From contig NZ_AHIL01000043.1 of NCBI RefSeq assembly GCF_000241525.1, positions 310,001 through 374,000 of the forward strand: DNA of 64,000 nucleotides, read 5' to 3'. Source of the stretch: Comamonas testosteroni ATCC 11996 (GTDB taxonomy: Bacteria > Pseudomonadota > Gammaproteobacteria > Burkholderiales > Burkholderiaceae_C). Positions 1 to 64,000 of this stretch are shown here, in pieces (the stretch's first letter is position 1; each line of letters opens with the position of its first letter). Under the pieces are notes generated by a model, which was given only the letters and a program-made list of their open reading frames with translations, had not been told where the DNA came from and did no database searches. Both the position numbers and the translations under genes were made by a program.

Positions 1-21
1 AACAACTCAGAGAGGTCGGCC

Positions 22-1608
22 GTGCAACACCATCACCTATACATAGCAGCCAGCATGCTGCTCGCCAGCTCAGCGCCTGTGCTGGCCCAATCTGCGGGCA
101 CGCCTGCTCAGCCCGGCCCCGTGGCTGCGGCAGCTCCCGCAGCTCCCCGCAACACCTTGCCCGCCAGGAATTGCACGGCCATCCGCACGGAGGATCCAAC
201 CACCGTCACGCTGGGGAAATCCGTGGTCATTCCGCTGAGCTCGCCCATGGCGCGCATCCTGGTCAGCGGCCAGACGCCCGGAGCGGGTCAGGCAGCAGCG
301 CCCATGGCCGCGAATGCCCAGCCGCAAATGCAGAACGGCATGGGTGATATCGAGGTCCAATTGCTCAGCCCGCGAGACCTGTTCTTTCGCGGCCGCAAGT
401 CTGGCTCCATGAACGTCATCCTGCAAAATGCCCAGGGTGCCTGCTTCATCAAGGACGTGATCGTCACCATGGACCCGGGGCCGCTGCAGGCCAAGCTCAG
501 CGAGCTCATGCCCGAGGAACGCAGCATCCGCGTCCAGGGCGCCGACAATGCCCTGGTCCTGAGCGGAGAGATCAGCAATCCGCTGCGCCTGGACGATGTG
601 GTGACGCTCGCCGGCGCCTACAGCGACAGCAAGAAGATCGTCAACCTGCTGCGCACCACTTCGCCTCACCAGGTGATGCTGGAAGTCAAGATTGCCGAGG
701 TCAGCAAGACATTGCTCGACAAGCTCGGTGCCAGTCTTGCGGGCCAGCGCATCACCAGCAATGGCATGAATACATTCTCCATCGCCTCCAACTTCCTCAG
801 TGGCGGCGGAGGACTGCTGAGCGCCATGCGCATAGGCAAAGGCTCAATCAGCATTGACGGCCAGAAAGACGACGGCCTGGTGCGTATTCTGGCCGAGCCC
901 AACATCATGGCCATCAGCGGCCAACAGGCCAGCTTTCTCTCGGGCGGCAAGATCTTTATTCCCGTGGCACAGAGCAATACCACTGGCGTGCCAGTGATGA
1001 CGCTGGAGGAAAAAGAGTTCGGCATCGGCGTCAAGTTCACGCCCACCGTACTGGGTGGCTCACGCGTCAATCTCAAGCTGGTCTCAGAAGTGTCCGACCT
1101 GTCTCAGACAGGCTCACCCTTCACCGCCATCAATGGCGTCACCTCCGTCATTCCCTCGCTTTCGGTGCGACGCGCAGACACCACGGTGCAGCTCAATGAC
1201 GGGCAAAGTCTGGTCATTGCCGGTCTCATCAAGAACAACATCACCGAGGCCGTCAAACGCTTTCCGGGACTGGGGGAAATACCGGTTCTCGGCGCACTGG
1301 CCCGCAGCACCGAGTTCCAGACCGATCAGACCGAGTTGATGTTCATCATCACTCCGCGCCTGGTACAGGCACTCGCAGAAGCACCCAGAGTGCCCACCGA
1401 CAACCATGTGGTGCCCTCACGCGCCGAGGTCTATCTCAACGGTGCGCTGGAGAGCTCCAAGCCCGCGCCAGCCGCGAAGACTGCGCCCGCCGCAGCCATG
1501 CCGTCCGGCACTGCAACCCCAGCTCCGGCACCTGCCCCGGTAGCAGCACCACAGGAGCTGCTACCGCAAGCACCGGCCGAGCCCTCGGTTGACCGTCCCG
1601 CCCCCTGA
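22..1608 (+). CDS. rcpA: Tad/Flp pilus outer-membrane secretin (RcpA/CpaC)
   Basis: Outer-membrane secretin that forms the exit channel of the Flp (Tad) pilus. A signal peptide (residues 1-22, ending LAQ) is followed by a pilus-secretin N-terminal domain (about 50-150), a BON-like segment (about 155-205) and the C-terminal secretin domain (about 220-455) with the family-typical stretches VMLEVKIAEVSK, GLIKNN and PGLGEIPVLGALARS. The GTG start has a GAGAGG ribosome site 6 bases upstream. The last 55 residues are an Ala/Pro-rich tail, longer than usual for the family and probably disordered or cell-wall interacting (inference). It is the first Tad gene in the window and reads into the lipoprotein gene 28 bases downstream. 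The family call is firm; whether the GTG is the true start cannot be tested because the upstream gene is outside the window. Confidence 0.93.
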   Translation: MQHHHLYIAASMLLASSAPVLAQSAGTPAQPGPVAAAAPAAPRNTLPARNCTAIRTEDPTTVTLGKSVVIPLSSPMARILVSGQTPGAGQAAAPMAANAQPQMQNGMGDIEVQLLSPRDLFFRGRKSGSMNVILQNAQGACFIKDVIVTMDPGPLQAKLSELMPEERSIRVQGADNALVLSGEISNPLRLDDVVTLAGAYSDSKKIVNLLRTTSPHQVMLEVKIAEVSKTLLDKLGASLAGQRITSNGMNTFSIASNFLSGGGGLLSAMRIGKGSISIDGQKDDGLVRILAEPNIMAISGQQASFLSGGKIFIPVAQSNTTGVPVMTLEEKEFGIGVKFTPTVLGGSRVNLKLVSEVSDLSQTGSPFTAINGVTSVIPSLSVRRADTTVQLNDGQSLVIAGLIKNNITEAVKRFPGLGEIPVLGALARSTEFQTDQTELMFIITPRLVQALAEAPRVPTDNHVVPSRAEVYLNGALESSKPAPAAKTAPAAAMPSGTATPAPAPAPVAAPQELLPQAPAEPSVDRPAP

Positions 1609-1636
1609 ACCCGCCCACCTGAACCGGAGGCAAGCC

Positions 1637-1966
1637 ATGATCGAACGCAGCATCCTATTTCCCGTGGCCCTCGCCGCCCTGCTGGCGGGCTGCGGCAGCA
1701 CAACCCCGCACTACGACGCTCGCTTTGGCGAGGCTGTGCGCACCGCCCGCATGCAGATGACCCTCAACCCTGAAGCCGGCAAGGCTCCTGGCGTCGGTGT
1801 TGATGGAGCCACTGGCATGGACGGTCGAGCCGCAGCGCACACCATGGAACGCTACGAGCGCAGCTTTAAAACGCCACCGCAGGCAGTCAATGTCATCAAT
1901 ATTGGCGGCTCGCTGACCGGCAACCAAAGCGGCGGTGCAGGGGGAGGCAGCGGCGGTACGCCCTAG
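1637..1966 (+). CDS. Small Tad-locus lipoprotein
   Basis: A predicted 109-residue lipoprotein: a short hydrophobic signal ends in the lipobox LLAGC (Cys19), followed by a polar domain and a Gly-rich C-terminus. The ATG at 1637 is preferred over an upstream in-frame GTG because GGAGG lies 8 bases upstream and the lipobox then sits at the normal distance. It sits between the secretin and the pilins, where other Tad loci carry a lipoprotein (CpaD or a pilotin-like protein) that helps the secretin assemble. It is much shorter than CpaD (about 200 residues) and I see no diagnostic domain, so the role as a secretin partner is inferred from position. Confidence 0.75.
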   Translation: MIERSILFPVALAALLAGCGSTTPHYDARFGEAVRTARMQMTLNPEAGKAPGVGVDGATGMDGRAAAHTMERYERSFKTPPQAVNVINIGGSLTGNQSGGAGGGSGGTP

Positions 1967-2129
1967 TCCCTGGAATCTCCAGATCTCAGTTCATCAGTTC
2001 CACACCATTGAATTTGAAAGGAGAACAGATCGCATCGCGGCCTTGCACGCCACTTACCGCCGGCCCAGCAAACCGGCACCCAACCCGTGTAGATGTTTTC
2101 GATCCGTTACTCACTTTAGAGGTATCACC

Positions 2130-2339
2130 ATGAACAGCATCGCTCAGCAATTTGGCCGTTCCCTGCAAGCCTTTGTCCAGGATGAAGAAGGTGCGCAGAT
2201 CATCGAATACGCGCTCGTCGTAGCCGTAGTGTCCATCGGACTGATTCTTCTGATGAAGTCTTCCATAGGCAACGCCCTCTTCACTGATTGGCTCACCAAA
2301 GTCAAGGCTTGCCTGACCAACTCGGCCAGCTGCACCTAA
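2130..2339 (+). CDS. flp: Flp type IVb major pilin, copy 1
   Basis: A 69-residue Flp prepilin. The leader ends in EEG and is followed by AQIIEY, the Flp processing signature (Gly at -1, Glu at +5, Tyr at +6). A 20-residue hydrophobic stem follows, then a short C-terminal tail with two cysteines (KACLTNSASCT). GAGG lies 9 bases before the ATG. Mature pilin is polymerised by the TadABC motor and exits through the secretin. It matches the second copy (2527-2736) at 61 of 69 residues and is part of a tandem duplication. The two tail cysteines could form a disulphide (inference). Confidence 0.95.
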   Translation: MNSIAQQFGRSLQAFVQDEEGAQIIEYALVVAVVSIGLILLMKSSIGNALFTDWLTKVKACLTNSASCT

Positions 2340-2420
2340 CTGTATTGAGAGGTAAGCCATGACGCAGCCGCGCTAACTGTCATGGCCATCAGCAAAGAAC
2401 CGATAAAGACGCATTGCACC

Positions 2421-2486
2421 ATGAAAAACAGCCCGCACTACTGGACCGCAACCCGGCACATGCGTGGTTCTGGCGCCGCGCCATAG
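2421..2486 (+). pseudogene. Truncated 5' copy (stub) of the TadG-like gene
   Basis: A 21-codon open frame starts MKNSPHYWTATRHMRGSGAAP and then hits TAG. It aligns with the start of the real gene at 2814 (MRNHPHLRSKARPMRGSAAQ): the start, the NxPH and the MRGS positions all match, and the offset equals that between the two pilin copies. It is therefore a remnant of the tandem duplication, broken before the membrane segment. It is very unlikely to be functional, although the small frame could still be translated. Confidence 0.72.
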
Positions 2487-2526
2487 CGCCAGCATGGAAT
2501 CGTTGACCCAACTTTGAGGTATCACC

Positions 2527-2736
2527 ATGAACAGCATCACTCAGCATTTTGGCCATTCCCTGCAAGTCTTTATCCAGGATGAAGAAGGCGCGCAAATCAT
2601 CGAATACGCACTCGTTGTGGCCGTGGTCTCCATTGGCTTGATCCTGCTGATGAAGTCTTCGATCAGCGACGCCCTCTTCAATGATTGGCTCACCAAAGTC
2701 AAGGCTTGCCTGACCAACTCGGCTAGCTGCACCTGA
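2527..2736 (+). CDS. flp: Flp type IVb major pilin, copy 2
   Basis: A second 69-residue Flp prepilin, differing from copy 1 at 8 positions: A5T, Q7H, R10H, A14V, V16I, G47S, N48D, T52N. Five of these lie in the leader that is cleaved off, so the mature pilins differ at only three residues. The processing site (EEG then AQIIEY), hydrophobic stem and C-terminal cysteine pair are intact, as is the GAGG ribosome site. Tad loci with several flp genes are known, and often only one is the major subunit. Which copy dominates here cannot be told from sequence. Confidence 0.95.
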   Translation: MNSITQHFGHSLQVFIQDEEGAQIIEYALVVAVVSIGLILLMKSSISDALFNDWLTKVKACLTNSASCT

Positions 2737-2813
2737 CTCTATCCACAGATAAGCCATGGCGGTCGTCTCGTCCGTCATGGCTCTCCAGCCAACCACTCCA
2801 TTCGAAACACATC

Positions 2814-4079
2814 ATGAGAAACCACCCACACCTCAGGTCCAAAGCCCGGCCCATGCGTGGTTCTGCCGCACAGCGGCGGCAGCATGGTGCCTTTCTGATT
2901 ACCTTTGCCCTGTTCATGCTGTTCCTGCTGGGCTTTATGGGCATTGCATTGGATTTGGGCCGGCTGTTTATCGTCAAGACCGAGCTGCAGACGGCCATGG
3001 ACAGCTGCGCGCTGGCAGCGGCACGAGAACTCAATGGTCAATCTGACGCCATCACGCGCGCCCAGAACGCAGGCATGGCGGCGGGTAACAGCAACAACGC
3101 CAATCTGCAATCCGCTAACTGGAACGGACAGGGAAAGCTCCCCGCCACTGGCATCAGCTTTCGGAAACAGGATTACGTCACTCCGACATCGGACGGCAAG
3201 CTGGCACGTTATGCCGAATGCCAGTACTCCATGAGCAGCATCAAGCTCTGGCTGCTGCAAGCCATGGGGGCCTTTACCGGCGATAGCGCCACCTGGCCCA
3301 ATACAGGCACCGTGGAAGCAAGGGCCGTGGCAACTCGCGCGCCTTCACAAAGTGCCTGCCCAATTCCCGTGCAACTGAAAAAGGCAAAGTTCGATGCACT
3401 GAACAGTTCGCCCGGTGGCGGCAAAGGCACCTGGATCGTCGCCATGACCAAATCGGGTGGCGGCAGCGACTTCGGCTGGTCCAATCTGGATGGATCCACC
3501 AGTGCCACTGAAACATGGGCTGAGCTGGAAGGGAAATACTGCAACACCCAGTTTCCCCAACTCCCCCTTGATACCAACGGCCTAAAAGCCTCGGCTTTCG
3601 AATACTGGAACCATCGTTTTGGTATTTACAAAAAGGCTTCAGACACCCCGTCTCAGAACCCTAGTGCGAGCCGCCCCGATTTCACGGGCTATATCTACAC
3701 CGACACCAACTGGCCGAGCAAATTCAATGCCTACGACGGTCCTGCTCAAGGCGGCACCTCCAACTTCATAACGCAGCGCCAATCGTTTACCCCTTGTGGG
3801 CCCAGCTGTCCCGCCAAAGGCAATGAAACCGTGATAGGGACCGCCGAGATCAAACTTTTTGGTGCCGACCGCCGCCTGGTACTCGTCCCTGTAGTGAATA
3901 CCGGTGGCTATGTCGTCAATTTCGCCTGCATGTTGATGCTGCAACCGCTTCCCAGCCCAATCAAAGACGACATTTCCCTTGAATACCGGGGCAATGCCAC
4001 CGACCTAGACAGTCCCTGCACCACCACCGGTCTGGCAGGCGGTACATACGGCCCATTGGTACCCGTCCTTGTAAGGTGA
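2814..4079 (+). CDS. tadG: TadG-like pilus assembly protein
   Basis: A 421-residue protein with the TadE/TadG-type N-terminus: a basic start (residues 1-24), then one membrane helix (about 25-50, GAFLITFALFMLFLLGFMGIALDLGR) with the pseudopilin-like junction, then a large periplasmic or exported domain with scattered cysteines. Family members assist Flp pilus assembly at the inner membrane and may be surface-exposed. No von Willebrand A domain is obvious, although many TadG proteins have one. Its stop overlaps the GTG of the next gene (GTGA), suggesting coupled translation. A broken copy of its first 21 codons lies at 2421. Confidence 0.8.
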   Translation: MRNHPHLRSKARPMRGSAAQRRQHGAFLITFALFMLFLLGFMGIALDLGRLFIVKTELQTAMDSCALAAARELNGQSDAITRAQNAGMAAGNSNNANLQSANWNGQGKLPATGISFRKQDYVTPTSDGKLARYAECQYSMSSIKLWLLQAMGAFTGDSATWPNTGTVEARAVATRAPSQSACPIPVQLKKAKFDALNSSPGGGKGTWIVAMTKSGGGSDFGWSNLDGSTSATETWAELEGKYCNTQFPQLPLDTNGLKASAFEYWNHRFGIYKKASDTPSQNPSASRPDFTGYIYTDTNWPSKFNAYDGPAQGGTSNFITQRQSFTPCGPSCPAKGNETVIGTAEIKLFGADRRLVLVPVVNTGGYVVNFACMLMLQPLPSPIKDDISLEYRGNATDLDSPCTTTGLAGGTYGPLVPVLVR

Positions 4080-4528
4080 ACATCATGCGCAAATATCAGC
4101 ATCGACAACAGGGGGCAGCGCTGATTGAGCTGGCGCTAAGCATTCCTTTCATGATCATGCTGAGCATGATCGTCATCGAGTTCGGCCGTGCCCTTTACGA
4201 ATACAACACGGTGACCAAGTCGGTACGCGATGCCGCGCGCTATCTCTCGGCAAACACGCCTAACACCTTATGCCCTGACGCCCAGAATCTGGTGGTCTAC
4301 GGTACAACGACAGCGGGCAGCCAACCCCTAGCTCCCGGACTCAAGACCAGCGCCGTGAGCTGCAGCTGGCAGACCACGGGTGCACTCCCGCTGATCAATA
4401 CCGTCACCGTCACGGTTACCGGGTATCACTTCTCGTCACCGATATCCAGCGTGTTCGGCCTGCAGCTGTTCACCAACGGAGGCATCAACTTCGGCAATAT
4501 CACCGCCACGATGAGGACGCTGACATGA
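4076..4528 (+). CDS. tadE: TadE-like minor pseudopilin
   Basis: A 150-residue TadE family protein. The N-terminus QQGAALIELALSIPFMIMLSMIVIEFGRALYEYNTV carries the Gly-(x)-Glu TadE processing region and the single hydrophobic helix; the rest is a small exported domain with two cysteines. TadE pseudopilins are processed by the Tad prepilin peptidase and needed for pilus assembly. The GTG at 4076 overlaps the tadG stop by 4 bases; an ATG at 4085 (MRKYQH) is an equally plausible start. The 3' end overlaps the next gene by ATGA. Confidence 0.85.
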   Translation: MNIMRKYQHRQQGAALIELALSIPFMIMLSMIVIEFGRALYEYNTVTKSVRDAARYLSANTPNTLCPDAQNLVVYGTTTAGSQPLAPGLKTSAVSCSWQTTGALPLINTVTVTVTGYHFSSPISSVFGLQLFTNGGINFGNITATMRTLT

Positions 4529-4968
4529 AACACCTCACTCAACGCGGCTCCACACTCATTGAATTTGCACTGGGGCTGCTGATCTTTCTGATGTTCCTGC
4601 TGGGCGTGGTGGATTTCAGCCGCCTGCTCTACACCTGGACCGCGGCCAACGAAGCCACACGTGCCGGTGCTCGCTATGCGGTGGTGTGCGATGACCGAAA
4701 CCGGCAAACCAAGGTACTTCAGCACATGCAGAACCGGCTGCCGCAAATCACCGCTGTGGACGTGATTTGGAAACCCGACAGTTGCACGACTGCCACCTGC
4801 AAGAGCGTCACGGTAAGCATCCCTCAAGACGGTCTGAAGTTCCAATGGATCGCGCCCATCGTGGGGTCGGCGGCGCAGACCGTCATCGACATGCCGGGAT
4901 TTAGCACCACCCTGCCGCGTGAAATCATGTACCAGGACTCCAACGCCCAATCGGACTGCACCCCTTGA
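4525..4968 (+). CDS. TadE/TadF-like minor pseudopilin
   Basis: A 147-residue protein of the TadE-like family: QRGSTLIEFALGLLIFLMFLLGVVDFSRLLYTWTAANEATRAGARYAV gives the processing site, membrane helix and the conserved R-A-G-A-R-Y motif after it. The C-terminal part has four cysteines. It begins inside the stop of the previous gene (ATGA), so the two pseudopilins are probably made together. TadE and TadF cannot be told apart reliably by eye; as the second such gene it is likely the TadF equivalent. Confidence 0.82.
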   Translation: MKHLTQRGSTLIEFALGLLIFLMFLLGVVDFSRLLYTWTAANEATRAGARYAVVCDDRNRQTKVLQHMQNRLPQITAVDVIWKPDSCTTATCKSVTVSIPQDGLKFQWIAPIVGSAAQTVIDMPGFSTTLPREIMYQDSNAQSDCTP

Positions 4969-4983
4969 CCAGCGAGAACTCGT

Positions 4984-6144
4984 ATGAAAATCGCCATCAT
5001 CTCCCCCAACACCGCCCATCTCCGCGAGATGGCCCATGTGCTGCAAGAGCAGTCGCACCAGGTGCAGACCTTCGAGGGTGGCAAGACCCGCATGCCCACG
5101 ATTGCCGAGCAGGAGCTGCCGGATCTGATCATCGTCGATGGTATGTGCTGCGACCCCGCAGACCTGGCTCCGGTGGAACAGGTAACCACCCATCACCCAC
5201 GCATGGCCGTGGTCCTGCTGTGCGCCCAGCAGACACCAGAGTTTTTGCTGCAATCCATGCGGGCGGGCGTGCGCGAGGTTCTGCCATCGCCGCCGCCGCC
5301 GCAGGCGCTGGCCGATGCCGTTCAGCGCCTTGCCAGCAAATTGCAGGACAGCACCACCAACCGTGCACAAGGGCAAGTCATGGCCTTTCTGCCCTGCAAG
5401 GGCGGTGCCGGCGCCACTTTCCTGGCCACCAACCTGGGCTGGGCGCTGGCGCAAAAGCACTCCGTGCTGCTTATCGACCTGAATCTGCAGTTTGGCGATG
5501 CGCTGCCCTATCTGCATGAAGGCAAGCCAAGCTCGACATTGGCGGATGTGGCACGTGACCTTCACCGCCTTGACGCATCTTTTCTCACCGCCAGTACGGT
5601 AAAGATCACACCACGCCTGCATGTGCTGGCGGCCCCCGAAGATGCCATGCATGCCATGGAAGTGGAGCCCGGGCATATTGAGGCCATCGTGCAACTGGCT
5701 GCCACACACTACGACTTCGTGCTGCTGGACATGGGGCGCGTGCTGGACCCATTGGCTCTACGCGTGCTCGACAAGGCGCAGTGCATTGTTCCTGTGCTGC
5801 TGCCCAACGTACCCGCCGTTCGCAATGCGCAAAAGCTGCTGCGCATGTTCCACGATCTGGGCTACCCGCAAAGCCGCCTGCATCCGGTGCTGAACCGGGT
5901 GGACAGGCGCAGCGAAATCGGTCTGTCTGAAGTGCGCAAGACCCTGGGCCTGGAACAGCAATGGCGCAGCATTCCCGACTCAGCCCAGGAAGTACAAGCA
6001 GCCATCAATGCTGGAGCACCGCTGGCCGAATCCGCTCGCAGTAGCAGCGTGGTGCGCGAGCTGACGGCCTGGGCCGATGCGCTGTCACCTCGAACTCATG
6101 AAGAAAACGGTAATTTCTTGAACCGGCTCTTTCGCCGGGCGTAG
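4984..6144 (+). CDS. cpaE: Tad pilus localisation ATPase TadZ/CpaE
   Basis: A 386-residue two-domain protein. Residues 1-120 are a response-regulator-like receiver fold. Residues 130-380 are a MinD/ParA-type ATPase with a deviant Walker A (FLPCKGGAGATFLATNLG, about 137-154) and the Walker B-like FVLLDMG (about 245). TadZ/CpaE places the pilus machine at its site in the cell. The Walker A has Ala-Thr where the family usually has Lys-Thr (GAGAT rather than GxGKT), a change seen in several TadZ proteins and suggesting weak or no ATP hydrolysis. It lies 15 bases after the pseudopilins and is followed by the motor ATPase. Confidence 0.9.
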   Translation: MKIAIISPNTAHLREMAHVLQEQSHQVQTFEGGKTRMPTIAEQELPDLIIVDGMCCDPADLAPVEQVTTHHPRMAVVLLCAQQTPEFLLQSMRAGVREVLPSPPPPQALADAVQRLASKLQDSTTNRAQGQVMAFLPCKGGAGATFLATNLGWALAQKHSVLLIDLNLQFGDALPYLHEGKPSSTLADVARDLHRLDASFLTASTVKITPRLHVLAAPEDAMHAMEVEPGHIEAIVQLAATHYDFVLLDMGRVLDPLALRVLDKAQCIVPVLLPNVPAVRNAQKLLRMFHDLGYPQSRLHPVLNRVDRRSEIGLSEVRKTLGLEQQWRSIPDSAQEVQAAINAGAPLAESARSSSVVRELTAWADALSPRTHEENGNFLNRLFRRA

Positions 6145-6171
6145 GCATCTGTATTGCAGAAGGAGACTGTC

Positions 6172-7587
<1,416 letters not shown>

Positions 7588-7608
7588 ACTCCGCAAAAAG
7601 GTGCCGCC

Positions 7609-8598
7609 ATGCTGTCCTTTTTCTCTTCCCACTCGATCCTGGTAATCATCGGTCTGGTGTTTGTAGCAGTGCTCCTGCTACTGGAAGCACTGCACACGAT
7701 CTGGAAGCAGTACAAGAGTCCTGAGGCAAAGCGGCTTGAGCGCCGGCTCAGAGCCTTGTCAGCAGCCGATGACAACAGCAATCCGACCAAGCTGGTCAAG
7801 GAGCGCGTACTTAGCGATATGCCCAGGATGCAGCGTGTGCTGCAAACCATGCCGCGCGCCCACCAGCTAGACCGCTTCATTGTTCAATCAGGCCTGGACT
7901 GGACGGTTTCGGGCTTGCTGCTAGGCAGTGCAATACTGTTTGCGCTAGGTATGCTGACAACCGTCATGCTTCGCCAACCCATGGAGCTGGGCGTGCTTTC
8001 AAGTCTGGTGCTGGGCTCCCTTCCATGGCTGTTTCTGCAACGCAAAAGACTGCAGCGCCTGAAACGTATGGAGCACCAACTCCCAGAAGCGCTGGACCTC
8101 ATAGCGCGCGCATTGCGCGCAGGCCATGCATTCTCCGCAAGCCTGCAAATGGCTGGAGAGGAACTGACCGAACCTATCGCCGACGAGTTCCGCCTGGTGC
8201 ATGACGAAATCAACTATGGCACATCGCTACAGCAGGCCTTGAGCAATCTGGGTGAGCGGGTACCGATCACAGATTTGCGCTACTTCATCGTCGCCGTACT
8301 GATACAGCGCGAATCTGGCGGCAACCTCACCGAGATGCTCAGCAACCTGAGTCGCCTGATCCGCGAGCGGCTCAAGCTCCATGCCAAGGTCCGCGTACTC
8401 TCCGCTGACGGGCGAATGTCGGCCTGGTTCCTGGGCTTGATGCCATTTGGACTGGCCGCTCTGCTCAATCTAATGAATCCGGAATTCATGCATCCGCTCT
8501 GGACTGACCCTATTGGCATCACCATTCTGAAATGGTTGGCCGCACTGATGGTCATAGGTCTGTTGCTGCTGCGCCGCATCGCCCGTATCAGGGTATGA
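7609..8598 (+). CDS. tadB: Tad pilus inner-membrane platform protein TadB
   Basis: A 329-residue type II secretion F-domain protein with membrane helices at about 6-28, 100-140, 270-295 and 300-320, and a cytoplasmic F domain in which LPEALDLIARALRAGHAFSASLQMAGEEL is typical. TadB and TadC form the inner-membrane platform on which the TadA motor acts. AAAAGG lies upstream of the ATG. It is followed by tadC with a 27-base gap. Confidence 0.92.
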   Translation: MLSFFSSHSILVIIGLVFVAVLLLLEALHTIWKQYKSPEAKRLERRLRALSAADDNSNPTKLVKERVLSDMPRMQRVLQTMPRAHQLDRFIVQSGLDWTVSGLLLGSAILFALGMLTTVMLRQPMELGVLSSLVLGSLPWLFLQRKRLQRLKRMEHQLPEALDLIARALRAGHAFSASLQMAGEELTEPIADEFRLVHDEINYGTSLQQALSNLGERVPITDLRYFIVAVLIQRESGGNLTEMLSNLSRLIRERLKLHAKVRVLSADGRMSAWFLGLMPFGLAALLNLMNPEFMHPLWTDPIGITILKWLAALMVIGLLLLRRIARIRV

Positions 8599-8625
8599 GT
8601 CCATCTGAAACGCAAGGAGTCCTCC

Positions 8626-9537
8626 ATGTTGATCGTCGCCCTGCTCACTTTCACCGCCGTCATGCTGGCTGCTGGCGCCTTGTTCTTCTGGGCAACGCCA
8701 ACAGTCGCCGAGCGACGCTTACAGTCACTTACACCCACCTCTCAAGACAAGGGGTGGACAGAAACAGTCGTCAAGCTGGTCGGCCCATTTGCACACCTGT
8801 CGTCCCCCACCAAAGACAGTGATGCAACGCCATTGCGGCTGCGCTTTCTGAATGCCGGCATCCGCCACGAGAGTGCACCACTGCTGTACTTTGGAGTCAA
8901 AACGCTGCTGCCTCTTGCTTTGGGGCTGACGGTGTACTCGCTCATGCGGGCAGCCAGCAAGGCAGACAGCACCCAGCTATTGTTCTTCCCCTTGGTGACC
9001 GCTCTTGTGGCCTGTTACCTGCCGAATCTGGTTCTGCGCTGGATGGCCTCGCGCCGCAAGCGCGAGATCTTTGAAAACTTTCCCGATGCCGCTGATTTGA
9101 TGCTGGTCTGCGTAGAAGCAGGCATGGGCCTGGATGCCGCGCTGGGCAAGGTAACCGATGAAATTCGCATCAAAAGCGAAGCCCTGGCAGAGGAGCTCCA
9201 CTGGACCAACCTGGAAATGCGAGCTGGCAGCACTCGCGAAAAATCCCTGCGAAATCTGGCGGCCCGCACCGGTGTAGATGAAATTCACACTTTTACGGCC
9301 ATGCTGACGCAGGCAGACCGATTTGGCACCAGCATAGGCGAATCGCTCCGGGTTTTCTCGGATGATCTACGCCACAAACGGCAGATGCGCGCCGAAGAGC
9401 TCGCTGCCAAGATACCCACCAAGATGCTGCTGCCACTGGTGACCTGCATCTTCCCGGCCATCATCATGGTGGTTCTGGGTCCGGCCATCATACGAATCGT
9501 GCGCATGATCCTGCCCATGATGGGCGGCAGCATGTGA
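8626..9537 (+). CDS. tadC: Tad pilus inner-membrane platform protein TadC
   Basis: A 303-residue type II secretion F-domain protein, a paralogue of TadB. It has N-terminal helices (about 3-22 and 85-135), the F domain (FPDAADLMLVCVEAGMGLDAALGKV) and a C-terminal helix pair containing KIPTKMLLPLVTCIFPAIIMVVLGPAIIRI (start of this motif about residue 262). It is the last recognised Tad gene here; no tadD follows. A perfect hairpin lies about 100 bases downstream. Confidence 0.92.
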   Translation: MLIVALLTFTAVMLAAGALFFWATPTVAERRLQSLTPTSQDKGWTETVVKLVGPFAHLSSPTKDSDATPLRLRFLNAGIRHESAPLLYFGVKTLLPLALGLTVYSLMRAASKADSTQLLFFPLVTALVACYLPNLVLRWMASRRKREIFENFPDAADLMLVCVEAGMGLDAALGKVTDEIRIKSEALAEELHWTNLEMRAGSTREKSLRNLAARTGVDEIHTFTAMLTQADRFGTSIGESLRVFSDDLRHKRQMRAEELAAKIPTKMLLPLVTCIFPAIIMVVLGPAIIRIVRMILPMMGGSM

Positions 9538-9970
9538 GGGCTTCAACAGGGGGTCGGATTCGCCTCTCGGACGAGATATCCTGAAAGTAGTCGCGACATC
9601 TTTGACCTAATCCACAGGGACAGCCATGACCTGCAGAGAGCATGTGCTCTCTCTATGACGCCTGGATTGACAATCTTGAGCTGGCCCCCTCTCGACGTGG
9701 TCGAAAGATGCGCCATGAAATGAGCAGCACGGAAAAATCTGCGCAAACGGCAAACGGCAAACGGCAACCGGCAACCGGACGATTGACCGAGTGTCTATCT
9801 TTGCCTCGCATGGTTTCGACGCTGACTGCCACTCGGAGCTCTGCTCAAATACAAGCCGTCATTTTTTGAAAACTTCACGCCACAAAAGCCACAAACTGTG
9901 CGATCAGCGCGCACAAACCCTGCAACAACCTGCTAAGGCAAGCGAGTAGCCGCTACACTTTGCGCCTCAG
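9538..9970. other. Non-coding gap after the tad operon
   Basis: This 433-base gap has no convincing gene; a 75-codon frame at 9642 lacks a ribosome site and looks unlike a protein. It holds a perfect 8-bp inverted repeat with a 2-base loop (9635-9652, AGAGAGCATGTGCTCTCT), without a T-run, which could be a transcript end or operator. It also holds a short heptamer repeat (9743-9777). A possible -10 box TACACT at 9954-9959 would start a transcript just before the hairpin at 9971. Confidence 0.55.
9743..9777 (+). repeat. Five-copy 7-bp direct repeat
   Basis: Three exact copies of GCAAACG are followed by two of GCAACCG with no spacing. The array lies in the non-coding gap between tadC and argA. 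A unit of 7 bases in non-coding DNA suggests slipped-strand variation; nothing indicates a plasmid iteron. Confidence 0.8.
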
Positions 9971-10001
9971 GCCTGCGTAATACCCGACGCGGGCCTTTTT
10001 T
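9971..10001 (+). terminator. Intrinsic terminator-like hairpin in the argA leader
   Basis: GCCTGCGT (9971-9978) pairs with ACGCGGGC (9987-9994), with one T-G wobble and an 8-base loop, followed by C and six T. It ends only 29 bases before the argA ATG, on the same strand. It could end a short upstream transcript or act as an attenuator of argA. The structure is clear; the role is inferred. Confidence 0.6.
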
Positions 10002-10030
10002 CCCGCTTTTCGAGGTTTTCGCGCACTGCC

Positions 10031-11377
10031 ATGTCCACCGTCTTCAACTTCACCTTTGTTCCCTGGTTCCGGTCTGTGGCCCCCTATATCCACAAGTTCC
10101 GACACCAGACCTTTGTGGTGGGCCTGACCGGTGAAGCCATTGATGCGGGCAAGCTCAGCTCCATCGTCCAGGATCTGGCCATGATCCAGGCCATGGGCGT
10201 CAAGATCGTGCTGGTGCACGGCTTCCGCCCCCAGGTCAACGAGCAGTTGCGCCTTAAGGGCCAGGAGCCGCGTTATTACAACGGCATGCGTGTCACCGAC
10301 TCCATAGCACTGGACTGCGCTCAGGAAGCGGCCGGCCAGCTGCGCTACGAGATCGAAGCCGCCTTCAGCCAGGGTCTTCCCAACACACCCATGGCCGGCG
10401 CGCGCGTGCGCGTGATTTCGGGCAACTTCCTCACGGCCCGCCCCGTAGGCATCGTCGACGGTGTGGATTTCATGCACTCCGGTCTGGTGCGCAAGGTAGA
10501 CGTGGAAGGCATTCGCAGCGCCCTCGACTCAGAAGCCATGGTGCTGGTCTCGCCCTTCGGCTTCTCGCCCACGGGTGAGGCGTTCAATCTCAGCATGGAA
10601 GAAGTGGCCACCCGCGTGGCGATCGAGCTCAAGGCCGACAAGCTGCTGTTCCTGACCGAAGTGCCCGGCGTGCGCATGGACCCCAGCGGCCCGGCCGATG
10701 AGAACAACCCCATCGATACCGAGCTGCCGCTGGACGCCGCGCGCCGCCTGCTGGCCCAGCTCCCGCCTGCACAGCAGCCTACCGATGTGGGCTTTTACCT
10801 GCAGCACTGCGTGCGCGCCTGCGAGCATGGCGTGGAGCGAAGCCATATCCTGCCCTTCTCCACCGACGGAGCGCTTCTGCTGGAGATCTATGTACACGAC
10901 GGCATAGGCACCATGGTCATTGACGAAAAGCTCGAAGAACTGCGCGAGGCCACGATCGACGACGTGGGCGGCATCATTCAGCTTATCGAGCCCTTCGAGC
11001 GCGACGGCACGCTGGTCAAGCGCGACCGCACCGAGATCGAGCGCGATATCGCCAGCTACACGGTCATCGAGCATGACGGCGTGATCTTCGGTTGCGCGGC
11101 CCTGCACCCCTACCTCGAGGCCAAGACCGCCGAAATGGCCGCCGTTACCGTCTCGCCCAAGAGCCAGGGTACGGGCGATGGCGAGAAGCTGCTCAAACGC
11201 ATTGAACAGCGCGCCCGCGCCCTGGGCTGCGAAACCATGTTTGTGCTGACCACGCGAACCATGCACTGGTTCATCAAGCGCGGCTTTCAGCCCGTGGAGC
11301 CCGAATGGCTGCCGGAGGCCCGCAAGGCCAAATACAACTGGGGCCGCAAGAGCCAGGTACTGGTGAAGAAGCTCTAA
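10031..11377 (+). CDS. argA: N-acetylglutamate synthase
   Basis: The first enzyme of arginine biosynthesis: acetyl-CoA + L-glutamate to N-acetyl-L-glutamate. The 448-residue protein has the classical fused layout. An amino-acid-kinase-like domain (about 20-285; VLVHGFRPQVNEQL, FLTEVPGVRM) serves as the arginine-sensing part, and a C-terminal GNAT acetyltransferase domain (about 300-445; AAVTVSPKSQGTGDGEKLLKRIEQRARALG) carries the acetyl-CoA loop. It stands alone, with a terminator-like hairpin in its leader and another after its stop, so it is probably monocistronic. Confidence 0.95.
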   Translation: MSTVFNFTFVPWFRSVAPYIHKFRHQTFVVGLTGEAIDAGKLSSIVQDLAMIQAMGVKIVLVHGFRPQVNEQLRLKGQEPRYYNGMRVTDSIALDCAQEAAGQLRYEIEAAFSQGLPNTPMAGARVRVISGNFLTARPVGIVDGVDFMHSGLVRKVDVEGIRSALDSEAMVLVSPFGFSPTGEAFNLSMEEVATRVAIELKADKLLFLTEVPGVRMDPSGPADENNPIDTELPLDAARRLLAQLPPAQQPTDVGFYLQHCVRACEHGVERSHILPFSTDGALLLEIYVHDGIGTMVIDEKLEELREATIDDVGGIIQLIEPFERDGTLVKRDRTEIERDIASYTVIEHDGVIFGCAALHPYLEAKTAEMAAVTVSPKSQGTGDGEKLLKRIEQRARALGCETMFVLTTRTMHWFIKRGFQPVEPEWLPEARKAKYNWGRKSQVLVKKL

Positions 11378-11405
11378 TCCGCCTTCATTATCAAAAATGG
11401 CTTTC

Positions 11406-11441
11406 AGCGCTTGATGAACAAGCGTTGGGGGCTATTTTTTT
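11406..11441 (+). terminator. argA terminator-like hairpin within a dispersed repeat
   Basis: CGCTTG (11408-11413) pairs with CAAGCG (11419-11424) over a 5-base loop. After TTGGGGGCTA comes a run of seven T (11435-11441). The sequence around it (from about 11392) resembles the inverted copy at 45125-45172, so the terminator appears to be a member of a dispersed intergenic repeat. Confidence 0.65.
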
Positions 11442-11509
11442 GGGGAGTAAAAGATGCGTGCAGCAGGCGCAGGCGGCGCAAGCCGCGGCTCTGTGTGCAG
11501 CAAGGCCGG

Positions 11510-12325
11510 CTAACGTGGCGTCGCTCTGTCTGCCACAGCCGCAAATTCCGACGGCGGGCGGCCGAACTGTTTGCGGAAAGCCGCCGAATAGGCGCTATGG
11601 CTTTCATAGCCGCTTTCCAGCGCCACGGTGGTGATGGGCATGCCCTGCAGCAACTGGGGGATGGAAGCCATCAGCCGCATCTGCTGATACCACCGGCCCC
11701 AGTTCATCCCGGTGCTTTTCAGAAATCGACGGTGCAGCGTCTTGGGCGTCAGCGCGTGCTGCCGGGCCAGGAGTTCCACCGTGGTGCGCTGCGCCGGTGC
11801 ACCCAGCATGCTCTCGCAGATGCGTCGCATCAGCGCATCTTCAGGCCAGGGCAGGTAATACGGCAGCGGCGCCAGCGCCTGCAACTCCTCCAGCAGCAGA
11901 TCACCCAGCAGCGCATCGCGCGGGCGATGCGGCCCCTGATGGGGCAAGTCGACAAGCGCCGCCATCAGCTCCCTGACCAGCGGCGAGACGTGGAGCACGC
12001 AGTCCCGGGCCGGCAGGCGTGCCGACCATGCCTCCTCAATAAACAGGCCAAAGGCTCGCACCGCCGTGGTCGCCGTGATCCTGTGCAGCATGCCCGGGCG
12101 CAGCCACACCGCAGTGGTGGGTGGAACCAGCCATTGCCCGCAAGGGGACTCGACCAGCAACACGCCTTCCGAGGCATAAATGAGATGGCCGCGCGCGTGG
12201 CTGTGCTGCGGCACCACATGACCAGGCGGGTAGCGTTGTTCCACGCCGGTGACAGGCAGTGACGAGGCCTGGGCATGCTGCAAATCCAGGGCATGTGCAC
12301 CATGTTCGGGGGAAGCAAAACCCAT
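11510..12325 (-). CDS. AraC-family transcriptional regulator with N-terminal cupin
   Basis: A 271-residue regulator. An N-terminal cupin-like sensor (about 25-100; GHVVPQHSHARGHLIYASEG, WLRPGMLHRI) is followed by a C-terminal AraC double helix-turn-helix (about 165-265; LTPKTLHRRFLKSTGMNWGRW, then the second helix region with GYESHSAYSAAFRKQFGRPPSEF). Members of this subgroup usually control a nearby efflux or catabolic gene or themselves. It is divergent from the leuA leader, and the gap holds a perfect 12-bp palindrome at 12359-12370 that could be an operator. The effector cannot be inferred. Confidence 0.88.
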   Translation of the reverse strand: MGFASPEHGAHALDLQHAQASSLPVTGVEQRYPPGHVVPQHSHARGHLIYASEGVLLVESPCGQWLVPPTTAVWLRPGMLHRITATTAVRAFGLFIEEAWSARLPARDCVLHVSPLVRELMAALVDLPHQGPHRPRDALLGDLLLEELQALAPLPYYLPWPEDALMRRICESMLGAPAQRTTVELLARQHALTPKTLHRRFLKSTGMNWGRWYQQMRLMASIPQLLQGMPITTVALESGYESHSAYSAAFRKQFGRPPSEFAAVADRATPR

Positions 12326-12358
12326 GAAATATGTCCAAATCTCTACAACAAATGAATA

Positions 12359-12370
12359 TCTATCGATAGA
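12359..12370. promoter_or_regulatory. 12-bp perfect palindrome between araC-type gene and leuA leader
   Basis: TCTATCGATAGA lies 34 bases upstream of the regulator start and 61 bases upstream of the leuA leader peptide. A symmetric site in a divergent promoter region suits a dimeric repressor or activator. No half-site consensus was recognised. Confidence 0.35.
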
Positions 12371-12430
12371 AGTCTATACCTTTGGCCGCATAAAGTAGCC
12401 CCACTGTCTGCATCAACAAGCATTTTTGCC

Positions 12431-12544
12431 GTGAAACACTGCCACCCGCTTTCGCTACGCCTACTGGCTCTGACATCTGGTCGGGGTCTGCATGCACGTG
12501 TTCGCGCATGGTCCCATCCTGGTCTTCCCAGACCCCGGCCTTAG
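12431..12544 (+). CDS. leuL: Putative leucine-rich leader peptide of leuA
   Basis: A 37-codon frame with GTG start: residues 6-14 read PLSLRLLAL, five leucines in eight codons, including two CTA codons, which are uncommon in such GC-rich genomes. Two further Leu codons follow and the stop is at 12542-12544, ahead of leuA. This is the form of an attenuator leader peptide, whose ribosome stalls when charged tRNA-Leu is scarce. No clear ribosome site is visible before the GTG and no upstream in-frame ATG exists, so the start is uncertain. The Leu cluster ends 10 bases before the first arm of the competing hairpins. Confidence 0.6.
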   Translation: MKHCHPLSLRLLALTSGRGLHARVRAWSHPGLPRPRP

Positions 12545-12600
12545 CCAGCCCCATCCGGGCAGGGAGACCAGGTGATCGTTTCTTCAACTCCAAGGTCTCT
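12482..12600 (+). promoter_or_regulatory. Predicted leuA attenuator (mutually exclusive hairpins)
   Basis: Structure 1: CGGGGTCTG (12482-12490) pairs perfectly with CAGACCCCG (12529-12537), enclosing CATGC/GCATG (12491-12495 with 12506-12510). Structure 2: CTGGTCTTCCC (12519-12529) pairs with GGGAGACCAG (12562-12571) with one bulge, enclosing CCCGG/CCGGG, followed by the T-rich GTTTCTT. The two cannot coexist. In addition GAGACC (12564-12569) can pair with GGTCTC (12594-12599) directly before the leuA ATG. This fits transcription attenuation controlled by the leader peptide: stalling at the early Leu codons leaves structure 1 free to form and blocks the terminator-like structure 2. The pairings are seen; the mechanism is inferred. 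Confidence 0.6.
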
Positions 12601-14280
12601 ATGCTGGCTGATCCTTCTACCAAATACCGCGCATTTCCCGTTGTGGACTTGCCCAACCGCCAATGGCCTGGCCGTACATTGACGCAAGCGCCCGTGTGGC
12701 TGTCGACCGATTTGCGCGACGGCAATCAGGCGCTGTTCGAACCCATGAACCGCGAGCGCAAGCTGCGGCTGTTCCAGGAGCTGGTCGCCATCGGCTTCAA
12801 GGAAATCGAAGTTGGCTTTCCCTCCGCTTCGCAGACCGACTTCGACATCGTGCGTCACCTCATCGATGCCCAGCTGATTCCGCATGACGTCACGCCCATG
12901 GTCATCACCCAACTGCGTGAGGACCTCATTGCCACCACGGTGCGCAGCGTGGCCGGCGCGCGCCGCGTGATCGTGCACCTCTACAACGCCGTGGCCCCGG
13001 CCTTCCGCGAAATCGTCTTTGGCATGGAAGTGCCGCAGATCATTGCCATGGTGGAGCACCATGTGCGCCACCTCAGGCAACTGACCGAGCAGCACCCCGA
13101 AACCGAATGGGTGCTGCAGTACTCTCCGGAAACCTTTTGCATGGCCGAGCTGGACGTTTCCCTGGCCGTGTGCAATGCCGCGATTGCCGCCTGGGATGCC
13201 GGCCCCGAACGCCCCATGATCATCAACCTGCCTACCACCGTGGAGGTGACCACCGCCAATGTGTTTGCCGACCAGATCGAGTGGATGGACCGGCGTCTGG
13301 TTCGGCGCGAGCACATCACGCTTTCGGTACACCCCCATAACGACAGAGGCACTGGCGTGGCCTGTGCCGAGCAGGCCCTGCTGGCCGGTGCCCAGCGTGT
13401 GGAAGGCTGCCTGTTCGGCAACGGCGAGCGCAGCGGCAATGTGGACCTGGTGACTCTGGCCCTGAACCTCTACACCCAGGGTATTGCTCCGGGCCTGGAT
13501 TTCTCCGACATCGCCGCCGTGGCACGCATCGCCGAAGCCTCTACGGCCCTGCCCATACATCCGCGCCACCCCTATGTGGGCGATCTGGTGTTCACAGCAT
13601 TTTCCGGCTCACACCAGGATGCGATTGCCAAAGGCTTTGCGGCGCAGAAAGCCGATGCCCCATGGCGCGTGCCCTATCTGCCCATAGACCCGCAGGACCT
13701 GGGACGTACCTATGACAGCATCGTGCGTGTCAACAGTCAGTCCGGCAAGGGCGGCATTGCCTTCCTGCTGCAAAAGGACAGAGGCATCACCATGCCACGG
13801 CGCATGCAGATCGAGTTCAGCGCCATTGTCCAGGCCTGGGCCGACAGCAGCGAAACCGAGCTGAGCAGCACGCAGATCTGGGAACTCTTCGAAGCCACCT
13901 ACCTGCATGCCCAAGCCGAATCTCGGTCACTGCGTTATGAAAGCCACCGCCTGTTCGACAGCCCGCAAGGCCAGGGTATCGAACTGCACTGGCACGATGC
14001 CGACGGGCACCCCAGACTGCGCAGCGGCATCGGCAACGGCCCAATTGCAGCCACCGTCGCTGCACTGGAGTTGCCGCTGCGCATCGACAGCTATGAAGAG
14101 CGCAGCCTGGGCAACGGCGCCGACGCCTGCGCCGTTGCCATCATCGAAGCCGCATTGCCTGGCGTGCCCGGCTCTCGATTTGGCGTAGGCATGCACGCGA
14201 ACATCGTCACCGCATCGGTGATGGCGCTCGTGAATGCCGCTGCGCGCTTTGAGGGGGACATGATTCAGACCCGCGCGTAG
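12601..14280 (+). CDS. leuA: 2-isopropylmalate synthase
   Basis: The first committed step of leucine biosynthesis: acetyl-CoA + 3-methyl-2-oxobutanoate to 2-isopropylmalate. The protein has 559 residues, the longer LeuA form also found in Pseudomonas and Corynebacterium. The HMGL-like TIM barrel starts about residue 30 with WLSTDLRDGNQAL, the metal-site motif is SVHPHNDRGTG, and GNGERSGNVDLV follows. The C-terminal leucine-sensing LeuA dimer domain lies at about 430-555. The ATG at 12601 (MLADPSTKYRAFP) is the family start; the longer frame from 12508 overlaps the leader peptide and is rejected. Predicted control is by a leader-peptide attenuator. Confidence 0.95.
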   Translation: MLADPSTKYRAFPVVDLPNRQWPGRTLTQAPVWLSTDLRDGNQALFEPMNRERKLRLFQELVAIGFKEIEVGFPSASQTDFDIVRHLIDAQLIPHDVTPMVITQLREDLIATTVRSVAGARRVIVHLYNAVAPAFREIVFGMEVPQIIAMVEHHVRHLRQLTEQHPETEWVLQYSPETFCMAELDVSLAVCNAAIAAWDAGPERPMIINLPTTVEVTTANVFADQIEWMDRRLVRREHITLSVHPHNDRGTGVACAEQALLAGAQRVEGCLFGNGERSGNVDLVTLALNLYTQGIAPGLDFSDIAAVARIAEASTALPIHPRHPYVGDLVFTAFSGSHQDAIAKGFAAQKADAPWRVPYLPIDPQDLGRTYDSIVRVNSQSGKGGIAFLLQKDRGITMPRRMQIEFSAIVQAWADSSETELSSTQIWELFEATYLHAQAESRSLRYESHRLFDSPQGQGIELHWHDADGHPRLRSGIGNGPIAATVAALELPLRIDSYEERSLGNGADACAVAIIEAALPGVPGSRFGVGMHANIVTASVMALVNAAARFEGDMIQTRA

Positions 14281-14524
14281 CCTCGCTGCTTCGCCCTATC
14301 GTCGGCCGACACCATTTGAAGCTCGGCCTGCGCGGAGCCCTCCCTCATACGCCGACCCGGTCTTTTCCGTCTAGTTTGGGCCGGTCTGTCACAATTTCGG
14401 GGCGGGCCCGTTATGCCGATGGAGGCCTCTGCCCACTTGGTGCATCGGCGATGTTGCGCTGCGTCACAGCACTACCAAGCAGTCTGCGCTACAAAGTCGA
14501 CATCCGATTTGCATGAGGCATGCC
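14281..14524 (+). other. leuA-nrdJ intergenic leader
   Basis: A 244-base gap with no gene. It holds a 10-bp palindrome GTCGGCCGAC (14301-14310) and a 7-bp stem GCCGATG/CATCGGC (14415-14421 with 14443-14449) about 75 bases before nrdJ. I looked for a cobalamin riboswitch, expected upstream of some B12-dependent reductase genes, and did not find its conserved core. No NrdR box was recognised. Confidence 0.45.
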
Positions 14525-16918
14525 ATGAACACACTCCCTCCTCAGGCCATCAGCCAGGATGTACTGGCCGAAAAATATCTGGCTGACGGCGAGCAATCCG
14601 AGCAAGACCTGTTTGCCCGCGTGGCACGAGCCCTGGCAGCAGTTGAAAAGCCTGAACTTCAGACGCATTGGGAGCAGCAATTCCTGGCCAATCTGCAGCG
14701 CGGTGCCATCGGTGCTGGCCGCATCATGGCAGCTGCGGGGCTGGACACCAAGGCCACATTGATCAACTGCTTTGTGCAGCCCGTGGCCGACGCCACCAAT
14801 GGTTTCGACAGCCAGGGCAACCCCGGCATCTACACAGCGCTTTCTCAGGCGGCCGAGACCATGCGCCGCGGTGGCGGCGTGGGTTATGACTTCTCCAATC
14901 TGCGACCGCGCGGTGCGCTGGTGCGTGGCACCAACTCCTTTGCATCGGGCCCCTGCTCCTTCATCGATGTCTTCGATGCATCCTGCACCACGGTGGAATC
15001 GGCCGGTGCGCGCCGAGGAGCCCAGATGGGTGTGCTGCGCATTGACCACCCCGATGTGCTGGAGTTCATCACCGCCAAGCGACAAAAAGGCCGCTGGAAC
15101 AATTTCAATGTCTCCGTGGGCGTGAGCAGCGCCTTCATGCAGGCGGTCAGGGACGATGCCGAATGGGAGCTGGTGCATGTCGCCAGCCCCAGCGAGGCAC
15201 AGATCCAGGCCGGCGCCCATCGCCGCGACGATGGTCTCTGGGTCTATCGCAGCCAGCCTGCGCGCACGCTGTGGGATGCCATCATGCGCTCGGCCTATGA
15301 CTTCGCCGAGCCCGGCATCCTGTTTCTCGACAATATCAATGCCGACAACAACCTCTGGTATGCCGAGCAGATCGCAGCCACCAATCCCTGTGGCGAGCAA
15401 CCCCTGCCGCCCTATGGCTGCTGCGATCTGGGCCCCGTCATACTCACTCGATTTGTGCGCGAACCCTTCACACCCCAGGCTTTCTTCGACATGGAGGCCT
15501 TTCGCGCCGCCGTCACGGTTCAGGTGCGCATGCTGGACAATGTGCTGGACGCCACCGTCTGGCCCCTGCCCGAGCAGCAGCGAGAAGCGCAGCAAAAGCG
15601 CCGCATCGGCGTGGGCTTCACAGGACTGGGTGACGCGTTGATTCTGCTGGGCCTGCGTTACGCCAGCGATGAAGGCCTGCAGCAGGCCGAATCCATAGCC
15701 CGCGCCATGCGCGATGCGGCTTATGCCGCATCAGTGGAGCTGGCACAGGAAAAAGGCGCCTTCCCGCTGTTCAACGCCAAGCAGTATCTGAAAAGCGGTT
15801 TTGCCAAACGCCTGCCCAAGGAGCTGCGCGCCGCCATTAAAAAATATGGCCTTCGCAACAGCCATCTGCTGTCCATCGCTCCCACAGGCACCGTGTCGCT
15901 GGCCTTTGCTGACAATGCGTCCAACGGCATCGAGCCCGCCTTTTCCTGGACCTATACGCGCAAAAAACGCACGGCCGACGGCGGCGAGCAGTTCTACACC
16001 GTGCAGGATCACGCCTACCGACTCTACAAGGCCTTGCACGGTGACGAGGCCTCGCTGCCCGAGTGCTTTGTCAGTGCGCTGGAACTGAGCGCCAGCGAGC
16101 ATGTGGCCATGATGCGCTGCGTACAGCCCTTTATCGACACCTCGATTTCCAAGACCGTCAACATCCCGGCCAACTATCCGTTCGAGGACTTCAAGCACCT
16201 CTATATGGAGTGCTGGGAGGTTGGTCTCAAAGGCTGTGCCACCTACCGCCCCAACGACACACTGGGTGCGGTTCTCTCCACAGATTCAGCACCTAACCCC
16301 TCTCAAGCGCTTACCGATACAGCACAGACCGCTATCAATTCCTCAGGCGCCGGCGGCCTGACGGCCGTGATCGAGCGCCGCCCCGAGGGTCCGCTCAATG
16401 CCGTGGTGGACAAGATCGAATATTTCACGCATGACGGCATACGGCGTCTCTATCTGGTCGTCAGCTTCATGGTTGTCGACGGTGTGGAGCGTCCCATCGA
16501 GTTCTTCATGCCCGTGGGCCAGACTGGCGAGAGCCAGCAATGGATCACGGCCACCATGCGCAGCCTGAGTCTGGCCGCGCGTGGCGGTTTTCTCGACAAG
16601 GCCCTGGCTGATCTGCGCAAGGTGGCCTGGGATCGCGGCCCGGTGCGCTACGGCAGCAGGACGCGTGACGATGGCAGTCGCATCCCGCTCTGGCACGACA
16701 GCGAAGTGGCGCTGCTGGCCTATGCGATTCAAAGCATCATCGCCAACCGCGGCCTGCCCCAGCCGGCGCCCAGCACGGCCGCCACGCCGACATCTCCGCC
16801 CGAGAGCAGTGTCTCCGTCAGCGGCCAAAAGTGTCCCGACTGCGGAGCACACGCCATGATCAGAAAGGATGGCTGTCAGTTCTGCACCGCCTGCGGCTTT
16901 GTGGGGTCATGCGGTTGA
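14525..16918 (+). CDS. nrdJ: Adenosylcobalamin-dependent ribonucleotide reductase (class II)
   Basis: Reduces ribonucleotides to deoxyribonucleotides using adenosylcobalamin, so it does not need oxygen. The protein has 797 residues. The first redox cysteine is in LINCFVQPV (about residue 80), the glycyl-barrel core includes RRGGGVGYDFS, and the catalytic loop NPCGEQPLPPYGCCDLGPV (about 290) carries the Asn, Cys and Glu of the active site. The C-terminus has a CxxC...CxxC zinc-ribbon-like tail (CPDCGAHAM...CTACGFVG) plus a terminal Cys. The start at 14525 is chosen over 14513 because GAGG lies just upstream of it. It is free-standing; no intein is present. Confidence 0.93.
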   Translation: MNTLPPQAISQDVLAEKYLADGEQSEQDLFARVARALAAVEKPELQTHWEQQFLANLQRGAIGAGRIMAAAGLDTKATLINCFVQPVADATNGFDSQGNPGIYTALSQAAETMRRGGGVGYDFSNLRPRGALVRGTNSFASGPCSFIDVFDASCTTVESAGARRGAQMGVLRIDHPDVLEFITAKRQKGRWNNFNVSVGVSSAFMQAVRDDAEWELVHVASPSEAQIQAGAHRRDDGLWVYRSQPARTLWDAIMRSAYDFAEPGILFLDNINADNNLWYAEQIAATNPCGEQPLPPYGCCDLGPVILTRFVREPFTPQAFFDMEAFRAAVTVQVRMLDNVLDATVWPLPEQQREAQQKRRIGVGFTGLGDALILLGLRYASDEGLQQAESIARAMRDAAYAASVELAQEKGAFPLFNAKQYLKSGFAKRLPKELRAAIKKYGLRNSHLLSIAPTGTVSLAFADNASNGIEPAFSWTYTRKKRTADGGEQFYTVQDHAYRLYKALHGDEASLPECFVSALELSASEHVAMMRCVQPFIDTSISKTVNIPANYPFEDFKHLYMECWEVGLKGCATYRPNDTLGAVLSTDSAPNPSQALTDTAQTAINSSGAGGLTAVIERRPEGPLNAVVDKIEYFTHDGIRRLYLVVSFMVVDGVERPIEFFMPVGQTGESQQWITATMRSLSLAARGGFLDKALADLRKVAWDRGPVRYGSRTRDDGSRIPLWHDSEVALLAYAIQSIIANRGLPQPAPSTAATPTSPPESSVSVSGQKCPDCGAHAMIRKDGCQFCTACGFVGSCG

Positions 16919-17150
16919 AGATGGGTAGTTTCAGTCGCGATCAAGCTGAGCAGCGAATTGGATGACTGAGTCCGCAGCAGCATCCATTCAGATTCAGGCG
17001 GATACCCGAAGCAGCGGTCCGACCTGGCTTCGACCCCAACACGCTGCGCTCAACAATGCGACGGGTTGCCGAGGCATGTGGAAACGCTAAGTACAGACGT
17101 TGATATCGAGGCCTTCGATCATCGCTCGCTCATCTGAAAGGTGTTCCGTC

Positions 17151-17798
17151 ATGAAAGTCAAAGTCCTCTGCTTCGGCATCTCGCTGGACGGTTACTCCGC
17201 CGGCCCCAACCAGGATCTGCAGAACCCGCTCGGCGTCGGTGGGCCTGAGATCCTTGAGTGGTTCTTCCCCACCCAAGTCTTTCAGCGTATGCATGGGGGG
17301 TCTCAGATCGGCGAAACAGGTGTCGACAATCAGATGGCCGAGCGCTCCTTCGAGAACATCGGTGCGTGGATCCTTGGGCGCAATATGTTCGGCCCGATAC
17401 GCGGCCATTGGCCTGACGAAAGCTGGAAGGGCTGGTGGGGCGATGAGCCGCCTTATCACGTGCCCGCATTTGTCCTGACTCACCACGCGCGGCCCACACT
17501 GCACATGCAGGGCGGCACTGATTTTCACTTCGTCACGGATGGCATTGCATCGGCGCTGGCACAAGCCAAGGCAGCCGCAGGTGATCGCGATATTCGCATT
17601 GGCGGCGGCGTAGATACCGTGCGACAGTTCCTGCAGGCGCGGCTGGTCGATGAGATTCACCTCGCTGTACGTCCTCTGTTGATGGGCTCCGGTGAAAACC
17701 TCTGGCAAGGCTTGGACATGCGTGCTCTGGGCTATGAGATCGCCGAGGTGAGACAGGGCGAGCGGGCCATGCATGTGATTGTGCGCAAACAAGCGTAA
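17151..17798 (+). CDS. Dihydrofolate reductase / RibD C-terminal family protein
   Basis: A 215-residue protein of the RibD C-terminal (bifunctional deaminase-reductase) superfamily: VLCFGISLDGYSAGPNQDLQNPLG at the N-terminus, the NADPH-fold motifs AWILGRNMFGP and DIRIGGGVDTVRQFLQARLVDEIHLAVRPLLMGSGENLW. Proteins of this group (YyaP/YwjB-like) are annotated as dihydrofolate-reductase-like, but the substrate is usually unknown. The ATG at 17151 has AAAGG upstream; an earlier ATG at 17100 lacks one. It stands alone with 230-410 base gaps on both sides. Confidence 0.82.
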   Translation: MKVKVLCFGISLDGYSAGPNQDLQNPLGVGGPEILEWFFPTQVFQRMHGGSQIGETGVDNQMAERSFENIGAWILGRNMFGPIRGHWPDESWKGWWGDEPPYHVPAFVLTHHARPTLHMQGGTDFHFVTDGIASALAQAKAAAGDRDIRIGGGVDTVRQFLQARLVDEIHLAVRPLLMGSGENLWQGLDMRALGYEIAEVRQGERAMHVIVRKQA

Positions 17799-18212
17799 CG
17801 CCTGCAAATTGGGTCGCACTTGATACAGCTGGCGTACTCCTGGCAGTCCGGACTGCCCAAGCCCATTGGCCTGACGCTTGTGTCGGTCAAGGGCCAACCG
17901 CGATGGCCAGCGGCAGTCGTATCCAGGACGCTTGCTTAACGCTTGGCTTCGGAAGTCGAAAAAGATGACCGGCTGGAACGATAGGCCAGATCGGTGCTGC
18001 AAGTGGCCTCAGTCGTAGACGTCACATACCTCACCAATGGCGAGGTCGCCCCACTTCTCGCTCATTGGATATCACATGCCTGTAGGCCTGACTCACCGAC
18101 TGCGCCTCGCGTCCAGAATCACCTGAACTACTGATTTCACCCGAGCATAAGCACCGTTGGCCCAAGCTAGTTCAATTCCGCGTAGACGCTGCTGATGGAT
18201 TCAACCGACAGC
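17799..18212. other. Gap without an intact gene
   Basis: Between the reductase-like gene and the chloride channel stop (414 bases). It contains no long frame with protein character. The only item of note is a short minus-strand frame at 18009-18065 that resembles the start of a type I restriction specificity subunit. Confidence 0.5.
18009..18065 (-). pseudogene. Possible 5' remnant of a type I restriction specificity (hsdS) gene
   Basis: The minus strand encodes MSEKWGDLAIGEVCDVYD and then TGA. The pattern of an acidic/aromatic start followed by L-G-E-x-C-D-x-Y-D resembles the first residues of many HsdS subunits, which normally continue with a Gly-Pro-His stretch; here the frame ends instead. 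There is no clear ribosome site. Eighteen residues are too few for certainty, so this is only a candidate gene scar. Confidence 0.25.
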
Positions 18213-19643
18213 CTAGCCTTGACGCGACTTTTGCAGTGCATCAGGCTCGGAAGACTCGTCCCGCGCCACAGGCTGTGTGGACTCCGCTGGAGCCGCAGCG
18301 GCTTCAGGCTCCGGCTCCTTGGGCAAAGAGGCCCTTGCCACCTGGAGCATGTGCAAGGCCAGCGATTCATACAGCGGCCGTGCAATCATGCGCGAGATCA
18401 TGCTGGCGATCATGGCCGATGCCATGAGGCTCAGCACCAGTGAGTGGCCGTCCACCATCTCCATCACGATGATGAAGGCCGTCAGCGGCGCCTGGGTGAC
18501 CGCCGCCAGAAAGGCCGCCATGCCCATCGCTATCAATGCAGGCGCTATATCCGTGGTTCCAACAATCGATGCAACGTTATTGCCCACGCCTGCACCAATC
18601 GACAGCGAGGGCGCAAAGATACCGCCGGGTACGCCCACCCAGGCCGATAGCCAGGTAGCGATGAATTTGAGCGTGACATAGAACTCGGGCACATCGGCCT
18701 CGCCCTGCAGCATATGCTTGACGGCTTCGGAGCCCGCACCAAAGGTGGCGCCGCCGGTGACCACGCCGATGACGGCAATCAGCAGGGCCAGCACTGCCGC
18801 AAAGCGGATGGGAAAGCGTGACCTGAGTTTGTTGAGACGCTCGGAGGACGAAGTCAGCGAGTGGGTCATGAGCTTGGCGAACAAGCCGCCCAGCACGCCG
18901 CAGGTCAGCGCCACGGCAAGACAAGGCAGCAGGTCACGCCAGCCGAGCTCTGCCACACGAATGCGGCCAAAATAGCTCAGGTTGCCGAAGACCGAGACCC
19001 CCATCAGACCGGCCAGAACAATGGCCGCGATGATGAGCCCGCTGGAGCGCGACTCCAGCTTGCGCGAGAGTTCCTCGATTGCAAACACCACGCCCGCCAG
19101 CGGAGCGTTGAAGGCTGCGGCAATGCCCGCCGCTCCACCGGCCACCAGCAAGGCATGGGTATTGATGACGGACTTGGGCCCCAGCCAGCGTCGCGCCGAA
19201 TGCATGACGCCGGCAGCCACCTGCACAGACGGTCCTTCCCGTCCTATCGACAGCCCCGCAAGAAAGCCTGCGCTGGACAGCACGATCTTTGCAAACGACA
19301 GCCACAGCGACACAAAGCGCTTGCGCAGACTGGCATCGACCGATGGCTCCAGCGTGGCAATCACCTGCGGGATGCCCGAGCCGCTGGCACCGGGAGCCCA
19401 TTTGCGCGTGGCCCAGACCGCTGCCGCCGTGATGGCCGGCATCCAGATCAGCACCAGCCAGCCATTGACACCGTGGTAGATGCTCTCGAAAAATCCGAAC
19501 GCTGCCTCTGCCAGCAGCGTGAAAGCCACCACGCTCAGGCCCGCTGCTGCGGCATAGGCCAGCACCACCGTCCGCTCCAGCCAGCGCTTTCCGTCGCGCA
19601 TCTCCTCATTGAGGTTGTGAAAGAAATCTGGCTCTTGCTGCAT
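18213..19643 (-). CDS. clcB: ClC-family chloride channel/transporter (ClcB-like)
   Basis: A 476-residue ClC membrane protein with about ten hydrophobic helices. All three anion-selectivity motifs are present: GSGIPQV (about residue 92), GREGPSVQ (about 130, containing the gating glutamate) and GGIFAPSLSIGA (about 345). The gating Glu is intact, so it can be either a channel or a chloride/proton exchanger; members help acid resistance or charge balance. The start is the ATG at 19643 (MQQEPDFF); an in-frame GTG at 19691 is an alternative. The C-terminus is Ala/Pro/Glu-rich. There is no CBS domain. Confidence 0.9.
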   Translation of the reverse strand: MQQEPDFFHNLNEEMRDGKRWLERTVVLAYAAAAGLSVVAFTLLAEAAFGFFESIYHGVNGWLVLIWMPAITAAAVWATRKWAPGASGSGIPQVIATLEPSVDASLRKRFVSLWLSFAKIVLSSAGFLAGLSIGREGPSVQVAAGVMHSARRWLGPKSVINTHALLVAGGAAGIAAAFNAPLAGVVFAIEELSRKLESRSSGLIIAAIVLAGLMGVSVFGNLSYFGRIRVAELGWRDLLPCLAVALTCGVLGGLFAKLMTHSLTSSSERLNKLRSRFPIRFAAVLALLIAVIGVVTGGATFGAGSEAVKHMLQGEADVPEFYVTLKFIATWLSAWVGVPGGIFAPSLSIGAGVGNNVASIVGTTDIAPALIAMGMAAFLAAVTQAPLTAFIIVMEMVDGHSLVLSLMASAMIASMISRMIARPLYESLALHMLQVARASLPKEPEPEAAAAPAESTQPVARDESSEPDALQKSRQG

Positions 19644-19920
19644 GGGCGGGCAATCGTTTCGGGGCGGCTGGAAAAATGGACGAATACCCACATTCTGCGC
19701 CCGCCCAAGGGCTTGCTAAATCGGCAATAGCCACAACGATTGCCCACACAGGTTTTTTACAATAGCCAACCGAGCGGCACATATATTTCGAATCACCGGG
19801 CTAAGGCCCGAGGGAATGCACATGCGGTCATGCCGCGCAGGCTCATCTCCGCCATGGCGGTGACAGGCCTCTGCATCCAGGCCTGCTGGCTCCAATCCGG
19901 TAGCCCTCATGCCGTATCGG

Positions 19921-20277
19921 TCATTCCTTGCATGCGGCCAAAAGCGTCACGGCCAAGGCAGCCAGACCTCCCATGGCCACCAGCACCGCACCGGACCTTG
20001 GCATGTAGGCGAGCAGCCATGCGAGGGCCAGCGCGGCCACACACAGGTCGCCCAGCCAGACGATGACTCCCACCGCAGCACCCCACAAGCCCGTGCACAG
20101 CCACAGTGCGAGCAGCATCAGCGCCACCCCCACCAGGCGCAACACGACCCGCAGCGCGGGCCCGGGCTCGCCGCGCGATACAAGCTGATCGCAATGCCTG
20201 TCCATGGCCTGGCTCAGCACCAGCATGCCTGCCAGACACAGCGCCAAGGCACAGACCATCACTTGCCACAGACTCAT
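19921..20277 (-). CDS. DUF3325-type small membrane protein
   Basis: A 118-residue protein with about four membrane helices (about 2-24, 47-65, 66-92, 97-114), of the DUF3325 type found at the end of siderophore-receptor operons. Its ATG overlaps the stop of the DUF3649 gene (ATGA), fixing the start. By position it resembles the small membrane proteins that accompany the PepSY protein in the Pseudomonas aeruginosa fpvGHJK iron-release module; equivalence is inferred. It is the last gene of the fecI-led operon. Confidence 0.75.
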   Translation of the reverse strand: MSLWQVMVCALALCLAGMLVLSQAMDRHCDQLVSRGEPGPALRVVLRLVGVALMLLALWLCTGLWGAAVGVIVWLGDLCVAALALAWLLAYMPRSGAVLVAMGGLAALAVTLLAACKE

Positions 20278-20591
20278 GCCACACCTTTCAGCGCCTGCAG
20301 CGCGACCGCCATCACGGCAGCCGAGCCTGCCATCCATGCCGCCACTTTCAGCAGGCTGCGCACATGAAAGACCCAGAGCGCCACTGCCGTGTAGAGCAAA
20401 AAGCTGAGCAAGGTAGACAACAGCACGGCAGGTCCACGCTGCATGGCACCCACGGCCACAAGCACATGGGCCATCACGGCGCAGGCCAGCGCCGTGAGCG
20501 CATAGCCGCCCAGCGCGGCCATCAACACGCGCAGCAGCACCGCCCAGCGATGGCGCCTGGTCTGTGCCCTGGTCATTGCCGCCGCTTTCAT
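20274..20591 (-). CDS. DUF3649-type small membrane protein
   Basis: A 105-residue protein with three membrane helices (about 18-45, 52-75, 78-100) of the DUF3649 type. It is joined by ATGA overlaps to the PepSY gene upstream and the DUF3325 gene downstream, so all three are translationally coupled. This trio behind a TonB receptor is common in Burkholderiales and Pseudomonas, where PepSY membrane proteins have been linked to reduction of ferric siderophores. No catalytic residues are evident in this subunit. Confidence 0.75.
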   Translation of the reverse strand: MKAAAMTRAQTRRHRWAVLLRVLMAALGGYALTALACAVMAHVLVAVGAMQRGPAVLLSTLLSFLLYTAVALWVFHVRSLLKVAAWMAGSAAVMAVALQALKGVA

Positions 20592-22234
20592 GCGAGACTT
20601 CCTGAGATCGCGCCACGGCCCGCACGCGGCTGCGCCATGTTCTTGCTATGCTGCGACTTGTCATGCCGCCATGCGCCCCAGGCCACCAGCAGGCCCAACA
20701 CCATGCATGTCAGCTCCAGTCCGCCCCTCTGACCATCGCCCTGCGCCAGATACATGCCCACGTGCTGGCCTGTAGTCATGGCATTGAGCAGCGGCAGGCC
20801 CAGGCACAGCAAGGCCACAATCCATAGCTGTTCGCGCCAGGCCTGGCGCGCCGTGCGCAGCAGCGCATGCAGCAGGCTCAGAGCCCAGACCGCAAAGAAC
20901 ACGCGAATTTCCCAGTTGGAACGCGCCTCCAGCACCAGGGGCAGCAGACGATTGCCATACAGATAGGCAATGGACGCCAGCGCCGAGCCTGCCAGCGCTG
21001 CCACATTGAGCGCATCGATGCAGCGGTACATGGAATGCGTTGCCACGCCCCATTCGTTACCGCTTTTTGCTCGACGCTTGACTGCAAACAGTATCGATCC
21101 GGAGGCAATCATCGCGGTGCCGATCAGACCCAGGACAAAGTACAGCCACTTCATCGTCCAGCCACCAAAGGTGACCAGATGCAGCGCGCTGATGACGGGA
21201 TAGGTGTCGCTTGCGAAACTACTGGACGGCCGATTGGCGGGCGGCTGCAGCAGCTGGCCGTCGACGGCATCGAAGGTCGCCGAATTGGCGACATTGACCA
21301 TTTGGCGCGTCGCCGCCGTATCGGGCTTGCCTTCCATGAAACGCACCGTGGCCCGACCGTGTTCGGGTCGCTGCATCGACACCTCCACCACAGGCTGCGC
21401 CAGCAAGAACTGGGCATGCTGTGCAAGGCTGACAAGATCCGCACCGGCAACGGTAACGGCAGGCGCATCTGAAGCCGCTTTCACCTCGGGCCTGGCCTTC
21501 AGCTCGGACTCGTAGCGGCTGTAGGCCGAATGGTCCTGCCCATACAGCGATTGCAGCGGCCAAGGCATATAGCTGGTGTAGAAATGCGCGAGTCCCGTGT
21601 AGACGATCATGAACAGAAACGGCAGCGTGAGCACGGCCGATGCATTGTGTGCATCCAGCCAGGAGCGCTGGCCCTTACCGGGCCGGAAGGTAAAGAAGTC
21701 CTGAAAAATGCGCCGGTGCACGATCACGCCGGAGACCAGCGCCACCATCATGCACATCGAGACCAGTCCCACCACCCAGAAGCCAGCGATACCTCCCTGC
21801 AAGGAATAGTGAAAGGACATGAAATGCCGGCCGCCTTCGGTCTCACGCGTGGCGGGTTCGGGCAAGGCTTCGCCCGTCTGTGCATTCAGGCTGGCCTGCA
21901 GATCGCCGTCCTGGGCACGCGCGAATACCTTGACCCCATCGCCTGTGTGCAGCGGCAGACCGATGCGCCAGATACTCGCATCCGGCGCCGTCTTGCTCAG
22001 GTGCCGCTCGGCCAGCCGCAAGGCCTTCAGACGCTCGTCCAGAGAAAGCGGCTGATGGCCGCTTCCCTCCAGTGGCAATCCCTGCATCCATCGCGTGATG
22101 GGCTCACGGAACACACTGATCGAGCCCGTCAGAAAAATGGCGCAGAGCAGCCAGCCGCACACCAGGCCGCACCAGGTGTGCAGCCATGACATGGTCTGGC
22201 GAAGTCCGGGCTGAGATGCTGGCTTGCCGCTCAT
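20588..22234 (-). CDS. PepSY-associated transmembrane protein (putative ferric-siderophore reductase component)
   Basis: A 548-residue inner-membrane protein of the PepSY-TM family. Helix 1 is WLHTWCGLVCGWLLCAIFLTGSISVF (about 17-42), followed by a periplasmic PepSY-bearing loop and three or four more helices (about 160-185, 205-225, 355-380, 400-500). The HTW and His residues near the helices could hold haem (inference). FpvG of P. aeruginosa, of this family, takes part in iron release from pyoverdine. The start at 22234 (MSGKPASQ) lies 11 bases after the receptor stop; a start at 22258 would overlap the receptor. Confidence 0.82.
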   Translation of the reverse strand: MSGKPASQPGLRQTMSWLHTWCGLVCGWLLCAIFLTGSISVFREPITRWMQGLPLEGSGHQPLSLDERLKALRLAERHLSKTAPDASIWRIGLPLHTGDGVKVFARAQDGDLQASLNAQTGEALPEPATRETEGGRHFMSFHYSLQGGIAGFWVVGLVSMCMMVALVSGVIVHRRIFQDFFTFRPGKGQRSWLDAHNASAVLTLPFLFMIVYTGLAHFYTSYMPWPLQSLYGQDHSAYSRYESELKARPEVKAASDAPAVTVAGADLVSLAQHAQFLLAQPVVEVSMQRPEHGRATVRFMEGKPDTAATRQMVNVANSATFDAVDGQLLQPPANRPSSSFASDTYPVISALHLVTFGGWTMKWLYFVLGLIGTAMIASGSILFAVKRRAKSGNEWGVATHSMYRCIDALNVAALAGSALASIAYLYGNRLLPLVLEARSNWEIRVFFAVWALSLLHALLRTARQAWREQLWIVALLCLGLPLLNAMTTGQHVGMYLAQGDGQRGGLELTCMVLGLLVAWGAWRHDKSQHSKNMAQPRAGRGAISGSLA

Positions 22235-22244
22235 GTCAGCCCGC

Positions 22245-24842
22245 TCAGAACGCGCCACGCAAGGTCAGCAGCACGCTGCGCGGCTCGCCATACCAGTTGC
22301 CGCTACCCGAGGTTCCAACCGTCTTGTAGTAAGTCTTGTCGAACAGATTGTGCACATTGAGTGCAGCCGACCAGTTGCGATTGATACGGTATTGCACGCT
22401 GGCGCCCCAGACGGCGTAGCCGGCCTGAGTGAAGCGGAAGGGAACGGCATTGCCATCGTATTGGCCCGATGCCGGGTTGTAGCTGTTGGCCGTACCGCTG
22501 ACATAGGTGGCGCTTTGCAGCGTCACGCCGCCGCCCAGCGTCCATGGCGAGAGCTGCCCCTGCAACTGATACGTGCTCCACAGCTTGAACAGGTGCTTGG
22601 GTGTGATGGAGCTATAGACCAGTTGCGACGGGTCGGTCTTGTTGCGATTGTGGTTGTAGGTATAGCCGGCAAACAACTGCCAGCCTTGCGCCAGCTGACC
22701 GGTCACTTCCATGTCCAGCCCCTGGCTGATGATCTTGCCCTGCGCGACATAGCAGCAGCTCAGGCCCAGATTCCCCACATCCGTTTCCGGATAACGCGGA
22801 TCACGCACCGCCTGCCCCTTGCGCTCGATACGGTACAAGGCCAGCGCAGTATTGAGCTTGCCATCGGCGAGCTCCCCCTTCATGCCCAGCTCGAAGCTGC
22901 GCCCCTTGATCGGGTCCAGCGCAGCCCCCGGTGCCGGCCCAGCCAGCATATTGGCCTGCGACTTGTGGATCTCGGTCACGCTGCCATAGGCTGTCCACTG
23001 GTTGCCCAGGTCATATACCAGGCCCGCATAGGGGGTGAAGATGCCGCTTTCGCTGTAGTACTCGCGACCGCTGGCCCGAACACTGCCATCGGCGTTGTAG
23101 TTGATATATGGCGTGTCGTAGGAGTAGCTGGCATATCGTCCTCCGACAATGGCGGTGAGCTGATCCGTCAGGCTCAGGTTGGCACGACCATAAAAGCCTT
23201 TTTGCGTGGCACCATAGCCGGGATAGCTGCGCGTCATACGTTCACGTACCGCTGGGGGTATTCTGCCGGGATCGAACTCATAGACATTGGTCAGAGACAG
23301 CGGCGTATCCATCTCGGAGTAATAGGTGTCCTGATCGTCACGGACCTTGCTCCAGTCCGCGCCGAGCAGCAAGCGGTGCTTGCGACCGAACAGCGAGAAC
23401 GGGCCGCTGGCATGCACATCCAGGCTCTTTTTCTCCGAACGAAAGTCGTTGGAAAAGCCGGTCCAGTTGGCGCCAAGACCTGTTGCCGGGTCAACGGCTC
23501 CGCTGAGGCTGGCCAGCCGTGCATCGCTGTCCACCTTCTGATAATTGAGCTGGGCCTTTAGCTTCCAGTCCCCCGCCAGTTGCTGGTCGAGCTGCGCAAA
23601 AACCTCCTTGGCGCTCTTGTCGTAGTGGCTCCAGCCCGCCATCAGCGCGGTTTTGCGGGACAGCTTCAGATCGTCGCCATTGGCAGCTCGCGGCAGGCCT
23701 TCGCGCCAGGGAGTGGCCTTGAGCTTGTCGTAGCTGGCTCCCAGGCTCACACGTGTGGAGCTTGTCACATCGGCCTCCAAAATGCCGTAGAGCAAGCTGT
23801 TTTGCGAATTTGCTCCGCGATAGAAGAAATCCTTGTCCGAATGCGCGAGCACAGCACGGCCACGCAGGCTTCCTGCTTCATTCAATGGACCCGCGACATC
23901 CAGCTCGGCCTGCTTGCGACTCCAGCTGCCGACGCCCACCGAGCCCAGAATCTGCCTTTGCGCCGTGGGACGCTTGCGCACCAGATTGATGGCGCCGCCA
24001 GGCTCCCCATTGCCGCTGAACAGACCGTTGGCGCCGCGCACCACCTGCACGCTGTCATACATGGCCAGATTGGGGTCGAACAGCTGCTGACTGAAAGCGT
24101 CCACGCTGGCTCCGTCGATCTGCACATTGCTGATCTCGAAGCCGCGCGACAGAAACTTGGTGGCCGCACCGCCGAGCCCTCCCGCACCGCCATAGTCCAC
24201 CGTCACGCCGGTGGTCTGCTGCATCACTTCCCCCACATTGCTCATGGCCTGATCTTCAATGCGCTGGCGCGTCACCACCGAGATCGACTGCGGTGTCTCG
24301 CGGATGTCCTGCCCTTTGCCCAGGGACACATGCGAGGCGGCATACGAGCCGCTGCCCTCCGTGGCTTCGCGCTGAGCCTGGGCCGTCACCGTCACTTCGC
24401 CTAGAACGCCGCTCTGGCTGCTGTGGCGGCGCACGGTGATGGCCGCCCCGACAGGGACAGCCTCCAGCCCACTCCCCGCCAGCGCCTTGGCCAGCGCCCC
24501 GTTCAAGGTCTGAACGCCTTGCAGCGCAGGCGCCGTGCGGCCTTCCACCAAGGCTGCGTCGACCGAAACCGACACCCCCCAGGTGCGGGCCAGTGCATTC
24601 AATGCCTGCCCCAAGGGCTGCGCAGGCAAGCTCAGGCTGTGCGATGTGGACATGGCCGCCTGGCTGCTGACGGCCTGGGCATGGGCCGTCGGCAACACCG
24701 CCAGAGCTGACCATGCCAGACAGGCCATGGCACTGGCCAGAGACACTGCGCGCAAACCGCCACAATGTGAACCCGCAGCCTGTGAACCTGCAGCCGTACC
24801 CTCCTCTTGTTCAGAAGAAAAATGAGAGTGATTTCTTTTCAT
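22245..24842 (-). CDS. TonB-dependent siderophore receptor with signalling (STN) domain
   Basis: An 865-residue outer-membrane ferric-siderophore receptor. After a long signal region (cleavage near AHAQA, about residue 55) comes an STN domain (about 65-145; LPAQPLGQALNALARTWGVSVSVD), which contacts FecR in the periplasm. The plug follows (about 165-290; RETPQSISVVTRQRIEDQ is typical) and a 22-strand barrel ends in the aromatic LRGAF. With FecR and FecI upstream this is a complete cell-surface signalling set: substrate binding at the receptor releases the sigma factor. The ligand cannot be read from sequence; the plug and barrel resemble receptors for ferrichrome/pyoverdine/coprogen types. Confidence 0.92.
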   Translation of the reverse strand: MKRNHSHFSSEQEEGTAAGSQAAGSHCGGLRAVSLASAMACLAWSALAVLPTAHAQAVSSQAAMSTSHSLSLPAQPLGQALNALARTWGVSVSVDAALVEGRTAPALQGVQTLNGALAKALAGSGLEAVPVGAAITVRRHSSQSGVLGEVTVTAQAQREATEGSGSYAASHVSLGKGQDIRETPQSISVVTRQRIEDQAMSNVGEVMQQTTGVTVDYGGAGGLGGAATKFLSRGFEISNVQIDGASVDAFSQQLFDPNLAMYDSVQVVRGANGLFSGNGEPGGAINLVRKRPTAQRQILGSVGVGSWSRKQAELDVAGPLNEAGSLRGRAVLAHSDKDFFYRGANSQNSLLYGILEADVTSSTRVSLGASYDKLKATPWREGLPRAANGDDLKLSRKTALMAGWSHYDKSAKEVFAQLDQQLAGDWKLKAQLNYQKVDSDARLASLSGAVDPATGLGANWTGFSNDFRSEKKSLDVHASGPFSLFGRKHRLLLGADWSKVRDDQDTYYSEMDTPLSLTNVYEFDPGRIPPAVRERMTRSYPGYGATQKGFYGRANLSLTDQLTAIVGGRYASYSYDTPYINYNADGSVRASGREYYSESGIFTPYAGLVYDLGNQWTAYGSVTEIHKSQANMLAGPAPGAALDPIKGRSFELGMKGELADGKLNTALALYRIERKGQAVRDPRYPETDVGNLGLSCCYVAQGKIISQGLDMEVTGQLAQGWQLFAGYTYNHNRNKTDPSQLVYSSITPKHLFKLWSTYQLQGQLSPWTLGGGVTLQSATYVSGTANSYNPASGQYDGNAVPFRFTQAGYAVWGASVQYRINRNWSAALNVHNLFDKTYYKTVGTSGSGNWYGEPRSVLLTLRGAF

Positions 24843-24941
24843 CAGATGAATCCTGTGAATTGCTTGTCAAAGTGCTTTCACAGTGAAGACGCATGAAACG
24901 GCTTGTACCGGACAAAAATTTTCAGCCGGCCAGGCCTGCCG

Positions 24942-25937
24942 TCAGCGCCGGAGGATGGCGACTCTGCCATCGGGCAGCGACTGCACTCGCACCGGCAGGG
25001 AGCGCGGCAGACTGGCGATGAAGATGGCAGGCTCGCGCAGCTTGAAACTGCCGGTCAATCGCAGGGCTTGCAGAGAAGCTGCATCGTCCAGCACCATCGG
25101 CTGGGTCAGGTAGTCATTCCAGCGCGCCACGACCTCGGGAAGTGGTGTGTGGTCAAACACCAGCCAGCCTTCACGCCAGGCGCCCACATCCGCCGCGTTC
25201 AGGGAGTAAGGGGCAAGCTGGCCGTCTGCCCCCAGGCGCAAGCCCTGGCCTGCGGTCAGGAGCGCGTCGGGGGGCCGATCGGCCATGCCGCCCTGCTTCC
25301 ACACTGCCACACGCCCCTGAGCAACGCTGACCTGCAGGCCGGCAGGCCGCAGCGCCACGGAGAAAACCGTGCCCAGCACACGTACGCGGCCCAGGGCCGT
25401 GTACACCTCGAGGGGTCGCTCTGCGTCATGGGCTACGTTGAGCCGGATTTCGCCCTGTTGGAGATGAACCTCGCGACGCTGGCGATACAGCAGCACCGAT
25501 GCGTCGGTGCTTGGCGCCAGATCAAGCTGGCTGCCGTCGGGAAGTTGGCGGCTCAGTTGCTGGCCATGGCCTGTATGCAGCGCCATCTGCTCCGTTGGCT
25601 GCAGCCAATGCCAGCGGCCAAGCATGCCGGCCAGGCCCGCCACACCAGCTACCCCCAGCACGGACAGCGCACGACGGCGGGTCTGCTGCACACGCGCCGA
25701 ATGAGTCGCGGGCAAAGGCATCTCGCCCTGCAAGGCACTGCCTTGTGTCGCAGCCCAGCCTGCCATGGCCGCCTGCGCCGCCTGTTCGTTCGCAGGTTCC
25801 CTGGCACGCCAGCGCGCCAGCGCCTCGGTCGCTTCCTGCGCCGCTTCAGGGCTTGCGCCATGCTGGCGCGCAATCAGCAACAAGGCGTGCTCCAGCCGCT
25901 TGCGGTCCGGCATTCCGAAGGAAACGTCGACACTCAT
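24942..25937 (-). CDS. fecR: FecR-family anti-sigma/sensor protein
   Basis: A 331-residue FecR homologue. The cytoplasmic N-terminal anti-sigma part (DUF4880-like, about 10-60, with the W-x-A and AxE-A-x-x-W type residues) is followed by a membrane helix near residues 95-115 and the periplasmic FecR domain (about 125-220; DGSQLDLAPSTDASVLLYRQRREVHLQQGEIRLNVA), ending in a C-terminal STN-interacting region. The start at 25937 overlaps the fecI stop as ATGA; an ATG 18 bases upstream is less likely. It relays receptor occupancy to the ECF sigma factor. Confidence 0.9.
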   Translation of the reverse strand: MSVDVSFGMPDRKRLEHALLLIARQHGASPEAAQEATEALARWRAREPANEQAAQAAMAGWAATQGSALQGEMPLPATHSARVQQTRRRALSVLGVAGVAGLAGMLGRWHWLQPTEQMALHTGHGQQLSRQLPDGSQLDLAPSTDASVLLYRQRREVHLQQGEIRLNVAHDAERPLEVYTALGRVRVLGTVFSVALRPAGLQVSVAQGRVAVWKQGGMADRPPDALLTAGQGLRLGADGQLAPYSLNAADVGAWREGWLVFDHTPLPEVVARWNDYLTQPMVLDDAASLQALRLTGSFKLREPAIFIASLPRSLPVRVQSLPDGRVAILRR

Positions 25938-26401
25938 GAGGTCAGCCCCATGCAATCACACACGGCGCGCACCACATGCTTTTCAATGGCGGCTTCGCTG
26001 ATATTCATATGGGCTGCGGCCTCGGCATGGCTGAAGCCATAGATGCGCACCAGCACAAACACCTCGCGGCGCTTGCGCGGCATGGCCTGCAAACGGCGAG
26101 ACAGCAGGGCCAGCTGCTGCTGCCCTTGCACCTGACGCTCGGGCGAGGGAGCTTCGTCCGCAGCCACCACGGCCAGGGTCTGCAGCATGCGGGCTTCGGC
26201 AGTGCGGCGGCGCGCATCGTCGATCACGATGTTCTTGCCGGTGCGAAACAGCAGTGCCCGCAAGTCCCGTATTGCAAGATCTTGCGACTGCATGGCAAAT
26301 ACGCGGGCATAGCTTTCCTGCACCACATCAGCAGCCGCATCCCGGCTATTGAGCGAGCGAGCAAAGAAACTGACGAGTTCTGCGTAATAGTGCGCAACCA
26401 C
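25934..26401 (-). CDS. fecI: FecI-like ECF sigma factor
   Basis: A 155-residue ECF sigma-70 factor of the iron-starvation (FecI) group. Region 2 spans about 5-70 (DVVQESYARVFA; RALLFRTGKNIVIDDARRR) and region 4 about 95-150 (MPRKRREVFVLVRIYGFSHAEAAAHMNISEAAIEKHV). It should direct RNA polymerase to the receptor operon. A Fur box lies 99 bases upstream of its start, so iron represses the whole cascade. Overlap with fecR (ATGA) supports co-expression. Confidence 0.92.
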   Translation of the reverse strand: MVAHYYAELVSFFARSLNSRDAAADVVQESYARVFAMQSQDLAIRDLRALLFRTGKNIVIDDARRRTAEARMLQTLAVVAADEAPSPERQVQGQQQLALLSRRLQAMPRKRREVFVLVRIYGFSHAEAAAHMNISEAAIEKHVVRAVCDCMGLTS

Positions 26402-26499
26402 GGATACACCTCGACCTCTTGCGAGGCATGCCGCCCAGGCTCTGGAATCGGCCGCAAAGCATGCAGCTACGGAGCGGGAAAGCGCAGACTCTATCAGAA

Positions 26500-26518
26500 A
26501 ATGAGAATCAATCTCATT
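26500..26518 (-). promoter_or_regulatory. Fur box upstream of fecI
   Basis: AATGAGAATCAATCTCATT is a perfect 7-bp inverted repeat (AATGAGA/TCTCATT) around 5 bases and agrees with the 19-bp Fur consensus at most symmetric positions. It lies in the presumed fecI promoter and faces no other gene closely, so it most likely gives iron-dependent repression of the fecIR-receptor operon. Confidence 0.82.
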
Positions 26519-26836
26519 GATTGGCGAATCTCAAAGCCTCTTCGCATTGATGCAGAGCCGGCGTCGCGACAGGCTTTGAACTTGCGTCTGCATCGCTGGC
26601 GCGGCTGGACGAGCTCCACCCCGGGTCATCTCCGGTGCTCAAACCTTCAGGAGTGGCAACTGCTGCTTGCCCGGTGTTCCGGCCCGGGCAGGCAGCACAG
26701 CTCAGGCCAGAAAGGCCAGCCCGCAGCGCGTCTTGCTGAAGGCAATCGAGTGGACGGCCAGACCCCTGCAACAGCGCTTGTTCCAGGCCGGCAGGCATGC
26801 AAGATCCTTGCCCACCATCGAAATGGCCACGGTGCT
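26519..26836. other. Gap between fecI promoter and beta-lactamase 3' end
   Basis: 318 bases without a convincing gene on either strand; open frames here are GC-rich shadows without ribosome sites. No terminator with a T-run was seen after the beta-lactamase stop, so its transcript may run toward fecI. Confidence 0.4.
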
Positions 26837-27742
26837 TCAGATCGCGTAATACCAGCGTTTGACCGCTTCGCCAGCCCTGGCCAGCACGGCCTCCCGACCC
26901 GCACCATCGAGCTGACTGCCAGTCAGATAGGCCGTCACCAGCAGCGGCGCAGATTGCTCGGTAGGCCAGACGATAAGGGTGTCGCAGGCCGTACCCCTCT
27001 CGCCGCTGCCCGTCTTGCCACCCACCTTCCAGTCGCCGGGCATGCCGGCACGCACACGCTTGTCGCCGGTACGGCTGTCCACCAGCCATTGCTGCAACAG
27101 GGCGCGGGCATAGCCCTCCAGCACATCGCCCAGCAGCAACTTCTGCAGGCTTTGCACCATGGCCTGCGGCGTCGTGGTGTCGCGCTCATCGCCGGCCAGC
27201 GCCGTGTTCAGCGAAGGTTCGTTGCGGTCCAGCCTGGTGGTGCCGTCACCCAGTTCGCGCAGCCATTGCGTCAGCGCCGCCGGCCCGCCGCTGGCCTCCA
27301 GCAGCACATTGGCCGCCGTGTTGTCGCTGACGAGCACCATCGCTTCGCACAGCTCCTGCACCGTCATGCCCCCATTGGCTCCCGCCCGCTTTTCGGATAT
27401 CGGCGACCATGCCACGACCTCGGAAGGAGAGTAATAGAGCTTGCGCCACAGACGAATCTCGTCTCTTTGCGCCAGATACAGCACACGTGCTGCGAGCAAG
27501 GTCTTGAAGGTGCTGCACATGGGAAAGCGCTCATCGCCACGCCAGCCTGCCTCGGCACCGCTGACGGTATCCAGCACATGCAGTCCGAATCGGCCCTGAG
27601 ACTGAATTTCCAGCGCCGCCAGCTCGTCGCTCAATGTTCTCGCTGCTGCGGCTTGCTGCTTGGAGATAAAAGCACAGCCGCTCAGTCCCCAGGCCCCCAG
27701 ACCCAAGGCCAGTCCTGTTGTCAGCATGCTGCGTCGTTGCAT
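26837..27742 (-). CDS. bla: Class A beta-lactamase
   Basis: A 301-residue serine beta-lactamase with all class A landmarks: the nucleophile motif STFK (about residue 77), SDN (about 140), the omega-loop RNEPSLN with the general-base Glu (about 173) and KTG (about 243, GGKTGSG). The N-terminus MQRRSMLTTGLALGLGAWGLSGC has a twin-arginine-like start and a lipobox (LSGC), so the enzyme may be a Tat substrate and/or lipoprotein; family members are usually simple periplasmic proteins. It hydrolyses penicillins and possibly cephalosporins; the spectrum cannot be judged. It is divergent from an AmpR-like regulator, which implies inducibility. Confidence 0.93.
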   Translation of the reverse strand: MQRRSMLTTGLALGLGAWGLSGCAFISKQQAAAARTLSDELAALEIQSQGRFGLHVLDTVSGAEAGWRGDERFPMCSTFKTLLAARVLYLAQRDEIRLWRKLYYSPSEVVAWSPISEKRAGANGGMTVQELCEAMVLVSDNTAANVLLEASGGPAALTQWLRELGDGTTRLDRNEPSLNTALAGDERDTTTPQAMVQSLQKLLLGDVLEGYARALLQQWLVDSRTGDKRVRAGMPGDWKVGGKTGSGERGTACDTLIVWPTEQSAPLLVTAYLTGSQLDGAGREAVLARAGEAVKRWYYAI

Positions 27743-27855
27743 AAGATCCTCTTTTGGTTAACTGCCATGGTTTGAAGCATAAATCGGTAGATTCTTACGA
27801 ACCAGCAGTAATAATTGACGCAATCCATTAGAAAAACTTTTACCTCCATCGTCCC

Positions 27856-28719
27856 ATGCAGCTTCCACTGAACGCCTTGCGCATGTTTGATGCAGCAGCC
27901 CGTCACCTGAGCCTAACCCGCGCAGCACAGGAGCTGCATGTGACACAGGCCGCCGTCAGCCAGCACATCCGCAATCTCGAAGAACGCCTGGGCAAACCTT
28001 TGTTTCGTCGCCTGCCGCGTGGCTTGGCCCTGACCGACGAAGGCCAGGCTTTGTGGCCCGTGGTAGCGCAGAGCTTCGAGCGCATAGAACAATCGCTGCA
28101 GCAGGTGGCAGAGCCACGACCACGTGAAATTCTGACCGTGGGCGTGGTCGGCACTTTTGCCATCGGCTGGCTGATCCCCAGGCTGAGTCAGTTCCAGCAG
28201 TTGCACCCCTATATAGACCTCAGGCTGCTGACCAATAACAATCGCGTGGATCTGGCCGGCGAAGGGCTGGACGCCGCCGTGCGCTTTGGCGACGGTGCCT
28301 GGCATGGCACGCACGCGCAGATGCTGCTGCGCGCACCGCTGTCTCCCATGTGCATCCCCATGCTGGCACAGCAACTGCGCGAGCCTGCCGACCTGGCCCG
28401 GCAAACCCTGCTGCGCTCCTATCGCACCCAGGAATGGGAAGGCTGGTTTGCCGGCCTTGACCAGGCAGCCCCGCTGGCGCGCGGAGCCATGTTCGACTCT
28501 TCGCTGACGCTGGCCGAGGCCGCCGCTCAAGGCGCAGGCGTTGCCTTGCTGCCCGCACGCATGTTCGAGCACATGCTGCAGCAAGGCCGGCTGGTGCGCC
28601 CTTTTGCCCATGAGGTCGACACCGGCGCCTACTGGCTGACCTATCTCAAGTCGCGTCAGGCCAGCTCCGCCCTGCAGACCTTCAGACAGTGGCTGATGAC
28701 CCAGCTGCAAACTGACTGA
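27856..28719 (+). CDS. ampR: LysR-family regulator, AmpR-like
   Basis: A 287-residue LysR regulator. The winged helix-turn-helix lies at 1-60 (LPLNALRMFDAAARHLSLTRAAQELHVTQAAVSQHIRNLEERLG) and the effector domain at about 92-285. The first residues (LPLNALR.FDAAARHLS) are those typical of AmpR, which senses peptidoglycan fragments and controls a divergent beta-lactamase gene. The 113-base gap to bla is AT-richer than its surroundings and should hold both promoters and the AmpR site. This arrangement is classic for inducible class C enzymes but also known for class A. Confidence 0.88.
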   Translation: MQLPLNALRMFDAAARHLSLTRAAQELHVTQAAVSQHIRNLEERLGKPLFRRLPRGLALTDEGQALWPVVAQSFERIEQSLQQVAEPRPREILTVGVVGTFAIGWLIPRLSQFQQLHPYIDLRLLTNNNRVDLAGEGLDAAVRFGDGAWHGTHAQMLLRAPLSPMCIPMLAQQLREPADLARQTLLRSYRTQEWEGWFAGLDQAAPLARGAMFDSSLTLAEAAAQGAGVALLPARMFEHMLQQGRLVRPFAHEVDTGAYWLTYLKSRQASSALQTFRQWLMTQLQTD

Positions 28720-28858
28720 AACAAGCGCTCTGCGATGGATAAAACCTTTTCGGGTCAAGAGTTTCAAGCTATCAATCCGTGAGCACTCCACCGCACCTAA
28801 GCCGCACAGGCCTGCATGGCTTCAGAGCAACAGGTACAGTACACGCCCAGCAAGCGCC

Positions 28859-29575
28859 ATGGCGCTTTGGTTTTATTCATCTCATCAGACACCTGCCTTG
28901 ACTGCCGCCGCCACCCTGCCCGTCCTGTACTCCTTCCGCCGCTGCCCTTATGCCATTCGCGCCCGTCTGGCGCTGGCCCATGCGGGCCTGGCTTGCGAAC
29001 TGCGTGAAATCAATCTGCGCAACAAGCCGCAGGCACTGCTCGACGCATCGCCCAAGGGCACGGTGCCCGTGTTGGTACTGCAGGACGGCAAAGTCATTGA
29101 CCAAAGCCTAGAGGTGATGCTGCATGCGCTGCGCGACAACGACCCCGACGGCTGGCTGCAACCCACGCACGGCAGCCTGGAGGACATGCTGGCTCTGATC
29201 GAGCGCAATGACAGCTTCTTCAAACAGGCTCTTGACCGCTGCAAATACCCCGAGCGCCACGACGCCGAGACCGTGAACCAGGCCCAGGCCGATGCGCTGA
29301 CCTGGCTGTCGGCCCTGAACGATCAGCTCGAAGAAACCGGCTATCTGTTCGGCCTGAACCCCAGCCTGGCCGATATGGCACTACGCCCCTTTGTGCGCCA
29401 GTACGCGCGCATCGACGAAGCGCAGTGGAATGAGCAGCCTTGGCCTCATCTGCAGCATTGGCTGCAGCGCTGGATCGACTCGGCCCTGTTTGCCGAAGTC
29501 ATGGAAACCTATCCGGGCTGGGTGCCAGGCACGACTGGAGCTACGTTTGTCAGCGACAGCATTGAAAGTCTTTGA
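28859..29575 (+). CDS. Glutathione S-transferase family protein
   Basis: A 238-residue protein with a thioredoxin-fold N-terminal domain (about 20-95; PVLYSFRRCPYAIRARLAL, KGTVPVLVLQDGKVIDQSLEVM) and a helical C-terminal domain (about 105-225). The CPY motif suggests a Cys-type (Omega/Beta-like) active site rather than a Tyr/Ser one. The first 20 residues precede the fold and may be an annotation extension, but no other ATG or GTG precedes the fold. A bidirectional terminator follows. Confidence 0.85.
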   Translation: MALWFYSSHQTPALTAAATLPVLYSFRRCPYAIRARLALAHAGLACELREINLRNKPQALLDASPKGTVPVLVLQDGKVIDQSLEVMLHALRDNDPDGWLQPTHGSLEDMLALIERNDSFFKQALDRCKYPERHDAETVNQAQADALTWLSALNDQLEETGYLFGLNPSLADMALRPFVRQYARIDEAQWNEQPWPHLQHWLQRWIDSALFAEVMETYPGWVPGTTGATFVSDSIESL

Positions 29576-29633
29576 TATTGAATTCATAACTGCATGCGTT
29601 TACAAATATGCGCTGCGCCCCAATTTCCAGATA

Positions 29634-29668
29634 AAAAGCCCCCGCAACACAAGCTGCAGGGGCTTTTT
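29634..29668. terminator. Bidirectional intrinsic terminator
   Basis: AAAAAGCCCC (29634-29643) pairs with GGGGCTTTTT (29659-29668) across a 15-base loop. A-run and T-run on either side let it end both the glutathione transferase transcript and the minus-strand surface-protein operon, whose last gene stops at 29689. Confidence 0.88.
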
Positions 29669-29688
29669 ATATAGCGCTCACTCCTCGA

Positions 29689-32600
29689 TCAGTAGTAGCC
29701 CACCATGTTGATATACCAGCCCTTGGCCCGGTAATCATCCACCTTGGTCAGGTCGCCCTTGAAGTCCGTAAAGTTGTAGCCCACGCCCACGCGCAGATTC
29801 TTGGTCAAATCCCGGTCCACTCCGACCAGCCAGCCGTTCTTGTCGCCACCGTCCTTCACACCCAGCCAGCGGTATTCGACCAGGGCATGCCACTGGTTCA
29901 TCACCTCGTAGCGGGCCTGCACGGCGGCAAACGTGGTGGCGGAGTCGAACCATTGCCCTGTGCCACGCCCGAATCTTGCCTTGCCTTCGCGGTGGGCGAA
30001 TTTGACGGCGCTCTCCCATTTCTGGGTCCAGCGGTACACGCCTTCGAGCGAGACCACATGCGACTGCTGGTCATAGTAGGCGGACGAGGTGCTGGCCGTG
30101 CCGTCCCAGCCGACCTGGCCCAGTGAGCTCATGTCGTAGAGATAGGTGTAGCGACCGAACAGGCCCCAGCGGGAGCTGTCCCAGGGTCGGTAGGCAAAGC
30201 CGATACTGCTTTCGACCAGCTTGGCGCCGGCTTCGGCGTTGTTCCTGTCCTTGGTTTCCGAGTAATTGAGCTTGCCGGCGATGCGCCAGCTGTTGTCCAC
30301 CTTGTGGGTGAGGTAGTTGGTGAGTACCCATTGAGTACGGTTCTCCGATCCGGAGTCACGGCGCCATTCGACCTTGCTACTCCAGTTGGTGCGCACATTG
30401 GTGCGCCCACCGTAGAGGCTGATGGCGTCACGACTGACGTTACCAGTGGAGGCCGTCAGGTCGCCATGCTGCAAGGTGTAGCCCAGGCGCCAGTTCTGGC
30501 CGGGGTAGAAGTCCATGCCAAAAGTGTGGGCCAGGCCAGAGCCGCTGCGCGGATCCTTCAAGTACTGGCTTTCGTTGAAGATATTGGTGCGCTGGCTCAG
30601 GCGCCAGCGCTGGCCCAGCGTCAGGCCGGGGCGCTTGCCGTTGTTGAACAGACTATCGTACTGGGTGGTGTCGGTGGAGACGGTGTAGGCACCATAGAAG
30701 CTGTGCTCGGGCGTGAGGCGGTATTCGCCCGACATGGTCAACGCATTGCCCCGGCTGCCATGGGTAGCTTCGCCGCTGACGGACGACTGGTTGCCGAACA
30801 GGTAGCGGGCGCCTGCGGTGACAGCGTCGTTGTTACGGTATTTGCCGCCGTCGTTGTCGAGTGTGGCCTGACCAATGCCGTAGAGCTCCAGCGAGGGGTT
30901 CAGGCGCTGGCTGTACTTGAGCGCTGCCAGCGTGCCGATGCCCTGACCGCTGTAGCGATCTTCGTCGATGCGGCGCACTTCGGCCGTCAGCGCACGCCTG
31001 TCGTCCATGCGCCATTCGGTGGTGACCTGGCTCTGGGTGAGCGACTCGCCACCTCGCTCGGCACGACTGTGCTTGGCGTAGAGGGTCATGTCGGGGCGCA
31101 GCTCGCCGAGCAGCTCGGCGCCATATTCGGTGACGTCCTGGCCCAGGTAGTCGGTGCGGGCGGTGGAGAAGCCGGCATCGACCTTTCGCCACCAGGCGCC
31201 GGTGCTCCAGGCGCTTTGGGTTATGCCCTGCTCTTGCAGATTGACGCGGGCTTCGACCGAGGTGGCATCACCCTTGCGGGCTGCAGCGGGGTTCAGGCGG
31301 GTAAAACTCAGACCGCCGTTATCCGAGAAAAAGACGGGCACACTGGTGGATTCGCTGTGGCTGCGCTCGACCTTGAGGTATGTGCCACGGCCGGCCTGCA
31401 GGGTGACGTCCACACTCTTGAGCTTGTAGTCGTCGCCTTCGTTCTGCTCATCGACATAGGTGCCGCCCACGGCCACATGCTCGCCAATCCATTGCTTGCC
31501 ACGGCCACCCAAGGTCATGTTCTTGCGCAGATCGCTGGGGGCGTATTCGTAGTCCACCAGCAGGCGCTGCTCGTAGCCAGACAGCGGCGCATCCCGGGTG
31601 ATAGTGTTGTTGCTTTCGCTGGCGATCTGGGCCAGCGGTCTGCGCGTGATGATGCGGCCCTGGTAGGAGTCCACTTCGTAGTCCGCGCCCCGTACTAGTT
31701 GCTGGGTGCTGATGGTGCGGCCCGTGGCCCGGTCACGCACTTCCAGCATGACGATGTCGGAGCCGGGCAGGATGTCGGTGTGGCGCAAGTAGTAGAGACT
31801 GCCGCCCGTGCCCAGCAGCTCAGTGTGGCCATGAGCGGTGTTGCTGTCGGAGGCAAACACGCGCAGCTGGGATTTGGCCTCACCCAGCTGGGTGGTTTCA
31901 TTGCTGCGCAGGCTGGCCGCTGCGCCGTAGAGCGAGCGCTGGTATTGCGCAAACTCGGTGCCGGTCAGACCAGTGGCGTAGTTGCCCCACAGGGCCTGGT
32001 TTTTGTCCCAATCGGCACGCAGGTACATGCGGCCCTGGGTGTCGACGTCCCGCGTCGTGGTGGAGTCATCACCGTAGGTCAGGTAGTACTGATCGGGGTC
32101 GAGACGGCGGAAGACATCGCGTGCGTAGGTGTCGGTAAAGCCGTTGAAGAGGCTGCCTATGGGGCGCTCGGTGGTGTCGGCCTGAGCAGTAATGAGGTAT
32201 TTGGACTTCAGTTTGGACTTCAGATAGAAGGCCAGACGGGCGTCGGTGAGCAGGTCTTTGTCTCTGCCCTCTTCCTTGAAACCTTCGTGCGAGCCACTGA
32301 TGCGGTTGCCCTGCAAGGTGACATCGGCCAGGGCCACGCCAAAGAAGTATTCGCCGCTGACGTCCACGCCCAGCTTACGCTCGACCTTGCCGCCACGGCC
32401 GTCCACGGCCACGTCGAACTCATGCTGGCCCACAGGCATCATGTATTCAGCAACGAACTTGCCCTCCAGATCTACGGGGTAGCTCTGGTCATTGATCTTG
32501 AGGGTCGTACCTTCGGGAATGTTGCGGCCCTGCACGCGAATGCGTGAGCCGTAGAACGGAATATTCTGCAGGCGCAGACCATTGCCCGCAAAAGCGCTGT

Positions 32601-33459
32601 TGATCAGGCTTTGCTGCAGTGCTTGCTGCAGCGACAGCGATCCGTTCATGGATTTTTCCAGATTGTCACGCAGCAGCGTGTTGGCACGCTGTTCATCCTG
32701 CGGAGTGACAAGTTGGAATTTGCTGGGGTAGGTTTCGTCGAACTGCACGGCTTTGCCGTCCGTACCGGGCTTGCCATAGGCCCGCACGATATAGATGAGC
32801 TCGTCGCCGACCCGGTAGCGGTAGTCGCTGGACAACTGGCCATCCCACTCGGTGGAGACCACGGCTCCGACCTTGAGCGGCACGGTGGCAATGGGCTTGA
32901 CGAAGTCGGTGTCGCTGCTGCGGAAGACCAGCAGTTCCATGCGATCAATGAAGGCCGGGTAGTTGCTGCGCACGTAGAAGTTGACGCTCTTGGTGATGCT
33001 CCCCATGTCGAACGGCACCAGAGTGGGCCCGGAAGCCGACAACTCAGCCTGGCCCAGCGTCGGATCTTCGGTGGCCCAGATCACGCCGCCGTCGGGCAGC
33101 GAGAAGGAGAAGCGCCCACGCGCATCGGCCCTGCCCGGAGTCTTCAGACCCAGGGAGACACGACGGTCAGGAGCCAGCTCTTGCGAACTGGACTGACGGC
33201 TGGTGCCCAGGGTCACGGGCTGGTCGTAGCTTTGCGATTGAAGACGGAACAGCATATGGCCGTCAGCATCACATTGGCCGCCGGAGACATTCTGGACTTC
33301 AGCGCAGTCTGCATTTACGCCGGCAGCTTCTGTTTCAGGAGCAGAGGCTGGAGCCGTGCTGGCCACGGCCGCCCTGGGGTTGATTTCAGCGGCCCAGAGT
33401 CCTGCCGCCGAACCTGCCATCAAACTCATGATGGTGTAGTCAAGCAATTTCATTTTCAT
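29689..33459 (-). CDS. Giant outer-membrane beta-barrel protein, partner of the DUF11 surface protein
   Basis: A 1256-residue exported protein: signal peptide (1-24, ending LWA-A), an N-terminal periplasmic part to about 330 with Ig-like strands (SLPDGGVIWATEDPTLGQ; TWDG-type and RVQGRNIPEGTTLKIND segments) and a long C-terminal region (about 370-1256) of alternating aromatic beta-strands ending in NMVGYY, the terminal aromatic typical of BAM-inserted barrels. There is no TonB box and no plug motif that I can see, so it is not a normal TonB receptor. Its ATG is 10 bases after the stop of the 2068-residue protein, so the two are co-expressed. I infer that it anchors or exports its partner; no function is established. 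Confidence 0.7.
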   Translation of the reverse strand: MKMKLLDYTIMSLMAGSAAGLWAAEINPRAAVASTAPASAPETEAAGVNADCAEVQNVSGGQCDADGHMLFRLQSQSYDQPVTLGTSRQSSSQELAPDRRVSLGLKTPGRADARGRFSFSLPDGGVIWATEDPTLGQAELSASGPTLVPFDMGSITKSVNFYVRSNYPAFIDRMELLVFRSSDTDFVKPIATVPLKVGAVVSTEWDGQLSSDYRYRVGDELIYIVRAYGKPGTDGKAVQFDETYPSKFQLVTPQDEQRANTLLRDNLEKSMNGSLSLQQALQQSLINSAFAGNGLRLQNIPFYGSRIRVQGRNIPEGTTLKINDQSYPVDLEGKFVAEYMMPVGQHEFDVAVDGRGGKVERKLGVDVSGEYFFGVALADVTLQGNRISGSHEGFKEEGRDKDLLTDARLAFYLKSKLKSKYLITAQADTTERPIGSLFNGFTDTYARDVFRRLDPDQYYLTYGDDSTTTRDVDTQGRMYLRADWDKNQALWGNYATGLTGTEFAQYQRSLYGAAASLRSNETTQLGEAKSQLRVFASDSNTAHGHTELLGTGGSLYYLRHTDILPGSDIVMLEVRDRATGRTISTQQLVRGADYEVDSYQGRIITRRPLAQIASESNNTITRDAPLSGYEQRLLVDYEYAPSDLRKNMTLGGRGKQWIGEHVAVGGTYVDEQNEGDDYKLKSVDVTLQAGRGTYLKVERSHSESTSVPVFFSDNGGLSFTRLNPAAARKGDATSVEARVNLQEQGITQSAWSTGAWWRKVDAGFSTARTDYLGQDVTEYGAELLGELRPDMTLYAKHSRAERGGESLTQSQVTTEWRMDDRRALTAEVRRIDEDRYSGQGIGTLAALKYSQRLNPSLELYGIGQATLDNDGGKYRNNDAVTAGARYLFGNQSSVSGEATHGSRGNALTMSGEYRLTPEHSFYGAYTVSTDTTQYDSLFNNGKRPGLTLGQRWRLSQRTNIFNESQYLKDPRSGSGLAHTFGMDFYPGQNWRLGYTLQHGDLTASTGNVSRDAISLYGGRTNVRTNWSSKVEWRRDSGSENRTQWVLTNYLTHKVDNSWRIAGKLNYSETKDRNNAEAGAKLVESSIGFAYRPWDSSRWGLFGRYTYLYDMSSLGQVGWDGTASTSSAYYDQQSHVVSLEGVYRWTQKWESAVKFAHREGKARFGRGTGQWFDSATTFAAVQARYEVMNQWHALVEYRWLGVKDGGDKNGWLVGVDRDLTKNLRVGVGYNFTDFKGDLTKVDDYRAKGWYINMVGYY

Positions 33460-33469
33460 GATCTGAACC

Positions 33470-36400
33470 TCAGTGGCGCGTGGCTTTCTTGTTGGAGCGA
33501 TGGGCGGGGGCTGCGCCCTCTTCTGCCTGGACCTGAAGCTTTTGCTTCAGCCCCTGGGACAGATGGGGAAGCAGCGCCTCATAGACCGCCTTGGCTCGGG
33601 CCAGGCCCAGCTTCTGGTTGTAGGCGTGGCTGGCTCGCACATCGGTGTGGCCGACGATGGAAACCATGCCGCTGCCTTGCGCATTCAGGTGGGCTGCCAC
33701 TTTTTGCAGCAACGCCTGGTACTGGGGGCGCACGATGGCTTTGTCGGTGTCAAACAGCACGTTGCCCAGCACGGCACCGTTGGCAGTGACGCCGCTGACG
33801 AGGCTGCCCGAATCGCTCACATCACCACGCACGCTGACCCTGGTGGCTGCCTGCACAGGGGCGGACAGTTGCTCGATCACCGCCTTGCGCACCGCATCTG
33901 CCCGGCCAAAGGCCACGGCTTCGCTTTCGCCATTGGCGCTGATGAGCAGCTCGCCGCCCTGGTATTGCTGCAGCTTGGCCGCAACCTGGGCAATGACACC
34001 GTTCTCAGCCAGGTACTGTTTGCGGATCTCGGTAGAGCCTGCGGCAAACAGCACGCTGCCCAACTCGATCTCGGCAGTTTGTTGCGCACCGGCCATGAAC
34101 TCGGGGTTGAGCTGCACGCCAAAGTCAAAGCGCACGGGCAGACCGGGAGTGATGCGGCGCAGCAGCGGGTTGCTGGTGGTGAACTCGGCACCGGCCGGCA
34201 GAGTGCTGGGGTCGACCTTCAGGATGAAGTGACGGCCACGCTCCCAGCGCCCTCCGTTAACGCCCACAAGGTGGTAGCGACCAAAGGGGTCGGTTTCCAT
34301 GAGCAGGCCTTCGACGGATGCCACACGCACGCCGGGAATGCCGCGCTCATCAATGCCGGTGCTTTTGATGATGTAGTCCACACCATAGCCGTCGGCACCC
34401 TGGCTGATCTTGCGCTCGACGTCGATCTCGACCGCATTGCGACCAGCAGCAGCTTCACCAGTTTTCTCGATCAGGGTCTGGCCGGCCGCATTCATGCGCA
34501 CGGTCACGCCCTGGTCGTTGCTCAGCACAAAGTCGTCGGTAAAGTCCAGGCTCTTGAGCTTCTGGTGGATGACAACGGTGTGCTTGGCCACGGGGTCGGC
34601 TTCGGACTGGCGGGCCGTGATGGAGCCCAGTGCCAGACCATGCAGCAGCGGAGCGCTGGCGTCAGCTGCCGGTTCGGCGCCTTGTCCGCGATCCACTGTC
34701 GTGGAATTGGCGATGTAAGCCGAAGGTGCAAAACCACCTTGAGCTTTCAGGCCCGAGATCCTGGCGCTGTCTTGCCAGCCGTCGCGGTCTCGGTCATCAA
34801 ACACGGTGCCGAAGATCAAAGAGTCATCAAGCAACGGGTCGCTGACCAGTTCCACCGAGGCTGTGGCCTGGTTGGAGATGGGGTCTCCCAAACCGTTACG
34901 GGCAAAGGCCGTGTTGACATGGTTGCCTGGACGCACACCGGCACCCACACGCATCATGTAAACGATGGTGCCGGTCTGGCCCACATCCAGTGTGACGCCG
35001 CTGAACTGCACAGGGCGCACGCCCGATGCAGAGACGGCAGAGCCAAGGCCCACAGCACTCATGGAGCCGTTGACAAAGGTGAAACCGTTGGCAGCCGTAT
35101 CGATCACGTTGGCATTGACGACCTTGACGGCACCAATGTTCTGCACCTGGAGGCTGTAGCGGACCAGGTCACCAATCTTCACGGTGCGCACCGAGGCAGT
35201 CTTGACGATACGCAACAGCGACTCATCAGGTTTGACCGTGACCTTGATCACGGCGTCATCGCAATTTCTCGGGTTGAGCTTCTCGCAGATACGGTAGTGG
35301 ATGACATAGTCGCCCGCAGGTGTCCCCGAGGGAACGGTGACCTTGCCGGTCACCACATCAAGCACCGGTACACGGGGATCGCCACCAATGGGCTGGGCCG
35401 GTGTGGTCACCGTGCCAGTGATGCGCTCAGGCGTGAATGGCTTGCCGTCCAGGGTGTCATTCTCCGAGTAGGCATTACCCACTTCCTGATCGCCACCCGA
35501 GCCACGATTGCCGGTGTAGCTATCGTCCTTGGCGTCTATGGGGGAAGCCGTCACCTTGATGGTGATAGTGGCCGTATCGCACACCGTGGGAGCGAGCCTG
35601 TCGCAGATCTTGTAGACGATGGAATAGTCGCCGGCGGGGGTGCCGGGCGGCACTGACACAACACCCGTAGCCACATCAAGCAAGGGAACCGTTCCACCGT
35701 TGATAGGGGTTGCCGGTGTGATGACTGTGCCGACGATCTTGCCCGGTTCAACAGGCACGCCATTGAGCGTGTCGTTGACATAGGCATTGCCTGCATTTGC
35801 ACTACCCGTTGCGCCATTGACGCTGGGCAATGGATCATCCACGGCATCGATTTCGCGCACCACGGGAGTCGTCACCGAGCAGGGAGCTTGGCCGCAAGTC
35901 GGAGTCAGGCCACCATCGCTCGGGATGCCTTCCACCCGATTGTTCACCGAAGTGATCGCATCCGGCAGTACCCGAACGCTATAACTCACGCGGTAGATGC
36001 CCGGAATCGTTTCCTTGGCCAACGTCAGTATCAAGGCCTTGCCATTGATGGAGTAGCTGATACCCGGACCAGGCATCACTGCCACGAACTCCAGCCCTTG
36101 ACTCAGGTTATCCACGATGCTGGAGACGGCTTCGTTCAGGGCTGCATTACGGACATCCATCTCCACCACATAGCTGATGATGTCACCCACTCGTGCGCTG
36201 GTGTTCGGCGAGGTCTTGCTAAAGACCACCTCAGGCTTGACAACCGGCGTATCGGTCACACAAGCGATGGCGCAGCTTGGATTGTCATATCCGCTGCCGA
36301 TCACGGCATTGCGCACCGTACCGGTCGCCTGCGGGGTCACTTTGGCCGTGTACGTCAGACTATGGATCTGCTCTGCACCAGCAGCACCGGAAACCAAGCC

Positions 36401-39400
36401 GGCGGGAATCGTTACCTTGATGTCGCTTCCAGAGTTCGTCACAGTCCAGCCCACTGGGCTGGCCTGAACTGCGACAAAGGCCAGGCCCTTGCCAAGCGTG
36501 TCCAACAGTTCCAGCTCACCCAAGGTCGGCGCATTCTTGACTTTGACATTGAGCCTGAAGGTCAGAACGTCACCCACCTTGACGGGCCCGGAGGCGCCGA
36601 CGAGCTCCTTGTCATAACGCACATCGGAAACGACCAAGGGCGTGGATGTTTCGCAGCGTGCCCCAGCCAAGCAAGTGGGTGGTGTGCCGCCACCAGCTCC
36701 GGGGGTGACCACATTGGTCAATGGATTGCTAGCTCCGGCAGTGACCTTCACCTTGTAGGCCACTTTATAGCTACCCGGCAGACTTGGTGCGGGCAGTCTC
36801 AAAGTAATGCTCTTGGAGCCAGGAGTCGCCGAGATCTGCCAGGCACCGGAGGAGCTGACCGAGTCAAACTCAAGACCGGCACCCAGGGTGTCAACCAGAA
36901 CCACATCCGAGGTGGTCTGAGCGTCCGAGACCTTGGCCACTACCTGATACTCGATCAAATCCCCTTCCTGCGCCTTCACCGCCGTTGTGGACTTGGAGTA
37001 CTCCACTTTGGGATCGCTCTTCTTGTGCTCGGTCTGACATTGCGTGCAGCCCGGCCCGGGATCTGATGGATTGCCGCCACCCGAAGCGGTCACCACGTTT
37101 GTCAGGTTGGCGCTCGAACTGGCATTTGCCTTGACCTGGGCCGTATAGCGCAGCACATAGGTGCCCGGAAGCTTGCCCGCAGGCAAGGTGAACACTCGTT
37201 GATTGCCCGATCCAGACAGCACAAAGCCATCATTGGCAACCACGACGCCAAAGAGCAGATCAGCGCCCAGGACATCGGACAGGACCACCGGAGACACCGT
37301 CTGAGAACGAGACACCACAGTGGTCAAGGTATAGGTAATGGTCTGACCAGACTTCACCATCTGGCCAGAGACAGGGTCTGAAGACTTGCTGACCGTCACC
37401 AGCGGGCTTTCCAGCGAATGCTCTGTAGAGCAGGTCACACATGCTGGCACGGACGGGATCGGGTCGGAAGGATTCCCACCACCGGAAGGCACAACCTTGT
37501 TTTCCACCTTGGAAACGGCACTGGCAAGTACTTTGGCGCGATAACTGACCGAGTAGTTACCGGGAGCAACTCCCGCAGCCAGCGTGAACGTCCGGGTACT
37601 TGCGCTGCCGCCCTCAACAAAACCCCCAGTGTTGCTTGCGATGCCGGCATATTCCAGTCCCACACCCAATGTGTCCGTCAGAACGACAGGGGACAAGGTT
37701 GCCGAATCTTTCACGGAGACTTGCAAGGTATAGGTAATGATGTCATCGACCTTGACTTTGGAGCGATCGGCTGGGAGAGCGATCTTGGATACCGAGATCG
37801 CAGGTGCCTTGACCGTCACCGATGTGGAGGCACAGTAGTTGGCTGCACTGCAAGCTCCGGGAGCAGGTGGCTCGCCCCCATTGTTAGGGTCCATGCCACC
37901 GCCCACGCTGGCGTAATTAGTAATGGCCGATCCGGTCGCTGCCTGGCTAGTGATCTTCACCGGCAGTTCGATGCTCGACTGTGAAGTTGCACTACCACTT
38001 TCACCCAGATGCATGGACGCGTTTTCGCAGGTCACGAGTTGACCGCTGAATGAACAGTTCCAGCCTGTCGCGGTAGTCAGCACACCGCTCCAGGCAGGCT
38101 GAACACCATCAGGCATCAGATCCAGCACTTTCAGCGGCTTCCAATAAGGAGCCGGGCCTGGCCCCGTCGGGATCGAGCCACGGTTGGAAACCGTCAGTCG
38201 GTACAGCGCCCCCGCTTGGTCCACGGTCCACGCGCCGGAGATCGCATTGCTGCTCTTGATAATGGCTAGCGCAGGCGCCAAGATGGTGACCGCGTGATCC
38301 TCCACTTCACCGTCGCGAGCCACGCCCTCGGCCTTGTCTACATCAACCCCGACACCGCCGATGCGCAAACGTACAAAAGTTGTACCGCTCTTAACGTCCA
38401 CTGGCACATTCCAGCTCAGTTGCGCCCAACTGCCGCTGCAGATACCCGATGCTTTTTCCGCTGGCGAATCAAACGCGCCATTTTGGTTGAAATCAATCCA
38501 GCCCGAAACGACTGCAGAACCAGAACCAGCCGTCCCAAGATTGCAGGCAATGCTCACCGTGTGCGTTGTACCTGCTTTCAGCACGCTGATTTTTTCGTTT
38601 GCAGGCCAGCCATTTTCCTCACCAGCAAAGGCCGGACTGCTGGCGCTTTGGCCGCTATTGTCATCACCCAGCGCATCGGCACTGAATTTGGAGCTGGGTT
38701 CGGAGTCAGGACCCTTGGTCCCCAGATACAGTGTTCTGGGCGGCTGCATATAGGCCACATTTAAGGCAGTCACTGTCTCAATTGAGTTCTGGCCAATACC
38801 ATCCGACGAGAGATTGACATCATCAATCAGATGCATGGCCGCACCATAGCTCGCAGGAGCATCGCCAAAGTCGGCAAAAGGCGTCAATACACCTACTGCA
38901 ATTGCAGTGTTGCCGCCACCTTTGATCTGAAAGCTCATAACCTGTGAAGCCGCCGGCTGCGAAACCGGAAACTCCAGAAATGTCACCACCGAGCGATTGC
39001 CATCCGCCGTGCCACCAGTCGTGAGTTTCACAAAGCTATCGCCCGAATTACCAATGGCAGGTGTTCCCAGTTGGGTGTCGCTCTTTTCGACAAAGTAGGG
39101 ATCCGAACTGCTGCCAAAACGCTCAATCGCATGCCAGTTTCCCTTTGCAGCGCCCACGATGTATTCACGTGTCCCGCCAGGTGCCATAGCCTCGGCGTCG
39201 GCGATGGCAAAACCGCGCAAGGCAATCGGGGTACGGGTTGCGCCCCCCACGAACTCCGATGTACAACTGATCTGGAAGCTGGTTGTAGTTGATCGGGTCA
39301 TCAACCCCGCCACCAACTGATTGGCTCCGCCAGAACCGCCGATGTTGTATGCATCGTCGAAGGTGTCACCGCCAAAGCCACCAGGAGCGTAGCTCTCCAG

Positions 39401-39676
39401 GCTGCCATTGATATTCAGCAACTTGCACTGAACGTCAATGTTCACACCATTGGCCACCTGGATGCTGGCCTTTGAGATGGAGGTATTGGAAAGCGCCTTC
39501 CCCTTTACTCCCAAAGGATTGGTATCACTCCCCCAAGTCAGCCAGAGGATTTCATTCTTGTATTTTCCGTCTCCGCTGGTTGCATAGGCTGCCGAATTCG
39601 CCAGTTGCGGCAGCCAAAGCAGCTGCAAAATCAGAAAAATCCGCCCTAGCCAAGCAAAGAGATTAAGTCGCCCCAT
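33470..39676 (-). CDS. Giant GEVED/DUF11 repeat surface protein with OmpA-like C-terminus
   Basis: A 2068-residue exported protein. After the signal peptide (about 1-29) comes an N-terminal beta-rich domain, then DFGDAPASYG and a GEVED domain (about 270-465, ending GEVEDHAV). About six DUF11-type repeats of some 130 residues start near 475, 624, 760, 890, 1018 and 1149. Two different Ig-like repeats (about 1279 and 1384, DD-type start) and a seventh DUF11 unit (about 1487) follow. An SdrD-B-like segment (FGTVFDDRDRDGWQD, about 1625) and two tandem OmpA-type domains (about 1870 and 1970, FDTDKA...GHTD) complete it. Most repeats end in two close cysteines, likely disulphides. The OmpA end should bind peptidoglycan, leaving the rod outside. 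The start is the ATG at 39676; a TTG lies at 39682. Function unknown; adhesion or surface layer is plausible. Confidence 0.75.
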   Translation of the reverse strand: MGRLNLFAWLGRIFLILQLLWLPQLANSAAYATSGDGKYKNEILWLTWGSDTNPLGVKGKALSNTSISKASIQVANGVNIDVQCKLLNINGSLESYAPGGFGGDTFDDAYNIGGSGGANQLVAGLMTRSTTTSFQISCTSEFVGGATRTPIALRGFAIADAEAMAPGGTREYIVGAAKGNWHAIERFGSSSDPYFVEKSDTQLGTPAIGNSGDSFVKLTTGGTADGNRSVVTFLEFPVSQPAASQVMSFQIKGGGNTAIAVGVLTPFADFGDAPASYGAAMHLIDDVNLSSDGIGQNSIETVTALNVAYMQPPRTLYLGTKGPDSEPSSKFSADALGDDNSGQSASSPAFAGEENGWPANEKISVLKAGTTHTVSIACNLGTAGSGSAVVSGWIDFNQNGAFDSPAEKASGICSGSWAQLSWNVPVDVKSGTTFVRLRIGGVGVDVDKAEGVARDGEVEDHAVTILAPALAIIKSSNAISGAWTVDQAGALYRLTVSNRGSIPTGPGPAPYWKPLKVLDLMPDGVQPAWSGVLTTATGWNCSFSGQLVTCENASMHLGESGSATSQSSIELPVKITSQAATGSAITNYASVGGGMDPNNGGEPPAPGACSAANYCASTSVTVKAPAISVSKIALPADRSKVKVDDIITYTLQVSVKDSATLSPVVLTDTLGVGLEYAGIASNTGGFVEGGSASTRTFTLAAGVAPGNYSVSYRAKVLASAVSKVENKVVPSGGGNPSDPIPSVPACVTCSTEHSLESPLVTVSKSSDPVSGQMVKSGQTITYTLTTVVSRSQTVSPVVLSDVLGADLLFGVVVANDGFVLSGSGNQRVFTLPAGKLPGTYVLRYTAQVKANASSSANLTNVVTASGGGNPSDPGPGCTQCQTEHKKSDPKVEYSKSTTAVKAQEGDLIEYQVVAKVSDAQTTSDVVLVDTLGAGLEFDSVSSSGAWQISATPGSKSITLRLPAPSLPGSYKVAYKVKVTAGASNPLTNVVTPGAGGGTPPTCLAGARCETSTPLVVSDVRYDKELVGASGPVKVGDVLTFRLNVKVKNAPTLGELELLDTLGKGLAFVAVQASPVGWTVTNSGSDIKVTIPAGLVSGAAGAEQIHSLTYTAKVTPQATGTVRNAVIGSGYDNPSCAIACVTDTPVVKPEVVFSKTSPNTSARVGDIISYVVEMDVRNAALNEAVSSIVDNLSQGLEFVAVMPGPGISYSINGKALILTLAKETIPGIYRVSYSVRVLPDAITSVNNRVEGIPSDGGLTPTCGQAPCSVTTPVVREIDAVDDPLPSVNGATGSANAGNAYVNDTLNGVPVEPGKIVGTVITPATPINGGTVPLLDVATGVVSVPPGTPAGDYSIVYKICDRLAPTVCDTATITIKVTASPIDAKDDSYTGNRGSGGDQEVGNAYSENDTLDGKPFTPERITGTVTTPAQPIGGDPRVPVLDVVTGKVTVPSGTPAGDYVIHYRICEKLNPRNCDDAVIKVTVKPDESLLRIVKTASVRTVKIGDLVRYSLQVQNIGAVKVVNANVIDTAANGFTFVNGSMSAVGLGSAVSASGVRPVQFSGVTLDVGQTGTIVYMMRVGAGVRPGNHVNTAFARNGLGDPISNQATASVELVSDPLLDDSLIFGTVFDDRDRDGWQDSARISGLKAQGGFAPSAYIANSTTVDRGQGAEPAADASAPLLHGLALGSITARQSEADPVAKHTVVIHQKLKSLDFTDDFVLSNDQGVTVRMNAAGQTLIEKTGEAAAGRNAVEIDVERKISQGADGYGVDYIIKSTGIDERGIPGVRVASVEGLLMETDPFGRYHLVGVNGGRWERGRHFILKVDPSTLPAGAEFTTSNPLLRRITPGLPVRFDFGVQLNPEFMAGAQQTAEIELGSVLFAAGSTEIRKQYLAENGVIAQVAAKLQQYQGGELLISANGESEAVAFGRADAVRKAVIEQLSAPVQAATRVSVRGDVSDSGSLVSGVTANGAVLGNVLFDTDKAIVRPQYQALLQKVAAHLNAQGSGMVSIVGHTDVRASHAYNQKLGLARAKAVYEALLPHLSQGLKQKLQVQAEEGAAPAHRSNKKATRH

Positions 39677-40054
39677 ATTCAATCTCAGAAGTGAAATTGG
39701 AGGCGATTTTCTTTAGATCAATTTAGTTCTGAAAATTACAAAAATTTACCTAACTAAAAATTGCCAGATTATCTTGACAAGAAGAAAGCACTAAAACCCT
39801 CCCCGCAAAACCTCGGTAAATTATTGCCGCACAAGAAGATATCCCAAATTCAACAACCAATCGAATAGATATGAACCTCCAGAAAAATCTATAAGAAACG
39901 GATGAAAATACAAACAAAAAATAAAAAACAACATGTCAAATTGTTAATTTTTGTAAATTCCATTGATCAGCAATTCATTCAATGAATACAGATAATTAGA
40001 TTGGAATTTTTCTCCATATACCAGAAATAGATTAAATTGATTTCCTTGGAATAA
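39677..40054. other. Very AT-rich promoter region of the surface-protein operon
   Basis: A 378-base gap with strikingly high A+T (long A and T runs throughout, for instance around 39730-39770 and 39890-39960) in an otherwise GC-rich window. No gene is visible. It should contain the promoter of the two giant genes and is the sort of DNA bound by H-NS/MvaT-type silencers. The exact promoter cannot be chosen among many candidate -10 boxes. Confidence 0.7.
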
Positions 40055-40080
40055 AAAAAACGCCCCTCAGGGCGTTTTTT
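40055..40080. terminator. Intrinsic terminator after dsbB (bidirectional)
   Basis: AAAAAACGCCC (40055-40065) pairs with GGGCGTTTTTT (40070-40080) over a CTCA loop. It lies 16 bases after the dsbB stop and separates it from the surface-protein operon on the same strand. Confidence 0.9.
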
Positions 40081-40095
40081 GAAAATATTTAACAA

Positions 40096-40596
40096 TTACT
40101 TTTTTCGAGCCTGCAATAGAGTCAGCAGCAAAACAATCGTGAAAGCAGCAAAGGCTACAAACGACCAGTTGGCAATGGAGCCGCCCAGCAAGGTCCAGTC
40201 AATGGCCGCACAGTCGCCCGAGCCCTGGAAGATCATGGGAATGGAGCGGCTGAAGGAGTAGTGCTCGATCATTCCATAGAAGTCACGGCCACAGGTCGCA
40301 AACTCGGGGGGATACCACTGCAGCCAGCTCTGACGTGCGGCCACAAATGCGCCGAAGCCGCTGGACAGCAGAGCCAGAACGCCAAAGCTCATCCACCAGC
40401 CTTTTTGACCTCTAAGGCTTGCCAAGCCTGTGAAGATAGCTACCAAAATCAGTGCATAGCGCTGCACGATGCACATGGGGCAAGGCTCCAGGCCCACCAC
40501 ATGCTGCAGGTAAAGGCCAAACGCCAGCATGGCCACACAGGCAACGCTGATGAGCGCCAGGATGCGCCGCGGCGCGGTTTCAAACCATTGAAGCAT
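40096..40596 (-). CDS. dsbB: Disulfide bond formation protein DsbB
   Basis: A 166-residue inner-membrane quinone reductase that re-oxidises DsbA. It has four membrane helices (about 12-30, 42-60, 68-85, 140-160), the redox pair CPMC in the first periplasmic loop (about 40-43) and the second cysteine pair in the long second loop (ATCGRD and GSGDC, about 100 and 126). The start is the ATG at 40596; a TTG precedes it. It is upstream of, and on the same strand as, the cysteine-rich surface protein, although a terminator separates them. Confidence 0.93.
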   Translation of the reverse strand: MLQWFETAPRRILALISVACVAMLAFGLYLQHVVGLEPCPMCIVQRYALILVAIFTGLASLRGQKGWWMSFGVLALLSSGFGAFVAARQSWLQWYPPEFATCGRDFYGMIEHYSFSRSIPMIFQGSGDCAAIDWTLLGGSIANWSFVAFAAFTIVLLLTLLQARKK

Positions 40597-40689
40597 CAAG
40601 ATTCTTTCTGCGAAATAAACGGATCATGCCTGAGGCAAGGATAACGCCCCCCTGCACCTGCACGATTCCTTTCGCAGGAGACACCTAGG

Positions 40690-40770
40690 AAGCGCTGTCG
40701 CGCACCGAGGGTGCCGTCCCCCTCCCGCAACAAAGCGAGAGAGGGTGAAGGCGCGTAGCGCCTCAGGGGG
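40690..40770 (-). repeat. Dispersed intergenic repeat, copy A (after cysA)
   Basis: A GC-rich imperfect palindrome just after the cysA stop. Read on the minus strand it runs CCCCCTGAGGCGCTACGCGCC ... CTCTCTCGC ... GGGAGGGGGACGGC. The inner part GGCGC-TA-GCGCC forms a hairpin, and CCCTCTC pairs with GAGGGGG-like sequence. Copies B, C and D occupy the same place relative to their genes. Confidence 0.75.
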
Positions 40771-40772
40771 TA

Positions 40773-41900
40773 TCAAATCCCAGCCGCCTCATCCAGGAAC
40801 ACCTTGGCACGGCGCGGCGTCACCACCAGGGTTTCACCTTCGCGCAAGCCCATGTCCTTGAACTGCTGCGCGGGAATCTGGGCTTCGATCAGCCCGTCTT
40901 CACCGGCATTGCTGGCGTTTGGTGTGGTCTCTGAGGGAATAAGTTCCAGCCTGGCGATGGGGCCGACCACAATGGCGCGCGAAAGCTGGGCCACGATGCC
41001 TGTGGGGCGCCCCTGGGCGTCGAGATTCTGGCCCGGGGAATAGCGCTCCACTTCCAGATCATGGGGCCGCACATAGGCAAAAGCCTGACTGTCCTGAGCA
41101 CCGCGCGCATCGCTGCTGTCGAGCTGCATGCCTTCGTCCAGATAGACCCGGCCGTCGCTGGCGCGGCCCTTGAACAGGTTCACATCGCCCAGGAAGCCAT
41201 AGACAAATGGCGTGGCAGGATTGTCCCAGACCTGCTGGGGCGTGCCTTCCTGCTCGATCTTGCCCTGGTTGATGACCACCACACGATCCGCTACCTCCAA
41301 GGCTTCCTCCTGGTCGTGGGTCACGAAGATGGAAGTCACATGCAGCTCGTCGTGCAGCTGACGCAGCCAGCGGCGCAGCTCCTTGCGCACCTTGGCATCG
41401 AGAGCGCCAAAGGGCTCGTCGAGCAGCAGCACCTTGGGTTCGACAGCCAGGGCACGGGCCAGCGCGATACGCTGACGCTGGCCACCCGAGAGCTGCGATG
41501 GGTAGCGCTCGGCAATCCAGTCCAGCTGCACCAGCTTGAGCAGCTTCATGACCTTTTCCTTGATGACTGCCTCGCTGGGGCGCTCCTTGCGCGGCTTGAC
41601 ACGCAGGCCGAAGGCCACGTTCTCGAACACGGTCATGTGACGAAACAGCGCATAGTGCTGGAACACAAAGCCTACGTTGCGGTCGCGCACATGCACATCA
41701 GTCGTGTCTTCGCCGCTGAAGTGGATGCTGCCCACATCAGCCGTCTCCAGACCCGCGATGATGCGCAGCAGCGTGGTCTTGCCGCAGCCCGAGGGGCCGA
41801 GCAAGGCGATCAGCTCGCCCGACTTGATATCCAGACTCACGTCGCGCAGGGCCTGAAAATCGCCGAACTGCTTGCTGACATTACGAATTTCGATACTCAT
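40773..41900 (-). CDS. cysA: Sulfate/thiosulfate ABC transporter ATP-binding protein
   Basis: A 375-residue ABC ATPase energising sulfate import: Walker [10 protein letters not shown] (about 35), Q-loop FVFQHYALF, signature [15 protein letters not shown], Walker [13 protein letters not shown] and the H-loop [13 protein letters not shown]-like C-terminal domain (about 240-360) is present. The start is the ATG at 41900 ([13 protein letters not shown]); the upstream open frame is non-coding. It is last in sbp-cysT-cysW-cysA, 29 bases after cysW, and is followed by the dispersed repeat. Confidence 0.95.
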
Positions 41901-41929
41901 GATGAATCTCTTGTTCTGATCCGGGCAGC

Positions 41930-42970
41930 TCAGGCTGCCTTGGCGGTTTTGTTCGTTGTGAGGCTGATCTGGCCTGGGCGCTCGGGTGGTGCTTCGGCTG
42001 CGGCCTTGGCCTGCTGCTCGGCACGCCACTCGGCGAGGGACTTGATGACCAACGTCACCAGCGCCAGCAGCGCCAGCAGCGATGCCACGGCAAAGGCGGC
42101 AGCCGCCTGATAGTCGGCATACAGCACTTCCACATGCAAAGGCATGGTGTTGGTCTGGCCCCGGATATGGCCGGAAACCACGGACACGGCGCCGAACTCG
42201 CCCATGGCGCGCGCATTGCAGAGAATCACACCATAGACCAGACCCCATTTAATATTGGGCAGGGTGACATTCCAGAAGGTCTGCCAGCCCGAGGCACCGA
42301 GCACGATGGCGGCCTGCTCCTCATCGCTGCCCTGGGCCTGCATCAGCGGAATCAGTTCGCGGGCGATGAAGGGGAAGGTCACGAACACGGTGGCCAGCAC
42401 AATGCCGGGCACGGCAAAGATGATCTGGATCTCATGCTTGGCCAGCCAGGGGCCCAGCCAGCCATTGGCACCAAACACCAGCACATACATCAGACCCGCG
42501 ACCACGGGCGAGATGGAGAACGGCAGATCGATCAAGGTGGTCAAAAATGCCTTGCCCTTGAACTCGTACTTGGCAATGCACCATGCGGCAGCCACACCGA
42601 AGACCAGATTCAGGGGCACGGCAATCAGCGCCGTGATCAGCGTGAGCTTGATGGACGAAATCGCATCGGGCTCGCCCAGCGACGTGACATAGACATCCCA
42701 GCCCTTGCGCAGCGCCTCGCCAAAAACGGACAGCAGCGGCAGGATCAGGAACACCAGCATGAAAAGCAGAGCCACCGTGGTCAGAACCCAGCGCACCCAG
42801 CGCGGCTCGGTCGTGGTCATCTTCTCCAGCTTGGCACTCTTGGGCGGGGCCGTGATCTTGTACAGCGCGACCAGCACCACCAGGGCAATCGCGACGATGG
42901 TGATGAGGTGTGCCCAGATGGGCAGCAGATTGGGGAACAGCGCTTGAATGGCTGCGTGAATCGAAGACAT
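41930..42970 (-). CDS. cysW: Sulfate ABC transporter permease CysW, with N-terminal extension
   Basis: A 346-residue inner-membrane permease. The CysW core (about 55-325) has six helices and the EAA loop contacting CysA ([24 protein letters not shown]). Typical CysW is about 290 residues: here 50 extra residues precede the core and include an additional hydrophobic helix ([17 protein letters not shown]). The long start is supported because AGGGAGG lies 7 bases before the ATG and that ATG follows the cysT stop by one base. A later Met51 would give a normal-length protein. Confidence 0.92.
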
Positions 42971-42971
42971 C

Positions 42972-43829
42972 TCAGCGGCCTCCCTGCGCCTTGCGCTGCC
43001 ATGCCTGCAGTGCGTTGATCAGCAGCAGCAATACAAAAGAGATCAGCAGCATGACCACGGCCACGGCCGTGGCACCGGCCACATCATGTTGGTCCAGCTT
43101 GGCCATGATGATCAGCGGAGTGATTTCCGAGACCATGGGAATGTTGCCGGCAATGAAGATCACCGAGCCATATTCACCCACGGCGCGCGCAAAAGCCATG
43201 GCAAAGCCCGTCAGCAGCGCCGGGCCGATATGCGGCAGGATGACCTTGTAGAAAATCTGCCAACGCGATGCCCCCAGGCTGGTCGCGGCCTCTTCCAGCT
43301 CCTTCTCGAAGTCTTCGAGCACCGGTTGCACGGTACGCACCACAAACGGCAGGCCGATGAAAATCAGTGCAATCGCGATGCCCTTGGGGTTGTAGGCCAT
43401 CTGGATGCCCAGTGACTCGAAGTACTGCCCAATCCAGCCATTACCCGCATACAGCGCCGACAGCGAGATGCCGGCCACGGCCGTGGGCAACGCAAACGGC
43501 AGATCGACCAGCGCATCCACCACCTTCTTGCCGGGGAACTGGTAGCGCACCAGCACCCAGGCAATCAGCATGCCGAACACCACGTTCACGCAGGCCGCGA
43601 TAAAGGACATGGTGAAGGACAGCTCGTAAGACGCCACCACGGCCGGTGCCGAGACTGCCGCCCAGAACTGATCCCAGGTCAGGGTAAAACTGGCGGACAG
43701 CAGGGCCACCAGCGGGATGAGCACGATGATGCTCAGATAAAAAATGGTGTAGCCCAGCGTCAACCCGAAACCGGGCAACACTCGCTTGGCACTACGCGCC
43801 TTGCGGGGGGCTAGAGCAGCAGAGGACAT
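42972..43829 (-). CDS. cysT: Sulfate ABC transporter permease CysT (CysU)
   Basis: A 285-residue inner-membrane permease with six helices and an EAA loop ([26 protein letters not shown], about 185-210). It pairs with CysW to form the sulfate channel. ATG at 43829; an in-frame TTG lies two codons upstream. It is coupled to cysW and follows sbp after the dispersed repeat copy B (156 bases). Confidence 0.95.
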
Positions 43830-43904
43830 ATTCAAGGACGAAACGGGGGGTGGATTTCACTGAAGGTCAATCAAGCACGGCCCAGCTCAAAAACATCGAG
43901 CAAG

Positions 43905-43980
43905 GGCCGTCCCGCAGCGAGGATGTTGCCCCCTCCCGCGCAGCGAGAGAGGAGGAAGCCGCAAAGCGGCCAAGGGGGAG
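43905..43980 (-). repeat. Dispersed intergenic repeat, copy B (after sbp)
   Basis: It lies between the sbp stop and cysT. On the minus strand it runs CCCCCTTGGCCGCTTTGCGGC ... CCTCTCTCGCTGCGCGGGAGGGGG. GCCGC-TTT-GCGGC forms a hairpin. It shares overall design and the CTCTCTCGCT...GCGGGAGGGGG block with copy A. Within the operon it may lower downstream expression or protect the sbp message (inference). Confidence 0.75.
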
Positions 43981-43984
43981 TAGG

Positions 43985-44986
43985 TTACTTACCGGGGGTA
44001 TACAGCTTGTCGAACTGACCGCCATCGTTGAAATGCACCTTCTGCGCTTCGGTCAGCGAGCCGAAGTACTTGGCCACGGTGAACTGCTTGATGGGCTTGA
44101 ACTGGTCGGCGTGCTTCTTCAGCACCGCTTCGGAGCGAGGACGGATCGCATGCTTGGCAGCAATTTCCTGGGCTTCGTCAGAGTACAGCCACTGCAGATA
44201 GTCGGTGGCCAGCTGTGTCGTGCCCTTCTTGGCCACGGTGCGCTCAACCACGGCCACGGGGTTCTCGGCCACGATGCTCACCGAGGGGTAGACGGCGTCG
44301 ACCTTGCCCTGGCCGAATTCACGGTCCACGGACACGACTTCGGATTCGAAGGTGATCAGCACATCGCCGATATTGCGCTGCAAGAAGATGCTGGTCGCAT
44401 CGCGGCCGCCCTTGCCCAGCACGGGCACGTTCTTGTAGAGCTTTTGCACGAATTCGGCCGCTTGCGCATCGGTGCCGCCCTTTTCACGCACCGAGCCCCA
44501 GGCGGCCAAATAGGCGTAGCGACCATTGCCGCCGGTCTTGGGGTTGACCACCACGACCTTCACATCGGGGCGCACCAGATCGGACCAGTCCTTGATGTTC
44601 TTGGGATTGCCGTTGCGCACCAGGAACAGCATGGTCGATGTGGTGGGCGATGCATCATGCGGGAACTTCTTGTTCCAGTCCTTGGCGACCACGCCGTTCT
44701 GGGCCAGAAAATCCACATCGGTGGTCGTATTAAAGGTCACTACATCCGCAGCCAGACCGTCATTGACAGCGCGCGCCTGGGCACTGGAGCCGCCATGGGA
44801 CTGGTCCACCTTGATATCCACGCCCTTGGTCTTCTTGTAGTGGGCGATAAAGGCAGCGTTGTAATCCTTGTAGAACTCACGGGCCACGTCATAGGAGACA
44901 TTGAGCAGTTGAGTCTGAGCCGAGGCAGCGCCTGCTGCTGCCAGTGCGATGGATGCCAACAATGTCTTGAGCTTCACGGAATGCAT
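43985..44986 (-). CDS. sbp: Periplasmic sulfate-binding protein
   Basis: A 333-residue solute-binding protein for sulfate. Signal peptide 1-23 (ending AASA-QT); the mature part starts LLNVSYDVAREFYKDYNAAF, typical of Sbp, with the QSHGGSSAQARAV and GGNGRYAYLAAWG anion-binding segments. ATG at 44986 with AAGG upstream; a longer frame from 45055 overlaps the promoter and is rejected. It is the first gene of the sulfate operon; a symmetrical operator-like site lies 22 bases upstream. Confidence 0.94.
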   Translation of the reverse strand: MHSVKLKTLLASIALAAAGAASAQTQLLNVSYDVAREFYKDYNAAFIAHYKKTKGVDIKVDQSHGGSSAQARAVNDGLAADVVTFNTTTDVDFLAQNGVVAKDWNKKFPHDASPTTSTMLFLVRNGNPKNIKDWSDLVRPDVKVVVVNPKTGGNGRYAYLAAWGSVREKGGTDAQAAEFVQKLYKNVPVLGKGGRDATSIFLQRNIGDVLITFESEVVSVDREFGQGKVDAVYPSVSIVAENPVAVVERTVAKKGTTQLATDYLQWLYSDEAQEIAAKHAIRPRSEAVLKKHADQFKPIKQFTVAKYFGSLTEAQKVHFNDGGQFDKLYTPGK

Positions 44987-45007
44987 GGTTCGCTGCCTTT
45001 TCTTGAG

Positions 45008-45031
45008 CAATGTGTATAGATGTACACATTG
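45008..45031 (-). promoter_or_regulatory. 24-bp operator-like inverted repeat before sbp
   Basis: CAATGTGTA (45008-45016) and TACACATTG (45023-45031) form a perfect 9-bp inverted repeat with a 6-base spacer, 22 bases upstream of the sbp ATG. The region beyond (45050-45110) is AT-rich, as expected of a promoter. The half-site TGTGTA is unlike known CysB sites but resembles GntR-type TGT-N-ACA operators. It could also be a hairpin in the 5' UTR. Confidence 0.5.
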
Positions 45032-45124
45032 TGCGAACGAGTCCTTAAAACTCAAAAGAATATATTTTTCTTTGTTTTTCTGAAATTCAATATAAAGAAT
45101 AAAACAGCACGCAAAGCCAACGCA

Positions 45125-45172
45125 AAAGTAGCTGAAAACGCTTTATCAGCAAGCGCTTTAAGCTATCAAAAG
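45125..45172 (-). repeat. Dispersed AGCGCTT/GCTATCAAAA repeat
   Basis: On the minus strand it reads TTTTGATAGCTTAAAGCGCTTGC then TGATAAAGCGTTTTCAGCTACTTTTG. It aligns with 11392-11441 on the plus strand; shorter pieces lie at 62356-62370 and 63158-63178. The GCGCTT...AAGCG arms form a stem. Confidence 0.5.
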
Positions 45173-45203
45173 TAAAGCATAATCGGGAACCTGGTCAAGA
45201 ATT

Positions 45204-45791
45204 TCAAGCCGCAAGTGCAGCTGACTGCAAGGGCCGGCCTGAGGTCTGGGCATTCCAGCCGCCCTGCTCGGTCAGCGACTGCAGCAGTGCCAGCCCCAGC
45301 GGCCAGGCGCCGAAGCCCGATTCGATATTGATATGTCCGGCGTTCTGCAAGCGCACCAGCTCGCTGCCCCAGGCCCTGGCATAAGCGCCCGCACGGCGAA
45401 TAGGGCAGAACGGATCATTGCTGCTGGCCACCAGCACGCTGCGATAAGGCAGCGGCGCATAGGGCACGGGAGCGAAGTCGGCCAACTGGGCGCGGCGCTC
45501 GGGATCGGCAGGAGCCACCAGCAAGGCGCCATGAACGCGCGCTGCAGCAGCCTCACCCAGATGTGCGGTCGTGATGCAACCCAGGCTGTGAGCCACGATG
45601 ACGGCAGGACGCTCATCGGCGAGCAAGACTTTTTCCAGCTCCCCAACCCAGGCATCGCGGTGCGGCACCAGCCAGTCCTGCTGCTGTACACGCACTGCTC
45701 CCTCCAGCTGCTCGGCCCACAGGCTTTGCCAATGACCGGGGCCGGAGTTGCGCCAGCCCGGCACGATCACGATGCGAAATGGGGATGTCAT
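45204..45791 (-). CDS. RBBP9/YdeN-type alpha/beta hydrolase
   Basis: A 195-residue serine hydrolase of the RBBP9/YdeN family: IVIVPGWRNSGPGHWQSLW at the N-terminus, nucleophile elbow AHSLGC (Ser at about 69), acidic residue in SSNDPFCP (about 125) and catalytic His in NAGHINIESGFG (about 152). The substrate is unknown; the family has esterase-like activity. It is a single gene between sbp and the LysR regulator on the same strand. Confidence 0.87.
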   Translation of the reverse strand: MTSPFRIVIVPGWRNSGPGHWQSLWAEQLEGAVRVQQQDWLVPHRDAWVGELEKVLLADERPAVIVAHSLGCITTAHLGEAAAARVHGALLVAPADPERRAQLADFAPVPYAPLPYRSVLVASSNDPFCPIRRAGAYARAWGSELVRLQNAGHINIESGFGAWPLGLALLQSLTEQGGWNAQTSGRPLQSAALAA

Positions 45792-45932
45792 GCTGCCTCC
45801 TGTAATCTCGGAGCGACAGCCAAGCCAGGGGAAAAAGCCCGGCGCGCTCCTGATCTGATAACAAGGCAGTCATTGTGGGCAGGGCCTGCACAAATCCCAA
45901 CGAATGTTTTGTTGTTACCTTATGGGCAGAAG

Positions 45933-46874
45933 CTAATGCAGCGCCGAGGCAGATGCAGCCTTCTGCGCGGCAGAGATGCTGCTGCCCGGCATGCGCTCAC
46001 CGAGAAAGTCCAGAAAATGCCGGACTGCCGGCGCCAGCCCGCGCCGCGAAGGAAACACCGCATGCACAATGCCGCGTGGAGGCGCCCATTGCGGCAGCAA
46101 CTGCACCAGAGTGCCTCGGGTCAATTCGTCCTGACACATATAGTCAGGCAGCCAGCACATGCCGCTGCCGGCCAGGGCTGCAAACTTCAGCGTCAGCAAA
46201 TCGTCGACCACATAGCGCGGCTGCAACTGCAGCCGGTGCTCCTTGCCTTCGGGCCCGACAAGCAACAGGCTGGAATGGCCGTCAACTGCCGCCATCGCCA
46301 TGCTGTCGAGCAACTGCAAGTCCTCCAGCGACCTGGGAGTGCCCTGGCGCTGCAGCAGGTCGGGGCTGGCCACCAGGATCTGGCGTGAGCTGTCGAGTCG
46401 CTTGACGACCATGGAGCCGCTGTCCTCTAAAGTGGCACGCACGCGCAATGCGACATCCACCCCCTCCTCGACCAGATTGACAGGGCGGTTGGTGACCTGC
46501 ATCTCCACCTGCACCAGCGGGCAGCGCTTGAGGAATTCGGGCATCAGCTCACCCAGCACCGTCTGCGCGAGTGTCACCGGACAGGTCACACGAATGGTGC
46601 CGCGCGGCTCGGTCTGGACTTCGGCCACAGCATCCGACGCGGCCAGGGCGGCATCGCGCATGGCCTGGCCATGGCGCAGAAAGGTCTCCCCCACTTGCGT
46701 CAGAGACAGCTTTCGGGTGGTGCGTTGCAGCAAGCGCACCCCAAGATGGGCCTCCAACTCGGCAACACGACGCGAGAGGCGCGACTTGGGAATACCCAGT
46801 GCTCGCCCCGCAGCGGCAAAGCCGCCGCGCTCGACCACTTCGACGAAGTACAGCATGTCGTTGAGATCCACCAT
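45933..46874 (-). CDS. LysR-family transcriptional regulator
   Basis: A 313-residue LysR protein. HTH at 1-60 (MLYFVEVVERGGFAAAGRALGIPKSRLSRRVAELEAHLGVRLLQRTTRKLSLT) and effector domain about 90-300 (GTIRVTCPVTLAQTVLGELMPEF). It is divergent from the azoreductase gene across 194 bases, so it most likely controls azoR, as redox-type LysR regulators often do with quinone/azo reductases. The inducer is unknown. Confidence 0.9.
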   Translation of the reverse strand: MVDLNDMLYFVEVVERGGFAAAGRALGIPKSRLSRRVAELEAHLGVRLLQRTTRKLSLTQVGETFLRHGQAMRDAALAASDAVAEVQTEPRGTIRVTCPVTLAQTVLGELMPEFLKRCPLVQVEMQVTNRPVNLVEEGVDVALRVRATLEDSGSMVVKRLDSSRQILVASPDLLQRQGTPRSLEDLQLLDSMAMAAVDGHSSLLLVGPEGKEHRLQLQPRYVVDDLLTLKFAALAGSGMCWLPDYMCQDELTRGTLVQLLPQWAPPRGIVHAVFPSRRGLAPAVRHFLDFLGERMPGSSISAAQKAASASALH

Positions 46875-47068
46875 GCATAAATCCTTGGACTCGATTGAAT
46901 TGATATTTGGAACGATCTATCGCATTTTTGCAGACTTATTGCCGAATCTAAACAAATCTACAATCTATCCCATTGCAATTCAAAACGAATCACTGTTTTG
47001 CCGCAACGCAGCATCCGGGCTGGGCAAGAAGTGCTCTCTTACTCATTTTTAGAGGTATAGGTACCAAT

Positions 47069-47686
47069 ATGCAAATCCTGCACATCGACTCTTCCATCAC
47101 TGGCTCCAATTCCGTTACCCGCGCACTGACAGCCGATATCGTTGCCAGCCTCAAGCAGGCCAACCCCGAAGCCAAGGTGGACTACCTGGATCTGGCCGTG
47201 AGCGCCCCCAGCCACCTGAGCGCGCAGTCTCTGGGCTTTCGCACCGGCCAGGCCGCTGCCACCGAAGTCGAACGTCAGGAAAACGCTGTCTCCGAAGCGC
47301 TGGTCAGCCAGTTCCTCGCAGCTGATGTGATCGTCGTGGGCGCTCCCTTCTACAACTTCACCATTCCCTCGCAGCTGAAGGCCTGGCTGGACCGCATCGC
47401 CCAGGCTGGCCGTACCTTCAAGTACACCGCTACCGGCCCCGTGGGTCTGGCCGGCGACAAGAAGGTCATCGTCGCTTCCGCTCGCGGCGGCGCTTACTCC
47501 ACCAGCGAAGCGGGCCAGGCCATGGAACACCAGGAAAGCTATCTGAAGGTGATCTTCGGCTTCATGGGCGTGACCGACGTGACCATTGTTCGTGCTGAAG
47601 GCGTGGCCATGGGTCCCGACGCCAAGGCTGCGGCCATGGAAGCTGCCAAGGCTCAGATCGAGCAAGCACAAGCCGTCGCTGCCTGA
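47069..47686 (+). CDS. azoR: FMN-dependent NADH-azoreductase
   Basis: A 205-residue flavodoxin-like oxidoreductase: [25 protein letters not shown] at the N-terminus (FMN phosphate loop), [27 protein letters not shown] (about 92-118) and SARGGAYS (about 140). AzoR enzymes reduce quinones and azo dyes by two electrons with NADH and protect against thiol and quinone stress. The ATG at 47069 has AGAGG 13 bases upstream. It is followed by a strong terminator. Confidence 0.92.
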
Positions 47687-47701
47687 TAGCTGACTGAGGT
47701 G

Positions 47702-47740
47702 AAAAAGCCGGCATCGCGTAAGGCATGCCGGCTTTTTTTT
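47702..47740 (+). terminator. azoR intrinsic terminator
   Basis: AAAAAGCCGGCAT and ATGCCGGC with TTTTTTTT: the stem GCCGGCAT (47707-47714) pairs with ATGCCGGC (47725-47732) over a 10-base loop, followed by eight T. It lies 16 bases after the azoR stop. Confidence 0.9.
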
Positions 47741-47900
47741 GCACGACAAAACTGGTCCCTACCGGGGTTTCGACATTTCCGACTGAAGTTCTCGAAAAAA
47801 ATGCCGATCTGAAGGCCTGAGCCCGCTGTTTTTGATACGCTGAAAACAGTTAGATACTTATCAGGACCGAGTCCCGCTTGACCCGGTCACGCTTTCCCAG

Positions 47901-48317
47901 ATGCCAGCTTCCCGCCCCATGTCCACCGCCATCCATCAAGCGCCTCAGCGCTCCGACGAGAACCTCGTCGTTACCGCTATTGCCGCGTTTCTGGTGGCAG
48001 CACTGATTCTGGGTACGGTCGCCTATCAATATCTCAAGCATTCGCAGCAGCAGGAGCAGACCCGTACCGACCGTCAGGCCTACAAGCGCTACAACGACTA
48101 TCTGAACTCCACCGAGCAAGCCGCTCCCAAGCCTGCCACCAGGCCGTCGGCCCCCGCTCAGGTCAGCGCACCTGCCGCAGCGCCCAGCATGGCCGAGAAG
48201 CTGCTCAGCCACCCGGCCGTCACGCCTGGCCCGGGCTTCAACGCCCCCGGCGTACAACAGACCGGCGTGGCCATCATCGATGCGATGGATCACGCCCAGG
48301 CATCTGCCAAGCAGTAA
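47901..48317 (+). CDS. Small single-span membrane protein of unknown function
   Basis: 138 residues: a short basic/polar start, one membrane helix (about 23-44, VVTAIAAFLVAALILGTVAYQYL), a charged Gln/Arg/Tyr-rich segment and an Ala/Pro-rich linker ending in a conserved-looking tail (AEKLLSHPAVTPGPGFNAPGV). I do not recognise a family. An internal ATG at 47919 is an alternative start; neither has a clear ribosome site. It converges with the SDR gene. Confidence 0.6.
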   Translation: MPASRPMSTAIHQAPQRSDENLVVTAIAAFLVAALILGTVAYQYLKHSQQQEQTRTDRQAYKRYNDYLNSTEQAAPKPATRPSAPAQVSAPAAAPSMAEKLLSHPAVTPGPGFNAPGVQQTGVAIIDAMDHAQASAKQ

Positions 48318-48358
48318 GGTCAAGAAGGCAGACAGGCTTTGCCTTGCTGCCTGGCAGT

Positions 48359-49156
48359 TCAGCGCATCACCAGGCCGCCGTCGACAAGCAGCAGCTGCCC
48401 GGTCATGAAACCGCTGAGTTCCGACGCCAGGAACAGCACCGGCCCCGCCACATCTTCGGGCCGCGCCAGCCGACGCAGCGGCGTGGCCGCCATCAGCGAT
48501 TCACGAAAAGACTCCTTGCTGCCCTGTGTGCCCTGCGTGGGATAGACCAGACCGGGCGCCACGCAGTTGACGCGGATGCCCACTGGCCCCAGCTCGCTGG
48601 CCAGATTGCGGCTGAAAGCCAGCAAGGCGCCCTTGGATGTCGTGTAGTCGTGGTAGGCGACGACAGGCTGCTCCACCAGATTGCTGACGATGTTGACAAT
48701 GCTGCCGCGCGCGCGCTGGCGCATCAACGGCAGCACCGCACGGCAGACATTGAAGCTTGCACCTACGGCCCCGTCGAACTGTGCCTGATAGTCCGCCCAT
48801 TGCAGATCGTCAAACCGGCTGCGTCGTTCGGGGTCAAATGCATAGGGCCTGAAGGCATTGTTGACCACGATATCGATGCCCCCCGCTTCGCGCACGATGC
48901 CGTCCACCATGCTCTGCACTGCATCGGGCGAACCCACATCGGCCTTGACCGCCCAGGCATCCCCCCCCGAGTCCTTGCCCGCGGCCAGGCAGGCATCCAC
49001 AGTGCTGGCTGCAGCCTCGTCGTTGGACAGGTAGTTGATGGCCACCGTCGCGCCCTCGCGTGCAAACGCCAGGGCAATCGCAGCGCCAATGCCGCGGCTG
49101 CCCCCCGTCACCAGCACCACCTTGCCGCGCAAGCCCATTGAAGAAGACTGACTCAT
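48359..49156 (-). CDS. SDR-family oxidoreductase (FabG-like), end of the TPP-riboswitch operon
   Basis: A 265-residue short-chain dehydrogenase: NAD(P) loop TGGSRGIG (about 16-23), NNAF (about 95), the catalytic Ser near VNIVSNLVEQPV, YHDYTTSK (Tyr-x-x-x-Lys, about 170) and the C-terminal SGFMTGQLLLVDGG. Classical FabG has NNAG; here NNAF. It is on the same strand as, and 141 bases after, the luxE-luxC-ABC operon, with repeat copy C between. A reductase turning an aldehyde into an alcohol would complete a LuxE-LuxC acid reduction, which is an inference. ATG at 49156; an in-frame GTG lies at 49162. Confidence 0.88.
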   Translation of the reverse strand: MSQSSSMGLRGKVVLVTGGSRGIGAAIALAFAREGATVAINYLSNDEAAASTVDACLAAGKDSGGDAWAVKADVGSPDAVQSMVDGIVREAGGIDIVVNNAFRPYAFDPERRSRFDDLQWADYQAQFDGAVGASFNVCRAVLPLMRQRARGSIVNIVSNLVEQPVVAYHDYTTSKGALLAFSRNLASELGPVGIRVNCVAPGLVYPTQGTQGSKESFRESLMAATPLRRLARPEDVAGPVLFLASELSGFMTGQLLLVDGGLVMR

Positions 49157-49185
49157 ATTCACGATTTCCGCTCAAACACTAGCAG

Positions 49186-49295
49186 GCCCCAAGCAAGAGA
49201 CAGCAAGCAAGGTCCTGCCCAACGATGCTGTCGCCCCCCTCCCCCAGAGAGAAGAGGAAGGCGCTGGCCGCCCAGGTAACACGCCTCAGGGGGAG
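49186..49295 (-). repeat. Dispersed intergenic repeat, copy C (after the ABC binding protein)
   Basis: It starts 2 bases after the binding-protein stop. On the minus strand it runs CTCCCCCTGAGGCGTG ... GGCCAGCGCC ... CTTCTCTCTGGGGGAGGGGGG ... GACAGCATCG, and ends CTTGCTTGCTGTCTCTTGC. The last block is shared with copy D. Confidence 0.75.
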
Positions 49296-49297
49296 AT

Positions 49298-50296
49298 TTA
49301 CAGCGGCACAACCACATCCGCCACCTTGATCTGTCGCTGCACCATGCCCAGCGCACGATAGGCATCGGCGCCTTTTTGCAGCGCGGCCATATCGAAGCTG
49401 CCCAGCGGCTGACCCTGGACTGCCGGCATGGAAGAGGCGTTACGCAGGCGGATCACATCCAGATTGATATCGCGACGCGTACCGTCGATGGCATATTTGC
49501 TGGCCAGCACCGAGGCTTCCTCGGGATTCGCCATCATCCAGGCAGCGCTTTCGCGGTAGCCCTTGACGAATGCCTTGAGCAAGTCCTTCTTCTGCTGGAA
49601 CACTTCCTCGCGCACCACAAACATGTCGCTGGACATATTGAGGTGGTCGCTGACCTGCATCACATTGACCTCGCCTATGCCCTTGCGCAGCCCCACCGCC
49701 AGGCCTGTATCCGTGGCGGCAGTCGCATCAACCTGCCCTTGCATCAGGGGCGCAAAGTTCAGCAGGCCGGTCACGACAATGCTGACATCCGACTCCTTGA
49801 GGCCGGCCTGATGCAGCATCACCAGCAGGTTCTGGCGCGTTCCGCTGGCAAGGCTGTAGACACCGATCTTCTTGCCCTTGAGGTCTGCCGGCTTGCGAAT
49901 GCCCGAGGACTTGAGCGAGACCACGTTGAACACGTTCTGCGGATAGATGTCGTAGATCGCCACCAGCTTCTCGCCCTTGTCCAGAGCCATGAAGAAGGAG
50001 CCGGGGTCGGTAAACGCCACGTCGGCCTGGCCGCTGAGGATATTGCGGATCGCATCGCCGCCGCCCGCGCCGGGCAGATAGGCCAGTTCCACGCCATTCG
50101 CCTTGAAGAAGCCTTTTTCGGGCTCGACCAGAATATTGGTGATCTCGCTGATGGGCTTGCTCCAGCCGGCCAGGCGAATCTTGCCCTGCAGGGGAACCGC
50201 CATGCTGGTGCCGGTCATGGCAAGGCCGCTCAGGCCTGCACAGGCGCCGAGCAGGCTGCGGCGAGAGATGAACGAAGTCTGGTTGCTGTTGTGCAT
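49298..50296 (-). CDS. ABC transporter substrate-binding protein (NMT1/SsuA type, thiamine-precursor-like)
   Basis: A 332-residue exported binding protein. The N-terminus FISRRSLLGACAGLSGLAMTG has a twin-arginine-type signal. The mature part has the NMT1/SsuA fold (IRLAGWSKPISEITNILVEPEKGFFKANGVELAYLPGAGGGDAIRNILSGQADVAFTDPGSF), the type that in ThiY binds thiamine pyrimidines and in SsuA binds sulfonates. Being under a TPP riboswitch, a thiamine-related ligand is likeliest. ATG at 50296; the longer frame upstream overlaps the permease and is rejected. Confidence 0.85.
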   Translation of the reverse strand: MHNSNQTSFISRRSLLGACAGLSGLAMTGTSMAVPLQGKIRLAGWSKPISEITNILVEPEKGFFKANGVELAYLPGAGGGDAIRNILSGQADVAFTDPGSFFMALDKGEKLVAIYDIYPQNVFNVVSLKSSGIRKPADLKGKKIGVYSLASGTRQNLLVMLHQAGLKESDVSIVVTGLLNFAPLMQGQVDATAATDTGLAVGLRKGIGEVNVMQVSDHLNMSSDMFVVREEVFQQKKDLLKAFVKGYRESAAWMMANPEEASVLASKYAIDGTRRDINLDVIRLRNASSMPAVQGQPLGSFDMAALQKGADAYRALGMVQRQIKVADVVVPL

Positions 50297-50318
50297 GACA
50301 AATGGTTTGAAGATGCAG

Positions 50319-51107
50319 TCAGGCCCGGTTGCCCGACTGCGAGGTTGAAAAGTGATGGGAGCGCAGCAAATAGCGCTCCAGAACAAGACAGGCCTGATAC
50401 AGCAGCAGCCCCATGGCGGCAATCAGCACCAGCGCCGCAAACATCAGCGTGGTGTCCATCATTCCCTGGGCTGCAATGACCACTGCCCCCAGGCCCTGGC
50501 TGGCGCCCATGAACTCGGCCACCACGGCGCCGACCAGCGCCAGCACCACGGCCACGCGCAGCCCGGCCAGAATCGCGGGCAGCCCCGTCGGCAGTTTCAG
50601 GCGCAGCAAGGTCTGCAGACGTGTAGCGCCCAGCATGCGAAACAGCTGCAGGCGCTGAGCATCCACCTGCCGCAGGCCCGTCAATGTGTTTTCCATCAAC
50701 GGAAAAAAGCAGATCAGCGCCGTGATCAGCACCGTTGGCAACATGCCGAAGCCGAACCACAGCACAAACAATGGCGCCAGGGCCAGCTTGGGCACGACCT
50801 GGCTGACCACCACATAGGGCTTGAGCACGCGCTCCAGCAGTTCAGACTCGGCCAGTGCCATGCCGGCCAGCAGGCCCACGGCGCTGCCTATGAGTAGGCC
50901 CAGCAGCAAGGCCTGCAAGGTCGCCCAGAGATGCGGCCAGAAATAGCCGGATGCCAGACCCGAGCACAGCGACAGCGCCACTGCCGAGGGCGCAGGCAAC
51001 ACCAGCGCCGACAAGCCAAATTGCCTCGCAGCCAGCTCCCATATTGAAAGAACGGCTATCAAAAGCAAGGCAGACAGCCAATGTGTCTTGCTCAGCAAGC
51101 TGCTCAT
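50319..51107 (-). CDS. ABC transporter permease (SsuC/ThiX type)
   Basis: A 262-residue inner-membrane permease with six helices and the EAA loop (QRLQLFRMLGATRLQTLLRLKLPTGLPAILAGLRVAV, about 140-176). It belongs to the nitrate/sulfonate/taurine/thiamine-precursor permease group. Its ATG overlaps the ATPase stop (ATGA) and the binding-protein gene follows after 22 bases, so these form one operon. Confidence 0.9.
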   Translation of the reverse strand: MSSLLSKTHWLSALLLIAVLSIWELAARQFGLSALVLPAPSAVALSLCSGLASGYFWPHLWATLQALLLGLLIGSAVGLLAGMALAESELLERVLKPYVVVSQVVPKLALAPLFVLWFGFGMLPTVLITALICFFPLMENTLTGLRQVDAQRLQLFRMLGATRLQTLLRLKLPTGLPAILAGLRVAVVLALVGAVVAEFMGASQGLGAVVIAAQGMMDTTLMFAALVLIAAMGLLLYQACLVLERYLLRSHHFSTSQSGNRA

Positions 51108-51841
51108 GCGCCCCCCCGGTCCATCGAGGTGCGCACCCGGGCGCAGTAGTCGTTGAACGCCGCACCATGGCGCATGCTTTGCTGACGCGGCTGCGGCAGC
51201 TCTATCGACCAGTCGTCCACGATGCGGCCCCCATGCATGAGTGCAATGCGGTCGCCCAGATAGACGGCCTCGTTGATGTCGTGGGTAACAAACAGCACCG
51301 TCGTTCCATGCCTATGGCAGGTGCGCAGCAAGTCGTCCTGCAGCTCGGAGCGTGTGATGGCATCCAGCGCCGCAAAAGGCTCGTCGAGCAGCAGCAGCGG
51401 CGGCTCCAGGATCAGGGCTCGCGCCAGAGCCACGCGACTTTGTTGTCCGCCCGAGAGCTGGCCCGGGTAAAGCCGTGAATGGGTGGCAAGACCCAGTTGC
51501 TCCAGCAACTGCATGGCCGCCTGTTGATCTTGCTGTGTGGGTTTGCGCTGCAGCGACACGGGCAGCAGCACGTTATCGATCACCGTATGCCAGTCCAGCA
51601 GTGTCGGTGCCTGGAACATGAAGCCCAGCTGCGGCCCCGGCGCTGCCAGTTCGCTGCCGCGCAGCAAGACATGCCCCGACTGAGGCCTGAGCAGGCCTGC
51701 CGCCAGCTTGAGCAGCGTGGTCTTGCCGCAGCCGCTGCGCCCCAGCAGGCAGTGAAACTCTCCGGCCCCGACCTGCCAGTCCACGCCATCCACCACGGGC
51801 ACTCGTCCCGGGTAGCTGAATCGGGCCTGTTTGAACTCCAT
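51104..51841 (-). CDS. ABC transporter ATP-binding protein (SsuB/ThiZ type)
   Basis: A 245-residue ABC ATPase: Walker A GRSGCGKTT (about 33), Q-loop FMFQAPTLLDW (the LLxW typical of SsuB/TauB), signature LSGGQQSRVALARAL, Walker B LLLLDEPFAALD and VTHDINEA. The start MEFKQARFSYPG (51841) gives the family N-terminus; an ATG at 51877 would overlap luxC by 11 bases and add 12 residues. It belongs to the riboswitch operon. Confidence 0.9.
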   Translation of the reverse strand: MEFKQARFSYPGRVPVVDGVDWQVGAGEFHCLLGRSGCGKTTLLKLAAGLLRPQSGHVLLRGSELAAPGPQLGFMFQAPTLLDWHTVIDNVLLPVSLQRKPTQQDQQAAMQLLEQLGLATHSRLYPGQLSGGQQSRVALARALILEPPLLLLDEPFAALDAITRSELQDDLLRTCHRHGTTVLFVTHDINEAVYLGDRIALMHGGRIVDDWSIELPQPRQQSMRHGAAFNDYCARVRTSMDRGGA

Positions 51842-51866
51842 GAATGCCACGGCTGTATCCACTCCC

Positions 51867-53333
51867 TCAGTCCGCATAAGAGGCCAGCGGCTGGGCCGCC
51901 AGTTCTGCCGACTGCTCGATCTCCGTCATGCGCACCAGATCCAGCAGGTTGAAGCGCCCGTCATGGTGCCAACCCGCCTCGGGCATGCTCATGGAGCCGA
52001 TGGCGCTGATACGCGTGACGCCAGCCGCACCCAGCAGCCCGGCCAGGCGGTACAGCTCTTCGGGGCCGGCCGCAATGCCGGCGGTCTGCAGATAGTCGCG
52101 CTGAGCGGCCACCACGGGCAGCACGGCATCGAGCCGGTCCACGGCCACCACGGCAATCGTGCGGTACAGCGCGGTCGGTGCCAGAGGCTGAAGACTCTCG
52201 CTGTAGGCAACGCTCCAGGGTGCATCCACAGGCCCCAGCAGCTGATGAGCTTCGCCGCCCCACTCCATGTTCTGCTGCCAGCGGGCCAGCGCCGCCCCTT
52301 CTTCAAGATCCAGCTCGCGGCGTGCAAAACGTCGCTGCAGATTGGCAAGCTCGGCCGCCAGATAGTCGGCAAAAGCACGCGGCGAAACCGGCGCCCCACG
52401 CTGCACATAGAACACATGGGGCGAATAGCAGCCCTGCTGGTCGTAGCGCATCACGTCCCAGGCTGCCTGCCTTGCCATGGCCGGAGCCTTGAGCGTATCC
52501 AGCGCCTGGGCCCCGATCAGGCCAAAGCCCAGCTTGTGGCCATGGGGCAAAAAGCGCGTCGTCACGGGCAGACGACGGCGCAGTGCATCCAGCGTCTGAT
52601 TGCCGCCATAGGCCAGCACCGTATCGGCCTGGGCATAGAGCGCGTCGGCCTCCTCCCCGCCTGCACCGCGCCACCACACCACGGCCAGGCAATCGGCCAG
52701 CGGCGGGTGAACCTCGGCCAGCAGGCGTGCAAACCATCCCGCAAACAAGGGCTCGGCACTGGCCAGCTTGCCAATCGCAGGGGCCTTGACCAGCAAGCCA
52801 CAGACCAGACTCCACAGCGACAGCGCAGGCACGTTGCCCGCCCAGCTATGCACCAGCAGATCCGGGCCGAAAGCACGTACGGCGCCGCCCTTGGCTGCCG
52901 GTTGAAAGCCATCGAGCACCGCCGGGTTGGCAAAATCCTCGGCCACAAAGCGCTTGAGCTGCGCTGCACGAAAGGTCTTGAAAAATCCTGTCAGCCCCAG
53001 CCGCACCATATCGGCGTCATAGCCGCTGACCACGGGCAGCCAGGCTTCGGCCTGCTGGCGGTAGATGTCGTTACGGTCCAGCAGGCGAGCCATCGCACGA
53101 TCGACGGCATCGATGATCTCGGCCACCGGCATGGGACGCAGATGGATGGCCGCAGCTGTACGCACACGACAGGCCAGTGCCTGCATCTGCGGCGCCGTCA
53201 GCACGGGAACGCAGACTTCCAGCACCTGGCCGTTCCGAGACTTGAAGTCCAGCGTCTGCCACTGCACTTCATCGTCGTTCAGGCCTGGCAGATAGCCAGC
53301 CCTGATGCGCTGTAGCTTGCGCTGCTCGTTCAT
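51867..53333 (-). CDS. luxC: LuxC-like acyl-CoA/acyl-thioester reductase
   Basis: A 488-residue protein of the LuxC family (aldehyde-dehydrogenase fold), which reduces an activated acyl group to an aldehyde with NADPH. Visible motifs are the GGNQTLDALRRRLP nucleotide region (about 240), HGHKLGFGLIG, and the catalytic cysteine loop DQQGCYSPHVFYV (Cys at about 302). In luminous bacteria LuxC works with LuxE and LuxD to make the luciferase aldehyde. Here there is no luxA, luxB or luxD nearby. It overlaps luxE by ATGA. The gene symbol denotes homology only. The true substrate is unknown; the TPP riboswitch suggests a thiamine-related carboxylate (inference). Confidence 0.86.
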   Translation of the reverse strand: MNEQRKLQRIRAGYLPGLNDDEVQWQTLDFKSRNGQVLEVCVPVLTAPQMQALACRVRTAAAIHLRPMPVAEIIDAVDRAMARLLDRNDIYRQQAEAWLPVVSGYDADMVRLGLTGFFKTFRAAQLKRFVAEDFANPAVLDGFQPAAKGGAVRAFGPDLLVHSWAGNVPALSLWSLVCGLLVKAPAIGKLASAEPLFAGWFARLLAEVHPPLADCLAVVWWRGAGGEEADALYAQADTVLAYGGNQTLDALRRRLPVTTRFLPHGHKLGFGLIGAQALDTLKAPAMARQAAWDVMRYDQQGCYSPHVFYVQRGAPVSPRAFADYLAAELANLQRRFARRELDLEEGAALARWQQNMEWGGEAHQLLGPVDAPWSVAYSESLQPLAPTALYRTIAVVAVDRLDAVLPVVAAQRDYLQTAGIAAGPEELYRLAGLLGAAGVTRISAIGSMSMPEAGWHHDGRFNLLDLVRMTEIEQSAELAAQPLASYAD

Positions 53334-54424
53334 GCGCCGGCAGCTTTCACAAACTCTTCAACCGCCAGCGAGCAGCCCTTGGCTGCGGCCCCTTCGGCCC
53401 GTCCAAGCAGCAAAAAGCCGTCTTTTTCCTGCGGGCCGGCCCACAGGCCCACATCCTCGGTCAGGATGGTGGTCACCGCGTTGTAGTTGGCCAGATCGCA
53501 ATGCACCAGAATGCCGCGCTCACCAGCGGCCACGTCCCTGCCGGTGATCGGCTCGACCAGACGCGAGCGAATCCAGTGCGGGCCGGACTTGACCGAAGGC
53601 AGCACCGCATTGCCATCGTCATAGAACTGGGTGCTCAGCTCCGTCATGCCATACATATTGATGCACAGACTGCGCGGCACGCCCAGCAACTGGGAAAGCT
53701 CGGCATAGAACTGCTCAAGCGGCAGCTCGCGCGACTGCCCCTTGTAGCCGCCCGTATCCAGCACGCGGCTGCCTGCGGGCAGGCGGAAGCTGCGGCCCTG
53801 CGCACGCAGGGCATCCATCACATGGACCAGGCTGAAGCTCGCGCCCAGCAGGGCAAAGGGCTGGCCGCTGCGCTCTGACTCCTCCAGCGCGGCGCACAGG
53901 GCCGGCATGTCCAGCCCTTCCGAGTTCAGGTAGTAGCGGCTGCCGGCCGAGCCGAATTCGGAGCGGGCAAGTGCCAAATAGTGGGCCAGCGAGGAATTGG
54001 GCATGGCCTGCTCATCGGGAAACAGAATGCCCATGGGCATGCGCTCCAGCCCCTGCATGAAACGCCTGGAGAAATAGCGCTTCATGGACAGGTCGTAGAC
54101 ATCGAGCTGCGGATGGAAATGACGTCCACGTGCGGCGCGGCCCGTGGTGCCACTGGTCATGAATACGCGCTCGGCGGGCGATGGCGGCTCGCTGCGCAGC
54201 TCCATCGCCTTGAAGGCATCGATGGGCACAGCAGGGACATCGCGCCAGCTCCTGACATTGCGCAGCGTGGCGCCGCGTCGCTGGCAAAAGCTGCGAAACG
54301 GCGCATTGCATTCGTACTGGTAGGCGAAAAGGCGCAGGGCGAATTGATTGAACTGGTCGTCGGTGCAGTCATCCATTGCGATGAAAGCAAGCAGATCGGC
54401 GACCAGCGAAGCGGCCTTGTCCAT
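53330..54424 (-). CDS. luxE: LuxE-like acyl-protein synthetase (first gene of TPP-riboswitch operon)
   Basis: A 364-residue adenylating enzyme of the LuxE/PaaK family: an ATP-binding motif FMTSGTTGRAARGRHFH (about 88-104), YGMTELSTQFYDD (about 260) and the C-terminal KGCSLAVEEF with Cys351, matching the cysteine in LuxE that carries the acyl group. It activates a carboxylic acid as acyl-AMP, loads it onto its own cysteine and passes it to LuxC. The start ATG has GAAGGA 5-6 bases upstream. That ribosome site lies within a predicted hairpin, and a TPP riboswitch lies 84 bases upstream, so translation should fall when thiamine is plentiful. Confidence 0.87.
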   Translation of the reverse strand: MDKAASLVADLLAFIAMDDCTDDQFNQFALRLFAYQYECNAPFRSFCQRRGATLRNVRSWRDVPAVPIDAFKAMELRSEPPSPAERVFMTSGTTGRAARGRHFHPQLDVYDLSMKRYFSRRFMQGLERMPMGILFPDEQAMPNSSLAHYLALARSEFGSAGSRYYLNSEGLDMPALCAALEESERSGQPFALLGASFSLVHVMDALRAQGRSFRLPAGSRVLDTGGYKGQSRELPLEQFYAELSQLLGVPRSLCINMYGMTELSTQFYDDGNAVLPSVKSGPHWIRSRLVEPITGRDVAAGERGILVHCDLANYNAVTTILTEDVGLWAGPQEKDGFLLLGRAEGAAAKGCSLAVEEFVKAAGA

Positions 54425-54430
54425 GAAATT

Positions 54431-54462
54431 CCTTCGAGAGCGGGGACGTCATGCTCCGAAGG
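54431..54462 (-). promoter_or_regulatory. Ribosome-site-sequestering hairpin of luxE
   Basis: On the minus strand CCTTCGGAG (54462-54454) pairs with CTCTCGAAGG (54440-54431), with one bulged base and a 13-base loop. The downstream arm includes the AAGG of the luxE ribosome site. It lies between the TPP aptamer and the start codon, which fits a translational expression platform; the switching partner strand was not identified. Confidence 0.55.
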
Positions 54463-54507
54463 CTTGCTGACCATGCGAGAACGCACTGCCCTGAGGTCAG
54501 CTTGCAA

Positions 54508-54580
54508 GCTCTTCTTCCGCCGGTATGAACCGGGTCAAGTTCGCGGGTGTAGATCTCAGCACTGGTGTGCACCCCGGAGC
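54508..54580 (-). promoter_or_regulatory. TPP riboswitch (THI box)
   Basis: On the minus strand this reads GCTCCGGGGTGC, then GTGCTGAGATCTACACCC, GCGAACTTGACCCGGTTCAT and ACCGGCGGAAGAAGAGC. GGGGTGC, CTGAGA, ACCC-GAAC-TGA and the CCGG...ACCGGCG segment are the conserved core of the thiamine-pyrophosphate riboswitch, and the P1 ends GCTC (54580-54577) and GAGC (54511-54508) pair. A possible -10 box TAAGAT (54594-54589) would start the RNA right at the aptamer. It controls the luxE-luxC-ABC operon, not a classical thi gene. Confidence 0.93.
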
Positions 54581-54585
54581 GCGGC

Positions 54586-54896
54586 GCCATCTTACCCCAA
54601 CGGCATCGCTGCAAGGGGCCGGAGCTGGCGCATGAAAGTCGCGTCACTTGTAACCTGGGGTAAGGCTCCAGCACGCGCAAGAAGGACATCCAGGGCAAAA
54701 ACATCAAAACACTGCTGCCCAAATACAATCGACCCAGCACCGCAAGCTGCCTGAGACGCAACCTGCCGCTGCGCCGACAATGGCGCAGGTACGACATGCC
54801 TGAAAGCGCGGCATGGCGCGGCGATGGACGGCGTCAGCAGAGCTTGCAAGCCATCCAGGGCACTGAACGCCCGCCCCAAGCCCCAGAGATATTCAC
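54586..54896. other. Divergent promoter region of TPP operon and TonB receptor
   Basis: 311 bases without a gene. The minus-strand TAAGAT box near 54589-54594 is a candidate -10 for the riboswitch operon (the -35 is poor). For the plus-strand receptor no clear promoter or riboswitch core was seen; its leader ends AGAGATATTCAC before the ATG. No Fur box was recognised here, unlike for the receptor at 22-25 kb. Confidence 0.45.
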
Positions 54897-57053
54897 ATGC
54901 ATTTTTCGCGCCTTTGTCATCTGGCAGGCTGGCCTGTGGCCGCCGCCGGACTGCTGCTGACGGCACAGTCCGCAACAGCCCAGCAAGCCGCCGCCCAACC
55001 GGACCTGCCCCAGTTGTCCGAAGTCACCGTGCGCAGCACCTTGCAGGAGTCCGCGCTTGAGCAGACCCCGGCCTCCGTCACCGTGCTCGACGGCGAACGC
55101 ATGCGCGAGCGCAATCTGCAGGTCAATCTCTCGGAGTCCCTGAGCGCAGCTCCGGGACTGCAGCTGCAGAACCGCCAGAACTATGCGCAAGACCTGCAGC
55201 TGTCGATTCGCGGCTTTGGCGCGCGCTCCACCTTCGGTGTGCGCGGCATACAGATCTATGTGGACGGCATCCCCTCCACCATGCCCGACGGCCAGGGTCA
55301 GACCAACAATATCGATATCGCCTCGCTGGAGCGCGTGGAAGTGCTGCGCGGCCCCTACTCTGCGCTCTATGGCAACGCCTCTGGCGGCGTGATCAATGCC
55401 TATACCGAACGCGGCGAGGGCGCGCCCTCGGTGGAAAGCAGCTTTGCACTGGGCAGCGACGGGCAGAAGCGTCTGGGCCTCAAGGCCAAGGGCGAAGCCA
55501 ACGGGATTGGCTATGTGCTCAGCGCCAGCCGTTTTCTCACCGACGGCTACCGAGCCCAGAGCGCAGCGGACAAAAACCTGTTCAACGCCCGTATCGATGT
55601 CAAGCCCGACGAATACAGCCAGCTGACCCTGGTGGCCAACCACGTGGGCATCGATGCAAAGGACCCCGGCGGCATAGAGCCAGCGAACTGGGCCAAGAAT
55701 CCGCAGATGACCACGCCAAATGCGCTGACATACAACTCGCGCAAAAGCGTGAAACAGACCCAGGCCGGCCTGACCTACGAGCGCGAGCTTGGCGCAGGCC
55801 AGGCGCTGCGCCTCATGGCCTATGCCGGTCAGCGCGAAATGATGCAGTTCCAGTCCATCCCGTCGGCATCTCAAACTGTCACAAAACCAGAAAATGAAGG
55901 AAACCGGTACAGAGGCGGGGTGATCGGCCTCAGGCGCGACTATGGCGGCATCGATGCGCGCTGGAGCGGCAAGTACGAGCTGGGCAGCGGCAGCCTGAGC
56001 CTGATTGCCGGCCTGTCCGCCAATACCGTCAGGGAAGACCGCCAGGGCTACAAGAACTTTGTGGGCAACCAGCTGGGCGTGGTCGGCGAGCTGGTGCGCG
56101 ACGAGCGCAACACCCTCACCAGCGTTGACCCCTATCTGCAAGCTTCCTGGGCCTTTGCGCCGCGCTGGAAGCTCGATGCCGGCCTGCGCTGGAGCAATGT
56201 GCAGTTCCAGTCGCGCGACCATTTCCTGGCCGACAAGGACGATAGCGGCAATGCCGGATTCCACAAGCTGCTGCCGGTTGTTTCACTGCAGCACGAGCTC
56301 AATCAGGACACCAATGTCTATGCCTCACTGGGTCGCGGCATGGAAACACCTACCTTCAACGAGATCTCGTACCGCCCCGATCTGATGGGAGGCCTGAACA
56401 TCGGCCTCAAGCCCGCAGTATCGACCAGTGCCGAGCTGGGCATCAAGCAACGCTTCAATGTGGCCGGACTGCGCGGCGACTGGTCTGCCGCGCTGTTCCA
56501 GACCCAGACCGACAATGAAATCGTGGTGGCCAGCAACGACAACGGCCGCACCTCCTATCAGAACGCAGGCAAAACACGCCGCCGCGGCATGGAGCTGAGC
56601 GGCAGCACCTGGCTGATGCCCCAATTGCGCCTGAACGGCGCGCTGACCATGCTCGACGCCAGCCTGCGCAGCGGCTATTGCGACAGCACAGGCAAGGACT
56701 GCATTCCCGCCGGCAACCGCATTGCTGGCACGGCCAGACATCTGGGCTACCTGGGGCTGGAATGGCTTCCCGCCACCGACTGGCGTGTGGGCCTGGACTG
56801 GCGTCATGTGGGCCGCATTGCCGCCGACGACAAAAACCAGGTCTATGCCCCCAGCTACGACGTGGCCAGCCTGAGCGTGGGCTACACCCGGCGCCTGGGT
56901 GCCTGGAAGCTCAGTGCTTTTGCCCGCATCGACAATCTGGCGGACAAGAACTATGTGGGCTCGGTCATCGTCAACGAAGGCAACGGACGTTATTACGAGC
57001 CGGCCCCGGGACGTCAATGGATGACTGGTGCCAGCCTCAGCTATCAGTTCTAG
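54897..57053 (+). CDS. TonB-dependent outer-membrane receptor
   Basis: A 718-residue receptor: signal peptide (about 1-28), TonB-box-like LSEVTVRST (about 38-47), plug (about 50-165; TPASVTVLDGERM, RGFGARSTFGVRGIQIYVDGIPSTMPDGQGQ, LRGPYSALYGNASGG) and a barrel ending ASLSYQF. It lacks an STN domain. The plug resembles the YncD/IutA-like receptors, with unknown ligand. It is divergent from the thiamine-riboswitch operon and 622 bases before the biotin transporter operon, so uptake of a vitamin or vitamin precursor is conceivable, but iron-chelate transport is equally possible. A terminator follows. Confidence 0.88.
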   Translation: MHFSRLCHLAGWPVAAAGLLLTAQSATAQQAAAQPDLPQLSEVTVRSTLQESALEQTPASVTVLDGERMRERNLQVNLSESLSAAPGLQLQNRQNYAQDLQLSIRGFGARSTFGVRGIQIYVDGIPSTMPDGQGQTNNIDIASLERVEVLRGPYSALYGNASGGVINAYTERGEGAPSVESSFALGSDGQKRLGLKAKGEANGIGYVLSASRFLTDGYRAQSAADKNLFNARIDVKPDEYSQLTLVANHVGIDAKDPGGIEPANWAKNPQMTTPNALTYNSRKSVKQTQAGLTYERELGAGQALRLMAYAGQREMMQFQSIPSASQTVTKPENEGNRYRGGVIGLRRDYGGIDARWSGKYELGSGSLSLIAGLSANTVREDRQGYKNFVGNQLGVVGELVRDERNTLTSVDPYLQASWAFAPRWKLDAGLRWSNVQFQSRDHFLADKDDSGNAGFHKLLPVVSLQHELNQDTNVYASLGRGMETPTFNEISYRPDLMGGLNIGLKPAVSTSAELGIKQRFNVAGLRGDWSAALFQTQTDNEIVVASNDNGRTSYQNAGKTRRRGMELSGSTWLMPQLRLNGALTMLDASLRSGYCDSTGKDCIPAGNRIAGTARHLGYLGLEWLPATDWRVGLDWRHVGRIAADDKNQVYAPSYDVASLSVGYTRRLGAWKLSAFARIDNLADKNYVGSVIVNEGNGRYYEPAPGRQWMTGASLSYQF

Positions 57054-57080
57054 TTAGGTCATCCGCGTTGCCGGACAGCC

Positions 57081-57107
57081 AAAAAGCGGGCCCAGAGCCC
57101 GCTTTTT
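57081..57107 (+). terminator. TonB receptor intrinsic terminator
   Basis: AAAAAGCGGGC (57081-57091) pairs with GCCCGCTTTTT (57097-57107) over a 5-base loop, then more T. It lies 28 bases after the receptor stop. Confidence 0.9.
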
Positions 57108-57674
57108 TTATATCCGGACGGCTCAAAAGCGATTTCTTCAGAAAAATTTTGGTGCTTGCAAACTGCCTGTCTGAGCCCGAAAACTGCCAATCTCGCGCCG
57201 GCTTGACTGCCTAAAGGCAGACGCCTGCAACAGGCTTGCGCTCATCAGCCATGCAAGCCGCGTCAAAACATGGCTATCCACGGCCAATCTCATGAATCTT
57301 CACGCCAGCGCTCATGCAGATTGAGCGAAGTTAGCCTCTGAAGTCGGCAAGAACAGCACACAGAAATTCTTCACTCTGCAACACGCTGCTATCAGGCGTG
57401 CAACAGCCACGAAATGCGGGACAAACGACAACGACCGCCAGCCCAAAGTAAAGAAATCATTTCTTATAGGAAATTCACATAAAAAGAGCTCAGATGGCAG
57501 TCTTTTGAAAGCAAATTCACAGCGCTAGAATCCGCCACCAACGCTGCCTCGTATGTTTGAAGCCGGGGCACGGTTTCAGATTCGTCCCCGTATGTCAGCC
57601 CTTTTCGTTTCTTGCCATCCACATTCCAGCCCGGCGCCTTGCAGCCCTGCCCTTGCCGCAGCAGGAGCTGGCGC
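57108..57674. other. Leader and promoter region of the bioMNY operon
   Basis: 567 bases without a gene. It contains a 15-bp perfect inverted repeat AAGAAATCATTTCTT (57451-57465) and a candidate promoter 40 bases later. The transcript would have a leader of about 135 bases. I saw no BirA-type or BioR-type (TTAT-N-ATAA) operator. Confidence 0.45.
57505..57531 (+). promoter_or_regulatory. Candidate bioMNY promoter
   Basis: TTGAAA (57505-57510) and TAGAAT (57526-57531) are separated by 15 bases, slightly short of the ideal 17. The 15-bp inverted repeat AAGAAATCATTTCTT ends 39 bases upstream of the -35 and could bind a regulator. Confidence 0.4.
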
Positions 57675-58424
57675 ATGAGCGGCGGTTTGCAGATCCCGGC
57701 CCCGCAAGGCGTGCAGTTGGTCGACATACGGCTGCAGCGTGGCCAGACCCAGGTGTTTGACGGCCTGAACCTGGCCCTGACGCAAAAGCGCATCGGCGTG
57801 ATCGGCAACAACGGCGCGGGCAAATCGAGCCTGTTCCGCCTGCTTTGCGGACTTGAGCTGCCCCAGGCCGGACAGGTACTGGTGGATGGCATGCCCTTGC
57901 TGCAAGCGCGCCAGCACAAGCCCGGCCTGATCGGCCTGATGTTCCAGAACCCGGACGACCAGATCATCTTCCCCACTGTGGAGGAAGAACTGGCCCTGGG
58001 CCTGCGCCCCCAGGGCCTGAACAAGCAGCAGGCCAGAGCCAGGGCACGCGAGCTGCTGGCCGCGCGCGGTCTGGCCCACTGGGCCGAGCGGGCCGTTGGC
58101 AGCCTTAGCCAGGGCCAGCGCCAGCAGGTGTGCTGGCTCTCGCTGCTGATTGCCGCGCCCCAGTTGCTGCTGCTGGACGAGCCCTTCGCCAGCCTGGACC
58201 TGCCCGGTCAGGCCCGCCTGGCCCAGGATATCGCTGCCGCGCCGCAACAGGTGCTGGTCTCCACCCATGTGCTCGACCATGTGCGCGACTTTGAGCGCGT
58301 GATCTGGCTGGAGCAAGGCCGGCTGCGCGGCGACGGAGCGGGCCGCGACATCTGCAGCGCCTACGAGGCCTCAGTGCGGGAGCAGTTGCTGAAGAAAAAC
58401 GCGCACGGAGACCTGCATGGGTAG
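57675..58424 (+). CDS. bioM: Biotin ECF transporter ATPase BioM (EcfA-like)
   Basis: A 249-residue ABC ATPase of the energy-coupling-factor class: Walker A GNNGAGKSS (about 37), Q-loop FQNPDDQI (the NPDDQ of EcfA/CbiO proteins), signature LSQGQRQQV, Walker B LLLLDEPFASLD and STHVLDHV. It energises BioY through BioN. The ATG at 57675 is preceded by AGGAG at 8 bases; upstream in-frame starts are rejected. Its end overlaps bioN by 8 bases. Confidence 0.92.
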   Translation: MSGGLQIPAPQGVQLVDIRLQRGQTQVFDGLNLALTQKRIGVIGNNGAGKSSLFRLLCGLELPQAGQVLVDGMPLLQARQHKPGLIGLMFQNPDDQIIFPTVEEELALGLRPQGLNKQQARARARELLAARGLAHWAERAVGSLSQGQRQQVCWLSLLIAAPQLLLLDEPFASLDLPGQARLAQDIAAAPQQVLVSTHVLDHVRDFERVIWLEQGRLRGDGAGRDICSAYEASVREQLLKKNAHGDLHG

Positions 58425-59010
58425 TCTCTACAGCGAAGTTGCGACCTGGCTGCATCGCTGGTCGGCCGGCCTCAAGCTCTTGCTGCTGGCAGTTTTCGGC
58501 ACGCTATTGTTCTTGATGACCGACCCCTGGGTGCAGGCGGGCTGCGGCGTGGCTTGCCTGGTTCTCTGGATCTCGCTGGGTCAGGCCACGCAGGTGGCGC
58601 GCCGGCTGATGCGCTCGGTTATCGTCGCGGCGCTGCTGGTGGCGGGCTTTCATGTCTTCATGGGCAACCCTGTGCTGGCAGCCCTCAGCAGTCTGCGGCT
58701 GGTCTGCGCCTCGACTCTGGGCATTGCGCTGACCATCACCACGCGCCCCAGCGATCTGGTCGAGGTGCTGGAATGGCTGCTGGCCCCGCTGGCCCGCCTG
58801 GGCATCCCCACCGAGCGCGTGGCCATGCAGCTTGCACTCATGCTGCGCTTTACCGAACATTTCTTTGTGCAATGGACAAAGCTGGACGAGGCATACCGCC
58901 TGCGCACCGGCAAAAGCGGCGGCCTGCGCCTGATTGCACCGCTGACGATTCATATGCTGCAGGCCACGCGCCGTGTAGCCGACGCCCTCTGGGCAAGACT
59001 GGGTTTCTAG
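58417..59010 (+). CDS. bioN: Biotin ECF transporter transmembrane protein BioN (EcfT)
   Basis: A 197-residue EcfT-type membrane protein with about four helices (about 18-60, 63-80, 85-100, 110-130) and the cytoplasmic coupling motif region TERVAMQLALMLRFTEHFFVQWTKLDEAYRLRTG, which contacts the ATPase. It is shorter than the usual 250-residue EcfT, as is normal for BioN. Overlap with bioM and a 7-base gap to bioY show a dedicated bioMNY transporter. Confidence 0.9.
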   Translation: MGSLYSEVATWLHRWSAGLKLLLLAVFGTLLFLMTDPWVQAGCGVACLVLWISLGQATQVARRLMRSVIVAALLVAGFHVFMGNPVLAALSSLRLVCASTLGIALTITTRPSDLVEVLEWLLAPLARLGIPTERVAMQLALMLRFTEHFFVQWTKLDEAYRLRTGKSGGLRLIAPLTIHMLQATRRVADALWARLGF

Positions 59011-59017
59011 GAGAGCA

Positions 59018-59614
59018 TTGATGACTACCACCCCCTCTCACACCGTATCGCGCGGCGGCGCACGCTCCATGGCTCAGGTATCTCTGTTCGCCGCACTGAT
59101 GGCCGTGATGGGCCTGATTCCCAAGATCGACCTGCCGTTCGGCGTGCCCATCACCATCCAGTCGCTGGGCGTGATGCTGGCAGGCGTCATGCTCGGGCCC
59201 TGGCGCGGCCTGCAGTCCATGGCGCTGTTTCTCGCGGCCGTGGCCGTGGGCCTTCCCCTGTTGTCTGGCGGCCGCGGCGGCATCGGCGTCTTCATGGCGC
59301 CTTCTGCCGGCTATCTGATCGGCTATATGCTGGCCGCCGCCGTGACCGGCGCCATCATGGCCGCCCTGCCGCAAAGCACGCCACGTCGCACGGCGCTGAG
59401 CGCCTTCATCGCCTCCTTGATCGGCGGCCTGCTGTGCCTGCATGCCTTTGGCGTGCTGGGCCTGATGCTGGTCGCCAAGATGAGCCTGAGTCAGGCCTTT
59501 GCCGTGACGCTGGCCTTTGTGCCCGGCGACTTCATCAAATGCATTCTCTGCGCCATCATCGTCCACACCGTGGCGCGCGGAATGCCTGACTGGCGCTTTG
59601 GCGGTCGCCGGTGA
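59018..59614 (+). CDS. bioY: Biotin transporter substrate-binding subunit BioY
   Basis: A 198-residue membrane protein that binds biotin. It has six helices and the family motif GGRGGIGVFMAPSAGYLIGY (about 82-101), with LPFGVPITIQSLGVMLAGVMLGPWRG before it. BioY can transport biotin alone at low rate but works best with BioMN. Its stop overlaps the GTG of the acyl-CoA ligase gene (GTGA), so uptake and the enzymes are translationally coupled. Confidence 0.95.
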   Translation: MMTTTPSHTVSRGGARSMAQVSLFAALMAVMGLIPKIDLPFGVPITIQSLGVMLAGVMLGPWRGLQSMALFLAAVAVGLPLLSGGRGGIGVFMAPSAGYLIGYMLAAAVTGAIMAALPQSTPRRTALSAFIASLIGGLLCLHAFGVLGLMLVAKMSLSQAFAVTLAFVPGDFIKCILCAIIVHTVARGMPDWRFGGRR

Positions 59615-61122
59615 ACGCGCTGTCCGCTGCAGCGCCGCTGCAGGGCTTCTGGCAGCTGGTTCACGGCCCGCTGGCCCATTGGGCGCAGCACCGGCCCGAT
59701 GTGGTGGCCCTGCAAAGCGAGGCCGATTCCTGGACCTTTGGCCGGCTGCATGCCGAGGTCGAGCAGCGCTCGGCACGCCTGGTGGCGCAACGCGCGCCGC
59801 ACATGCTGCTGCTGGATGCCAGCCGCTCCACGCTGGAGCGACTGGTGGATTTTCTGGCCGTGATCCACAGCGGCCGCTGCGCAGCTGTCGCCGACCCCGA
59901 CTGGCAACCGGCTGTGCGCCAGCGCATTGAAAGCTGGCTGCCCAAGCAGCCCTGCGAACTGGAATCGGCAGCACCGACGGCAGCCTTCTATACAGGCTTT
60001 ACCTCGGGCAGCACCGGCCTGCCCAAGGGCTTCAAGCGCCACCATCTGTCGTGGACGGAGAGCTTTCGCGTCGGGCTGCAGGATTTCGGCCCTGTCGTCG
60101 CCCAGCGCACGCTGGCGCCGGGGCGCATCTCGCACTCGCTGTTTCTGTTCGGGGCCATGCAAGGCATCTGGTATGGCTGCGGCGCCGTCATGCAGGAGAA
60201 GTTCTCGGCCTCGCGCTGTCTCACAACCCTGGCGCGTGGCGATACCCCCTGCCTCATCGCCGTGCCCAGCCAGTTGCTGCTGATGCTGCAATGGGCGGAG
60301 CATCGACAACTCGCACCGATTCCCGAGGTCGAACTGATCACCATCAGCGGCGCGCGCTGGATGCGCTCCCACACGCCGGCGCTGCGTGCCCTGTTCCCCC
60401 GGGCTCGCATCATCGAGTTCTATGGCGCCTCCGAGGCCAGTTTTGTGGCCTGGATGGATGCCGACGAAGCCAGCGGCCCGCAGGCCGTGGGCAGGCCATT
60501 CAGCAATGTCGAGTTATCCATTCGCCCCACCGGCAGCGATGCCGCCGAGAATGCGCTGGCCGAGCATGGCACCCGCCACGCCAGCGACGGCCTGATCTAT
60601 ATCCGCAGTCCCATGCTGTTCATGGACTATGTGGGCGATGCCCATGACGCCACGGCCGTGCTGCGCGATGGCGACTGGCTGTCCGTGCGCGACATGGGCC
60701 ATATCGACGAACGCGGCATGCTGTGCCTGGCAGGCCGCCAGAGCCGCATGATCGTCACCCAGGGCAAGAACCTGTTTCCCGAGGAAGTGGAGAACCTGCT
60801 GGCCAGCCACCCGGCCATTGCCCAGGTCTCGCTGCACGGCCAGGCCGATGCGCTGCGCGGCCTGCAGGTACACGCGGTGCTGCAATGGAGGCCGCAGACC
60901 GAGGCGCCTTCGGCCCTGGAGCTGAACCAGTGGCTGCGCGAGCGCACCGAAGCCTTCAAGGTGCCGCGCCAGTGGTGGATCTGCGAGCACTGGCCACAGA
61001 CAGCCAGCGGCAAGACCGATCACGGCCAGCTGGCCCAGGCCCTGCGCGCCCGGATGACAGCGCCGGCCGATGCTGGCATATCCCCTGCCCAGCTCCCCGC
61101 ATTGCGGCCGTGGCAGAGTTGA
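59611..61122 (+). CDS. AMP-dependent acyl-CoA synthetase of the bioY operon (YhfT-like)
   Basis: A 503-residue adenylate-forming enzyme: FYTGFTSGSTGLPKGFKRHH (about 128-147, ATP loop), EFYGASEASFVAW (about 270), GDWLSVRDMGHI (about 352) with the conserved Asp, and PQTASGKTDHGQL (about 468, catalytic Lys). It starts at a GTG inside the bioY stop. In Bacillus subtilis bioY (yhfU) is followed by yhfT (ligase) and yhfS (thiolase), the same trio. The substrate is unknown: pimelate-type acids or biotin side-chain acids are candidates (inference). Confidence 0.86.
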   Translation: MNALSAAAPLQGFWQLVHGPLAHWAQHRPDVVALQSEADSWTFGRLHAEVEQRSARLVAQRAPHMLLLDASRSTLERLVDFLAVIHSGRCAAVADPDWQPAVRQRIESWLPKQPCELESAAPTAAFYTGFTSGSTGLPKGFKRHHLSWTESFRVGLQDFGPVVAQRTLAPGRISHSLFLFGAMQGIWYGCGAVMQEKFSASRCLTTLARGDTPCLIAVPSQLLLMLQWAEHRQLAPIPEVELITISGARWMRSHTPALRALFPRARIIEFYGASEASFVAWMDADEASGPQAVGRPFSNVELSIRPTGSDAAENALAEHGTRHASDGLIYIRSPMLFMDYVGDAHDATAVLRDGDWLSVRDMGHIDERGMLCLAGRQSRMIVTQGKNLFPEEVENLLASHPAIAQVSLHGQADALRGLQVHAVLQWRPQTEAPSALELNQWLRERTEAFKVPRQWWICEHWPQTASGKTDHGQLAQALRARMTAPADAGISPAQLPALRPWQS

Positions 61123-61127
61123 GGCCC

Positions 61128-62351
61128 ATGCCAAGCAAGACCCCCATCATTGCCTGGGCCCGCAGCCCGGTGGCTCCGATCGGCTCGGCCCTGGCCCGGC
61201 TCAGTCCCCATGAACTGGGCCGGCCGCTGCTGCTGTCACTGCTGCAGCAAAGCGGCTTGCCGGCCCATGCCGTGGACGCGGTCGTCATCGGCAACGCCCT
61301 GGGCGCCGGCGGCAACCCGGCGCGCATGCTGGCACTGGCCGCCGGCCTGCCCGACAATTGCGCCGCACACACCATCGATACCCAGTGCTGCTCGGGCCTG
61401 GATGCCGTGGCCATGGCCGTGGGTCTGCTGCAATCAGGGCAGGCCGAGGTGGTGATTGCCGGCGGCATCGAGGCCTGGAGCCGCGCCCCCATTCGCCAGA
61501 CCCGCCCGCTACACCCCGGCGAGCAACCCCAGGGCTACGAGCGCCCGCCATTTGCCCCCGATCCCGAGCGCGACCCCGATATGCTGCAGTCGGCAGCCGA
61601 CTACGCGCTCGCGCATGGCTTCAGCCGCAGCCAGCAGGAGCACTATGCGCTGCTGAGCCACAGCCGGGCCCTGGCCGCCCAGGCGCAGCTCGCCCCCGAA
61701 ATCGTGCCCGTGGCAGGGCTTGCGGCAGACGCCTATCCGCGCGCCCTCCAGCCCGGGCGTGCCGCGCGCATGCCGGTGGTGGCTCGGGGCAGCCATGAGG
61801 GTTCGAGTGCCGACGAAATCACCGCCCATGCGCTCAGTACGCTGACCATCTCGGCCAAGGCCGATGGTGCGGCCCTGCTGTTGCTGGCCACGCCCGAGGC
61901 CTGCGCCCGCTGGAATCTGCTGCCACGCGCACAATGGCTGGCCAGCGCCAGCGTGGGCGCCGCGCCGGAAACACCGCTGCTTGCCGCGATTGCGGCAGCG
62001 CAGATGGCGCTGGCCCGAGGCAGCCATGCGCTGGCCGGGCCGCACAAGCGACAATTGCAGGCCCAGGATCTTTCGGCCATCGAACTGCACGACGCCTTTG
62101 CCGTGCAAGGCCTGGCTTTCTGCGCCGCCATGGGCCTTGCGCCCGAGCAGATCAACAGCGCGGGCGGCGGCCTGGCGCGTGGCCACCCGATAGGTGCGTC
62201 TGGCGCGATTGCGCTGGTGCGCTGCCTGGCTCAGCTCCAGCTTCAGGCCCGCTCATCGACCACCGGCACTGCGCTCGGTCTGGCGGCCATTGCCGGCGCC
62301 GGCGGCATTGGCGCGGCAACCCTGGTGCAATGGCTGCAAGCCACCCCCTGA
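61128..62351 (+). CDS. Thiolase-family enzyme of the bioY operon, lacking the second catalytic cysteine (YhfS-like)
   Basis: A 407-residue thiolase-fold protein. The nucleophile is present (TQCCSGLDAVAMA, about residue 87) and so is the His motif GGGLARGHPIGASGA (His about 355). At the position of the conserved second cysteine (CxG near the C-terminus, GLATLCIGGG in typical thiolases) the sequence is GLAAIAGAGG: Cys is replaced by Ala. NEAFA reads HDAFA. The loss should change or abolish normal Claisen/thiolytic chemistry. The start has GAGG 5 bases upstream and lies 5 bases after the ligase stop. Confidence 0.85.
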   Translation: MPSKTPIIAWARSPVAPIGSALARLSPHELGRPLLLSLLQQSGLPAHAVDAVVIGNALGAGGNPARMLALAAGLPDNCAAHTIDTQCCSGLDAVAMAVGLLQSGQAEVVIAGGIEAWSRAPIRQTRPLHPGEQPQGYERPPFAPDPERDPDMLQSAADYALAHGFSRSQQEHYALLSHSRALAAQAQLAPEIVPVAGLAADAYPRALQPGRAARMPVVARGSHEGSSADEITAHALSTLTISAKADGAALLLLATPEACARWNLLPRAQWLASASVGAAPETPLLAAIAAAQMALARGSHALAGPHKRQLQAQDLSAIELHDAFAVQGLAFCAAMGLAPEQINSAGGGLARGHPIGASGAIALVRCLAQLQLQARSSTTGTALGLAAIAGAGGIGAATLVQWLQATP

Positions 62352-62376
62352 ATTCATTTTTGATAGCTACTACCCC

Positions 62377-63090
62377 ATGTCCAGCAAAGGCTCAACTGCT
62401 ACAACACTTGAAAGCATCGACTTGCCGGCAGGCATGGCGCTGATGCAGCAACGCCGCTCCACACGTGCTTTCCTGCCCGATGCCGTGCCTGATGCGCTGC
62501 TGCAGCAGCTGCTGCTGACGGCGCGCCAGGCGCCCAGCGGCGGCAATCTGCAGCCAGGCCAGCTGATCGCGGTGCGTGGCAAGCTGCGCGAGCAACTGAC
62601 GGCCGCCCTGCTGCAGGACGTCGAAAGCCAGGTGCCCGAATGCGAGGACTACACCTACTTTCCGCGCCCCATGCCCATGCAGCTGCGCAAGCGCCAGGTG
62701 GCTTCGGCCCAGGCACTTTACGGTGCCCTGGGCGTGGCGCGCGACGACCGCGCCGGGCGCGAAGCGCAGTTTGCGCGCAACTACCGCTTCTTCGATGCAC
62801 CCGTGGCGCTGGTCGTCACCATCGACTCCCATTACGGCCCCGGTGGCTACATGGATCTGGGCATGACGCTCTACGGCCTTCAACTGGCAGCCGCCGCCAT
62901 GGGCCTGGGCAGCTGCGCCATCGGCGCCCTGGCCTCGTACCCGGCCACCGTGCGCCGCGTGCTGGGCCTGGCCGAGAGCAAACACATCGTCTGCGGCCTG
63001 GCCCTGGGCTGGGCCGACGACTCAGCCCCCGTCAACCAGACACGCACGAACCGTGCCCCTATCGCCGAGTGGTTTCAGACGCTTGAATAA
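62377..63090 (+). CDS. Nitroreductase-family protein
   Basis: A 237-residue FMN-dependent nitroreductase-like protein: MQQRRSTRAFLPDAVPDALLQQLLLTARQAPSGGNLQPGQ (about 24-63, FMN site), GMTLYGLQLAAAAMGLGSCAIGAL (about 168) and a C-terminal GWADDSAPVNQTRTNRAPIAEW. It follows the thiolase by 25 bases on the same strand and could be the last gene of the bioMNY operon; a biochemical link to biotin is not evident. A dispersed repeat fragment (TTTTTGATAGCTAC) lies in its leader. Confidence 0.86.
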   Translation: MSSKGSTATTLESIDLPAGMALMQQRRSTRAFLPDAVPDALLQQLLLTARQAPSGGNLQPGQLIAVRGKLREQLTAALLQDVESQVPECEDYTYFPRPMPMQLRKRQVASAQALYGALGVARDDRAGREAQFARNYRFFDAPVALVVTIDSHYGPGGYMDLGMTLYGLQLAAAAMGLGSCAIGALASYPATVRRVLGLAESKHIVCGLALGWADDSAPVNQTRTNRAPIAEWFQTLE

Positions 63091-63190
63091 ATGAGCAGCT
63101 AGCGCAATCCCACAATAGATTTCAAGCAACTTTCTATCTAAGATTCAATATAAACAAGCGCCATAAGCTATCAAATAAAGAGCAATAAAA

Positions 63191-63212
63191 AAGCGCTGCA
63201 AGTGCAGCGCTT
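63191..63212 (-). terminator. Intrinsic terminator after metQ
   Basis: AAGCGCTGCA (63191-63200) pairs with TGCAGCGCTT (63203-63212) over a 2-base loop (effectively 6). On the minus strand it is followed by TTTTTATTG, so it should end the metQ transcript about 130 bases after the stop, beyond repeat copy D. Confidence 0.75.
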
Positions 63213-63237
63213 AGTTAAATGCCTCAGAAACAGGCAT

Positions 63238-63340
63238 ACCCCAGCAAAGAGACAGCAAGCAAGAGCCGCCTCGCAGCGAGGCTGTCGTTCCCCTTGGGGG
63301 CGCCCGGCCAGGGGAAGGCACGAAGCGCCTCAGGGGGGAG
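63238..63340 (-). repeat. Dispersed intergenic repeat, copy D (after metQ)
   Basis: Directly after the metQ stop. On the minus strand it runs CTCCCCCCTGAGGCGCTTCG ... GCCTTCCCCTGG ... CCCCAAGGGGAACGACAGCCTCGCTGCGAGGCGGC and ends CTTGCTTGCTGTCTCTTTGCTGGGG. It shares the start with copy A and the end with copy C. Confidence 0.75.
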
Positions 63341-63343
63341 TCA

Positions 63344-64000
63344 TCAGAACGCCGGGAAGACCGAGCCCTTGAACTCCTTGTCGATGAACTGGCGCACCTC
63401 ATCGGAGTGATAGGACTTGATCAGCTGGGCGACCCAGGGCTGATTCTTGTCGGCATCGCGCACCACCATGATGTTCACATAGGGGTTCTTGGCCGACTCC
63501 AGCGCAATCGCATCCTTCTTGGGGTTCAGACCAGCCGAGATCGCGAAATTGGTGTTGACGGTGGAGGCATCCAGATCGTCCAGCGAACGTGGCAACTGGG
63601 CCGCATCCAGCTCGACGAACTTGAGCTTCTTGGGGTTGGAGACCACATCCAGGGGCGTCGCCTTCAGGCCCGCGCCCTCCTTGAGCTTGATCAGACCCTG
63701 GGTCTGCAGCAGCAGCAGCGCGCGGCCACCATTGGTGGGGTCGTTGGGGAGGCCGAACTTGGCGCCGGTGGGGAGCTCGGACAAGGCCTTGATCTTCTTG
63801 GAGTAGATGCCGATGGGGAAATTCACCGTGTCGGCCACCCAGCTGATCTTGTAGCCGCGATCCTTGATCTGAGCATCCAGATAGGGGCGGTGCTGGTAGC
63901 TGTTGGCATCCAGATCGCCGGCGGCCAGTGCCGCATTGGGCTGGACATAGTCGCCGAACTCGATGACCTTGAGGTTCAGGCCGTTCTTGGCAGCAACCTT
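63344..64000 (-). CDS. metQ: MetQ/NlpA methionine-binding lipoprotein, partial (C-terminal part)
   Basis: The last 218 codons of a D/L-methionine ABC transporter binding protein; the gene runs off the end of the window, so the lipoprotein signal is not seen. Typical features are EFGDYVQPNAALAAGDLDANSYQHRPYLD, PIGIYSKKIKALSELPTGAKFGLPNDPTNGGRALLLLQ and the C-terminal IMVVRDADKNQPWVAQLIKSYHSDEVRQFIDKEFKG. MetN and MetI are expected upstream, beyond the window. Repeat copy D and a terminator follow its stop. Confidence 0.93.
   Translation of the reverse strand, partial: KVAAKNGLNLKVIEFGDYVQPNAALAAGDLDANSYQHRPYLDAQIKDRGYKISWVADTVNFPIGIYSKKIKALSELPTGAKFGLPNDPTNGGRALLLLQTQGLIKLKEGAGLKATPLDVVSNPKKLKFVELDAAQLPRSLDDLDASTVNTNFAISAGLNPKKDAIALESAKNPYVNIMVVRDADKNQPWVAQLIKSYHSDEVRQFIDKEFKGSVFPAF

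Follow-up and report, generated by a model that had tools for sequence, protein, structure and literature searches.

A luxE-luxC-SDR operon behind a TPP riboswitch in Comamonas testosteroni: a candidate reductive salvage route for the thiamine pyrimidine

Introduction

What would genes related to the fatty acid reductase of luminous bacteria do behind a TPP riboswitch, beside an ABC importer and an SDR? This question is raised by an operon in a 64,000-nucleotide stretch of C. testosteroni ATCC 11996 DNA (the window), for which the original prediction was that TPP controls the salvage, by reduction, of an oxidised part of thiamine. HMP or HMP-P is supplied de novo by ThiC and, in yeast, by THI5. 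In TenA/YlmB salvage, the base-degraded thiamine products FAMP and AmMP are converted to HMP, and FAMP is bound by ThiY, the binding protein of the TPP-riboswitch-regulated ThiXYZ importer. Carboxylate reduction is performed by EhpF together with EhpG in the synthesis of D-alanylgriseoluteic acid. According to excerpts of PMC10881298, HMP, AmMP and FAMP are salvageable pyrimidine vitamers and most bacterioplankton of aquatic systems are unable to make thiamine de novo, while an excerpt of PMC2211319 places thiXYZ under THI-element control. The word LuxE is missing from the excerpts of two riboswitch papers (PMC2211319 and PMC6478431), and none of the matches listed in the open-access literature, which set the scope to the exclusion of subscription papers, described such an operon in its title or the start of its abstract.

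Results

Organization of the operon and its riboswitch

On the minus strand of the window (48359-54586) the order is TPP riboswitch-luxE-luxC-ATPase-permease-NMT1/THI5-type binding protein-SDR (Table 1), with overlaps of 4 bases between luxE and luxC, 11 between luxC and the ATPase gene and 4 between the ATPase and permease genes. Profile searches and a full-length riboswitch match thus bear out the THI-box and the luxE-luxC-ABC-SDR order that had been read from the sequence. TenA (PF03070) was absent among the window's operon proteins; the host has ThiC and a CytX-like putative HMP transporter.

Table 1. Features of the operon, in window coordinates
Feature	Position	Strand	Evidence
TPP riboswitch aptamer (RF00059), 5′ leader of luxE	54495..54586	-	51.4 bits, E 2.9e-9; upstream counterparts in clear orthologues examined
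Leader, aptamer to luxE	54425..54494	-	candidate pairing CCUUCGGAGC / GCUC..CGAAGG
luxE-like acid-activating ligase/acyl-protein synthetase, 364 aa, presumed carrier Cys351	53330..54424	-	PF04443 74 bits; alignment to 7xc6 LuxE
luxC-like acyl-thioester reductase, 488 aa, presumed active Cys302	51867..53333	-	PF05893 272.4 bits; alignment to 7xc6 LuxC
ABC importer ATPase, SsuB/ThiZ type, 257 aa	51104..51877	-	PF00005
ABC importer permease (BPD), SsuC/ThiX type, 262 aa	50319..51107	-	PF00528
NMT1/THI5-like periplasmic binding protein, 332 aa, fold nearest ThiY	49298..50296	-	PF09084 174.3 bits; Foldseek rank 1 = 3ix1
SDR oxidoreductase, 265 aa, proposed aldehyde-to-alcohol step	48359..49156	-	PF13561; YxxxK present

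The aptamer had been expected near 54480-54600, and cmscan indeed matched RF00059 there over its full length (model positions 1-105), with the E-value of Table 1 in a 501-base stretch and 7.5e-9 over the whole genome. A default Rfam scan of window positions 44000-64000 gave no RF00059 match, because the aptamer falls 2.9 bits under the gathering score of 54.3. Among orthologous aptamers, scores rise to 76.5 bits in a different class of the same phylum and to 85 bits in Niallia. Judging from its family, the predicted aptamer would bind TPP and turn expression down when TPP is high. A hairpin predicted in the leader is kept in near relatives, with an energy z-score of -0.37 and no compensatory pairs among 22 distinct rows, and its pairing over the ribosome-binding site might hint at a translational switch. 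Our own covariance model, R1, was built on a poor RNAalifold structure (15 pairs); its use was therefore limited to presence calls, and the Rfam model was used elsewhere.

Conservation of the operon and its riboswitch

We compared two overlapping sets of Burkholderiales loci, a family sample and a GTDB set (80 of 365 loci found), several genomes being common to both. The six-gene order was retained in 19 of 21 family-sample loci and 73 of 80 GTDB loci, the remainder being truncated by contig ends, and the SDR gene had the identical position in every uncut operon of either set. A riboswitch lay upstream of the operon in all 22 clear family-sample orthologues (window included), in 80/80 GTDB loci as called with a model built from the overlapping family sample, in all six holders outside the family and in the seven plasmid loci examined. 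Riboswitch and operon are conserved together, as a check proposed with the original prediction had anticipated for relatives. Four distant luxE loci (L053-L055 and L163), which all lie to the same side of a branch supported at 100/100, had no riboswitch. Phage records gave no luxE match, and distant blastn found no match to the riboswitch-luxE-luxC DNA in E. coli genomes.

LuxE and LuxC retain the presumed catalytic cysteines

The scores of the LuxE and LuxC proteins compare with Pfam cut-offs of 24.9 and 21 bits, respectively. Cys351 of LuxE lies in KGCS and Cys302 of LuxC in QQGCYSP, each stretch being invariant in 22 sequences. When aligned to the solved LuxC-LuxE complex 7xc6, the two stretches match its GCS (LuxE) and QQAC (LuxC), confirming both predicted cysteine positions. 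Although the pair is homologous to this fatty acid reductase of luminous bacteria, it differs in its TPP control, in the small heteroaromatic acid proposed as its substrate, in the lack of a luciferase gene nearby and in its failure to reach the luminescence equivalogs (LuxE, 73 vs 550 bits for NF052244; LuxC, 75.6 vs 750 bits for NF052251). No luciferase family was matched among ten neighbourhood proteins scanned, in agreement with the earlier reading, and a luciferase operon was rejected.

The LuxE structure model is only fair (pLDDT 74.8), and its Foldseek neighbours include the phenylacetate-CoA ligases PaaK and the phenazine antibiotic biosynthesis protein 3hgu/3l2k, which we take to be EhpF. 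EhpF, which acts with EhpG, differs in that its role is in antibiotic synthesis, and we know of no link of either protein to thiamine. In an excerpt of PMC3175449, EhpF to EhpO, EhpJ apart, lead from phenazine-1,6-dicarboxylate to a hydroxymethyl-bearing product.

The importer resembles ThiXYZ and is variable

All 20 members of the binding-protein alignment matched PF09084, and in the fold search ThiY (3ix1) ranked first, a thiamin-binding protein (4nmy) second and SsuA third, with an E-value close to those of the top ranks. For the ATPase the best NCBIfam model was SsuB, under its cut-off. With an NMT1/THI5-like binding protein whose fold is nearest to ThiY, a permease, an ATPase and TPP control, the importer is of the ThiXYZ type; it differs from ThiXYZ in sharing one operon with LuxE-LuxC-SDR, and its binding protein is 18% identical to ThiY by structural alignment. 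By analogy, the ligand of this predicted ThiY-like protein would be a thiamine pyrimidine acid. The ABC importer claimed for the window is present, but it is not constant elsewhere: lactobacillar and Niallia operons have an NCS2 nucleobase permease, and L145, L152 and L157 have no importer adjacent. The constant core is luxE-luxC-SDR.

Thiamine genes join some operons, and most ThiC-less holders keep ThiG

In ten loci (L044 and 9/80 GTDB loci) thiD lies directly upstream of luxE, with the riboswitch preceding thiD, and both ThiD proteins scanned exceeded the TIGR00097 cut-off. The SDR gene is followed by thiE in L044, L126, L133 and L137 and by thiO-thiG-thiE in L118; re-examination of L118 and L133 supported their thiamine genes. 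In G216, where ThiC is absent, luxE-luxC-ABC-SDR-thiO-thiS-thiG-thiE form a single run.

ThiC was present in 26 of the 41 holder genomes examined, of which 19 were hand-picked (all nine GTDB thiD loci and ten others). Ramlibacter montanisoli B156 and Variovorax dokdonensis are ThiC-less holders that also gave no TenA match. Since ThiC loss was not commoner in holders (15/41) than in non-holders (36/80; p 0.44), we compared the retention of ThiG in ThiC-less genomes instead. ThiG was kept in 14/15 ThiC-less holders vs 3/36 ThiC-less non-holders (p 7e-9) and in 6/6 vs 3/36 when family-sample holders were taken alone (p 1.6e-5), p-values that, like those below, ignore kinship, the former also including picked holders whose genome completeness is not given. 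Counting a contig-end stub in G041 as ThiG changed these values to 3e-8 and 4e-5, respectively; one of the 14, that of G255, is divided between the ends of two contigs. With four ThiC-less holders of another class added, the figures were 16/19 vs 3/36 (p 2.5e-8). The joined thiD and thiE genes and the retention of ThiG without ThiC fit a supply of the thiamine pyrimidine, the exceptions being G256, a ThiC-less MAG holder with no ThiG, and G1072 and G1174, two of the four added holders, which belong to one genus and lack both genes. Together with the ThiY-like fold, this context points to the pyrimidine branch.

Discussion

The operon probably serves reductive salvage of the thiamine pyrimidine from a carboxylate form, with a bypass of ThiC where ThiC is absent. 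The reactions, their directions and the substrate given below are inferred. At low TPP the riboswitch would permit expression, and the NMT1/ThiY-type importer would bring in the acid, for which 4-amino-2-methylpyrimidine-5-carboxylate is the likeliest candidate. LuxE would use ATP to form the acyl-adenylate and then a thioester on Cys351, from which the acyl group would pass to Cys302 of LuxC for reduction to the aldehyde; the SDR would then yield the alcohol, HMP. By established chemistry, two successive reductions of a carboxylic acid at the pyrimidine C5 yield the CH2OH of HMP, and we take the operon to carry these out. ThiD and ThiE would combine HMP with the thiazole from ThiG, so that in ThiC-less genomes the operon may stand in for ThiC, and in ThiC-bearing genomes, the window's host among them, it may spare de novo synthesis.

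The core of the salvage idea is supported by the conserved riboswitch and operon and by the joined thi genes, with its candidate substrates narrowed. The thiazole acid and thiamine acetic acid, initially listed beside a pyrimidine acid, are now disfavoured, since ThiG is retained by most ThiC-less holders and some operons include thiD or thiE. Conversion of thiazole-5-acetic acid to HET, or of thiamine acetic acid to thiamine, would involve the same acid-to-alcohol chemistry and could accommodate G1072 and G1174; either would make ThiG needless, so its retention in all but one of the ThiC-less holders of the main set counts against them, as do the joined genes and a binding protein closest to a pyrimidine binder. 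We consider this quite unlikely and rejected thiazole salvage as first choice. Within the pyrimidine branch, the substrate might instead be another oxidised pyrimidine or an acid made internally, with LuxE-LuxC-SDR acting in ThiC-independent HMP synthesis rather than salvage. Importer-less cores in G1189 (98% complete, ThiC absent, ThiG present), G636 and a Pantoea plasmid would suit that possibility, which is nevertheless unlikely: most loci examined have a dedicated importer, no same-strand partner gene is conserved after the SDR in importer-less loci, and these genomes may hold a transporter elsewhere.

Salvage of the pyrimidine acid also has to be weighed against readings that leave thiamine aside. 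Both Lux families are chiefly associated with the reduction of long-chain acyl groups, and plasmid copies are annotated as long-chain fatty acid--CoA ligase; both points would suit a reading in which the three enzymes produce aldehydes or alcohols, fatty or otherwise, with no bearing on thiamine, and the riboswitch is only a metabolic link. We regard this as very unlikely and rejected fatty-aldehyde making, given scores far under the luminescence equivalogs, a THI5/ThiY-like importer, thiamine genes in some operons and a riboswitch in all clear orthologues examined. The last finding, with the strong Niallia aptamer, makes it hardly credible that the sub-gathering score in the window reflects a false riboswitch beside ordinary genes.

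More broadly, we lean towards the view that a mobile TPP-riboswitch LuxE-LuxC-SDR cassette, found in Alpha-, Beta- and Gammaproteobacteria and on plasmids of Bacilli, provides one more general way to HMP alongside ThiC, THI5 and TenA; it would reduce the pyrimidine-5-carboxylate of degraded thiamine and could replace ThiC. If so, microbes would be recycling oxidised thiamine pyrimidine from a pool in the environment, auxotrophy would have to be called differently for ThiC-less genomes, and a non-luminescent job would fall to LuxE-LuxC pairs whose present annotation is as fatty-acid enzymes. The cassette would share with ThiC and THI5 the supply of HMP or HMP-P, by unrelated chemistry. Its nearest parallel in purpose, TenA/YlmB, likewise obtains HMP from damaged thiamine pyrimidine, by amine hydrolysis as opposed to the acid reduction proposed here, and TenA occurs in only 14 of the 41 holder genomes, including 4 of the 15 that lack ThiC.

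A TPP riboswitch heads the luxE–luxC operon

The original prediction placed a TPP riboswitch in the luxE leader, and a covariance-model scan of that leader returned a match to the whole RF00059 model (51.4 bits, E 2.9e-9). Because this score lies below the Rfam gathering score of 54.3, a default Rfam scan shows no TPP riboswitch here. The genes 3′ of the aptamer on the same strand encode, in order, LuxE (PF04443; 99% identical to LuxE of Comamonas testosteroni JL40), LuxC (PF05893), an ABC ATPase, a permease, an NMT1/THI5-like binding protein and an SDR. A genome-wide RF00059 scan of the 5.41-Mb host genome revealed three further TPP matches, preceding thiC, a cytX-like gene and a ThiO/ThiG/ThiE stretch. 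A predicted hairpin in the luxE leader could mask the ribosome-binding site GAAGGA; it is kept in near relatives, and its energy (z -0.37) and lack of covariation gave no backing beyond that conservation. Divergent from the operon lies a gene for a TonB receptor resembling PqqU, which adjoins an ECF-type transporter and an AMP-binding ligase; among the relatives' loci mapped, this neighbourhood, whole or partial, was seen only at Comamonas-type loci (L031, L058-L061).

Coordinates of riboswitches and associated features (L, locus)
Sequence	Positions	Strand	Feature
Window	54495-54586	-	RF00059 match in the luxE leader
Window	54897-57053	+	TonB receptor resembling PqqU (831.7 bits; cut-off 1200)
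Window	57612-59614		ECF-type transporter
Window	59611-61122		AMP-binding ligase
L010	3704-3813	+	TPP match of the cytX-like gene (40.6 bits)
L020	2783-2885	-	Weak second TPP match (31.1 bits)
L154	17541-17650	-	Second TPP riboswitch (60.2 bits)
L154	16421-17548		Binding protein of apparent branched-chain-type importer
L161	6778-8998		Tandem TPP aptamers and following genes, Niallia taxi megaplasmid
L162	9001-12252		luxE-luxC-SDR in several frames, Pseudomonas silvicola plasmid

The aptamer and gene order are conserved in relatives

A LuxE search of 250 genomes of the family gave matches at E 1e-10 or better in 25, of which 22, the window's included, were clear orthologues (at least 60% identity). 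The other three were a 46% match at a contig end and two genomes with only a distant LuxE, which one of the 22 carries additionally. All 22 clear orthologues had the aptamer upstream, directly 5′ of luxE in 21 and before a thiD preceding luxE in one. From a GTDB search we kept the best 80 of 365 relatives, including Comamonas, Delftia, Acidovorax, Bordetella, Achromobacter, Thauera, Variovorax, Ramlibacter, Polaromonas, Curvibacter and others; R1, our covariance model built from the family-set aptamers and the thiC aptamer, matched at 80/80 loci. The predicted association of luxE-luxC and an NMT1-type ABC importer with a TPP riboswitch thus held in both sets, which are not independent, since several genomes are common to both. 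The six-gene order was kept at 19/21 family and 73/80 GTDB loci, the rest running off contigs. Nine of the 21 relatives' luxE-leader aptamers (L006-L026) scored 48.6-54.2 bits, under the cut-off like that of the window, and routine annotation may therefore miss this regulon. At L020 a second TPP match stands in tandem upstream of the main aptamer, and in genome G147 (L010, L035) the operon adjoins a cytX-like gene with its own match.

ThiC-less genomes with the operon mostly retain ThiG

At ten loci (L044, L111, L113, L114, L118, L126, L129, L132, L133 and L137) the operon opens with thiD; the two of these that were scanned matched TIGR00097 at 318 and 316 bits, above its cut-off of 205. Downstream of the SDR, thiE follows in L044, L126, L133 and L137, and thiO-thiG-thiE in L118, which comes from a ThiC-encoding genome; L129 and L132 are truncated. 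In L118 and L133, ThiE scored above the PF02581 cut-off, and ThiO and ThiE below those of NCBIfam. In L049-L051, thiO-thiG-thiE lies downstream on the same strand with an opposite-strand thiD in between. Genome G216 (100% complete, 3 contigs) has a contiguous one-strand run luxE-luxC-ABC-SDR-thiO-thiS-thiG-thiE, in which thiS was assigned by its place and GG end; this genome lacks ThiC and has TenA.

We examined 41 genomes with the operon, 22 from the family sample and 19 chosen from the 80 GTDB loci (the nine that carry thiD and ten more). ThiC was absent from 15, of which 14 had ThiG (split over two contig ends in G255). Among genomes without the operon ThiC was absent from 36/80, and 3/36 had a full ThiG (p 7e-9, kinship ignored; 3e-8 with a ThiG stub in G041 counted). 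The family sample alone gave 6/6 versus 3/36 (p 1.6e-5; the six span five genera, kinship ignored), and restriction to genomes with ≥90% completeness and ≤5% contamination gave 4/4 versus 2/29 (p 3.7e-4). In another class, four genomes with the operon were ThiC-less, and two of them, which belong to a single genus, also lacked ThiG; adding these four gave 16/19 versus 3/36 (p 2.5e-8). Loss of ThiC as such was not associated with the operon (p 0.44). No TenA match was found in 11 of the 15 ThiC-less genomes, including Ramlibacter montanisoli (G257) and Variovorax dokdonensis (G259). With thiazole synthesis retained where ThiC is gone, the operon would most simply supply the pyrimidine of thiamine.

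Protein relatives and a proposed route

In alignments of LuxE and LuxC with the solved LuxC-LuxE complex (7xc6) the cysteines coincide, but both proteins score far below the luminescence LuxE and LuxC models. For the predicted LuxE structure (pLDDT 74.8), the nearest fold is that of the phenylacetate-CoA ligase PaaK, and there is also resemblance to a phenazine antibiotic biosynthesis protein. For the binding protein (predicted model, pLDDT 81.3), Foldseek ranked the FAMP-binding protein of Bacillus halodurans first (3ix1, TM 0.71/0.78), followed by the thiamin-bound Clostridium difficile protein 4nmy and, at a close E-value, SsuA. Its best solved relatives by sequence profile were 3qsl (a putative exported protein), 4nmy and THI5 proteins, with short matches to glutamate-binding TRAP proteins and 3ix1 lower down, and weaker ones to TauA and SsuA.

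From the genes, families, residues and context of the operon we infer every reaction, its cofactors and the ligand. The importer would bring in an acid, which LuxE would activate with ATP and hand as the acyl group to LuxC for reduction to the aldehyde; the SDR would then reduce the aldehyde to the alcohol. With 4-amino-2-methylpyrimidine-5-carboxylate as substrate, the exocyclic CH2OH would be regained, giving HMP for ThiD and ThiE. This carboxylate is, by the title of Neal and Pearson 1964 (cited by PMC7780320), a thiamine metabolite in rat urine; it is not among the pyrimidine vitamers in the list of PMC10881298 (HMP, AmMP, FAMP). We could not find a description of a luxE-luxC-SDR thiamine salvage operon, or of these known enzyme families in this combination and role, in searches of open-access papers; subscription journals may hold one.

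Spread beyond the family and a constant core

Matches at E 1e-20 or better occurred in 6/398 genomes of the phylum sample (four in the window's family), in 2/369 of the class sample (both of the window's genus) and in 5/289 of the class of G433; the operon is therefore rare outside the family. RF00059 exceeded the gathering score upstream of luxE in all six genomes that carry the operon outside the family (G433, G636, G1072, G1095, G1174, G1189). No aptamer was found at four distant luxE loci (L053-L055 and L163). In the LuxE tree a branch with 100/100 support has these four together on one side, although on very long branches. At L154, a second TPP riboswitch heads an apparent branched-chain-type ABC importer which, with the type judged from sequence, is a possible further thiamine-precursor importer.

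Among plasmid records, 31 matched at E 1e-10 or better. The aptamer was present in seven of the eight examined (six above the cut-off, Priestia megaterium at 49.0 bits), the distant Streptomyces copy being the eighth. The copy from Pseudomonas silvicola is spread over several frames, through decay or sequencing errors. Plasmids of Priestia megaterium and Azospirillum lipoferum carry the whole six-gene operon, and that of Pantoea dispersa luxE-luxC-SDR only. Those of Lactiplantibacillus plantarum and Levilactobacillus brevis read aptamer-NCS2 permease-luxE-luxC-SDR, with proteins identical between the two, and on the Niallia taxi megaplasmid two tandem aptamers, ThiW and an NCS2 nucleobase permease precede luxE-luxC-SDR. 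At L145, L152 and L157, luxE-luxC-SDR has no adjacent transporter. The transporter is thus exchangeable or non-adjacent, and the constant core consists of luxE-luxC-SDR headed by a TPP riboswitch.
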